DNA of 46,627 nt from the NCBI GenBank assembly GCA_000467715.1, contig AJFK01000069.1, positions 1-46,627 of the forward strand, in the 5' to 3' direction. Made by a program: the position numbers and the translations under genes. This document shows positions 1-46,627 of the stretch, piece after piece; position 1 is the stretch's first letter, and every line of letters starts with the position of its first letter. The stretch comes from Hysterium pulicare CBS 123377 (Eukaryota > Ascomycota > Dothideomycetes > Hysteriales > Hysteriaceae). The notes beneath the pieces are model-generated. The model had not been told where the DNA came from and did no database searches. It saw only the letters and a list, made by a program, of their open reading frames with translations.

Positions 1-329
1 CTCTCTATCTCTCTAGCCTTTAGCCTTCTTTATCTTTGTTTGGACTTTGGAGGTGGTAGATTAGGTAGTATAGTAGACTAGATAATAATAAGTTATGATT
101 ATGATATTAAGACTTTTTATGAACCACTAAATATAAGATCTGACTAGGTCCCCTTATTTACGATGAAATATTATAATATCTATATGAATTATAGTAGAAA
201 AACTGAAAGAACCACCCTTGATTTATGTATATAAACTACTATGATTGATCGTACTAAAATAACCTTGATTTATCGTGAAGCAAAACCCGTAGGGGTACTA
301 TATCACACAGCGATGGCAACGCATCAGAC
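1..329. other. AT-rich stretch without a gene
   Basis: This edge is visibly AT-rich, with long runs of A and T and almost no open frame, next to the GC-richer relic that begins near 330. It could be an RIP-mutated repeat edge that truncates the neighbouring pseudogene, but no transposon feature is recognisable. I see nothing else here. Confidence 0.4.
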
Positions 330-865
330 TTGTTCCTCAGTACTGCTGACGCCTCCCAAACTTTCACCGCCAACTATAACGACTGGAAAAATATGCTCAC
401 TTTCCTCAAGTCCAAAGTCTTCGCGGGTAGCATCATAGGCAGCGACGTTTCCGACGAACCGAACGCGGTCGGCCTAGGCCCATCCGCCCTCTACAACGCC
501 AACATCACCGAAGTCGCCGCCAAGATGGCACTCAGCATGACCAACCGCGTACGGACGGGGCGCAACGCGACGCTCGCACATGTCGTGGCGCTACGTGAGG
601 AGTCGTTTGTGGTTGTCCAGTGGCTATGGCTGGCACTCCCATCTCCACAGTCTTGGCCGCGGCGGCGTTCTTGCTCATCACTGCTTTGAAGACGTGGCGG
701 CGAGACGGCTATTTGTGGAAGTTTTCGAGCGTGGCGTTGTTGTCGCATCGGATACTTGGCTGGAATGAAGAGGATACGGATTCTATACGCGGCCAGTCGC
801 AGTTGGAGAGGGTGGCCAAGAAGGTGAAGCTAAGGCTGATGAGGATGAACATTTGCGGTGTGTGA
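330..865 (+). pseudogene. Broken C-terminal part of a DUF3176-type fungal membrane protein
   Basis: Frame 3 (from 330) reads an extracellular-type segment ending in ALSMTNRVRTGRN and then VVQWLWLALPS. The protein continues in frame 2 from about 636 with a hydrophobic stretch (STVLAAAAFLLITAL) and then GYLWKFSSVALLSHRILGW, stopping at 865. A V-x-W-L-W-x-x-L-P block followed by a membrane segment and W-K-S-S is how the C-termini of fungal DUF3176 proteins usually look. The two frames differ by one indel near 636-642, and everything upstream of about 330 (most of the expected several-hundred-residue protein) is missing into AT-rich DNA. I therefore read it as a truncated, frameshifted relic. The family assignment is from memory of its C-terminal pattern and is only moderately sure. 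Confidence 0.42.
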
Positions 866-1871
866 AGATACCTAACACTGAGGTCAAATAGAGAATTATC
901 TCCTGTTCAATGATAAACCGCAACGATATGAAGACAAATGCAGGGACGTGGCTCTTAACTCTTGAACCCTTGTCGAGTTTATCAGGCATACCAATACCAT
1001 CAGCACAGCGTCCAAGAAGCCTTCAAAGGAAATATGGAGATGAGCCTCGCAGTCATGAGTGTCCGCTATCCAGCAACATGCAACGATCGCCTCCTTTTCC
1101 ATCCTCATTCTACGATGATCGGCGTCATTACGACTATAACCTTACTCAATCAAGGCCCCCTCGCTCTTCCCCATATCCACTTGATCCCCAGTCTTTTTCT
1201 GCGGATGGTGAGTTCTTATAAGAGGGTAGTAAGAGCTCCGTGCAGCTTCTCGTTGCTGGCCATTGATGTTGCCTCCGAAAAGCAGGCCGCCACCCATAGG
1301 GCGTTTTCTCTCTTGTAGTTTGGAGACGACATGCCGAGATGGCGTCCCTAAGATCAAACCGTCATGCTTAATCGCGTAGTGATTCGAAAGTGGAGATCTT
1401 GAGAGGAAGGGCCGGGGGGGTTTATACATTTAAACAGAGAAGAAGGGAGGTGATGACGTACTGCAGTAATGGAACATGCTATAGTCACGGGGCTGCGGAT
1501 TGTTTGGTTGATGGCGGGAAAGATATTTAAGTACGTCATACATACACCGGACTCTGTAATGCCACGTTTGCTTGAGGTTGCGTTTGTTTCCAAAAGAATT
1601 AGTGGTTCGGAAGAATGTCCAGATACCATGTTTCCGAGTCTACTATGATGGCAACTCATAATTTCCATCGAGATATGGGTTTGCTTCGCTTCTTCAGACA
1701 ACGACAGACAACGATGATATTGATAAATGGAGGGAGTGAGGGGGTTTTGTTGGAATTCTAGTCCTATGAGCAAACATCAGCAGCAAACAGTGATGAAGGG
1801 CTATATCAACCGCCCAATATCCTTCATCAAGGAATCACGGCTTCCAACTAACAGTTTTTAATTCCTAAGGA
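866..1871. other. Intergenic stretch with no supported gene
   Basis: Several short open frames occur on both strands (the longest is a 139-codon frame on the minus strand at 1354-1773). None has a recognisable domain, a good start context or plausible introns. A polyG run lies near 1412-1420. Confidence 0.5.
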
Positions 1872-2238
1872 TCAAGCCGCAAATCCTTCTATTTCTTTCC
1901 AAATATAATGATGATCGCCATCAACGTTTGCTACATAGAGCCACCAAAATCTGGAATGCGCGTCTTCAGCCTCCTCCGCATTCAGCAGATCAAGTAGCAC
2001 ATTGTACCAGGCCAGATACAGACCAGAAATCCCCGCGGCACATTCCTCTCCATCCCATCCTTTACCGAAGCTTGCCCAGGCAGGAGAAAAGTCCAAAGCA
2101 TAAGGTTCTGTGTTTGCAAGATCATGGAGAATACATGGTCTCTGAAGGTGACTCTCTTGGATGCTTGCACTCGCCAGCTGATGTTTTGAAGTTGAGAGTT
2201 TGCGAAGAGGGACAATTGCTGCTATGTCTGGAAGGAAG
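1872..2238 (-). pseudogene. Coding-like fragment without a start codon
   Basis: The minus strand is open for about 122 codons without an ATG, ending at 1872. It has protein-like composition, with FSPAWASFGKGWDGEE, then GLYLAWYNVLLDLLNAEEAE and a tail RFWWLYVANVDGDHHYIW. The upstream border is an in-frame stop near 2239. The even aromatic content and lack of low complexity suggest a real exon or relic rather than a random frame, but I do not recognise the family. It sits just before the first module of array A and may be the decayed product of an older copy. It could also be a chance frame. Confidence 0.28.
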
Positions 2239-2781
2239 AAATTCTAACTTCGAGACTATGTCACGAGCTCTTGAGTCTGGCTCTGCTAATCAAGTGACCT
2301 CTGGACTCCCTTCTTCTCGGGCGGCTATAAACCCCTCCACACCCGCCTCTTTCCACTGTATCGATCAAGTGGAGTTTAAGCCTTTAACAAAGTTACTCGA
2401 ACCTGAACAGGGCTGGATTAATGCCAGCTACTACTCCTCCACGATAGGTGTCTGGTTCTGGCAGCAGACCCAAGCTCTTTACAGAATGGAAGGTTTGCGG
2501 CTCATGGCATCTGTTAGGATGTACTGGGCTACCAGGAGCTCCATTCGCTGTGTTGAAGCTAGAAAACATACCAGTTGAAGGCTGCTCTGTGTGGTGTTGG
2601 AGACATGCAGCGATATTATCAGGGGACGATACCCCGAGAGACGGCATTGGGTTCTATTTGATGATTACCTAGTTTGTAATTGACTAACACTAATGATCAT
2701 CAGTTTCAAGATATTCTAAGTTACTTGCAATCGTGCTCCTTGGGCTGACGGTTGGATCAGATTACGGTACTGGCTCACAGC

Positions 2782-2817
2782 CACGTGACATCCCCTTTTT
2801 TCCTATGAAATATAAAA
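2782..2817 (+). promoter_or_regulatory. Array A module: CACGTG + TATAAAA
   Basis: CACGTG at 2782-2787 is followed by a C/T-rich spacer and TATAAAA at 2811-2817. An ATG lies at 2904, in an open frame of about 70 codons of unknown nature. Confidence 0.4.
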
Positions 2818-3239
2818 TGCAACCGTATTGCTTCTTCCTTTCTATTTCTCGCTACCTAAGTTAACGTTGTTGTCTAAATAAAAAGGATCCTCACTCTCAA
2901 ACCATGAGTCGCGGGGTCTTCGAGAGTTCAAAAGTCAAATGGTATTGGCCTTGCACGAGCACCAACGCCCGCTATCAAACTCAAAGAGAAGATTGCCTCA
3001 TGCGGGATCGCTGGGATCATGTGAATGGAAGGAGGCATTTGATGTGGAGTGGATATAACAATTCAGAGCCAACGCTGCACGGTGATGAAGGGAGAGCCAA
3101 TCGCTGCCATGGATGAGCTGATAAAGGTTCGAGCATGTTTAAGGAGTTCACTAATGAAATATGACGAAGAGCTTTAGTGCAGTTAGTCGTTCGAAACCTC
3201 TTGTATTCAGGATCTAATGGAAATACTTGTAGATCGATC

Positions 3240-3297
3240 CACGTGCAGCCAGAACCACGTGAGACGCATCCTAGTCTCTCTTCTAGCTCTATATAAA
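3240..3297 (+). promoter_or_regulatory. Array A module: double CACGTG + TATAAA
   Basis: Two E-boxes 16 bp apart (3240-3245 and 3256-3261) precede a CT-rich spacer and TATAAA at 3292-3297. The doubled box recurs at 4858/4875. Confidence 0.42.
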
Positions 3298-3787
3298 CCT
3301 CCAGGTTCCCTTTTCCGACATACACTACAAATTTGGATGACTCTGTTCAACAAGTAATTCCAAACAGGGTCTTGTTTGAACCATGTGCAGGCTTCTCATA
3401 TATAATGAAATGAATGTCCATAATTTTCGTATCACTTGCGAAGGCCACACCATGGGAACATTCTATCGCCTCTTCAACTCGATGAGGCTTGCTTTGAGCT
3501 CTGGTATCTGATGGGTCAAATCTGCCTGATCACTAAGTCTAGGAGATGCAAAATGGATAGAGAGTGTCTCAAATGTTGAGTCTGGGGATCAATCACCATC
3601 GTACGCGCCCATTATGTGGAGTGGGTAGTGGAAGTCGAGAGTGCGAGGAGAAGGGGTCGAAGACATCCCGTTGAACTTTTGGAGGCGAGAACAAAAATCA
3701 TCACTGTATGGAGGTGATGAAAAGAGCCAGTAGGATCAAGTTCTCACATCTGAGTGCCCTTAAAGTGCAAACATGTGCAGCAGAACC

Positions 3788-3827
3788 CACGTGAGACACA
3801 CCTTCTTCCCTTTTTGGCCTGTATAAA
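3788..3827 (+). promoter_or_regulatory. Array A module: CACGTG + TATAAA
   Basis: CACGTGAGAC at 3788 is followed by TATAAA at 3822-3827 and a C/T-rich leader with CACACCACTG near 3854. It is a typical fungal core promoter layout, but no sizeable gene follows. Confidence 0.42.
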
Positions 3828-4328
3828 GCCTCCAACTCCTCGCCCTTTCTCTCACACCACTGCAACTGCAGGCAACCCTTCAGCAAACCAGAAGTTAGTC
3901 AGTCCTACCCAAGTTAAACAGACGCGGAAGCACGGGCCATGGGTGCTTGGACTGCTCAAGTAGGTTATTACTTTCGATCTATGTGAAACAAACTTCTTGT
4001 TCTTCGAAATAGATGGGACTGACTTTTGTGAGGTGTGGATCTGATCACACGAAATCCGCAATCAAATCTCTGTGAGTTGGGCTTTGGTTTGTTGAGGATG
4101 TTTGGTACCGCTCAATCGAAGCCGGAGGGCACTAAGATGTGGGCTGGGTAGATAGAAAGGAGGTCTTCTAGATGGGGACCTTGCGAGTTTACTATCTCTA
4201 GACTAGGCTCTTTGTCTATATTGAAGTAGGCCATCGTTAATAAACGATGATTAGTACCATCACGGAGCATGGTTTCTTCGAGCAATTGAAAAAGATAATT
4301 ATGTCTTAGTTTACGTAATTAGGAGATC

Positions 4329-4359
4329 CACGTGGAACCCTTTTCTGCCTTGTATATAA
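4329..4359 (+). promoter_or_regulatory. Array A module: CACGTG + TATATAA
   Basis: CACGTG at 4329-4334 and TATATAA at 4353-4359 are followed by a leader with CACACCACTACC. The open stretch 4460-4738 lies just downstream. Confidence 0.42.
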
Positions 4360-4459
4360 CCTTCCTCTTCTCCTCCGCCATTACACACCACTACCAGGGG
4401 GTCAACTCTTCCACAGTGAAGAATACCGGCGAATGATGTCTGTGACTAGAACATACTGA

Positions 4460-4738
4460 TTTTCGGGGAACGATAGGACGTTCCAAAAAGGCGGAAGAAA
4501 TGCCAAATGGCTCTGTGGAGTCCCCGCTGGAATCAAGGGATTACTTGGAGGTCAAACCCAACGCATCCAAGGCGAAAAAACGGTTGGAGATGCCTTGGAT
4601 TTAGGAATTGATGTGGTCCAATCACCAACACCTCCGGTGATTGGCCATGTGGTTGTTCATAAATCAACAGCTGGCGATGACATGGGAGAAATTGAGTTAC
4701 TTCGCAATGGTTGTATGTTTCGATCGTGGCTCCGGTAG
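4460..4738 (+). pseudogene. ATG-less open stretch in array A unit
   Basis: Frame 2 is open for 92 codons between TGA (4457) and TAG (4736) and reads protein-like: WLCGVPAGIKGLLGG, then TVGDALDLGIDVVQSPTPPV and IGHVVVHKS. There is no ATG near its beginning, so a start would need an upstream exon. The GD-x4-LG-[IL]-DV pattern resembles a minus-strand frame in array B near 31.4 kb (CCGDIIIALGLDVRND), which hints at a shared ancestral coding core. No known family is recognised. It may be a decayed copy or a chance frame. Confidence 0.25.
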
Positions 4739-5293
4739 GTGGTTGATTCATTGTTCGGTGACGATTAGCAGTGTATCTAGGTGATGAGAATCCTGGCTCT
4801 TCGGCCTTGACATGCGATACCCGGAGCTCTCTCACCGTCTTCTATGAACTTAGAAACCACGTGAGACAGCTCAACACGTGAAAATTCACTACGCTCTTCT
4901 CCAAAAAACATTAAAGCCCTCATTCTCTCTCCTTCTTAACCTCACTACACCAATGGGCGCCCACATTCAATAGCATTAGGCAGTAGCGCCCCATGAGACC
5001 GCCGTGTCTGCTTTGGCGGCATGAAATCTGGAGCCATCGACAATTTAACCAATATCATAAGGAGAAATGCTGCCAAAACGCGAAAGAATTACAGGGAATG
5101 CGGGTTGGGGACGTTGGGATCTTGGGTTTGGTGTACAATCGATATCGACGCGATGTCTATTTCAGGAGTTGCCGTGCGGAGGGCGAGCGGTTATCTCTAG
5201 TCTCCCCTCTAGAGCTGCGTTATGATGATGAGCTTCTTCACCCTAAACAATACCAGCGCGGCAAATTTTCCAGCCAACGTATATCTCCCCATC

Positions 5294-5340
5294 CACGTGA
5301 TACCACCTTCCTTACTCCCTTCTCTTCCAAGATATAAAAA
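5294..5340 (+). promoter_or_regulatory. Array A module: CACGTG + TATAAAAA, best formed
   Basis: CACGTG at 5294-5299 is followed by a CT-rich spacer, TATAAAAA at 5333-5340 and a leader with CACCACACAC near 5366-5375. An ATG follows at 5401. This is the cleanest module of array A. Confidence 0.45.
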
Positions 5341-5400
5341 CCTTCCCTTGCCCTTCTACTACCCACCACACACTCTCCCCGGCCTTGCTCCGCAACCCAA

Positions 5401-5577
5401 ATGCAAGAGAGTAATATCTGCGGCTGTCTCCAAATCGCCCGTCTGTTCCTTGGGATGGGAAGCTTGGCTGCTGGGGTGGCAATACCTCCTTCCAAAAGCC
5501 TTCCATGTGTTGCGTCAACAACTGTCGCGACACAAGATTGGAATGTCTGTGGCTGTCTTCCAAAAATACTGAGATGA
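5401..5577 (+). CDS. Candidate 58-aa cysteine-containing peptide
   Basis: This ATG is the first one about 60 bp downstream of the TATA box at 5333, right after a C-rich leader, and opens a 58-codon frame. The peptide begins MQESNICGCLQIARLFLG, has a hydrophobic stretch (GSLAAGVAIPP) and ends NVCGCLPKILR. The element [IV]-C-G-C-L is present at both ends, so the frame may contain an internal duplication. There is no clear signal peptide and no known family. The 3' end has a relative at 38.1 kb in array B (CSSGLSKIL). It is the best small-gene candidate in array A, but nothing beyond promoter position and composition supports translation. Confidence 0.25.
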   Translation: MQESNICGCLQIARLFLGMGSLAAGVAIPPSKSLPCVASTTVATQDWNVCGCLPKILR

Positions 5578-5890
5578 CATTGCAATGGGAAGCTGGAGTG
5601 GGAGTATCTACCTACGCTCTGCCAGGCAATGGGTTGGGGTCAACAACGACTTCAACGCAAGAGACGAATGTCCGCTGGGTCGCAGAAAAGTGCAAGAGAA
5701 AGGTATCAATGGGAAGTCGAGCGCTGATATAAGCAACTGAAGTTTTCCAAAATGGGTGGTCTCGGCAGTGGCTGGAGTCTTGCTGCTTGCACTTCACGGC
5801 ACAAGCACCACACCGGTATGATAATCTCCACCACCAACCCAAAATAAAAATCCCTAGCGAGTGAACCCACAGAAGACGCTTCCAAACCGC

Positions 5891-6522
5891 CTATACCGCC
5901 TTGCCATTACCAGTTTACGAAAACTATCATCATGTCCAACAGCGTCCAAACGATCTCATGTATAGAGTCGAACATGCTTATTGAACGCCATGACCTTCTC
6001 CCTCAATCCTAGCTCTCTTCCTCTTTGTGCAAGAGGCCTCCCATCGCGCGTGGTATATCAGGTCGGGCGGTAGATCGCGGTCGTCTCGTTGCACTCTTCG
6101 AGAAGGCCGATCGTCGTTCGCACCGCTGTGACATCGCATCGAATCCTAGATCTTCTTCTTCTTATGGTAGCGTAGCTGCTATTGTCGTAGTCCGGACAAA
6201 TGTAACACGGATGCGATTAGTCGACCTTGGAGGCCGTATGAGAATATACATAGTCTTCATTTGCTTTGAACTGGAGTCTATCTAGACCGGCCAACCTGTG
6301 TACATATACGTTCGGGAATATGAACAATCTCCAACAATATCAACAGGGGAAACCCCGAAATCAAAAACGCTCAAAAATCTGCAGAACTCCCGGATATACA
6401 CGGTCATTAAACAAGACCACACTCATGCGATTCATCAAGCGCCAAAAACGCCAAACACCCATCGTTCAGCTCGCTTGCTACTCCCTCCGCCATCCTCCTC
6501 CAAACCCTATACACATCTCTCC
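5891..6522. other. Intergenic stretch with no supported gene
   Basis: This region lies between the last weak array A block and the 3' end of the DUF3405 gene. Only short unremarkable frames are seen; those above 6260 run antisense into the DUF3405 3' end. Confidence 0.5.
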
Positions 6523-8997
6523 TCACTCCCCAGCCTCATGTTCAAAAACCAAATCAACCTGTTTAACAGGATGCAACAGCATCCCCCTAAGACACATCCT
6601 GCCCTCCCCAGCAACCTCCGCCTCCTCCCCGCCATCATTATCAACCTTATACCCCAACCACCTCTTCCAAAGATTCGGCGCAAACCCTGCATCATAATAC
6701 CAAGTCGTGCCTCTAAAGTTATGCTGTCGTTCATCCGAGAAGACGCTCAATCGCGCCCCACCACTCGCGCCATTGCGCCCGTTATTGAAGATGGCCGCGA
6801 GGTACGAAACGGGCCATTTGCGGTCGATGTAGACAGGGTGCGGGGCGTAGACGGCTTTTAGGCCGTGGTGCAGGGCGCAGGAGGCGGGCCACATTTCTGA
6901 GAACATAGTGTGCCGTTTTAGCGCTGTTTCGCGGTGCATGGTTTCGAGGAGCCGTCTGCTTAGCCGACCGGCTGTGTTGATGGCTGTGCGGCGGGGTGGA
7001 TCGCCACGGGTGGTGTTGTATCCTGTTATGTCTTCTGCTAGGATCCAATTTGTGCCTTCGGGGTCGAACAGTGGGTTGAAGACTATTAGGTCGGCTTCTT
7101 CATCTACGCCCCATGTGTACTTGTCCTCCATGTAGGTGGTGGGTGCTCTTATTGATTCATCGAGTTCGATGCCAGGATAATCGAGCGGTACTTCTGAACC
7201 CCAGATTGGCTTTTCGGGCTTTTGAGGTTCGGTTTCAGCCAGGTGTGGGTTTGGAGGTAGATGTGAGGACCAGGTATTCGCTTTGTTGTTCGTACCGTGT
7301 TCAACTTGGACACGTACCATATGCGTGAAGTCTTCCCAGGAACCGTGCTCGGCAGGGACGTAGAAGCGCGAATTGCGTTCCCAGAGACCCTTGCGGGGTT
7401 GCTTGGCTGCCCATTTAGAGACCTGCGAGAAGAGGTGATAGTAATGGCCCGTATACCTTACGTCCATCTCCCATTGCCAGAAGTAATCAAACTCAGGATG
7501 TTGATGTGCGAAGTAGGTTACCGGCATGAAAGTAGAACGGTAAGCTCCGTGAACGGGCAGATTCCTGTACATGGATTCGGCAAGTCCACCATAAATGAGA
7601 CCCATTTGTCTTTCCGACCATAGGGTTCCCATTCCTCGGAACTCTTGAGGGAGGGCCTTGTCGAGGACTTCTTGGTACGTGGCATCGTCAGACCAGATTT
7701 GCTTGTTATCATCTTTGACGTGGATCAAAAAGTGAACGGTATATTCGCCGCCGGATCGGATTGAAAGCTCGGAAACGAGGGAACGGAGAAACATGAGGTC
7801 TTCCTCGTCGTACTCGTAGTCCCACCACGTACGGATCAGTACACAGGTTCGGGGTAGGAGGTTTCGATGAGGTGGAGTCATAGCGGGTTTATAGGTAGAG
7901 TTATCGGCGCGTTTCATCTTGTCATCCCCCAGCTTATGCATTTCTCCGGATGTAGACGCTGGTGTCTCCTCGTCTGGCCCGTCCATGGCCATGGTTTGGT
8001 AGAAATGGTTCCTGCCTTTTGGCTTCGCTTTAAACCGCAGATTGTTCTTCTCCTCACATCGACGTGTTGCCTCCGCCCATTTGATGTTGCGAAAATCCAC
8101 CTCTCCGCTCTCTTCCCAGACATTTTCGATGCCTTCTCTGTCTCCCTCCATGCCTGCTCCAGTACCTCCCAGTTTCCTGCTGTATCCTAGACCGTACGGA
8201 CCAAGCCTGCCAAAGCGCTCGAAACAAACGTCGTCTCTCAATCCCAAAACATCGTATGATCCCATCACATTATCCGGCATTCCCTTCGGTATGCCACGGT
8301 ACGCGCGTAGTGGGGGTATCGTGATCGTCCCCTTCTCATCTAGATAGCACGTCTCTACAGGACCGTACTTATCAATATATGCAACGGATTCGTATTTCGG
8401 GTAAGGATCAAACTCCTCGCTTGCTGGAATCCCAGTGCTTTCTGCTCGTCTCTCCAGTTTCGCTGCTTCCTTAAGTTTCGCCACTGTAGTAGGTGTAGAT
8501 TGCGCGCCTGGAATCTGATCATCCCTCGAAGGGTACTCTGGTATATTCTCCTCCCGCGACACAAGCGTTCTTATCCCTCCGTGATATCTCTTCAAGAATG
8601 GAAAGCTCTCCCACACCGCAGGTGAAGGTGGAGGTTTTCTGAAGCCCATTTCCACTCTTTTTGTCGATGACCATCCTCCATTGATCAGAAACAGTACGAA
8701 TAATATCAATGTTGAGCCTAGAGCTAGCGAAAAATATCTCGACATGGCTCGTGGATTTCGGTAGGAATATGCGCTCACGGTCGGTTTCGACAGCGACCGC
8801 CGGCGCATCATCGGTTCGTGTACGCCCGATGAGACTCTGGAGGAATATGCGGAGGAGGATGGGGAGGAGAGGTATTCGCCATCTTCGCTGGAGTAGCGCT
8901 TCTCGACGTCGTAGCCGTCGTCGTCGTCGTGTGAGGGTACTGTGTTGTAGGACTGCAACTTCCGCTTCGCCACTTGTAGTGGCCTGAAGTTCAACAT
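6523..8997 (-). CDS. DUF3405 family protein, predicted type II membrane protein
   Basis: A single uninterrupted 824-aa frame starts at ATG 8997. Residues 1-85 are basic and Ser-rich (cytosolic tail). Residues about 89-107 form one hydrophobic membrane anchor (LALGSTLILFVLFLI), giving type II topology with the bulk in the secretory lumen. The DUF3405 region runs from about 205 to 800, with CVLIRTWWDYEYDEED at 385-400, then a Trp-rich FDYFWQWEMDVRYTGH near 503-518 and a C-terminal W-Y-Y-D region. The family is common and multi-copy in filamentous fungi and looks like a Golgi glycosyltransferase-type enzyme, but its reaction is not established. No introns are needed. The protein looks intact and full length. 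Confidence 0.9.
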   Translation of the reverse strand: MLNFRPLQVAKRKLQSYNTVPSHDDDDGYDVEKRYSSEDGEYLSSPSSSAYSSRVSSGVHEPMMRRRSLSKPTVSAYSYRNPRAMSRYFSLALGSTLILFVLFLINGGWSSTKRVEMGFRKPPPSPAVWESFPFLKRYHGGIRTLVSREENIPEYPSRDDQIPGAQSTPTTVAKLKEAAKLERRAESTGIPASEEFDPYPKYESVAYIDKYGPVETCYLDEKGTITIPPLRAYRGIPKGMPDNVMGSYDVLGLRDDVCFERFGRLGPYGLGYSRKLGGTGAGMEGDREGIENVWEESGEVDFRNIKWAEATRRCEEKNNLRFKAKPKGRNHFYQTMAMDGPDEETPASTSGEMHKLGDDKMKRADNSTYKPAMTPPHRNLLPRTCVLIRTWWDYEYDEEDLMFLRSLVSELSIRSGGEYTVHFLIHVKDDNKQIWSDDATYQEVLDKALPQEFRGMGTLWSERQMGLIYGGLAESMYRNLPVHGAYRSTFMPVTYFAHQHPEFDYFWQWEMDVRYTGHYYHLFSQVSKWAAKQPRKGLWERNSRFYVPAEHGSWEDFTHMVRVQVEHGTNNKANTWSSHLPPNPHLAETEPQKPEKPIWGSEVPLDYPGIELDESIRAPTTYMEDKYTWGVDEEADLIVFNPLFDPEGTNWILAEDITGYNTTRGDPPRRTAINTAGRLSRRLLETMHRETALKRHTMFSEMWPASCALHHGLKAVYAPHPVYIDRKWPVSYLAAIFNNGRNGASGGARLSVFSDERQHNFRGTTWYYDAGFAPNLWKRWLGYKVDNDGGEEAEVAGEGRMCLRGMLLHPVKQVDLVFEHEAGE

Positions 8998-9940
8998 GGC
9001 CGAGATTGCACAAAGGCTATGACATGTGGTAGCAAGCTTCTAGAAGGAATTCGGCGAGTGTAAGGGGGAAGAGGAATGCGGCGAAAATGGCACGCGGGGC
9101 CGATAACGACAAGATGCGTGCGTCTCTGGTGTGATTGAGCTAGTGAGGACGAAGACAAATCGAACCCGGGTAGGAATAAATTCGCAGGGCAGAATTGGGA
9201 GAGGATCTTTGGGGTCGAAGGTGAATGTTGGCGAATCCTTGTACTTAGGTGAAGGATGCGGAGATAGAATGCCAAGAGTCCAAACAAAAAGCGGTTGGCC
9301 CGGAGATTGGCAGCCACTAGGAGCGCTAACGTCTTTTGTATCCTCCCCTCACCATGTGTCAGATGCATGATTTCTGCATCGGTCCCAATAGCGATGGTAC
9401 ATATTCCCATCCTCGATCTGATCCATGTTGACCAAACTTGGAAAAGCTCGAATTACCCTTGATGTGAATCAGGGCAGTGTTGGTGATAGCCGCCTGCCTC
9501 ATCTAGGAGTTCAAAATCTTTCCATAGTAATAAGCCTTGGAATGGTTTCTTAAAGACTTTGAAATAGTTAAGTCTAAATTACTTTTTCATTTACTGCTAC
9601 TTAGCTAGCTTTACAACTATAATCTATACTGTATAATGACATTGTTTTTATTTTAGTTTTATACAAAAGAAATTGTTTGTTTTAAAATTTATTTTAATAA
9701 ATATGTTATATTCTAACTTTTCTTATTTTAGTAGTGTCGTTTTCTAGATGATACTTTGAGTTTGCCAAGAAAAGAAGAAAAAAACGTTGGTCGTGATGAA
9801 AGGCACTTGCGTCCTTGAAGTATCATGATTTTGGTTTCCCTCACAGAATGCCCCGAGAAAGATGGCAGTGTATCTCTTTGGTCTAAGATTGAGGCTTGGT
9901 GTAGTCACTGTATAGCCGAAACCATAGCACCCTCTATTCT
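8998..9940. other. Intergenic: DUF3405 5' flank and an AT-rich island
   Basis: The 5' flank of the DUF3405 gene is followed by a markedly AT-rich island at about 9585-9740 (long T and A runs, few C or G). The short frame at 8991-9410 is not supported by any domain. The 3' flank of the GST gene follows. Confidence 0.5.
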
Positions 9941-10777
9941 CTACTTGCATTCGAAATAGTTCTCCTGCAAGGCATCATGCAGCCGGGCAAAGACTCCACT
10001 ATGCCACGTCCTGAAATCCGTCCACTCCTCCTCGGGCATGGTGGCCGAGAGCATGTTCAGCCAGCCGCCCACGATCAGGTCGGCATAAGTAGCCTGTTTC
10101 CCCTCAAGGTACGGTCCGGTTTCGTGGACCATAAACAGCTGGGCCAGTGACGTCAGCGCCACCTTGAATGCCGCCTTGAGCTGCTCTCTTGCCTCGCCCT
10201 GAACGGAGAATTCATCCCAGGAGCTCAGGTGTGCGCGCTTGACGAAGAGAGCCCTTGCGGCCTCAGCCGTGTTCGGGTTGAAGGGGAGGTACTGGCCGAC
10301 GAGCACCACATGGGCGGAGAAGGTGGCGTTGACGTGCAAGTTGAATCTTGCGTAGCCCTCGTTTTTGGACCCCTGGTTGGAAGTCAGGGGCGCGAAGAAA
10401 GCCGTGTCCTTATTCGGGCTCTCGTAGTCGAGTCCGGTGCTGGTAGAGTCCGGAGGGAAAAGGCAGCCGCCTGAGTCCGGGAACATGTCCTCGAGATAGT
10501 TGGCGATGTCGAACGAGTCGCCAACGACCCTGCCCGCGGCCGGGTCCCGCAGCATGGGCAGCGTGTAGAAGTCGGAGCCATCGTCGAAGTTACGGACGGG
10601 CGGGCATCCGAGCCCCTTGCGAACGTCAGAGATGTCGAGGATGTCGACCCAGGTCGTCTTGAAGGGTACACATTTGAAGCTGAGCGCGAGACGGGCCTTG
10701 GAAGGATTGGGCGCGTAGGAGCGGGGTTCTATGGGTGAAGAGATGTCGTAGAGGATGAGGGGGTCGGAGTCTGTCAT
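9941..10777 (-). CDS. Glutathione S-transferase-like protein
   Basis: I start at ATG 10775-10777, which gives 278 aa beginning MTDSDPLILYDISSP, a normal GST start; the frame also extends to 10876, but that 33-residue leader is atypical. Residues about 4-100 form the thioredoxin-like domain (beta strand LILYDI, then SKARLALSFKCVPFKTTWVDI and TLPMLRDP, the cis-Pro region for glutathione binding, then VVGDSFDIANYLEDMFP). Residues about 120-270 form the helical domain, ending with ATYADLIVGGWLNML. The D-I-x-x-Y-L-E pattern and long linkers resemble fungal GSTs of the beta-etherase/FuA type, which conjugate or reductively cleave xenobiotics and lignin-like aryl ethers. The substrate is not predictable. 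There is no intron. Confidence 0.85.
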   Translation of the reverse strand: MTDSDPLILYDISSPIEPRSYAPNPSKARLALSFKCVPFKTTWVDILDISDVRKGLGCPPVRNFDDGSDFYTLPMLRDPAAGRVVGDSFDIANYLEDMFPDSGGCLFPPDSTSTGLDYESPNKDTAFFAPLTSNQGSKNEGYARFNLHVNATFSAHVVLVGQYLPFNPNTAEAARALFVKRAHLSSWDEFSVQGEAREQLKAAFKVALTSLAQLFMVHETGPYLEGKQATYADLIVGGWLNMLSATMPEEEWTDFRTWHSGVFARLHDALQENYFECK

Positions 10778-11427
10778 TTCGATGGAAGTGGTGGAGGTGG
10801 CAATGCCGGTGTGGTGTCGGAGCGGGCGGGATAAAGAATCTGTCGTTCCACAGGCGTTGTACACTTGCTTGTCCACCGCCTCCAGTTTTCTTAACTCTCC
10901 CCCTTTTTTCTTCTTTACAAATCAGACCTGATAATCTTTGTTTTCGAGTGAAGAAGAATGCCCATCGCATCCTTCTTGTCATTCTGTTAGGTTACATTAT
11001 AAATTTGAGCTACTAAGGTTAGTAGCTATATTGCTATTACTACATTATTTATTAAATATTTTGTAGATTCGGTGGGCAGCTGAACTACTTCGTAAATACA
11101 GCGTACTGGAAGGAACAACAATGATCCAGCTGAGTAAGCATGGTCTTGGCAGGAGTTTCCTGGTGCAAAGCCTGCCACCTCTTTCTACAGTTTGCTCCTA
11201 CAGAACAATGCGACCCACTGGTTATTGATATTGGGATCCAGCGTGTCCCTAGCGAGCATCGTGACTCCAATTGTTTCCATTAGTATCACGACCAGAGCGA
11301 TAGGCGATATTGTTGTCAATATGCAATCCTCACCTGTAAGCCGAATCAATTCGAAGCCTATGGATGGCAGCTATCTTCCCCATCATAGTGACTAATTAAG
11401 AGAAAATAGAAACGTGTTACCGGATAA
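10778..11427. other. Intergenic stretch
   Basis: This is the 5' flank of the GST gene, then an AT-rich patch near 11010-11065. A 67-codon plus-strand frame at 11192-11395 is hydrophobic (WLLILGSSVSLASIVTPIV) and could be a membrane relic, but I cannot assign it. Otherwise nothing is seen. Confidence 0.45.
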
Positions 11428-12123
11428 CCAGAAAATCCTTACTTTGTCGCTTCACACTATGAATCCGCTCCTGATGCGGTCCAGGCCGATCAAATGGCGT
11501 AGGCGCCTCTGGATGGAGGGCATCATGGATGATCCGTAGCCTAACAACCTGCGCATGGTACTTCAAAGCCCCGCCGTCGCTTTCACTGGTTCATTCTCCT
11601 CTGCCTTGGACTTGTCATTGCTATCATTGCAGCCGTTATTGGTGGACTGGTGGGGAAATCAATCGAGCATAACTCCTGCACGAAAGTCGCCGATAAACAT
11701 TCCACCGGTGCAACGCCGACCTCTTCAAGTCCCACCTCGTCGTCTTCGACCTCCTCGACCGTACTTCCGACTCCCACGACTGGATGTCTAGGTATCAGTG
11801 GCAATATACTCCAATCAACGAACTCGAACGTAACCTATACAATTTTCTGTAATGTCAACTGGGTTGGAAGTAATATCGTGGCCATCAGTGCCGATACCCC
11901 TTCCAATTGAATTGAATCATGCGATACAGTCAACACTTACAACCAAACCGACCGTCAGTGTGCGGGTGGGACGTATGTTCCGGCTTGGATAAACGCGAGC
12001 TTGGCGCTAAAAGCAGTAAACCTGCCTTCGCATTGCTTCTTGAAGTATCATGTCGACGGGGTACCAGGCAATTCCATGTCTGTGGACGCGGTGGCTTTAA
12101 GACTGGAGGGCCTGAGCACCTGA
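11428..12123 (+). pseudogene. Decayed single-pass membrane protein with Ser/Thr stalk and Cys-containing ectodomain
   Basis: One reading frame (frame 1) stays protein-like over about 700 bp but is cut by stops at 11500 (TAG), 11530 (TGA), 11542 (TAA) and 11908 (TGA). In order it encodes a soluble N-terminal tail (NPYFVASHYESAPDAVQADQ), a basic RRRF just before a membrane helix (FILLCLGLVIAIIAAVIGG), a Ser/Thr/Pro stalk (SSSPTSSSSTSSTVLPTPTT), and an ectodomain with spaced Cys and N-glycosylation sequons (IESCDTVNTYNQTDRQCAGG) that ends at 12123. This layout is common in Pezizomycotina as a surface protein of unknown function with an apple- or WSC-like C-terminus. An intron could remove the stops at 11500-11542 (there is a CTAAC branch-like site and an AG before the RRRF), but not the one at 11908. 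I therefore call it a pseudogene. Confidence 0.6.
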
Positions 12124-12503
12124 ATGATGTTAATGGATCTAAATTCGCTCATAATATGATTTTCTACGTTCAAATTCGGGAGAATTATTTCATTTTTGGT
12201 CAACTTGTGATATCACAGTGCAAAGTTTCTTTGGTCCAGCATCACTACTTTCTCACACTTCCGTCATACAACCACATCCTTAGACATTGTCGAAAATCGT
12301 TTCCTCCACCCGTCAATCTAGGCATCGAACAAACTGCATCCTTCACCCCAACCCCAGATCTCATAGAAAGTTGAATACCCACCACTGCGAACACCCGACG
12401 TAAAAGAACCTGTTCTACTCGTAGAGCTTTTACCAAAAGGATCCTCTTAAAATTAAAATCCTAGAAGCCTATTTCCCAACCTCCCACAACCAGAATTTCG
12501 ACT
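12124..12503. other. Intergenic stretch with no supported gene
   Basis: Short interval between the membrane-protein relic and the next gene; no domain or RNA gene is seen. Confidence 0.5.
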
Positions 12504-13544
12504 ATGGCATCTGCACGTCCCCGCGAAGAGGACGTAAATAACAATGGAGAGCAGTACCTATGCCACGACGAGCCCCATACGCGCAATTCATCCGACTCTT
12601 CTTCCTCAGCCACCACAGCCTCCTCCACCTCCTTACTAGAGGACTCTCTTACTCCTTCCCCAGCTACCACACACAATGCCTCAAGCCAAACATCCACGAC
12701 CCCTCCTCCCGCCCCCGAAAGTCCACGTCCAGCCCCCCTAGAAGACCCCGACCTAGACCCCCTGTTTTTCGAGGCCGAAGACCTATACATATCACAACTA
12801 AGCGCCGCCGCAGAGCGTCTCAAAACCCTCCGCCGCCACCTGATCTTCCATCTCGAACAAATGAACAGTAAGCTGCTGAAGCACCCAGATCCCGGCGACG
12901 ACGACAGAGTATCGCAATATCTCGGCGTCGATGTACCGTTCGCGCAGGAAATCGACAGCGAAACCGCGCATCAGAACGGGGACATGGGGAGGTTGATTTC
13001 AAAGATCGATCCCGAGTGGCCGGGCTGGCGCGGTAAGATAGCGCATGTGGCGGGGTGTAGATGTGGGTGTGGGGGGAGGCCGGTGCAGACTCAGAAGGAG
13101 GGGAAGTTTATGGAGTGGGTTGCTGCCGGGTATGAGAAGAGGAGGAGGCGGATGGGTGGGTTGAGGAGGTGTTTGAGGGTCGAGGATATGGATATGGGTA
13201 TGGATATGGGTATGGATATGGGGATGGATGTTGTTGATGACCTCGTACCGCAAAATGGGGCTGAAGAAAGCCTCTCCACAGCTCCTGCCTCCTCGGACTC
13301 ATTGCCACAATCGGGACCCGCCTCTACCCACATCCTCGTCGCAGCCACACCGCCCCAACCCTTGACTTGGGCCGATGTAGTTGGGGAAGAGTTCCAAAAC
13401 CTAAGAGTGCTACCCATCCCACTCCGAATTTTCCGCGAGACGTATCGGAAATGGAGGAATTGTGCAAGTTTGCATATGAGAGCGGTACTTTTTTCGTCGG
13501 TATTGAGGTATCCGTATGTTTTTGGGAGGGCGGTGGTGGAATAG
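12504..13544 (+). CDS. Unknown 346-aa fungal protein with a Met/Asp/Gly repeat
   Basis: A single open frame starts at ATG 12504 (A at -3). The N-terminal ~95 residues are low complexity (Ser/Thr then Pro-rich, PPPAPESPRPAPLEDPD). Residues about 95-215 look folded: ISQLSAAAERLKTLRRHLI then HLEQMNSKLL (helical), IDPEWPGWRGKIAHVAG, CRCGCGGRP (three Cys in a loop) and GKFMEWVAAGYEKRRRR (basic patch). Then comes the DMGM repeat, and later a C-terminal segment with LPIPLRIFRETYRKWRNCA. I do not recognise the family. Codon use is like that of the neighbours and the long frame supports a real gene. The end could shift if an intron is present near 13400-13540. Confidence 0.62.
   Translation: MASARPREEDVNNNGEQYLCHDEPHTRNSSDSSSSATTASSTSLLEDSLTPSPATTHNASSQTSTTPPPAPESPRPAPLEDPDLDPLFFEAEDLYISQLSAAAERLKTLRRHLIFHLEQMNSKLLKHPDPGDDDRVSQYLGVDVPFAQEIDSETAHQNGDMGRLISKIDPEWPGWRGKIAHVAGCRCGCGGRPVQTQKEGKFMEWVAAGYEKRRRRMGGLRRCLRVEDMDMGMDMGMDMGMDVVDDLVPQNGAEESLSTAPASSDSLPQSGPASTHILVAATPPQPLTWADVVGEEFQNLRVLPIPLRIFRETYRKWRNCASLHMRAVLFSSVLRYPYVFGRAVVE
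13185..13230 (+). repeat. Coding 12-bp tandem repeat (DMGM)n
   Basis: The 12-bp unit GATATGGGTATG is repeated about three to four times in frame inside the unknown 346-aa gene, giving alternating Asp-Met-Gly-Met. As it is a multiple of three, length changes would keep the frame. Confidence 0.7.
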
Positions 13545-14253
13545 ACGACGGTAAAGGACGGTCAATCTAGATTGTAAGAGTAGAGGGGGGTTGTTTATAT
13601 GGATATGTGGTATTTGAAGGGAGAAAGAGGGGAGAAGTGTACGAGAAAGGGTTGGAAAGTGGCAGATATGGGGTGCAATGATATGGCTGCCGATTAGAAC
13701 TTATATGTATAGTGTATTATTTTTTCAATCACTTTTCATGTTCTATACAGACACCACTGAACTGAGGAATGCTAGTTAAAGGCGTATCTAGATCGGACGT
13801 GAGACTTTTCATCTGCCAGTTTTCTATTATTGGATATGTAGGAAAAAAGAAGCTATAATTCGATAAATTATGGCGCCCATTTTGTAGGATTGAACTAGCT
13901 TTGGGTGAGTAGTATGGACAAATTGACTCATGCGACCGAAAATGTGAGATGAATTCTCGAGCTTAGTAATGGTCTGGCGAGCGCAGCTTGGCGGCCGTGA
14001 ACGCTATAAACATGACACATGAGGTACCCAAAAGAGGCCATACTAGAAGTAAGCAGATAGGGTTCTAGTGGCATATACTGATGTTTCTAAGAGCCACATT
14101 ATCCATTCAATACATTCCAAAAAAACGACTACATATACAGGAACGAAGCCAGTCTCATTGAGCCGTTGTGAATTCACTCTCCTTCTGAGCATAGGAATAA
14201 TCAACATAGGCCAACCCTCTGAAAGTAGTCTTTTCCCGCTACCAAATCTGTAC
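13545..14253. other. Convergent intergenic region
   Basis: 3' flanks of the unknown plus-strand gene and the minus-strand transporter. AT-rich runs near 13710-13735 and 13850-13870 fit 3' UTR and polyadenylation regions. No gene is seen. Confidence 0.5.
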
Positions 14254-16863
14254 CTAACCAGAATCTGCCGCTGTGAAGGGATTCTGCTTGCAGAAATCGT
14301 AGTTGCCGGACTGGAAGTTATTTCCCCAGTAAGGTGGGAACGGACGCTAAGGGGTTAATTAATACGCTGCTTTGCACGAACCAAGGGAATATTGAGGAGA
14401 CTCACTGCTTGCCCACTACCACCGAATACCGCAAACGAGAGGATGAAGACCATGACTTGCGTTCCACCGTCCAAGGCCGCCGACAAAATGTAGTTATATT
14501 TGATGAACCAGTTAGGGTAATACCTCCTCAAATAAAACTGCGAAAACAATCCAACTGCGAACCAAGGTATGGTGACGGCATTGATTCCAACATTCAGTAG
14601 ACCAACAAAACTGGCAATGATGGCGGTGTTGAAGTAATCTAATCTCAAAGCTGGGAAGTACCTGTGTCCCAACCAAAACGGAAACGGAAGTAAGAAGCCT
14701 ACAAGGAGGGAGATCGTAACCCATTCGTAGCGGCCACCAACCGAGAAGAGTTGTTTAGCGAAACCTCCCCAGGCAATGGCTTGCGAATTGAAGGTCTGAA
14801 CTGATTGGCCGGACCAGGTACTGGTACCCTCTATGGAGAGAAGAACGTCGCGCTGATTTTTGGTGATTGTTGTCATCATTATGAAGGAGAAAATGCTCCC
14901 AATAATCGTTCCGCACTATTATATGATTAGTACAAATCCTAGAGATTCAAAATAAAAGATTTGGGAGGCATGCTTACCATCTGCATAGTGAAGGTAGCCC
15001 GTGGGCTCAAATGCGCATACTGAGCGAATTTCAAATCTCTTAAGAGCAGTTGAGCTTGAGTCACACTGTTATAGCCAAACAGCACAAAGTACATATTTGA
15101 CTTGGGACTCCGTGGGCGTATGTATCCGGCCATCATCTGAATGAGAGGCTGCAATTCGATGCTATACCCAGTGATCGCGTATTGAGCACCGATGAACAAG
15201 ATGCATATGGTAGTCAACATGCAAGCGACGATGAAAGCCCACCAAGGGAGCGTTGAGTTGGCCAGGTATATAGTTACAAGACCGACGGTCATGGAGAGAA
15301 CCAAGACCGCTCCGTACCACCAATCTGGGGCGTCTTTATATGCAAGCATCAGGCGATAATGGGGGTCGGTCTCATTATCGTCAGGGCCACCCCATTTCGA
15401 ATCGGTATTCTGCCAGAAGCGCCAGTTCCAACTTGCGGGCTGTATTGCCCGTTTAATGCTCTTGAAGGATATGAAAGCCCAGGAAGATTTGAGGTCATGG
15501 TAATTCCAGAACATCAAGTGCGAGAATGTCGCAGTGATTGAAAGGTTGTTGGCAAGAATGAACACCGCAAAAGTGCCTGCGAAATATGGGAGGCCCTGTT
15601 TAGCAACAAGAGCCTCGTCAACTTCGAAATTCGAATTGAGAGTAGCGGTCTGGTTATATATGACGTAGTTAGTGCCATTGGATTGATCCGAGAATAATTC
15701 TTGGCTGAGGAATGGGAATTTTTGTGAATCCCATATATTCCCGTAGTACACTCCAACGAACACTGCACAGCAAAGCACGTACCCTACAAAACTGTTGAAA
15801 AGAGTTTGGAGAGGATACCAGAGAGGGCTTGGGTTGGATATGTAATTCCAGTCGAAAGACCAGCCCAGAATTCCCAGTCCTTCGTTACCGTTGGATCCGC
15901 CGAACAGATTTGTGAAAGTAATGCTATCTCTCTTAGCGAGACAGAAAACCGATATGCCTAGCAGAGCAGGCATGATGTATTCCGGAATGACCTCGTAGAA
16001 AAACAATATTGTAAAGCCAATGTAAAAGACTCGAAGCTTTTTCTTGACTTGGCTTTTGTTCGTGTGGAAAGCTTCCAGGAAAGAGTTCATCGGCAGGGTG
16101 ATGGGATACAACATTTTAGTTGGGTATACTAGAGTACGACGGAGGAGTCCGGCAATTCCGTATCCTAGAGTTTGTGAAGCGAAAATGAGGAAGATGCCCA
16201 CAGCCGCATTGACACTCTTGTTATAGTACAGATTCTCAGTCGCGAGAACATCAACTGCTAGTGGAGAATTAGAGGCCGCTGAGCTCATTACGATAATCGC
16301 CGCATGTTCTTTGCTGTTGAACTGGAGGGTATTGTCAGAGATGAATTGGTATTAAGGGATAGCGACTAGTAAACTCACAGGATGAGGATTGAGAAAGCGG
16401 CCAATGGAGGTCTTCCTTGGTATGAAGGTGGACATTGCTTCTCCGAGCACATAGCTAATAACCGCCAGAAATACAGTCGATACATCTACGGTCTGCGGCT
16501 TGAAGTGATAGATTGTAGCGAGTAGGCTTGCAAACGCAGCCAGACCAATACCTACAGTAAGTCAGCTCTACTATGCTAAGAGTTGGGCTTTCGTGAGTTG
16601 TACCCACCTAAAAACCAGACTCTAAACGTCCATGGATTAAGAGTCGGGTCATCGGCAACATGAATTACCTCTGTAACTAAGTCCTCCGCGGTTTCTGCTG
16701 GCGCCGTATAATGCTTTTCACCGTCTTCGTCTAGGTCTACCTGAGAATGCTCCGCGACGGCATACTCCACCTTCTCGTCGTCTGACGCCTTCGATTGTGC
16801 TGACGGCACTATCGTCTCATCCGGCTTGACATCCGAGCGACTGCTCGGTCGCTGTGTCGCCAT
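14254..16863 (-). CDS. Oligopeptide transporter, OPT family
   Basis: My model is complement(14254..14346, 14406..14915, 14978..16321, 16379..16551, 16608..16863), 791 aa. All introns are GT-AG, 56-62 nt. OPT proteins are multi-spanning proton-coupled importers of tetra- and pentapeptides, glutathione or metal chelates. Supporting blocks are an acidic cytosolic N-terminus, NPWTFRVWFLG as the first helix begins, RFLNPHPFNSKEHAAI across the second splice (OPT hallmark NP..N.KEH), LYYN, MQMCGTIIGSIFSF..NQR across the third intron, and RPFPPYWGNNFQSGNYDFC at the C-terminus, restored only when the last intron is removed. The start is the first ATG (16863); no in-frame ATG precedes it. There are many hydrophobic helices, as expected for 12-16 membrane spans. 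The gene looks intact. The substrate is unknown. Confidence 0.92.
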
Positions 16864-17926
16864 TTGGAACAACACTGGATATTTCCTACACGCAATGATG
16901 TCTCACGACATTACAAGACGTTGAACAGCGAAGTCTCTTTCGGACCTTCGATGTGAGGTTGACAGAACGGAGACTGGTTGAGAGAAATAAAGTAGACCCA
17001 CTATCCCGGGAAGATTTGTGCACGCGTACCTATCGACCATATAAAGAAACGGCAAGCAATATGGAGTCCTACCATGCTTTCTCAAGTAGGGCATTGTCTT
17101 CTTGTATGAAACCAAATCCATCAACTGCTTGCTTATCGCAAGTCGTCTATTGGGCTGTGAGCCTCTGGGGATACGCATATTGATTTAATTCTGGCCTTAA
17201 CAAGGGAGACGGTCTGGGGTTAGATTGGCTCAATTTGCAAGGATGAATAGAGTCGCATGCAGAATCTTCCTGGATTTGTTCTGATGGAGGTGATAACCAC
17301 GATATGCCGCGCTCCATTTTGCGAAACTGATCGGCCTCGAGGTTACATTTTCGAATTTGTTGCGGGCGACGATTGCGCGCGAGATATACAGCGAGTTCAG
17401 CTTTTTGCCCAATTGCTTGCGTTTCTGTTAGCCTAAATTCGTGTCGCTTGCCAGGGCTTACGCAACTCCGAATTCTTGCGTTCTTGATAGATTATGACTA
17501 ATCTATTTGTCCGCCGAGCAGAAGCCTTTCCCGATGCGATGGGATTGGGTGGTCGGATGTGAGGAAACGTGCAAGGGCTAGAAGTCGAGGATGTGTGAGA
17601 CGGGTGGTAAAAGGATGAAGGATGCGCTCCCTCCATGTAACCTCAAGTGCCGGGCCACCTTCCCCATTGAGGTAAGGCTGATCCATCTGCAGCCTTACAA
17701 CACCAAATATCTATCACCAACTCGCTACGTTTGCTATCGTTCCTCTTCATTAATGATAAGCGCTCGTGTGGATCATTCGTTCGTTGCTTGTTGAAGGACA
17801 TGTCCTGCATTCCATTTTGCTTTCAGACCACGAAATACATGGAACGATGATGTTCTAAGAGTCCACCTCAATTTTGCAACAGTAACCGGGATATACTTGA
17901 TCTTTTATGTTTCTTCTTTCTCATTC
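16864..17926. other. Intergenic region, about 1 kb
   Basis: 5' flank of the transporter and 3' flank of gna1. Only short frames without domain content are found on either strand. Confidence 0.5.
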
Positions 17927-18605
17927 TCAAATGCCACGCTCTACAGCCTCGGAATCATAGTAATTATGCATCTCCGAGCCTGCTTTCTCGTATCCGCACT
18001 TCACGTAGAATCCTTCCTTCTCGGGGGAACAGTCGAGGATTGTCTGAAATCGGTTGTTAGAATCTCAGCATCAATCGTAGGATGTTGGTGCAAACCTTGT
18101 AGCACCCAACTTGTTCTGCGATATGATCAAGTGCTTGAAGCAGTTTAACACCGAACTTTTTGCCCTGCTGATCCGCCTTAATAGCTATGTCCTCAATATG
18201 CCCTTGAACCCCTAATTTGTACAAGCTAGATGTGAATGTTAGCATTCTGACTAGGCGTTTGTTTAGAAAGTCCATATTTTGGGACACGGGAGATCAAAGT
18301 TGCGCTTACAACTTCCTTTCCACCATCAGAGTCCCAGTGCCTACGATTTTTGCCCCAGCTTCCCTCTTCTCATCCACTATCACCACAACAAAGTAGCTCC
18401 CGTTACACTTGTTCATGAAGTCATATCGTTCCGTCCATTGCTCTTCCGTGATATCACCGCAATACGCCAGGTCCCTTAGGACGTCTAAGTGGCCCTCTTT
18501 GAAATCGGAACGTTGCAGCGGTCGGAATTTGTAGCCTTCCGGGAGAGATTTTTGTACGGTTGGAGAGATCAGACTCTCTGCGAAGAGGGCAGATTCTGAT
18601 GCCAT
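17927..18605 (-). CDS. gna1: Glucosamine-6-phosphate N-acetyltransferase
   Basis: Model complement(17927..18043, 18096..18225, 18310..18605), 180 aa, the usual GNA1 length. The enzyme transfers acetyl from acetyl-CoA to glucosamine-6-phosphate, the second step of UDP-N-acetylglucosamine synthesis for chitin, N-glycans and GPI anchors. Exon 1 encodes FRPLQRSDFKEGHLDVL and the strand GTLMVERKF (spliced across intron 1). Exon 2 has LGVQGHIEDIAIK followed by the acetyl-CoA loop DQQGKKFG and LLQALD. Exon 3 gives TILDCSPEKEGFYVKCGYEK, then a Met-His-Asn-Tyr-Tyr tail matching the GNA1 C-terminus. Intron 2 uses the weaker donor GTTTGC. An essential housekeeping gene in fungi; it appears intact. Confidence 0.95.
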
Positions 18606-19644
18606 AGCGGATACAGGTTATGGGGAGCTGTGTAGTGAGGTGGGGGTGAATGGAGAAGTAAAGAAAACGAAAGTTGGATGAAGAATTCGCAGACGTAAGC
18701 AAAGTATGATGCCGAATGACTGCCGCAATCCAAATTTGAAAAGGGTCTACGTATGCAGAATGCTACAAGTATATTACTTCGATTCGGTTGTTCAACTAGT
18801 GCTCGTCGACTAGAGCCTAAAAGTAAGTCAAAATCCTTCACGCCGAAAGCATCAGATGTAGAATACAATTGCGTTCGCCAGCCTTGCTACTGCCAACTGA
18901 GGATATGATTTGGTCCTGATAGTACTCAAAAGATGGCGGATCTCAAGTCGGAGACGTGGAAGAATCAGGTTGGAGACCTTGGAACAATGGCCCGTGCGCA
19001 CACGGCGGCCTAGATGGCGTTAAACCGTCCTCATCCTCTCCACCTCCGATCTTGCACGTCGAACATCCGCATATGACATTCATCACGGCCGCGCTTAACG
19101 CGCTTCCTCATCTGCACCATCATAGCGGACTCATGCGAGCTCCTCATCATCTAGTCAATGGACAAGAAGTGTGCCCACCGTTATGTTCAATCTGCCCGGG
19201 AGATGACTGGATCATCAGCATTTTCGAAGCTTTGCATGAACCTCTGCATTGCCATAAATCTATTACTAAAGATTGGAGAGGCTTTGACAAATCCTGCGCT
19301 GCAATTTCGACATGGATTTGGGCAAGTTGATGATGACTTACGACAGGCTACGAAAGTGAGCACCAGAGACCAGCAAAAAGAGTTTCGACCACCGCAATGT
19401 CTAATTTGTAGTTGGTTTCGGATGAGCATTACATCACCAAGTTGTACTGCCAAATCTGGTACCAAATGTAGGTACCCTGGCTCTCGGGGATAGGTGGGAC
19501 ATTTTATCCCTTTTTGGTATCGCAGTCAACGTTGACTATCTGAACAACAACTTGGCATCGGGACTACAACTTATGAATACTTTATCAAGTATTTCAGAAC
19601 TACTGAATCATCTTTGAAGACATTGAATCTGATTTTGAGGGAAA
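18606..19644. other. Intergenic region, about 1 kb
   Basis: 5' flank of gna1 followed by unassigned sequence. Open frames on both strands around 18956-19493 have no recognised domain and overlap each other. No promoter module of the array type is seen. Confidence 0.5.
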
Positions 19645-20805
19645 ATGCCTTCTCTTACGAGAACTCTGCCCGCTTCTTGGTATTGTAGTTCCCCCTTATA
19701 TCAGCTTGAGCGACGAGCAGTCTTCCTTAAGGTATTTGTTGGCATTTGAAGGGACCCCATGAGTTTAAATACTGGCTAATAATTCTCAGGCTTGGTATTT
19801 ACTGGGGCCGGTCACCCGATTTCAAGTTATAGGGGAGAAAATCGAGTATGAAATCGCTCAAGTCAAATTGATCGCCTCTCGCAACTCCTCGGATCTCAAA
19901 GATATCAAGGTTTACAGAGAAGATGTCCGTTGATTCTGATCTTATCCATGTTGTGCCGGGGCTGATTCAAAAAGGGCTCCGAGTTCAGAACTCATATGAC
20001 GGAGACTGGGCTGTTGTTTTCCACTATTTCAGACGACGCCCCATCATTCGACGAATTCTTTCCAGATCTTAAGCCTTTATTAGCTACGGTTGACTTCACT
20101 AAGCTTCCCTATCGGCGCAGCATTGAATACGATGGCAACTTCAACTGGAAAACCATGTAACTGCTAGCCTGATGCATCCCATGAGGAAAGCTAATTTGAC
20201 CTGAATAGGGTTGACGGCTATCAAGAGTGCCTTCACTGTCAATATACACACCCTTCATTTTCGATCTACTACCCTCCAACGTTTTACACGGTTTACAACC
20301 ACAAGAACTTTTCTCGACATATTGCTGATCCGAAGAAAACAGACGATGGCTTGTTTCTCTATTTCTTCCCCAACTGTACCTTGAACGTTTACGGCGGCGG
20401 TATGACCTCTTTCCGAGTATGTCCGACTGAAAAGCCCGGCGTCACACGGATGGAGTTCGACTATTACCACCATGAATCCGGAGATAATTTTGAACAATAC
20501 TTCAAATTCGTCAGACAAGTGGCTTTAGAAGACTATGAACTGTGCGAGAAAGCCCAGGAAAATCTCGAGAAAGGCATCTACTTTGAAGGGATCCTGAACC
20601 CAATCAAGGAAAACGGGGTCGAATGTGAGTGCTTGATAGTTAAAAAGAGAAGGATTCTGACCCCTTGATGCTAGTCTATCAACAACGCGTCCTGGATCTT
20701 GTTTGCGAGCAACACGCTGCAGAAAGAAACCCCAAATCCAAGAATGAGACCTTGGCTAGCGGCCACGCTGTACTTTCTTGTCTAGTTGAGCCTGCAATTT
20801 CGTGA
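19645..20805 (+). pseudogene. Ring-hydroxylating/choline-monooxygenase-like gene, interrupted and without a Rieske centre
   Basis: Exon 1 (19645..19731) reads MPSLTRTLPASWYCSSPLYQ and, after a 58-nt intron, continues AWYLLGPVTRFQVIGEKIEY, the N-terminus of fungal Rieske-oxygenase alpha-like proteins, until TGA at 19931. Coding resumes in another frame from about 19980 (THMTETGLLFSTISDDAPSF), splices at 20157/20208 to VDGYQECLHCQYTH, and after an intron 20625-20674 ends at 20805. The D/E-x2-H-x4-H iron-ligand pattern in DGYQECLHCQYTH and the C-terminal YGGGMTSFRVCPTE block are well kept. No C-x-H...C-x2-H Rieske motif exists anywhere between the ends. No good GT-AG intron bridges the TGA and frame change, so I call it broken. 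Whether the Rieske part was lost here or is absent in this subfamily is open. Confidence 0.65.
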
Positions 20806-21398
20806 ACGGGGAACTGGGTACTCGTCCGATACTAATGCGCAATTACGCCAATCAAATGCACTGGGTTATGTTCTGAAAAGTTCTTTGTGGTGTTTCGGGG
20901 GTTTTGATGGTTGTTGTCCATCTTCCTAGCGCCACCTCCAACCTTAGTCGGCCTCATCGTTCCTTGACTGGCGCGAACCAAACTGCATGCGGGAAACATT
21001 TCCCTAACAAGGTAATCCGCATCACAACCTCTATCATGCTGCCCATAACTCCTCCACTTTAAGATTCGTCGTATGGCGAATCGATGCTATCATCACCAGA
21101 GCAAAATCATGGCAATGTTGCGATCGCACCACTCCTCGTTCGCCAGGTCCTTGTCGCGATATCTATTTGCGGAATCTATCTGGACCGGATTGCCCTAGCG
21201 AGCTATCTGCCCTGGTTAAGTCACGAAGCACCTGCAATTAACCTTTCTCTTGATTTCATGAAATGCTCCACAGCACAGTTTGCGTGACTTTTCTATTTCT
21301 GAACCATCCTCGCTCTTCAGTAATCGTGATCTGACGGGTCATCGCGTCTCAATAGTTATCATTAGTTCACAGCCAGCACTCAATTAACCCCAGCTACC
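20806..21398. other. Intergenic stretch between two Rieske-type genes
   Basis: No gene supported; a 67-codon frame at 21084-21287 has no recognisable features. It contains the promoter of the downstream Rieske gene. Confidence 0.5.
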
Positions 21399-22732
21399 AT
21401 GGCACCATTTGCAGAAGTTCCTATTTTCTCCAGTCATTACACGTCTACTACGGAAGTCTCGAAAGAGCCGGACCTCCTTGAAGGTTGGTGGACTGATGAG
21501 AAGATTTTCTCTTTGGAGAGGCGGGCCATATTCAGCAAGGTAGTAACTCTCAATTCGCTCACAGACATTGCTGATAGGTCAGATATGGTTATGCGTATCG
21601 CACCGCAGCCGATTTACTAAACCTGGAGACTATATTTCAATCAGCATCGCCGGCTTTCCCATTCTCATCATCCTTGGCAAAGACCACATAGCACGTGCTT
21701 TTCATAATGTCTGCAGACACCGCGCCTATACAATTACTAAAAAGGCAGCGGGATCCTCCCTCGTCCTTGGCTGCCGGTATCATGGCTGGAGCTATGATAC
21801 TGGAGGCAACCTTGTGAAGGCTCCTCAATTCGATGGCATTGAGGGGTTCGATAAGTCGCAGAATGGTCTCTTCAAAGTTCGCACCTGCACTGATCGAGGT
21901 GGTTTCATCCATATCAACCTTGATGCTGGCAACGTAGCACATGCTCCGGATTGTGAAGAAATTGTCGGCTTCGCAGTGCAACATGATATTGGCCCTCACA
22001 GCAAGTGGCTTAATAGTTGGCAATTCGATGGTAGTTTCAATTGGAAAGTTGCAGGTATGTCAGTTCGTAAACTGGCTGATCTCCGGAATCTCTATTAACG
22101 ATCTTCATGTTGCTAATTTCATCAGTTCAGGGTCTTGATCCAGAACTGCCCCGTCCAGCTTCCCGCAGCAATCTTCTATCTATTCTCACATACCTTGAGG
22201 TCTTCCGTGATGCCGAGCTATCCCTCGGAAAGAGCCATAGCCTTACCATCTCCCCGCTAACGGTCGTTAAAAGCCTGTCAAATTCACCAGTATGGCTAAC
22301 TATGACTGTGCTCCCTACCTCTTCAAGCAAGAACACGATCAAATGCGACGTATACACAACGTTGCGATCGCACCTTCCGCGGCAGGCACAACTTGAATCA
22401 TTACAGGGCGAGATTCAGTACTTCATCACCGCACTTGAACAGAACTATCTGACACTTAAGACCATCCCACTAAAGAAGGAACCACCAACTTTGTCATTTC
22501 TCAAAGCACATATCAGATTAGAAAAAATAGCTGGCAGACAGATCTTTCCCGGGAGACAAGAGAATGGACGGAGCGAGGCTTGCTGGAAGGCTGAGAAGAG
22601 TAAGATCGTTCCTTCACCACATCTTAGTTACAGGTGAATAGAGCTAACATGACCGCAGTCTGCAAAGAACTGGACGAGATGGCCGGAGTGGGGACTACGG
22701 TAGGCGGGGGTGTACGCACTCTAGAGTGGTGA
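21399..22732 (+). CDS. Rieske [2Fe-2S] domain protein without a mononuclear iron site
   Basis: Model join(21399..21539, 21583..22054, 22126..22599, 22659..22732), 386 aa. The first intron is only 43 nt; the second uses the AG at 22125 because the next AG (22130) would give an immediate stop. The Rieske domain spans about residues 48-150 with C91-x-H93-x17-C111-x2-H114 (HNVCRHRAY and GCRYHGWSYD). After FNWKVAV the C-terminal half (LEVFRDAELSLG, LTMTVLPTSSSKNTIKCDVY, FLKAHIRLEKIAG, CKELDEMAG) keeps the alpha-subunit-like fold region, but no H-x4-H iron ligand pair is present. From memory a Pezizomycotina group of Rieske proteins shares this layout and the AHIRLEK block, so the gene is probably intact. 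The role is unknown, with electron transfer or an orphan oxygenase component as inferences. Confidence 0.82.
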
Positions 22733-23022
22733 GCATGCCAAAGGTTCATGCATCAGCTAAGTCATTAGATCTCAGACATAAGTCTATGAGATGTTGTACA
22801 TCGCGTGAATAGCCTCATCTACTAAGTAATATGCATTTCTGCTTCCAAATCCGCCCAGCGCTTGTTGGACCCACCAGGCGAAGTTCTGCAACCACTCACA
22901 TCTTAGCCTCATGACGCACCAATCAACATTCGCTACGTTGAGCAAAGCCCATGCACCCAGCAAAACCACCTGACTCCTACCTCGAAACATCCTAGGACAG
23001 AACAACAAACACTCAAACACCC

Positions 23023-24394
23023 ATGGCAGAAGTTCCAGCTCCTCCAGAAACATACCGAGGTCGACTCGCTCAGTTTCAGATTCTCGAAGCATCACGGCAT
23101 GCTCTGATCGAAGTAAACCTCTCATACGACTTTCCCTGAGTCTACGACGAAGGTATTAAACTTCTTTATTTCAAGCCTTCTGACATATTCTTCTCCGCTA
23201 GGAACTCCTCGACAAACTCGAGAAAACAGAAGCAAAACTCCAACAATCTGAACTCGATCTCCAAAGCGAGCAGAATGTTCGACGAAGACTACAATCCGAA
23301 GTTGTTGAAGCAAAAGAGAAAGAAGCTACCTGGGTCGAGAAGGCGGTATGAACAAACCTCTCTCTCCACTTTCAACTCATGATCTAATATCACATAGTCC
23401 AAACGCCCGTACGCCATAGTCCTGATAGACGCCGACGCAGAAGGCTTCACGGTATTCGCAACCCAGCCCTCCCTTACCATCCCCCTTCCATCCTCCCCTG
23501 CTAACACTTCACCCAGTTCCTCGACAAATTCATAACGAAGCGCGAAAAAGGCGGCGAAGCAGCCGCCGATGAACTCCTCGTGAAATCGCGCGAATACCTG
23601 CGTCCTCTCTACCCGGACGCCGATAAACTCGACATCTTAGTTCGGATCTACGCCAACCAGGAAGGGATGGCAAATATGCTAGTTCGAGAGGGCAAGATAC
23701 GGAATCTAGGGCAATTGAGGGCTTTTTGGACAGGGTTTAGTTCGAGGATGCCTGGGTTTGATTTTGTAGATACGGGGGTTGGGAAGGAGGGGGGAGCTGG
23801 GAGGAAAGTTAGAGGTAAGAGTTTTTGATTCCTCCATGCTATTTCCCCTAGTCGTTACTCTTAGCATAGGTGGAGTATGTAGATAGAGTTGCTGGGATAA
23901 CAAGGCTGACATCGTTTCGTTCGACAGAGAACCTCCATTTCCACGCCCACTCTCTCCAAATCCGCCACATCCTCCTCGCAACCTCACCCACCAACATCCC
24001 ACCCCCCTTCCTACAAAGCCTCCCCCTCCCCCTCACCTCCCTGACCCTCCTCGAATCCTTCCCCCTCCCCGTCCCGCTAAAATCCCTCCCCGGCCTCCTG
24101 ACCACAAAACTCCCCTCCCTCTTCCTGCCTCCGCCACCTCCACCTCCCAAATCAAGTGGAGGATCGAGGACGGGGCGACCGCAGTTGCAGTTGAGTCAGC
24201 AGGAGGATAGAGATGGGGGCAGTACTTGGCTTGTTATCAGGCCGGAACGCAGTAAGAGTCAGGGGGCGGGCGGGAGTGCGGGCGGGAGAGATGGGGATGA
24301 TGGGGATAGTAGTTTGAGTATTAGTATTGGGCCGGATAATACGGTTAGTTTTGGGAGGGGGAATGAGGGGGGACGGAGGAGGATTATGGGATGA
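23023..24394 (+). CDS. Coiled-coil protein with DUF7923-like (NYN-type) domain, no zinc finger
   Basis: Model join(23023..23112, 23202..23345, 23398..23451, 23517..23814, 23928..24394), 350 aa; the five exons sum to a multiple of three. Residues about 20-80 form a charged coiled coil (LLDKLEKTEAKLQQSELDLQ). Then KRPYAIVLIDADAEGF opens a domain seen in fungal CCCH zinc-finger proteins, continuing with LYPDADKLDILVRIYANQEG, FDFVDTGVGKE and HAHSLQIRHILLATSP. The Asp residues in LIDADAEGF and FVDTG sit where a NYN/PIN-like nuclease fold would place acidic residues, so RNA-related activity is an inference. The usual C-terminal CCCH fingers are absent; instead there is a Pro-rich then Gly/Ser/Arg-rich tail. 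The last intron (113 nt) is the longest. The start has good context and no upstream in-frame ATG nearby. Confidence 0.78.
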
Positions 24395-24637
24395 ATGTAG
24401 CATGTTCAGTTGTATATCATGGGGTCGGGGTGACGGAAAGTAGAGGCTTAGATTGCATTGCTGGAGCTGGGAATTATGGATTGGTATTCGTATGGGAAAA
24501 GTCTGCAAATAAGGGGAATGTGAAAGGGGTGTCAGGACTCTAGGCTGCATTTCGTGGATCACTTTACTACGTTCTCATATATAAAAAAAACTTTACATTC
24601 CTTATACCCCCTACCCCTGTTATTCTTTTCGTCCATC

Positions 24638-25402
24638 TCACACGCCTTTCTCTCCCGCCGCCCTCCTGATAACCTCTGCCACAACGTCCGCTCGACTAAC
24701 AAAAGGAGAGTGATCCGCATCACACCTCTCAATCACAAACCTATGTCCCTTCGCCGCATCCAACATAGCCTCTTGATGCTGGATCGGTATCCCATGATCA
24801 TTCTCACACATCAAATACACGCTTTCGATATCCCTCCACGCCGTATATTCGACTTTACTCAAAAAAGTCTTCCACGCATGGCTTTTCAACTGCTTCGGCA
24901 GCTCGACTTGCGCATCAGGATCGCACTCGTTATAGAACCAATCTACGGCATTGATGGCGTAGCTCAGATCGCCGGAGAGACTGGTATGGAACGGTGAAAT
25001 GGGCTTATTCCCCGTACCTTCCCATATCCAATGGCCTATATCCAGCACCAGCGCGCAGAGATACACTAACTTCACCACACCCCCTTTCTCCCCCTTCCCT
25101 GCTCTTTCGGTCTTCGAGAGCCCCCGACAGGCTTCTGAGCCTACGGTGCCGGAGTACGAATGTACTATTAGGACGACGTCTTCGCCGGCGTTGATGTGGG
25201 TGAGGAGCGTGGAGCGGATGGCGGAGACGTCGGGGATCCAGTCTTGTGGGGGTGAGATGTTGTGGAGCTCGGAGCCTATGGATGGGAGGGAGACGGGGGA
25301 GATTTTGTAGCCAGCCTGGGAGAGGAGGGTTATTGTGGGAGTGAAGCAAAGGGGGTCGTGCCAGGCGCCTGGGACGAAGACTAGAGTTGGGTTTTGGGAC
25401 AT
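24638..25402 (-). CDS. Alpha/beta-hydrolase fold protein
   Basis: An intronless 254-aa frame from ATG 25402. It begins with beta strand TLVFVPGAWHDP (oxyanion region). The nucleophile elbow is LIVHSYSGTVGSEA with Ser82 as the likely nucleophile; the acid is probably Asp202 in CENDHGIP and the base His231 in CDADHSPFVSRADVVAEVI. The arrangement V-P-G-A-W-H and H-S-Y is that of the small fungal/plant esterase-like AB_hydrolase_6 group, often next to accessory or secondary-metabolism genes. No signal peptide, so probably cytosolic. All triad residues are present and length is normal. The substrate cannot be inferred. Confidence 0.88.
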   Translation of the reverse strand: MSQNPTLVFVPGAWHDPLCFTPTITLLSQAGYKISPVSLPSIGSELHNISPPQDWIPDVSAIRSTLLTHINAGEDVVLIVHSYSGTVGSEACRGLSKTERAGKGEKGGVVKLVYLCALVLDIGHWIWEGTGNKPISPFHTSLSGDLSYAINAVDWFYNECDPDAQVELPKQLKSHAWKTFLSKVEYTAWRDIESVYLMCENDHGIPIQHQEAMLDAAKGHRFVIERCDADHSPFVSRADVVAEVIRRAAGEKGV

Positions 25403-26938
25403 GGCTGAAGACTATTCATAGGCGTGGTAAAAGGATGGAGTTATGCTATAAGAAATGGAGTGATTGATCCATTGGGATGAAGCAGGTACGTGAGCGTTGA
25501 ATCATACTGAGTGTATTGCTTCTCGTGGTTGTTTGAGATTACAGGGTTATAAGTTAGGAATGGGATTTTGATGATTTTGATGGTGAGGGGGAAACGGAAA
25601 ATGAAGTCCTGCGCTAAAGTCAAGACGCGGAGGGAAGATGGAGGAAGTTTTCCGTGAGATGGATTTGGGGTATGCAAGTAAGGTGAAAGAACATGGAGTC
25701 ATCTTTGGTTTAAAACAACGAGATGATTAGAATTGCAGGACGAAAGCAAACGCTGGGGACTGTAAGGTGTGAGTTACTCAGGATTCTTCGTGCTTCGGAA
25801 GTCTCTGGGCGAGCCCATGGGAGAACCTGGTGTTCTGCGATTTCGCATGGAGAGTGCGCACTGGAGACTCAATCCATGGCTGGAGATTCAAGACTGGAGA
25901 GAAGTAGTGGGTAGAGAAATGTTGATGAGAACGTAGATGGTTACTAATGGGACTCGCGCACGGACGACTTTTTGTGGGTATGCCGCCCTTGGCTTCTCTT
26001 GCTAGACCATCTCTCTGCGAACCTCACCTCTCAACGAGTAGAGCTGCTCTCCCGTATTGGATAAGCCCTTCGACTGTTCATCAGAGATGAATCCTTCATA
26101 TCGACACCCCTCCCAAGGGCGAACGCTATGGAGAACACTTACCGCAACTAAAACTTCCTCAAGCCAGTATAAAGATTGACGCCCTTCCTTTTCGCGTCGA
26201 TCGCGTCCTGTGACCTATCAAGGACCGCCGAGATGGCGGTGCGAGTCCCTCTATACGAATGGCTTCCGACCATCCTTCCGAGACGGTATGCAGAGACCGG
26301 AAATAGAGCCAGTGATCACTGAGAGTTAGCGAGTCCGGCCCGCCCCTCGCTTTCCGTCGACATATCATCGAGGGATTAAACGGGGCAGCATCAACAGTTG
26401 GGCAGGAGCTAGATATTGCGTTGCGGCACAGCAGTTGCGCAAATAAAGTTTTCAGAGGTGCAGGCTCCGGCAAGGCGGGGGATTCGGTCTTCCATCCTCT
26501 CCCGGATAGTTCAACAACGCTTCCAGCTGTTTTGAGCAGAGTTCCGGAAAAGAGATGGAATCCAAGAGGTCCATGGGCACCGAACAGATCTGTGCTATCT
26601 GGCAAGACACGCGTCGCCCATGTGTTAATGCAGGTAGGGCTAAGAATGTTTGTGCGGAGAAATAGATTGGGTACGATTATTCTTATCACCTTCATCTGAC
26701 TGGGTACACACTGTTCCTTCCGAATGAACTGCCTGTTTTGCTCTACCTATGAGCGAGTCCAGTTCTCCATTTGCCGCCCTTGGCCATCCAGCTTGTCGCT
26801 CCTCCTCGTTACCGGCCGTGTGGGAGGGTGGCCGGGATGCCGTGGCCCCCCAAAAGCTCAGACGGCGATGGAAATTCAAGATGGTAGGATTCCGGACCTC
26901 ATCGTTCGCACAACAGCCTCTGGTGCGCACGCTTCAGC
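25403..26938. other. Divergent intergenic region, about 1.5 kb
   Basis: Lies between the divergent hydrolase and methyltransferase genes. The longest frames (178 codons on minus at 26159-26695; a plus frame at 26749-26946 beginning MSESSSP) lack recognised domains. The latter could be an extra 5' exon of the methyltransferase but I found no convincing splice. Confidence 0.45.
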
Positions 26939-29032
26939 ATGAATGAAGACGAGGCTTTCGACAGCTCTGGTCCCTCTCTGGAAGCCGATGTATGTCCTTG
27001 TCCACTTGCTCCACGCTCTTACCGTAGTGGCTGATGGCGGCCCGTCCCGTGACAGAGCGACGAACGCGACTCGGCTCTCGGCGATAATGAGTCCATGTAT
27101 GTAGACCTCACGATGCCCCGCTCGCCTCAGACGACTGATCTTGCTGTCGCACTGAAGGCTGACCATGTCTGTTACCGATTCGGTGTACAACTATCGCTAC
27201 GAGAATGGACGCCGTTACCATGCATATTCAGAAGGGAGTAAGTTTGAGTGACCAAGCCTCAGTCGCGTCCACTTGCTGATCGGCGAAGAATACCCCATGC
27301 CGAATGATGAGGTATGTTAAGCATATCCGGTATGCACGTGCCGAATCCCAATGCTGATATTATCTTGGCACTAGGTAGAGAAAGACCGTCTTGGTAAGTC
27401 CGTCTCTGACGTTGTCGGGTTCGTGATTAACGTTGAGAAACGCCAGACCTTCAACACCACGCCTTCAGGTTGACGCTTGACGGCGCTCTGTATCGTGCTC
27501 CCATCTCTCAAAATGTTCAAAATGTTCTTGACATAGGGACGGGAACGGGGATATGGGCCATTGAGTTCGCCGAAGAACATCCTTCAGCATCAGTACTGGG
27601 GACGGATCTTAGGCAAGTCTCATAGTGATAGACATAAAGATGCTTGCTGACTAGATACAGTCCTATACAGCCACAGGAGTGAGCAAACCCGAACCCACTG
27701 CAAGAGCGTACGCTTAAGCTGACTAGTTCACCCAGGGTACCACCGAATTGCAGTTTCCTAATTGACGATGCGGACAAAGACTGGGTATTTCGTGAACCCT
27801 TTGACTTCATCCATGCCAGAGCCATGGTCGCCGCATTCAAAAACTGGCCTCGGTTCTTCGAGCAAGCGTTTGAGTATGTGGACGTACCAACCTGATTCCC
27901 TCAACTCCTTCAACCCACGTTTCTCACATCATGAACCCTAGGAATCTCAAACCAGGCGGCTATCTCGAAGTCCAGGAATTCTTCCTACCCGCCAAGTGCC
28001 TAGACGCGACCCTCACTCCCGCCGAGTCCCCTTTATTGCGCTGGTTTGAACTCTTCATGGAAGCAGCCCTCAAAGTTGGTCTAGACAGCCAAGTCACCAA
28101 GACCTTCGCTGAACCTCTCCGCGCTGCTGGTTTCGTCGACATACATTCCAAGTACTACAAGTGGCCGATTGGGACCTGGGCAAAGGGCGAAAAGAATAAG
28201 CTCTTGGGCAGATTCGTTTTGGAGGATCTACTTGATTGGCTGCCATCTGGTGCGCTGGCCCTGTTTACAAGGGTGCTTGGGTGGACGAGGGAGGAGGTCG
28301 AGGTCTTCCTGGCGAGTGTGAGGAAGGAGTTGAAGGAGCAGAAAAGCCGGCATTTCTATGCTAACATGTGAGTCTTTCAGGTTGAGTGGGTGGTGGTTTG
28401 GGTGGATACATGGATGAGTGGTGAAGATGGGTGGTTGCAAAGCAAATATCCCCTTTCTCTCAAATCAACTGACATCTCAACCCAGAATTGTATGGTACGC
28501 TCGAAAACCCGAACACCCCAAATTAAACAACACGTGGGAACAAGACGCAGTTCACGACGAATCAGACCCTCTCTCCGAAGACGAATTAGGACCAGACGCA
28601 ACGACTAGTAAACAAGCCCCAGAAACAGGTCTTCTACCCAACATATCTACCCCTGGCATGCTTGCCAAGAGCGCCGCCAGCTTGACCATCGCTTCTCCGG
28701 AACCAAGTACGGACGTCTCTAGTAGGCAAGTAGAAGCTCAGCTAGAGTTAGAAGACGAGCTACTAGAATCAACGAGAGTGAAGGGCGGAAAGACAATTGC
28801 AGATGGCCCTAAGACTATCGATGCTTTGAAGCATTCGGTTATTCACGCCGCGTTGTCGACATCTAGTTCTGATTTCTCGCCATCACCGCCGTCGAAAAGC
28901 CCGGAGGTGGAAGGTGCGGAAAAGCAAGGCGAGGGCTCAAAGGCCGCCGAGACGGAGACGGAGACGGAGATCGAAGCGAAGTCTGGTGGAAACCTATCCC
29001 ATGGACAAGATGCCCCTGAAGGGGAAAGATGA
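26939..29032 (+). CDS. SAM-dependent methyltransferase, UMTA/LaeA-like family
   Basis: Model join(26939..26989, 27056..27096, 27158..27237, 27289..27311, 27375..27393, 27447..27612, 27661..27678, 27736..27873, 27942..28367, 28486..29032), 502 aa; ten exons, total divisible by three. Diagnostic pieces appear in family order: YENGRRYHAYSEG, then KYPMPNDE and VEKDRLDLQHH across micro-exons, SAM motif I VLDIGTGTGIWAIEFAEEHP (about residues 98-117), IQPQEVPPNCSFLIDDADKD, FDFIHARAM, ENLKPGGYLEVQE, and a C-terminal KYYKWPIGTWAKGEKNKLLG. The intron 27613-27660 has a GC donor (AG/GCAAGT). After residue ~330 there is a long acidic, disordered tail with Glu/Thr repeats. The family includes the secondary-metabolism regulator LaeA and many paralogues; this is a paralogue, and its target is unknown. 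It appears intact. Confidence 0.9.
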
Positions 29033-29369
29033 TCGCAGTTTGAAGAATGAGGATTTGGGAGTTGAAATGGATGGGTGCACTTCCAAACAGTTGGCAAAGC
29101 CCTTGACAAGAGCGACGTATACCCCACCGAATAGCTTTCACTTCATAATCAAGGATTAAGGTAACAAGAACAGGACGTAGCATAGCGTTCACTCCCGGCC
29201 CTCTTCTAGGGACCCAGCTTAGAGTCGGGCGTAAAACCAGAGATATCCTTAACGGCGCGGATGAGCTTTATGACACTGAGCTTTAGCAAGAAAGCGACTT
29301 AGATTCGACTAATGAAGTTATTGTTTATTTCTTCCCCTCTCTTTTCTCCATTTCATAGATTTACTTGCT
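29033..29369. other. Short intergenic stretch
   Basis: 3' flank of the methyltransferase leading into array B. No gene seen. Confidence 0.45.
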
Positions 29370-29539
29370 GCGCTTTCCTCGTGACTAAGCTTCAGTGCTT
29401 ACATAATGAATAACATTATCCTGGTCTTCAATGGATATAAAAGCTTCAATACCTTCACTTATCTTCCTACCTCACATTCTAAGCTCCGACCTCCTGGAGA
29501 GTTATTTGGAGGCAATTGAATCGAGAAAAAGAAACTGGT

Positions 29540-29812
29540 ATGCTTCGCTGCAAACCATATTCGACATACCAGGAATGGCTCTCGGGCGCTGCGCTCCGGG
29601 CTATCAAGGCAGCCAAGAATCCTTGTCTAGGGGGAGTGGCTTGGTTTGGGTCGAACGAAATCAAAGTGAAGCACTATGGAGTGGAGTTTGGAGTTTGGAG
29701 GTCAGAGGTTGGAGGTTGTGGAAAAAGAACTGGTTTTGGAGTTTTGGGTTTTGAGAGTGATGATACGGAAGAGAACCTTGCGGAGATGGTTGTTGGTATT
29801 TTTGAGTGGTGA
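29540..29812 (+). CDS. Candidate 90-aa ORF in array B
   Basis: The first ATG after the TATA box at 29436 in this frame opens 90 codons ending in a Gly/Phe-rich stretch (GKRTGFGVLGFESDD) and an acidic C-terminus (ENLAEMVVGIFEW). No known family, no signal peptide. Presence of a promoter-like box upstream is the only support, and the frame may be a decayed copy or chance. Confidence 0.2.
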   Translation: MLRCKPYSTYQEWLSGAALRAIKAAKNPCLGGVAWFGSNEIKVKHYGVEFGVWRSEVGGCGKRTGFGVLGFESDDTEENLAEMVVGIFEW

Positions 29813-30124
29813 TGTTCATTAGCAATATCTACTTCACTGATATGGATGAACAGGCAACCGCGTATAAGCTCATAACCGCAGACTGCTGTCTCCATCCCCA
29901 GCGTCCCACATGTTCTCTGTGATCACCTCAAGATTAACTTCGTCCCACAGGGCCCACGGCTCCCACCACCGTTAGCTTTACCAACCTTTTGATCCCATTG
30001 CTCTTTTGTTTGTACAAGTGCGCTACCCGAACATCGAGGCCATCATCATACTCCTCCTTTCAACTTGAAGGGTCTGACGACCGCGGAGATCCTGGTGTGG
30101 AGAAAGAAAAGGCAATCCTAGGGA

Positions 30125-30223
30125 TTTTTATATCCTTCAAGAGTCCAGATCGAGGCGAGCAATATCACGTTACTAGTGCTTACTAAGACTAGGGTCTCGA
30201 TGCTTACTTGGAGCGATATAAAA
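30125..30223. promoter_or_regulatory. Array B bidirectional module near 30.17 kb
   Basis: TTTTTATAT at 30125-30133 (TATA on minus), ATCACGTTA at about 30164-30172 and TATAAAA at 30217-30223 (plus). Confidence 0.4.
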
Positions 30224-30312
30224 TCTCTCCTTGTCTGCGGCTCTGGACTCTTGATTCCCTACACACAGCTCCTTCTTTCGAGGGAGACAACACCACCAAA
30301 ATCACTCAGTTC

Positions 30313-30726
30313 ATGGGATTGTCTTGGTGTTCTAAAAGGATGGCGAGTTCCGATGGCTCGTTGCTCATTTTACGAAACAGTTTATTGACATGCCTCTTTG
30401 GTAGCTCTCCAAAAGATTGTTCTAGGGCCGGGAATGTTGGTGTGCAGAGACCTGAACCAAAAGAGGTGGAAATCAACACACATGGTTCTGGAGCCGGGGA
30501 CTTGGATCAATCACCCAGTCAAATCAGAAGAAAATTGGGATGGTATGGAGAGGTCCCTAAAGTTAAGTCGCAGATACGAAGTTGGATTCTATCCGAGCAA
30601 CAGTCTTCACCAGCATCAAAAATAATGATCCCCACCACCACTTCGAAGCTCTTCCGCCAGCACACCATGAAGGAGTCTTCTGCATCTCCATGGCTTCTCC
30701 CGAGTCCCGAGCATGATACCTGGTAG
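30313..30726 (+). CDS. Candidate 137-aa ORF in array B
   Basis: The longest ATG-initiated plus-strand frame in array B, starting about 95 bp after the TATA box at 30217. It begins MGLSWCSKRMASSDGSLL and contains VGVQRPEPKEVEIN, which I align by eye with broken frames in other units (PEPNEVITLPGG near 31.2 kb, FQNPETIELNV near 38.13 kb). The second half is Ser- and Lys-rich. No known domain. It may be the least decayed copy of the unit gene, or only a chance frame. Confidence 0.25.
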   Translation: MGLSWCSKRMASSDGSLLILRNSLLTCLFGSSPKDCSRAGNVGVQRPEPKEVEINTHGSGAGDLDQSPSQIRRKLGWYGEVPKVKSQIRSWILSEQQSSPASKIMIPTTTSKLFRQHTMKESSASPWLLPSPEHDTW

Positions 30727-30929
30727 CACCGTGAGTTTGAACAAGACATAACCGGGATGCGCGTGTCTTGTTTGGGCGAACACAAACTCACCCCATCCGC
30801 CGACGCCATTGAATCTTTTGGTCTCGGAACATCGACGCAACCTATCTTCAGATTTTGGTGTTAGAATTAGAAGATTGAGTTCCGGAGGTGGTGAGTGAGT
30901 TGAGGTAGTTTAGAATTGAGAGGCTTTCA

Positions 30930-31001
30930 TAATGCAGAAGGAGAAGAAGAGGAGTGGGATCACGTGCGCTGAAGACTGCTTAGGGTCATTGCTTTTATAA
31001 A
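30930..31001. promoter_or_regulatory. Array B module at 30.96 kb
   Basis: CACGTG at 30961-30966, TATAAA at 30996-31001 on plus, and a weaker minus-direction CATTATGAAAG at about 30925-30935, followed on minus by CTCTCAATT, which also follows the TATA of the next module. Confidence 0.42.
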
Positions 31002-31268
31002 GGTGGCTTCATACCAAACATGGAGGCGTCGGACGCTCTGTCGAAAGAATATTCGATCAAGGCAAATTACCACGCTCTATCAATGTCTTGGAGTTCCAGA
31101 ACTTGATTTTCTCCAGCGCTATGTCAAGAAAAAGTGACTGGAATATCTCTTCGATGGTTTTTCAAAAAGACTGTCCTTGAAGCCGGCATGTTTGGTGCTT
31201 CGGACCTGAGCCAAATGAGGTTATCACCCTTCCTGGTGGTCTCGGAGTTAGGTGTATGGTCCGCATAA

Positions 31269-31502
31269 TCATACAGAAAGAAAAACGGAATCATGGGAGG
31301 GCAAGAACGTTCCTTTTTCGAAGGTGATTTCTTCTGGAATGTTATTGGTTTTACTGATGCTATTCAGCAGAAGATAGGGGAGAAATGCACCATCATTTCG
31401 AACATCTAAACCGAGAGCTATAATAATGTCTCCACAGCACCGTACATAACTCGAGTCCCCAGCATGGGCCAAATAATCCCTCTCTAGTTGAACAAACATC
31501 AT
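31269..31502 (-). CDS. Candidate 77-aa minus-strand ORF in array B
   Basis: Lies about 150 bp downstream of the minus TATA at 31653-31659. It begins MMFVQLERDYLAHAGDSS and contains CCGDIIIALGLDVRNDG, then ends with a hydrophilic tail. The AH-x-G...YV and I-I-A-x-G-L-D-V pieces have counterparts in the minus frames near 30.75 kb (HAHPGYVLFKLTVLPG) and 36.4 kb (NTIMVAVDFGPGFS). No known family; may be decayed. Confidence 0.22.
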   Translation of the reverse strand: MMFVQLERDYLAHAGDSSYVRCCGDIIIALGLDVRNDGAFLPYLLLNSISKTNNIPEEITFEKGTFLPSHDSVFLSV

Positions 31503-31652
31503 GCCATTCACATCTTGCTAACACGAAGACGACCCGCACCTTGGAGCAAGAAACTCTAAGCTTCTCGGAGCATAAACCTTTTCTGGTTCCCCTTCTTGGT
31601 TCAGATAGTCCGAATTTTCGAGGTGTTCTGAGTTGGTTTGAAATTGAGAGAC

Positions 31653-31698
31653 TTTTATAGGTGATGATGAAAAAGGAAAGGGAGAGTGAGATCACGTG
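31653..31698 (-). promoter_or_regulatory. Array B module at 31.69 kb, minus-directed
   Basis: CACGTG at 31693-31698 and, 34 bp downstream on minus, TATAAAA (31653-31659), then CTCTCAATTTC. Confidence 0.45.
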
Positions 31699-32140
31699 CT
31701 CCCTTCCATATTACCTATTGGTGTGATATCCAGGAGCCATGGCCTCCGGATATACGGAAGAGCTGAAGAAACGGCACGCTGTAGCTTCCTAGGGCTTGGA
31801 CAACAATAAATTCCGTCGTGAGAATACTTCTAATGATTGGCTCCACTAGTAGTGAAGATCATCAGTACGTTCTTACTTTGAAGATCAATTCATCACCATC
31901 AAGCTCTCATGTCTTCAACACCTCCCCAGTTTCTCCCAAGCCCGCAGCATGATTAGTAGCTCAGCCATATATTAAACGAGACATTGGTTCGTCTTCTGCC
32001 CATTGATTTGGAGCAGGAATTTGTACTATAGAGTTTGCTGAACCCGAAAGTTTGTCTCTCAGAACAATTTCTGATGTTTTCCGCTATTTGGTTTGAATCC
32101 GAAAGGTGTCTTGTGAATGAATTGGGTTCACATTGAGGCT

Positions 32141-32251
32141 TTTTATATAGTGCGAAGAGAAGTGAGTAAGCTCACGTGCCATCCGATCATTTCTTTGACT
32201 ACTTTTCCATTACTGTTACATCCACCTTGGTCTCCCCATTCTGCATATAAG
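32141..32251. promoter_or_regulatory. Array B bidirectional module at 32.17 kb
   Basis: TTTTATATAG at 32141-32150 (TATA on minus), CACGTG at 32173-32178, CATATAAG with TATAAG at 32246-32251 on plus. It is only 480 bp from the previous box. Confidence 0.45.
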
Positions 32252-32897
32252 AACCATTATATATTTTCTCCTCCGCCCCACCGAACCATCACCTCGCACA
32301 TTTGACATTAAGTCAAAAGTCGGCAAAAGAGGGCATGATGGGCTTTGAGTTTCTTGGGAGAGATAAACTAGGAGTGTTTCCTTCAGATGTTTTTCTCTAG
32401 AAACTTACTCACAATCTTCCTATGAGTGTCGCTTGACCAGAACCCTACAAGGAAAACCTAATATGTCTCCGCCTTTGGCGTGGGGAAACGGCAAAGGGGA
32501 CGCCTAGTGAGATGCTGGGGCTTCGAGGACTTGGGAATGCGGGCAAACTCAGCTGTGAGAGTTTCGTGATGAAGAAGCTTCTGAGTCTTCATATTGACGA
32601 TCTATTTTACTAAGTACTCAATGGGAAGATGCTACCGTTCATCGGCGTAGCGAAACCCGAGGTAGATGAAGCAGGCTTCTCTTTCACTCTCTAAATCTCA
32701 TCCCCACACCTAACCATAGCCTGATTTATCTCTAGAGTTTGAACCCTGCTTATGCTTAACTCAACAGAGTACGCAACAGCCATGTACACTTGACTTTCCA
32801 GCGTCTGGAAGCCATAGAAGTAGGCATCTGAGCCCATTAAAGAGATATTTAGCTCCGCTATGAGTAGAGAACATGCTTTAATCGATGATAGAGGACC

Positions 32898-32973
32898 TTT
32901 TATAATTCGGGGAAAAAGGAGACCTTTGGACTCACGTGCCCCCAATAACCCTTTCCTAGCTTAGTCATATAAG
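32898..32973. promoter_or_regulatory. Array B bidirectional module at 32.93 kb
   Basis: TTTTATA at 32898-32904 (minus TATA), CACGTG at 32933-32938, CATATAAG with TATAAG at 32968-32973 (plus). Box-to-TATA spacing is about 30 bp on both sides. Confidence 0.48.
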
Positions 32974-34991
32974 TTCACTGAGTTACTGTGGCCTTCGGAA
33001 CTTACACATGAATAGCTACCAGCTCCTACAATCTTCTTGTCTTCACATTCAATTACCCCTTCAACTTGAACGGTCATTTGGCTCAAAAGTAGAAGTCGTT
33101 GCGTATGATGCCTTCTCGCTCGGGCGGATCAAGAATACATCAACGACGAACTCGTGGTTTCTTGTCTATAACCATCGTGCTCCCTTTCCTATGAGTGGCG
33201 CTCGGCCGAAAAGAAATCCATCAAAAGATTTGTTTCTTAGGCATTAGAGCATAGTGCGAAGCCAAGGAAATGCATTGCGGGTTTTAAGAATAAGTGAAGG
33301 AGGGGAGATATACCTCGGAATTCCATGAATGGTGATGAACAACTACTCAAGAGATAATGAGGATGCCTCTCAAACATAATGTTCATCACTGATCCATGTG
33401 AGGAATCTCCGCAGAGTCGTGAATGAACCAGATGCCGCAGCCAGCCACCTCCCTTCCAGATTTCTAATTCCCGCGGGCCCGACTACAGACATGAACCATA
33501 CTCGTCCTCGAATTTTTACGCAAGAAAGCGCAAAAACACCCGAGTGCTGAGAAAACTCATGTGACGGAGAGCCATAGTGAGGTATATTGTCGACGTATTG
33601 TCGCCCATGTGAAGGTCAATTGGCAGGAATTTGATGGAAAAAAGGTCAAACTCCGCAGTGTGTGTAGAAGTCATTTGCTCGCAGATGAGAAAGATTTATA
33701 TGTTGTAAGTATCAAAGGCAGATATCACGTGCCTCCTCTCTCTTTCCCTGGCCGCTACCCAAGCTTAGTCACTACCCTCGAACGCCTCAGTTGCTCCGAT
33801 TCCACATATGAAACCTCCTCTCTCCTTCCAATTCATGTCTCCACTTTCAACTTTCAATAGAAGTGGATGGCAGCGTGAACCAAATGGAACCAATGATGAC
33901 TTTAATGGCTCTTCTCTCGTCAACAAGCAACGATGATAGGCAAGCATGAGAGTTTCAATCAAAATGCTACTATCGGAATGTGCCCGAGCTTGGCTTGGTT
34001 TAGAACCGCACCTCAGCTTGGTAGACTGTGGCTGGTGGATATATAAATGCTCTCGACCCTCCTATTTTCCTCCACTACAGTCTACGCATGTAGTGAAGAC
34101 CTTAGTGGTATGAAAACGGAAACTTGAAGCATCTTATGTCTTCTTCTTCGCCAAAGCAGGCCAAGAGCCAGGGCATGTCCTTCTGGGATTCAGCGCTTTT
34201 GGAGGGTTTCCTCCAGGTGCTCCCGGTGTGGCCAAAATGATGCGGAATCGACGATCATGTCTCCGCTGGCCCATTTACTAAAGACAGACGTCACCGCAAA
34301 ATTGCCGGGCTGGAGTTGAAACTTGGAAGAGATTTTGTAGTGGATGTGGAAGAGATGAAGATCTCCATGGCTAGTTCTTGATGGTGTTCTTCACGAACCT
34401 CCAGCTTGGGGTAAATTGACATAATATGCAGAACCTGCCACTCCTCAAACTAAATCCCATTCATCCCTCTGCCATTAAAACGACACCAGCCGGTTTTATT
34501 TGGAAAACCACAGCGCCGACACCCGCACATCGGCTTGTCGATGGTGAGTTGTATTTTCGGCTATGTCTTCGATCGTGTGTGGGAGAAAATTGAGTATATC
34601 TCAACTAGGAGATTCATAATAAGAATTGGCAATTTGGAGAAACGTCCTTCGAAGTGGGATTGCAACGATGGTTAACTGTGGCGAGTATTAATACTGCTAA
34701 TCATGCCAGCGCATTCAATCGAGCTGGACTGGGAACGTGAAGGGGAGAGTTTCGCACTAGCATCCCTTAGTAATGTTCTTCACTAAACATTCAGCGCGGG
34801 GAAAATCGACGCGCCATTATCTTCCTTACTTCAGGTCCGCTCATCCCACTTTTATAGTTTCTGCCTAACGTGTCTTTTAGGACGGCAACCACTACAAACT
34901 CCGTACATGGTGGCGTTGGCGCTGGAATTATTGAGTGGCCTTGTAAGTTTTCTATCAAGATGGAGACAAAAGAACGGAAGAGCTACGTGGA

Positions 34992-35084
34992 TTTATAAGA
35001 CATAAGAAGAGCCAAAGGATTAGTAAACCATCCCGATGACATAAGGTGCATGATGAGGAGAAGGCGACTTAATAGATATAAATA
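34992..35084. promoter_or_regulatory. Array B bidirectional module, TGACATAA type, 35.04 kb
   Basis: TTTATA at 34992-34997 (minus TATA), GATTAGTAA at 35018-35026, TGACATAA at 35037-35044, TATAAATA at 35077-35084 (plus). Confidence 0.5.
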
Positions 35085-35781
35085 GCTCTCTCACTTCATC
35101 TCTTTCCTCTCCACGAACGCCCTTCCAAGGGGGAGTGCCACAATCTCAGGTAGCCAGCCCCAAGCATGTTGCGGGCCCAGAAAATGTTGTGGTTCTCCGG
35201 GATCCGCGAAGTCATCCTCGTCCCTGTTGATAACTCATGCGGCCCGTTGTGCTGAATTAAAAGCCAAACCAGAGGACTTTAATGTGTCGGCTGACACCAA
35301 AACCAGAGGTCTCATTAAACGAATGGTCGGTTTGAGTCCCAGCTCCTGAAGAGAATAGGTTAGGGGATGTTCTACACCAAAATGTGGCGATGATCAGCTG
35401 TATTAGGTTCTTGTTGAGCTAATTCTTGTATCGAGTCGGATAGAGCACTACAAATGAAAGAATCTGTTCACCACAAGTTCAAAGAAATGCACTCCACTAA
35501 AATCTAGCATGCTGGAACGGAACATAGTCTCTTTACCACCCATTCTCTTCTTCCAGACTTCCATTTGTCACCCTCCCAGGGCTATTCTTGTACTTCGCTT
35601 TGGTTTGGGCATTTGAAGAGCAACCCCGCCAGCACCAACCACATTGAAGGTAGGCATTTGTCCTCTTGAACGGACTTGAAAGGCCCGGTGCCGTTTCTGT
35701 GGATCGAAAGGGGAGAAGGAAGGAAGAGCTACTCAGCTTTGTAGAACCTGATATGAGCTAGAAAATCACTAAGCAGCCCGA

Positions 35782-35830
35782 TGACATAAGCTAGCCCAGG
35801 ACGGAGAACCATGTCCAAGGAATATAAAAA
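35782..35830 (+). promoter_or_regulatory. Array B module, TGACATAA type, 35.78 kb
   Basis: GATGACATAA with TGACATAA at 35782-35789 and TATAAAAA at 35823-35830. The downstream leader has CTCCACACC. Confidence 0.5.
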
Positions 35831-36502
35831 CTCCACACCATCCTCTCTTCAACTTCCACAGTCTGTCCCTCGGCGACTAGACAATAAGAACATCGAATTC
35901 AATGAATGGCCAATGCCATGGTTTCTTGCTTGCCAAAAACAATGTATCTGCATCCACATGTTCTCTGGTGTTCAACACGGACCACCTACAGAATGCATGT
36001 GTCCTTGTTGAGACCATTTTGTTGCAAGAAAATTGCAGAATGTGATTCCAATATCATTCGCTCTCTAGCGTGCATGATGCGCACTGGGAGATTTGATAGA
36101 GTAAAATCACCTTAGACCATCTTAACGGGGCAAACGCGGCGATGGTTAGCTATGTCAGATACTGCGACTCCTTACTTTGATTTTCTTTTCAGCACGGAAA
36201 GTAGTGATGAATTGGAGACTCTCACTGGTGGGAATTGATGATGTTCATCAGCAAAAATCCAAGCATGCTAACTTAGCATGACTCTATCATAGATATTCCA
36301 TCCTCCTTATTGCTGAAACCGGGGCCAAAGTCCACGGCCACCATGATGGTGTTCTGTGTTTCTGAAATCAATTTAGCCAGGCCAAAACCAAACTCAGGAG
36401 CACATAGTGTATGCGCGAGTATCAGTTTTGGAAACGGACTATCTGCCGCTGCATCGTGTTTGACTGCCCAAAGTACTTTCCAAGGAAGAAGGCGCACGAG
36501 AA

Positions 36503-36597
36503 TTTATAGCCATTTCCCCAAGAACCCATGGGCTTACTAACGTCCCCAATGACATAATCCCATCAACTAGCATAGTCTCAATCAAACCGTTATAAAA
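36503..36597. promoter_or_regulatory. Array B bidirectional module, TGACATAA type, 36.55 kb
   Basis: TTTATA at 36503-36508 (minus TATA), TGACATAA at 36550-36557, TATAAAA at 36591-36597 (plus). Confidence 0.5.
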
Positions 36598-37180
36598 TCT
36601 TTCCTCCCCCCTTCTTCTTGAACTCTCTACAGTCATCTGCAACTCTGGGGTGAACACGGGAGACCACAAAAACAAGGAAAATCAAGAACCTATGAGTTCA
36701 GCTATGTCAGTACGAACAGAAGACAGAACCATGGTTCTGCGAGTCTGGGCGTTCATACAATACGGTTCTGCTCGCCCATGTGTGTATTCGCCTTCGGATC
36801 TGGTCCTTAGGTCGGAGAGGGTATTTCCAGCGCTCGGATGGCTAGTCTTGTCGGAGCCGCTCATCTGCTTGAATAGGTGACATATTTCCGGAGTTTGAAT
36901 ATGTGATGAACATCATCAGTATCATGAGCGTATGATTATGGTTAGCGACCTGGATCAAACCGCATTCCTTAGGTTTGCTCCACTAGTTCTCTCTTTCTCT
37001 CTCTTCCCATAGATAGGTAAGGAGATCGGCTTTTGAACGACAATGCCCACAACATAGCCCATTGAAGCGCTCGCTAGGATATATGGCTGGGGATAGAGCG
37101 TTGCTTCCATAAACTGTGCAGACAAAGTATCGAACTAATATCTTTCATACACTCTAGAAGGAGGAGAAGTGAGAAACTAA

Positions 37181-37246
37181 GATTAGTAATGCCTTCGATG
37201 ACATAAAGAGATCAATGCCTTGGACGAGGTCCAGCGAATATAAAAA
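37181..37246 (+). promoter_or_regulatory. Array B module, TGACATAA type, 37.20 kb
   Basis: GATTAGTAA at 37181-37189, TGACATAA at 37199-37206, TATAAAAA at 37239-37246. Order and spacing match the 35.04-kb module. Confidence 0.5.
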
Positions 37247-37885
37247 CCTATTCCACCCTCTTCTCCCTTTCCGCTCACTACAACATCAGCATATGGGTTA
37301 GATACCGGGATAAACATAGTATAAATGTCCTTCGTCTAGCCAATCACTTTGGAAAGGCCCGCGTATGTTGCTCTGGGTGTGCCAACTCGCAAGATGACCC
37401 AGTTGAATGTCTTCCTTTGATCCAACAAGCGACCCGAAAAACTTTTATGTCCTGGGATCTGCGGCCAGAATGAAGTGAAGAGGAAATTCATGATATCAAG
37501 ACATGCCTCAGGTAAAGGCAGTTGGAGGGGTTTGGTGGGTATGAGAGTGTTAGGAGGGAAGAATAGAGGTGATGGGTATCAGAAGTTCCTGATGAAACAC
37601 TTGGTAAGAGAGAAAGGTGGAGGTGGTTAGCATTTTTTCTCAGTACCCTCAATCACCGCACTCAGCAGCATACCCCTCCTACACCCAGAATCCCTACCAT
37701 CACCAGCATCTTCCATCCTGTCCCAACCCTAGAGTCCCAACCACATCGCTCCTAATTCTTTCCGCAATTTTTAGACAATAACGAGTTCGCACACGAACAC
37801 ATCAGATCAATTATCTCTATCTTTGGAACGCCCCCGAAAGACTGGTCCTGCGGAGCGAAGGCCAGAAGAACCCTGACGGAGAAGA

Positions 37886-37973
37886 TTTTATAGACATGAT
37901 GGAGAGAGGATGATTACTAAGTGGCTTCATAGTTTCCCTTAGTCATCCTGATCCGATCGATTGAATATAAAAA
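37886..37973. promoter_or_regulatory. Array B bidirectional module, degenerate centre, 37.94 kb
   Basis: TTTTATAGACATGA at 37886-37899 (minus TATA), GATTACTAA near 37912, TATAAAAA at 37966-37973 (plus). The TGACATAA box is not intact here. Confidence 0.42.
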
Positions 37974-38611
37974 CCTGTTGCACATTCCGCTTCTTGCTCA
38001 CTACAATTCTGCAATTTGAAAAGCAGAGGACGGGAACATCACAACGTAGATGCGCAATGGATCATGTCGTCTGTCTTGCTCTTGCCAAAAACTGGGCCCT
38101 TTTGGTCACATGTTCTTCTGGGCTTTCCAAAATCCTGAAACAATCGAGTTGAATGTGTCTTCCTTGCTTCAAACATATACCAATGCCAGTACGATGTCTG
38201 GGTGTCCAGCGCGGGCCTTGATCAAATCGGTGAGATGGGGTGGTGAGATGGGTCCGGCTGGGAGAAGCTGGGAGAGTTCCGCGGGTCAAGATATCAGAGG
38301 AGAAGTGGTGATGCTGATAATCATCAGTTTATCCAAGATGATAAGTCCAAATCTTCGGAAGGGGAAGGAATAGTGAAGTCACTCATTATACATCCTCAAT
38401 ACTATTCATCACAACCATATCCACAAGCCCTGTTCTCGAATTGCCCAAACTCTATTGTGTTTCCCCTACTTTTCCCCGAAAGTTGCCCTTTGATTTTGAA
38501 CACCAGCGACGACTCCCACAGGCACATCGTTATCTACAAAGCCATTGTCTGGGACGACTCCCAAGGCTTTGTCTTGTGAATTATCGGCAAGGGGACTATG
38601 GCGCAGTAGAT

Positions 38612-38671
38612 TTTATAGACATGAAGAAGCGGAAGCGGATTAGTAAGAGGGTCGATGAAATAATGACGTCG
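38612..38671 (-). promoter_or_regulatory. Last array B module, minus-directed, 38.66 kb
   Basis: TTTTATAGACATGA from 38612 (minus TATA, same wording as the 37.89-kb module), GATTAGTAA at 38639-38647 and TGACGTC (CRE-like) at 38665-38671. Confidence 0.45.
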
Positions 38672-38700
38672 AGTGCGAGTAGGTGGTGAGATGAGGACAT

Positions 38701-39294
38701 TTCAGAGACCGTTGGAAAATGCATTCGATAAAGCATTGGAAATCACACAGATTGAAGCAGCAGAAACCTTGCAGGAAAAGGACACGAGGAAAAGTAATTC
38801 ACGATATGCAAGCAAGTTGTATAGACGTGAGGAATCGTGATCTATGATCTTTGAATTACGGTAGAGCAGAAAGTCTAACCCAAATGCCACGAGTCTAAAT
38901 CTAGTATCTAGATGGAGAATGTTCTAATGGAGTTATGAGTCTATCCACCAAATGACTTCCAAGTATCTACTGTCAACGGAAGTGATGACAGTAGGTTATA
39001 AACGCCGGTTTGCTATGCAATGCTGAAAACGCCCAATTAGTAGTATGACTTTTGATGCCGGTGAACGGAGAGAAACGCCGCCCATTTCGTAATTCAGAGT
39101 GTATGTGCATCGCTAAGTCGCGTCGAAAGTCTAATCAGAGGAGGAGAGGGTCGAGGCTACAGGTCGGCCAAGAGAGAGGTAGAGTTTTCGACGGCGTAAA
39201 TTGAATGTTGAAAATGACGGAGAAGTCATTGTGAGAGGCGTCTCGAGGGGTCCATCGATGAGTTTTGGTGGTAAAGATGTCATGCCAACGCATC
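38701..39294. other. Intergenic stretch after array B
   Basis: 3' flank of the PRELI-domain gene. No gene or further module seen. Confidence 0.5.
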
Positions 39295-39937
39295 TCACAT
39301 CTTCGCCTCTTCAAATCTCCTCCTTTCCCGTTGTTCCGCAAATGCCTTCCTACTCATCTCCAACACCATCTCAAAACCTTCCTTGCCCCGTTGCGCGTTC
39401 TGCGCAAATCTATCGACCGTGAACTGCTCGATAGAGTTCTTGATCTTCTGCCATCCGCCACAAAACGCGGTGATCTCCGCGTGTTGCTTCATCAACGTCT
39501 TCGCCTCAGGCGTCATCGAGGCTGGCTGGTAAACGACGGTTTCGCGGACAGAGACGAGGTCGGACAGAGTCATGTTCATCGAACACATGGTGACTTTCTT
39601 CGATGCTAGGTCGACGTAGGATGTTTCGTAGACGAGGGATGTGTCTTGGCAACCGAGGAGAGCATTCACCCACTTTGGGGCTGATTGCTTGCAGGTGATA
39701 AGACGTTCTGATCGGAGCTGTATCGCGAAGATGTTAGCAATTGCATATTGATGACTGGAGATGGCGCGAGGGACTGAGACTCACGATGCCAGTGTCGGGA
39801 TCCACGGTTCGGGAGAGGGTGTCGACGGCAATCACATGTGGTGTTTTCTCGTTCCAGGGACCGTATTTCCGCCAATTCGAGGTCGAGACTTCTTCCCACG
39901 AGTAGTCGAACTCGGTGCTTGACGAATAGACTTTCAT
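39295..39937 (-). CDS. PRELI/MSF1-domain protein, UPS1-like
   Basis: Model complement(39295..39717, 39785..39937), 191 aa, one 67-nt intron. The start MKVYSSSTEFDYSWEEVSTS is the typical N-terminus of PRELI-domain proteins, and the domain fills nearly the whole chain (NEKTPHVIAVDTLSR, RLITCKQSAPKWVNALLG, YVDLASKKVTMCSMNMTLSD). Yeast Ups1 pairs with Mdm35 and moves phosphatidic acid across the mitochondrial intermembrane space for cardiolipin synthesis; the same role is inferred. Helical C-terminus with KAFAEQRERRRFEEAKM. A 5' UTR intron is likely (minus donor GTGAGT at 40157, acceptor near 40046). A longer start in the open frame upstream (40030) is possible but would precede the conserved N-terminus. 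Paralogues Ups2/Ups3 cannot be excluded. Confidence 0.9.
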
Positions 39938-40772
39938 CTTGGGCGATGTGTAGTGTCGCGTGTGAGATGAGAGGGAGTGGGTCAAAGGAGAGGAAGTTTT
40001 GAAAATGTCGGAGGCGCGAGCGTTCGGCAAACGAAAAGCAAGGCACTAGCGTCGGCCAGATGAGCGATAGCGGCCAAAGTCGGGGATGCTTTTGACTGGG
40101 TCGGGAATCTATTCGAGTTGATTGCTTTTGACAAGAGAGAGTAAAACAAAAACTCACAGAGATGAAAGAAGTTGTGAAAGAGGAAGGGAAGATTGTTGAA
40201 AGAGGTTGAAAGAATTGTTGTGGTTTCCGGCAGGTCTTTTTTCCTTGATGTGATGTGCATGGAAAGTTGCCGTCCAAGTTCCGAGCAGGGCTGTCATCCA
40301 GCCAAGCGTCGCCGCTGATCCTCGCTCTACATCTGTCACCGCTGACGTTGTGTTATCCCGACTTGCCCCGATACGTTGAATTCATTCAGCCACCCTTCGA
40401 GCTTCTGCGGAGAACTTGTCCCTGTGCAAAAGCAATCGTGAATTCACTTGGCGTCCATCATCGGAATCGTATCGGAATCGTCATCATATGCTATTCTGCA
40501 AACAATCCCTACAGAATATTTGTGTGCGGACCACTGGAGGGAGAGAGTCCCTACTTTAGCTGCATTGCAAATGGAGCCTTTGACAGGTTTGAAGCTATTA
40601 ATTGTTTGCATTTTCTATGAGCGCATCAAGGCTCAGATACGCTCTAAAATTATTCGTACTGTACATATCCTACACAAAATCATCGTCTCTGGATGTAAAC
40701 ACCCTCTACATCCAAACCAGAGCGGGGTATAAAGCTAGAGTAGAGAACCCAAACGCCACTTTCCATGTCTTA
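39938..40772. other. 5' region of the UPS1-like gene and intergenic DNA
   Basis: Contains the probable 5' UTR and its intron (about 40046-40157) of the minus-strand PRELI gene, then non-coding DNA up to the DJ-1-like relic. Other open frames here overlap these and show no domain. Confidence 0.45.
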
Positions 40773-41590
40773 CTAATCCTCATCTTCGTCTCTATAAGGC
40801 ACACCGGCCCCTTCCAAAGCCCACTCTGCAGCTTCGTTGCGATCCCAGAAATACTCCCGCATCCAAGCCGCCACCAGCTCCACCCCGCATAATCCAGCTC
40901 CACTACTCCAGACATTGCCGTGTCTGGACCACCTGGATTCTTGCCATGCTGTTTGGGGGTATCGGGTTTGAAGAATTGGGATAAGTGAGGTTGGGGCCGA
41001 GGAGCGTTTGTCGGTCAAGATGTCGGTTTGAGCTACGGATAGGATGCCGGAGGAGATGCTTAAAACAGCTAGTACGTTAGGATCGGATGCTTGATGATTG
41101 ATGAATGTATAAGCGGCCGTGGAAAGGATTTCGGTGGAAAATGATCCAGGGATGAAGAGTAGGTCAAACTGAGGAGCGGCTTCTATCGAGTCCTGTCTTG
41201 TAATTCAGCTCCAGAATCGTGAACCTGGTGTTCGTAGTGTCCCACCGTCACCGGAACATGTATCCCTGATGTAAGTGGGAACGTTCCCTCTCCGCTCTCC
41301 GTGACGTAGTGAATATCGAGCTCGACTGCATCTTCAAGAATATGGTCGGGAGCGCCCATCCTCCTCATTGACTCGTCCCTAAGACTGGCCAAGACGTCAA
41401 TAGCCGCTAAATCAAGCAATTGAATAGAGGCTTGGCCAAGGAGTAGGACACCAACCAATAAGGAGGACTTTGATGGAGGTGCAAACTGTCGGTCTAAGGC
41501 TGTATCTGATGTTGACAGTGTCGTACATAAGTAGAATAAGTCTGCTTGTGAGGGAAGATGTGCATATGCTCTTGGAGTGGTAGGTGACAT
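40773..41590 (-). pseudogene. DJ-1/PfpI family gene with frameshift and lost catalytic Cys
   Basis: From ATG 41590 the frame reads LLVGVLLLGQASIQLLDLAA (core strand and helix of the fungal DJ-1/PfpI family) and continues to ...GAELQDRTR-stop. Homology resumes in the next frame with QDSIEAAPQFDLLFIPGSFS and runs to the end (RWSRHGNVWSSGAGLCGVEL, then WMREYF). Around 41190-41200 the minus strand shows CAAGACAGGACTCG; removing five bases of GACAG/GAC duplication would rejoin the frames, so a small tandem duplication is the probable cause. No plausible intron spans it. At the nucleophile position the family Cys (C-T-G) is Ser here (SISSGIL). Function in this group is poorly known; here it is probably inactive. 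An assembly error could also create the frameshift. Confidence 0.65.
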
Positions 41591-42821
41591 GGGGGCTTTG
41601 GTTGTAGCAATTAACTAAAGAGGATGCTAAGTAGATTGAACGAGAGTAGAAGTTGGAGAAGTTCGATTAGAAATACAGACGGTGATGTATAGAACTCCCA
41701 TGGAATGAAGGTCATGTACTGTTAGATCTGATAACAAGGGGGCCTGAGGACGACATTTATACGATATCGTAAAAGATCGTGCTTCTGGTGCAAAGTAAAC
41801 ATAGGACTAGACTATCCACAGCCCATTTTCGTCCGCTGTGTTAAACGCGTCATGGGTTACAGTGAATCACAGTGCAGATTGACCATTATAGGATCCAAAT
41901 CTCCCCGATACGAGAAGTTTGCGTAGTTGATTTTGGATTGTTGTCATCTGGCACGCTTGCGGACCCGGTTTCGAGTATGTAAAGCGAAGTGGGCTAGTGA
42001 ATGGAACGGAACGGAAACCCCGAGCTGAATAATGTTGAACGCGGCCCTGAACAAACAAGCCGTGAAGAAGCCAGGTGGCTAAGTATTGCGTGTGACCTTG
42101 CGTATCTATGAAAGACTGGGGTGCCTGAGGTACGTGGTGTTGGATGGTGGCTTCAGGCAGCAGAATTCGGTGACTGGAGAGTGGTGAGTCAAAACGAAGA
42201 CGGGAAATGCGGGAGGCGGATTGGAGCATCGCCGAAAGCTTGGACTTGATGGATGACTCCATCTGATAATTCGGGCTCTATCGCGTTCCACGGATTGTTC
42301 TATTTTCCGACACTTCATCTACCATCGCTTGGATAAGACACCTGTGGAGATGCGGCCGCACCTTCTTTATTTCCTGCATAGAGAGGTCCACAAACCTGCC
42401 CAGGTCCAAGTCCTCTCGCCGTACTCTTCTGTCCCTCTACCTATGGACTTGGCTGTTTACAGAATTCAGATGGAACCTTGCTACCCACAAAAGCCTTTCC
42501 TGACCTGTGCTTTGACTTCACGATCTGATGGCTCTACAAGCAAATGACTCCTGCGGCTGAAAGCCAAGCACATTGTAAACTTCAAAGGGTTCCATGTGAA
42601 TCAATTCATTTGGTATTCCGTTCACCGACTCCCTCTATGTATGCCTGTATAAAACAAGTTCGAGCAAGCACAATCAGGTTAGGCTAACAAAAGGCTGACT
42701 GATAGCATAGCAGCCAAACCAAATCGACATGTCCACCAAGCCCAATAGCACTTGTTCTGTACGCCTATTGTTCCTAGAAAATATCCTTTCAAAAGTCCAT
42801 AAAAACCGAGTCGCTGGTTGT
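41591..42821. other. Intergenic region with one uncertain ORF
   Basis: No recognised gene. A 131-codon minus frame (41867-42262) is listed separately; the rest shows only short overlapping frames. The 3' flank of atx1 lies at the right end. Confidence 0.45.
41867..42262 (-). CDS. Uncertain 131-aa ORF
   Basis: An ATG-initiated frame beginning MESSIKSKLSAMLQSASRIS, rich in Ser, Gln and His, without recognised domain or signal peptide. The basic and Ser-rich first 30 residues could be a mitochondrial presequence, but this is speculative. It may be a chance frame or a species-specific gene. Confidence 0.22.
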   Translation of the reverse strand: MESSIKSKLSAMLQSASRISRLRFDSPLSSHRILLPEATIQHHVPQAPQSFIDTQGHTQYLATWLLHGLFVQGRVQHYSARGFRSVPFTSPLRFTYSKPGPQACQMTTIQNQLRKLLVSGRFGSYNGQSAL

Positions 42822-43146
42822 CTAAACATCCATTGTCTTGCCGTCAGCCTCGCCGGACTTTACAGCCTTGCCGGTCTTCTTGATCTTTTCGAGGACAGTG
42901 GCGTAGTCGAGAGAGTCTTCAGTGATGACTTCGGCGGTCTGGGTCTCCAGTGAGACATCGTATTTCTTAACACCTGTGCAATTCCACAGTCAGCTTATGA
43001 TTCAAGAGCGAAGCCGAAGAGCTTAGAAGAAACCCTTCGGGGGAGAATAACTTACCATCAAGCTTCTTTAGAACGCGCTCAATGGCACCGGAGCATCCAC
43101 CGCAGCTCATGGCCACGTTGAACTTGTAAGTGTGTTCGGCAGACAT
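42822..43146 (-). CDS. atx1: Copper metallochaperone ATX1
   Basis: Model complement(42822..42973, 43056..43146), 80 aa, one 82-nt intron with GTAAGT donor. A single heavy-metal-associated domain covers the protein, with M13-S-C15-G-G-C18 as the Cu(I)-binding MxCxxC. Exon 2 continues KKYDVSLETQTAEVITEDSL and IKKTGKAVKSGEADG; the Lys-Thr-Gly-Lys near the end is the ATX1 feature that contacts the target ATPase. It passes Cu(I) in the cytosol to the Golgi copper ATPase (Ccc2 type). Divergent from palA with about 600 bp between starts. Intact and of normal length. Confidence 0.95.
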
Positions 43147-43750
43147 CTTGTATGTAATGAGTATGGTGGAGTGGTGGTAAGTTTTGGGGTGGGGTTTGGG
43201 TATCCGTGTAATGAAATCAAATCCGAGTCGAGAATAGTGAAGTCGAGGAGGATCGCAAAGGTCGTCGGCCTTATATGTACACAGATAATGAATTGACACG
43301 TGAGAGGGGCAAGAACGGGGTTTGCGGGAGTTTCGCGAGGGTGTTGCAATCCCCTAGATTACTGTAGATTGCATGCTTTGTTGCTGACATATGAGTGAAG
43401 GGCGGGGCGAAATGTCGGCCTGAGACTCCCTCTACCGCAGCTCTGCTTCACGAATGTTTCCCCTTGGCGTGAGGCGCACTGGCGTCATTCACCCGCTGCG
43501 ACGTCTTAGAAGGGCATCGTGATGAGAGATCGGTGAATGTTCCCGAAGATTTTGGAGAAGTGTGAAGGGAAAAAGTAAGAGGAATTGCGCAAGTCAGACA
43601 TGCAGCCTTGCGGAGCCAACCCTGTTCGGAGACCCTGTCGTGCCTCAACGTCACCGTGGGCTTCCAAAAACGCCCCACTTATCAGGCATGGGTTTCTAGC
43701 AGCAAACAACTACTGCCTTGTGCTTCACTACCAGTGCAACTTCTTCAGTA
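43147..43750. other. Divergent promoter region of atx1 and palA
   Basis: About 600 bp between two divergent starts. It holds one CACGTG near 43297 and one GCCAAG on minus (43463-43468), which matches the PacC core, but both are common by chance. Open frames here have no domain. Confidence 0.45.
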
Positions 43751-46582
43751 ATGGCCTCGTATGTGTTCCGCTAACAGCTCACTTATCTCTGTACTGACAG
43801 ACTCCTAGGAACATTCTCTTCCTACCGTTTCGACGAACGCATTCCGTGTCCCTCTCCGAAGCCATCAAGCAATACATCTCATCCAAATATGACCAGCACC
43901 CGGATATGTTTACTAGAGACTTGGAGACCATTGATAAGCTCCGCTCTACCGCCGCACATGCACAAGATCCCCACCCGAGCAATATCCCAAAACTACAGGC
44001 ATATGCCGCACAATTGGTCTGGATCAGCGGGAAGTTTCCTATAGACGTACGTATGGGAGCTGGAGTCAGGGATACCTCAAAAGAGAAAGCTGATAGTTTC
44101 TAGATAGGTGTTGATTTCTCTTGGTATCCTGCCTTAGGATACAACACCAACCGACCAGGTACGCATGCCCACTGCAGCCTCGTCCGCATGCGTCCTAATA
44201 ACTTTCTTAGTATCCCAGAATAACCTCCGATTTGAATTGGCAAACATCACCTACAACCTCGCAGCCATGTACTCCCAGCTGGCTATGTCATCAAATCGAA
44301 GCACTTCGGACGGCTTAAGAATTGCTGCCAACAATTTCTGCCTTAGTGCCGGAACGCTCTCGTACCTTCGAACCAACATTGTCCCCGACATGCGCGGCAC
44401 TCCTCCTGAAGATATGGATAGAATGACGTTGGAGAGTCTCGAGAAGCTTCTTCTAGCACAAGCGCAGGAATGCTTCTGGCAGAAGGCTGTGAAGGACGGT
44501 CTGAAGGATGCTTCTATTGCAAAGTTGGCGACAAGAGTGTCAGACCTATATTCCGATGCTGGGGATTTCGGAATAAAGTCCGACTCTATCAGCAGCGAAT
44601 GGATACATCATATGACAGCCAAGCATCATCACTTTGCTGCTGCAGCCCAGTATAGGGCTGCTTGCGACTGCTTGGAGAAACGCAAATACGGAGAGGAAGT
44701 GGCCAGATTACGAGACAGTATAGCTTGTGTCAACGAGGCCTTGAAGGAGCAGCGGTATCTCAATAAAGCTGTACAGGCCGATTTGAATGGGCTGAAGAAC
44801 AGGGTGACAGAAGATCTGAAGAGAGCAGAAAAGGACAATGATATGATTTATTTGCGTAAGTCTTGGACCATTCAAAACTTACATCTTACAGTGTCTGTTA
44901 ACATAACCAATCACAGTACCTGTCCCACCCAAAGCGGAACTGAAAATACTAGACCGAGCGAATATGGTAACAGCAAAGATACCCAAGGAAGTTTCAGATT
45001 CCAGCTCGATGCTCGGCGAAAAGTCCGAACTGGGACCGCCTTTGTTCTCGAAATTGGTTCCGTATTCAGTTCACTTAGCTGCTAGCATTTATGTGGACCG
45101 AAAGGATAGGCTTGTCAATAATACGATCATTGACGAGTTGGAGACACTGACCACAAAGATCCACGAGTAAGCAACTTCTTTTAGCATTATGTCTCATATA
45201 GTACTAAATATATTTCAGGGTTCTGAGCAGTCTGAATCTCCCAGGGTCTCTACAAGCACTCGAAAAACCTCTCGGCCTACCTCCAGGGTTAGTGGCACAC
45301 GCCGAAGAGATTCGTCAACAAGATGGCTTCAACCGACTTCAGCGCTCCATGGAAGACACGAAGAAGCTGAAAAAGAGTGATCAAGCAATCTATCAAGAGG
45401 GCTGCGACATATTGAAGTCTGAAGCTGCGGAAGACGAAGCAGCGCGCCGGAAATACGGAACACAGACATGGACTCGACCTGCCGCAGAGGAAGCAGCACC
45501 CAAACTCTACGAACAGGTTGGGGAAATCAAGGGCTACTTCAAAGCAGCTGAAAACAGCGATAACATTGTCAAGACAAAGCTCAAAGAAAACGAATACAAC
45601 ATCCACTTGTTGAGCGGCTCCGATGGAGATCTTGAAAATTTTGTTCCAAGTGGTCGGAGACCTGCGATTACACCGGCGGTACAGCAAGAGGCAGGAAAGC
45701 TTCGTGGTTGTTTCAACGAAGTTAGTAGGCTGGAGAGTAGGAGAAGGCGGAAGATCGAATCCCTAAAAGCCAAAGCGAAACAAGATGACATAAGTAAGTG
45801 ATGCGCTTGTTTTAAGGTTATCGGATGCTCACAGCCTCCTCACAGACCCCGATCTACTCCGCGAGGCCGCTCGCTTGGAGCGGGAGTATCCCATGCAAAA
45901 CATTGAGGCTGTACAATTTGAGAGCCTCTTTGATAAGCGACTTCGAATATACGATGTCGACCAAGAAATGGTGAAAGGGGAAGCGAAAGACCAGCAAGAA
46001 TTGATCAAACGATTGCAGGAAGCAAACGCGGCATTTGTGAGTGCACGACGAGGCGATCAATCCACCAAACAACGGGAGCAGGCACTGCAGAGCCTCGAAA
46101 ATTCCTTCTTCAAATACAAAGAGATTATTTCGAATCTGGACGTTGGGAGGAAATTCTACAATGATCTCGCCAAGATCGTGAGCAGATTCAGAGATGACTG
46201 CAGGAATTTCGCATACCAGAGAAAATCGGAAGCCTCACAGATTGAAAAGTAAGTGCTATTTTGATTTGGAAAAGTATGAAGCTGACGATCCCGTAGCGAT
46301 ATCGCGACAGCAATGTCGTCTCTGAACCTCCAGCAGGCTAATTCGCTCCAACAGCAGCGGAGAGCTGAGAGCCAGAACCCACAATATGGGGTTGACGCTC
46401 ATGCAGAAGAACCTCTGACAGCACCAACCCCAACCAGGGCCAGTGCTGGGCCTGCCGCCGGCATGTGGACGCCAGAGGTTGGTATTAGATTTGGAGGGAC
46501 CCCGCAGAACAGTAATAGACCTGTGGCTGGTCCACCGCAGGATGGACGATGGGATCCTGCCAAAGGACTCAAGTTTGGATAG
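43751..46582 (+). CDS. palA: pH-response regulator palA/RIM20 (BRO1-domain protein)
   Basis: Model join(43751..43758, 43809..44046, 44104..44158, 44211..44855, 44917..45166, 45219..45793, 45846..46248, 46297..46582), 819 aa, total divisible by three. The first exon has only 8 nt and is required to reach MASNILFLPFRRTHSVSLSE, the BRO1 N-terminus. The BRO1 domain covers about residues 1-390 (YISSKYDQHPDMF, VSQNNLRFELANITYNLAAM across an intron, HFAAAAQYRAACDCL). Next comes the ALIX-type V domain, largely coiled coil (PGLVAHAEEIRQQDGFNRL, ENSFFKYKEIISNLDVGRKF). The C-terminus is Pro/Gly-rich with WTPEVGIRFGG and, at the end, RWDPAKGLKFG, as in PalA rather than Bro1. PalA binds YPXL motifs of PacC on ESCRT-III at endosomes and promotes PacC processing at alkaline pH. 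Intact. Confidence 0.94.
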
Positions 46583-46627
46583 GCGTTTGGTTGGTTCTGT
46601 TGCGGTAAGCCTTTCTATTACCCCCGA

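Follow-up and report, generated by a model that had tools for sequence, protein, structure and literature searches.

The core of the nematode Ruby motif is CTGTTTCA. The 21U-RNAs are 21 nt long, start with a 5'-U and are bound to a Piwi protein. The disiRNA loci of Neurospora are scattered genes with overlapping antisense and are marked by Dicer-independent small RNAs and promoter methylation, and in roadblock termination the polymerase is stopped at a site occupied by protein, past short noncoding units. The Ruby motif lies upstream of the type I piRNA (21U-RNA) genes, which form clusters in Caenorhabditis elegans (passages of PMC4015492), while the disiRNA loci of Neurospora crassa were described as converging RNA polymerase II transcription in gene-rich DNA (passages of PMC3764098). 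For budding yeast, roadblock termination was described with general regulatory factors, Reb1 among them (passages of PMC6314782), and for Aspergillus, divergent histone gene promoters (passages of PMC6900853).

The window analysed here, the whole 46,627-nucleotide contig AJFK01000069.1 of Hysterium pulicare CBS 123377, contains arrays of short units. As in the 21U-RNA clusters, many short units are clustered, each with its own small promoter, and the promoter is kept while the predicted transcript sequence is free; the likeness is one of sequence layout only (independent short clustered units, conserved promoter, free body). The two differ in kingdom, the promoter here is composed of an E-box, bZIP-like sites and a TATA box, and the predicted RNAs of the arrays are about 300 nt long with a downstream dyad. 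The Ruby core had no match in the window, where 2.0 were expected by chance. With the disiRNA loci the arrays share putative converging polymerase II units in gene-rich DNA of a filamentous fungus, here as geometry only, with 14 of 23 converging pairs 581-741 bp apart; they differ in that short dedicated units are regularly arrayed and that a dyad separates the converging ends. The role proposed below for the dyad resembles the Reb1 roadblock in that a putative protein-bound site lies past short noncoding units, but the site here is a 19-bp dyad found once per unit or per converging pair. The Aspergillus histone promoters are likewise compact, bidirectional and fungal, but they drive conserved coding genes, whereas the modules here are arrayed and without detectable protein. 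A literature search at title and abstract level, partly directed at analogues, found no counterpart of the arrays, and none of five terms looked for was present in PMC5640933. The layout, with a kept start signal, often a common end marker and a differing middle, appears unusual.

The initial annotation had described evenly spaced, largely bidirectional promoter-like modules in the right half of the window. Indeed, about 14 such modules recurred between 29.40 and 38.66 kb.

29400..38660, no strand: array B, about 14 mostly divergent promoter modules in alternation with dyads
29400..29441, plus: module 1, TTACATAA box and TATAAAA (29436), plus only
30125..30223, no strand: module 2, TATA 30132 (minus), TTACTAA-type site, TATA 30217 (plus)
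30924..30966, minus: module 3, CACGTG 30961, TATGAAAG 30931 (minus)
31653..31698, minus: module 4, CACGTG 31693, TATA 31659 (minus)
32141..32265, no strand: module 5, TATA 32147 (minus), CACGTG 32173, TATA 32258 (plus)
32898..32973, no strand: module 6, TATA 32904 (minus), CACGTG 32933, weak TATAAG 32968 (plus)
33694..33731, minus: module 7, CACGTG 33726, TATA 33700 (minus)
34040..34100, plus: module 8, TATATAAA 34040, CCACTACA start region, no match to any of the seven listed boxes within 75 bp
34991..35083, no strand: module 9, TATA 34997 (minus), TGACATAA 35037, TATA 35077 (plus)
35737..35829, no strand: module 10, weak TACAAAG 35743 (minus), TGACATAA 35782, TATA 35823 (plus)
36502..36597, no strand: module 11, TATA 36508 (minus), TGACATAA 36550, TATA 36591 (plus)
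37143..37245, no strand: module 12, TATGAAAG 37149 (minus), TGACATAA 37199, TATA 37239 (plus)
37886..37972, no strand: module 13, TATA 37892 (minus), TTACTAA/TTAGTCA-type sites, TATA 37966 (plus)
38611..38660, minus: module 14, TATA 38617 (minus), GATGAAATAA, TTACTAA-type site

The spacing was mostly 650-795 bp, the exceptions being a single interval of about 480 bp and looser spacing at 33.7-35.0 kb. The recurring central box of the earlier description was also found, as CACGTG (modules 3 to 7) or TGACATAA at five positions each, the latter in modules 9 to 12 and at 34417, where no convincing TATA partner was seen. TATA pairs pointing outward were confirmed in seven modules (2, 5 and 9 to 13), the left TATA being weak (TACAAAG) in module 10 and of the form TATGAAAG in module 12. 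The CTCTCAATT leader, which had been regarded as kept across modules, was seen in just two units, both on the minus strand (30914-30922 and 31642-31650), and the whole window held four matches against 0.76 expected. Four plus units of array B had CACTACA or CTCTACA where the start is expected (34073, 36625, 37276 and 37999).

Array B was not alone in the window, as a one-directional second array was detected at about 2.8-5.4 kb, in which CACTACA or CTCTACA stood at the expected start position of two units (3323 and 4943).

2782..5660, plus: array A, six one-directional units, CACGTG and TATA at 2811, 3292, 3822, 4353, 4909 (ATTAAAG) and 5333

A promoter matrix trained on units of other contigs only, and hence out-of-sample for 29,370-38,700, gave 15 matches in that region at score 12, compared with a mean of 0.38 and a maximum of 1 in 60 dinucleotide shuffles; at score 15 there were 10 matches versus 0.03. 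This comparison with shuffles had been proposed in the initial annotation. The reversed region gave 2 and 0 matches at the two scores. Matches per 10 kb amounted to 16.1 in the array B region, 4.7 in 5.7-29 kb (11 forward matches, and 7 in the reversed sequence) and 1.3 in 39-46.6 kb.

The observation made in the window holds, and its extent is larger than first noted. A typical unit consists, in order, of an upstream box (CACGTG and/or the bZIP-like sites TTACTAA, TTAGTCA and TTATGTCA), a TATA box, a CT-rich start region, a variable body of about 300 nt and often a dyad. Three promoter patterns searched over the contig's own genome (37.2 Mb) gave 6, 29 and 47 matches, compared with 0, 0 and 1 in reversed sequence; about 41 of the 47 represented distinct places, roughly half of which fell within the stretches inspected. 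Scanning of 28 stretches, mostly chosen by the very boxes then counted, detected 148 module matches versus 11 reversed, the resulting unit set including some false positives. At least three modules were present in 21 of the 28 stretches, but in only 1 of 28 in the reversed control. The other seven stretches fell below three modules, indicating that some pattern matches are single promoters, and 10 kb flanking one array (L032) contained one module match. The divergent TATA-TATA distance was 66-120 bp in 18 of 22 pairs.

The initial annotation was correct as to the modules of array B but made no mention of dyads where units converge; these were found here together with one in array A.

29808..29823, no strand: dyad, reached from converging 29436+ and 30132-
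30621..30639, no strand: dyad, weak (score 11), reached from 30217+ and 30931-
34377..34395, no strand: dyad downstream of 34042+
35363..35378, no strand: dyad, weak (score 11.1), reached from 35077+ and 35743-
36234..36252, no strand: dyad, reached from 35823+ and 36508-
36902..36920, no strand: dyad, reached from 36591+ and 37149-
37568..37586, no strand: dyad, weak (score 11), reached from 37239+ and 37892-
38307..38325, no strand: dyad, reached from 37966+ and 38617-
5224..5242, no strand: dyad 3' of array A unit 4909+

The dyad spans 19 bp (GGTGATGA-N3-TCATCACC) and was detected at a score of at least 11 in 87 of 142 units, compared with 5.7 in shuffles, the remaining 55 units lacking it at score 11. 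The spacer was 3 in 73 of the 87, and positions peaked at +260 to +420 within a scan range of -300 to +780. The window contained 14 matches at 12 distinct places versus 2.9 expected, a number reached in none of 100 shuffles, and 11 of the matches (9 places) lay inside arrays A and B. Complementary deviations between the two halves numbered 16 against 18.9 expected over 76 distinct sites. As the halves do not covary, an RNA hairpin at the dyad was ruled out; they vary independently, like the binding site of a dimer and unlike a hairpin, and we therefore infer a bound protein. Such a site, together with the alternation of boxes and dyads, would also suit arrays that act as DNA, titrating factors or organising chromatin with incidental transcription. 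We give this explanation a slim chance, as arrays serving purely as binding sites would not be expected to have a core promoter or strand-specific body features 3' of the start. In the bodies of 119 units, the motif CAAAA-N20-ATGKYTTGG occurred 110 times in sense and 25 times in antisense at +60 to +220, and a keto/amino periodicity of about 50 nt peaked at 2.68 at 52 nt, compared with 1.09 in the control.

Conservation was judged among paralogues of one genome. Neighbouring units on one contig were distantly homologous (mean same-contig score 56.9 versus 46.6 reversed), so that tandem amplification, proposed earlier as the origin, is probably right. The same homology is what would be seen if the arrays were an old amplified gene pair with pseudogene coding parts and merely lingering promoters. 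That explanation predicts equal loss of all parts, whereas promoter, spacing and dyad recur on many contigs though the bodies are mostly unalignable by blastn. The recurrence of modules in 21 of the 28 stretches and of the dyad in 87 of the 142 units is not what simple decay leaves; moreover, no relict frame was kept and array A is purely one-directional. The decayed divergent pair suggested initially is consequently improbable. Multiplicity would also be expected of mobile-element relics, such as MITE-like or SINE-like copies, and four of seven stretches of one set reach a contig end (C14, C95, C459 and C102), perhaps by chance. The copies, however, are not recognisably alike in DNA, as non-overlapping bodies seldom matched one another, the window showed no relation to tRNA or Rfam families, and a 3.7-kb array stretch searched against the genome at E up to 1 matched only itself (the search skips very common words). 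We regard this origin as highly improbable.

The possibility that the units are very small, very fast-evolving, effector-like protein genes with coding parts too diverged to recognise was weighed against several coding tests. The TATA box and CT-rich start region would fit such genes, as would an increase in ATGs some 90 nt past the TATA (124 in the +80 bin versus roughly 70-95 later), many of the early ATGs being in ATG-G/T-CT context, and the neighbour pair L022 3787-/4387- aligned over 24 residues when translated. The longest sense open run was 71.6 codons, exceeding the 58.7-59.5 of dinucleotide shuffles and the 66.3 of 3-let shuffles (z 4.5), an excess that we read as stops clustered at the dyad. 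Longer open runs apart, no coding signal was detected in the bodies from ORFs, frame-wise stops, translated pair alignments, 3-let shuffles or splice donors. For 143 ATGs located at +76 to +105, stops within the 19 codons that follow numbered 88, 77 and 99 in the three frames, no frame-specific avoidance of stops appeared under 3-let shuffles, and 97 of the 143 early-ATG ORFs were shorter than 40 codons. Translated similarity between units was no better in sense than in antisense: scores of at least 45 were reached by 12 sense and 24 antisense alignments among 483 same-contig pairs, and by 11 and 31 among 1129 sampled other pairs. Alignments of homologous neighbours showed many indels, not in threes, and GTA occurred 279 times versus 516 expected; therefore no splice-donor signal was present. 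Protein genes of this kind are accordingly distinctly unlikely.

We consider it rather likely that this locus belongs to a larger set of arrays made up of short noncoding units, each transcribed by RNA polymerase II from a promoter of its own, and the family is probably genome-wide, clustered and co-regulated, numbering hundreds. Each RNA, some 250-350 nt long, would start from a promoter that is either divergent or single (E-box CACGTG and/or bZIP-like sites, TATA, CT-rich start region). The dyad would sit at the predicted RNA end, in divergent arrays between two converging units, where a putative bound protein may stop or insulate the polymerase on both sides; transcription, termination at the dyad and joint regulation are all inferred. 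The bodies would be free to differ in sequence while keeping their periodic composition and perhaps some RNA stems. As the boxes are common to the units, joint switching-on is likely. The earlier suggestion of short, possibly noncoding transcripts under one regulator agrees with the common boxes, TATA, start region and dyad and with the missing coding signal, though the boxes suggest more than one kind of factor. RNAi genes are present in the genome, with four loci over the Piwi cut-off, and hence the product may be either a structured RNA pool or precursors from which the encoded RNAi machinery would draw diverse small RNAs. A bolder proposal, to which we assign a small probability, is that hypervariable noncoding mini-genes, numbering hundreds or perhaps more than 1000, form a large and dispersed repertoire, each with its own promoter and insulating dyad, that would feed an RNA-guided system like the nematode 21U-RNA genes but independently evolved. 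If expressed, the units would constitute a large gene class overlooked by protein- and homology-based annotation, because neither frame nor sequence is kept, and visible only via promoter and dyad. Expression would also raise the questions of which RNA the units produce, which factor occupies the dyad and why bodies diverge while signals stay.

The evidence for RNA stems in the bodies was modest and mixed. Stems kept in homologous unit pairs numbered 64 against 26.3 +/- 5.2, and the fold z was -0.42 in sense and -0.09 in antisense. A helix anchored on the body motif was rejected, as pairing within units was no better than between units. No covarying stem was found around the motif (best z 3.5, lowest -3.9 of 5886), and a motif-anchored grid test over 85 windows was weak in either direction (-2.6 at best, +3.9 at its most opposed). 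Within-array alignments had almost no consensus fold in 11 of 12 (energy 0 to -2.3). Among group consensus folds, L013 was strong (z -4.2, three sequences) and L015 reached z -5.3 at an energy of only -0.8, the other ten being without structure or undefined; the covariation of the best single pair, L019/L024, was reached in 62 of 500 shuffles. Rfam gave no match at gathering threshold in the whole window and none to E 1 in 29.3-38.8 kb. The tRNA and Rfam scans of the window lent no support to a tRNA origin of its units, nor did Rfam, in the window and 13 of the 28 fetched loci, to a C/D-box idea prompted by TGATGA. Those 13 loci contained two Rfam matches: one was an snR10-type RNA, with the closest unit about 1.7 kb away, and the other was a tRNA-Ile at about +294 to +362 of unit L007 5040+.

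The promoter matrix, comprising 56 columns around the TATA box, was trained solely on units from six other stretches of the genome and then applied to the window, where it was free of training overlap. At a score of 12, it detected 15 matches in the region of 29.4-38.7 kb, while 60 dinucleotide shuffles gave 0.38 on average and one at most. The array of about 15 bidirectional promoter-like modules proposed at 29,370-38,700 in the initial annotation was thus above chance, although the modules counted there were about 14. The same matrix and score gave six matches at 2.2-5.45 kb (0.18 in shuffled sequence). The numbers elsewhere were 11 at 5.7-29 kb and one at 39-46.6 kb, when compared to seven and one, respectively, with the reversed control. 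The relevant features of the window were as follows.

29.4-38.7 kb, both strands: array B, the array proposed initially
2782-5660, one-directional: array A, a second array of this type, close to the opposite contig end and absent from the initial annotation
1426, minus strand: isolated strong matrix match (21.5, out of sample) within a short minus-strand ORF (1354-1668)
16500-24000: ORF-poor stretch of about 7 kb (largest ATG ORF 176 codons) with few module matches

The window covers an entire contig (C58, 46,627 bp) of a 37.2-Mb assembly whose gene content is fungal. Ordinary genes, encoding DUF3405, GST-like, OPT transporter, alpha/beta hydrolase and BRO1 proteins, flanked the arrays. In array B, the longest ATG ORF was 137 codons, DNA repeats were short, and the tandem-repeat search called none. 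Eight of the nine TTTTATA words in the window were located there.

The module arrays are not confined to one locus. Pattern 1 (CACGTG-N-TATAWA-N-CACTACA) matched the genome six times, and its reversed form never. Seven stretches of at most 10 kb were taken around five of these matches (the sixth lies in the window) and two other genomic places; five of the seven contained at least three modules, with two in L006 and one in L011. Pattern 2 gave 29 matches (reversed, 0), and 20 further stretches were taken. The resulting 28 stretches, the window plus 27 fetched pieces (L005-L031) of which several share a contig, were picked by the same boxes that are under study, and contained 148 matches at a score of 18 against 11 reversed, the reversed control being given because these counts overlap the training set. 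At least three modules were found in 21 of them, and fewer in L006, L011, L017, L018, L019, L021 and L028. A laxer score of 11 gave 263 matches against 91 reversed. Pattern 3 matched 47 times (reversed, 1) at 41 distinct places by count, 21 inside and 20 outside the examined stretches, and was present in five of the 112 units not used for choosing stretches. The genome total would be roughly 900 units (41 / (5/112); plausible range about 400-2,700), provided that each of the 20 outside places is a unit and that the sampled arrays are representative. On contig C180, two promoters separated by about 17 kb (L017 4887-4937 and L018 4941-4990) had upstream sequence in common, as well as a longer composite, CACGTGATG-N2-TTATGTCA; their bodies look different.

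Unit anatomy was analyzed with 142 units of sufficient length and a score of at least 18, some of them false judging by the reversed control. Same-strand neighbours were spaced by 400-850 bp in 71 of 104 cases, and TATA-TATA distances were 66-120 bp in 18 of 22 divergent pairs and 581-741 bp in 14 of 23 converging pairs. Upstream box types differed (CACGTG, TGACATAA/TTATGTCA, TTACTAA and TTAGTCA), and presumably represent E-box, bHLH and bZIP-like sites. The start region was CT-rich, with CACTACA-type ends frequent about 30-45 nt 3' of the TATA box; CWCTACA occurred 20 times in the window (8.9 expected).

The unit bodies do not look coding. Stops after early ATGs numbered 88, 77 and 99 in the three frames, sparing none, no period of three was found in TGG spacing, and translated pair scores among bodies were not higher in sense than in antisense. 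Stops per frame (2.1, 3.6 and 5.6) agreed with trinucleotide-preserving shuffles (2.2, 3.7 and 5.5); the longest open run was 71.6 against 66.3 in such shuffles for the sense strand (z 4.5) and 65.1 against 64.7 for the antisense strand. GTA was depleted. The bodies shared a motif on the sense strand, in which YCAAAA precedes ATGKYTTGG by about 20 nt; it was enriched from +60 to about +260 relative to the TATA box. They also had in common a keto/amino alternation whose period was close to 50 nt (autocorrelation of -0.036 at lag 27, +0.014 at lag 47 and -0.014 near lag 75; the spectral peak was 2.68, compared with 1.09 in window sequence outside the arrays), the peak being at 44 nt when limited to the 20 window units. 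Mean local scores were 56.9 for same-contig unit pairs (reversed, 46.6) and 52.8 for other pairs (46.4); judged by this similarity, units on one contig are distant homologues. At L019 ~5390-5620 (+), a splice-donor-like word, AGGTAAGTC, is repeated head to tail many times 3' of a CACGTG-TTATGTCA-TATA promoter.

The evidence on RNA structure in the bodies was divided. The mean fold z of the 142 units (-0.42 sense, -0.09 antisense) and that of pair consensus folds (-0.36 +/- 0.13 and +0.13 +/- 0.14; 60 of the 373 qualifying pairs) counted for it, while double-change stems (21 vs 11.7 +/- 5.3) were not decisive and counted against it. Motif-anchored structure tests were negative, and group consensus folds were nearly all empty. 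Also for structure, six-pair stems were kept in a homologue 64 times (column shuffles, 26.3 +/- 5.2; antisense, 36), the sample being 64 of 199 pairs. The pair L019/L024 had two adjacent hairpins of six and seven pairs, in which all 13 pairs were kept despite three double changes and a single change from G-C to G-U, and double changes were absent from every slid version; counting against structure, 62 of 500 shuffles did equally well and the antisense strand kept as many stems (6 vs 4). Two known RNA genes were detected in the stretches. An Afu_182/snR10-type H/ACA RNA gene (L022 6631-6825 (-), 111.7 bits) lies about 1.7 kb from the closest array unit, with no adjacent array-type promoter among the listed promoter matches. 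A tRNA-Ile (anticodon tat; L007 5333-5405 (+); ARAGORN and Rfam, 31.8 bits) lies toward the 3' end of unit L007 5040+.

Unsupervised motif search at +230 to +430 identified a dyad, GGTGATGA-NNN-TCATCACC (log-likelihood 1343 against 888 in one shuffle). Scanning from -300 to +780 at a score of 11 placed its peak at +260 to +420, where successive 40-nt bins contained 9, 17, 15 and 9 sites across 119 units and the controls had between 0 and 2.4. Dyads scoring at least 11 were present in 87 of the 142 units (5.7 shuffled), with a spacer of 3, which the scoring favoured, in 73, 0 in 13 and 6 in one; 1, 2, 4 and 5 were never best. Eleven sites were detected from both units of a converging pair, a sharing partly built in because the search ranges overlap. 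As deviations in the two halves were not matched (16 against 18.9 expected in 76 sites), the dyad resembles a DNA site more than a hairpin. Allowing up to three mismatches, the window had 14 matches (2.9 expected), 11 of them, at nine places, inside the two arrays; with one mismatch, the genome had 22 sites against seven for the reversed pattern.

From these sequence features, the units most likely would produce short Pol II RNAs fired from divergent or single promoters. A putative dyad-bound factor would halt polymerase from both sides, keeping the dense units from reading into each other, and the common boxes would tie the units to common regulators. The genome contained four RdRP loci as well as four that exceeded the Piwi cut-off, making a small-RNA use of the predicted unit products possible. 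The six-frame RdRP search disregarded introns, and the matches at C233 20659-22449 and C366 7665-9632 contained one and two TAA codons, respectively, which could be introns or damage.
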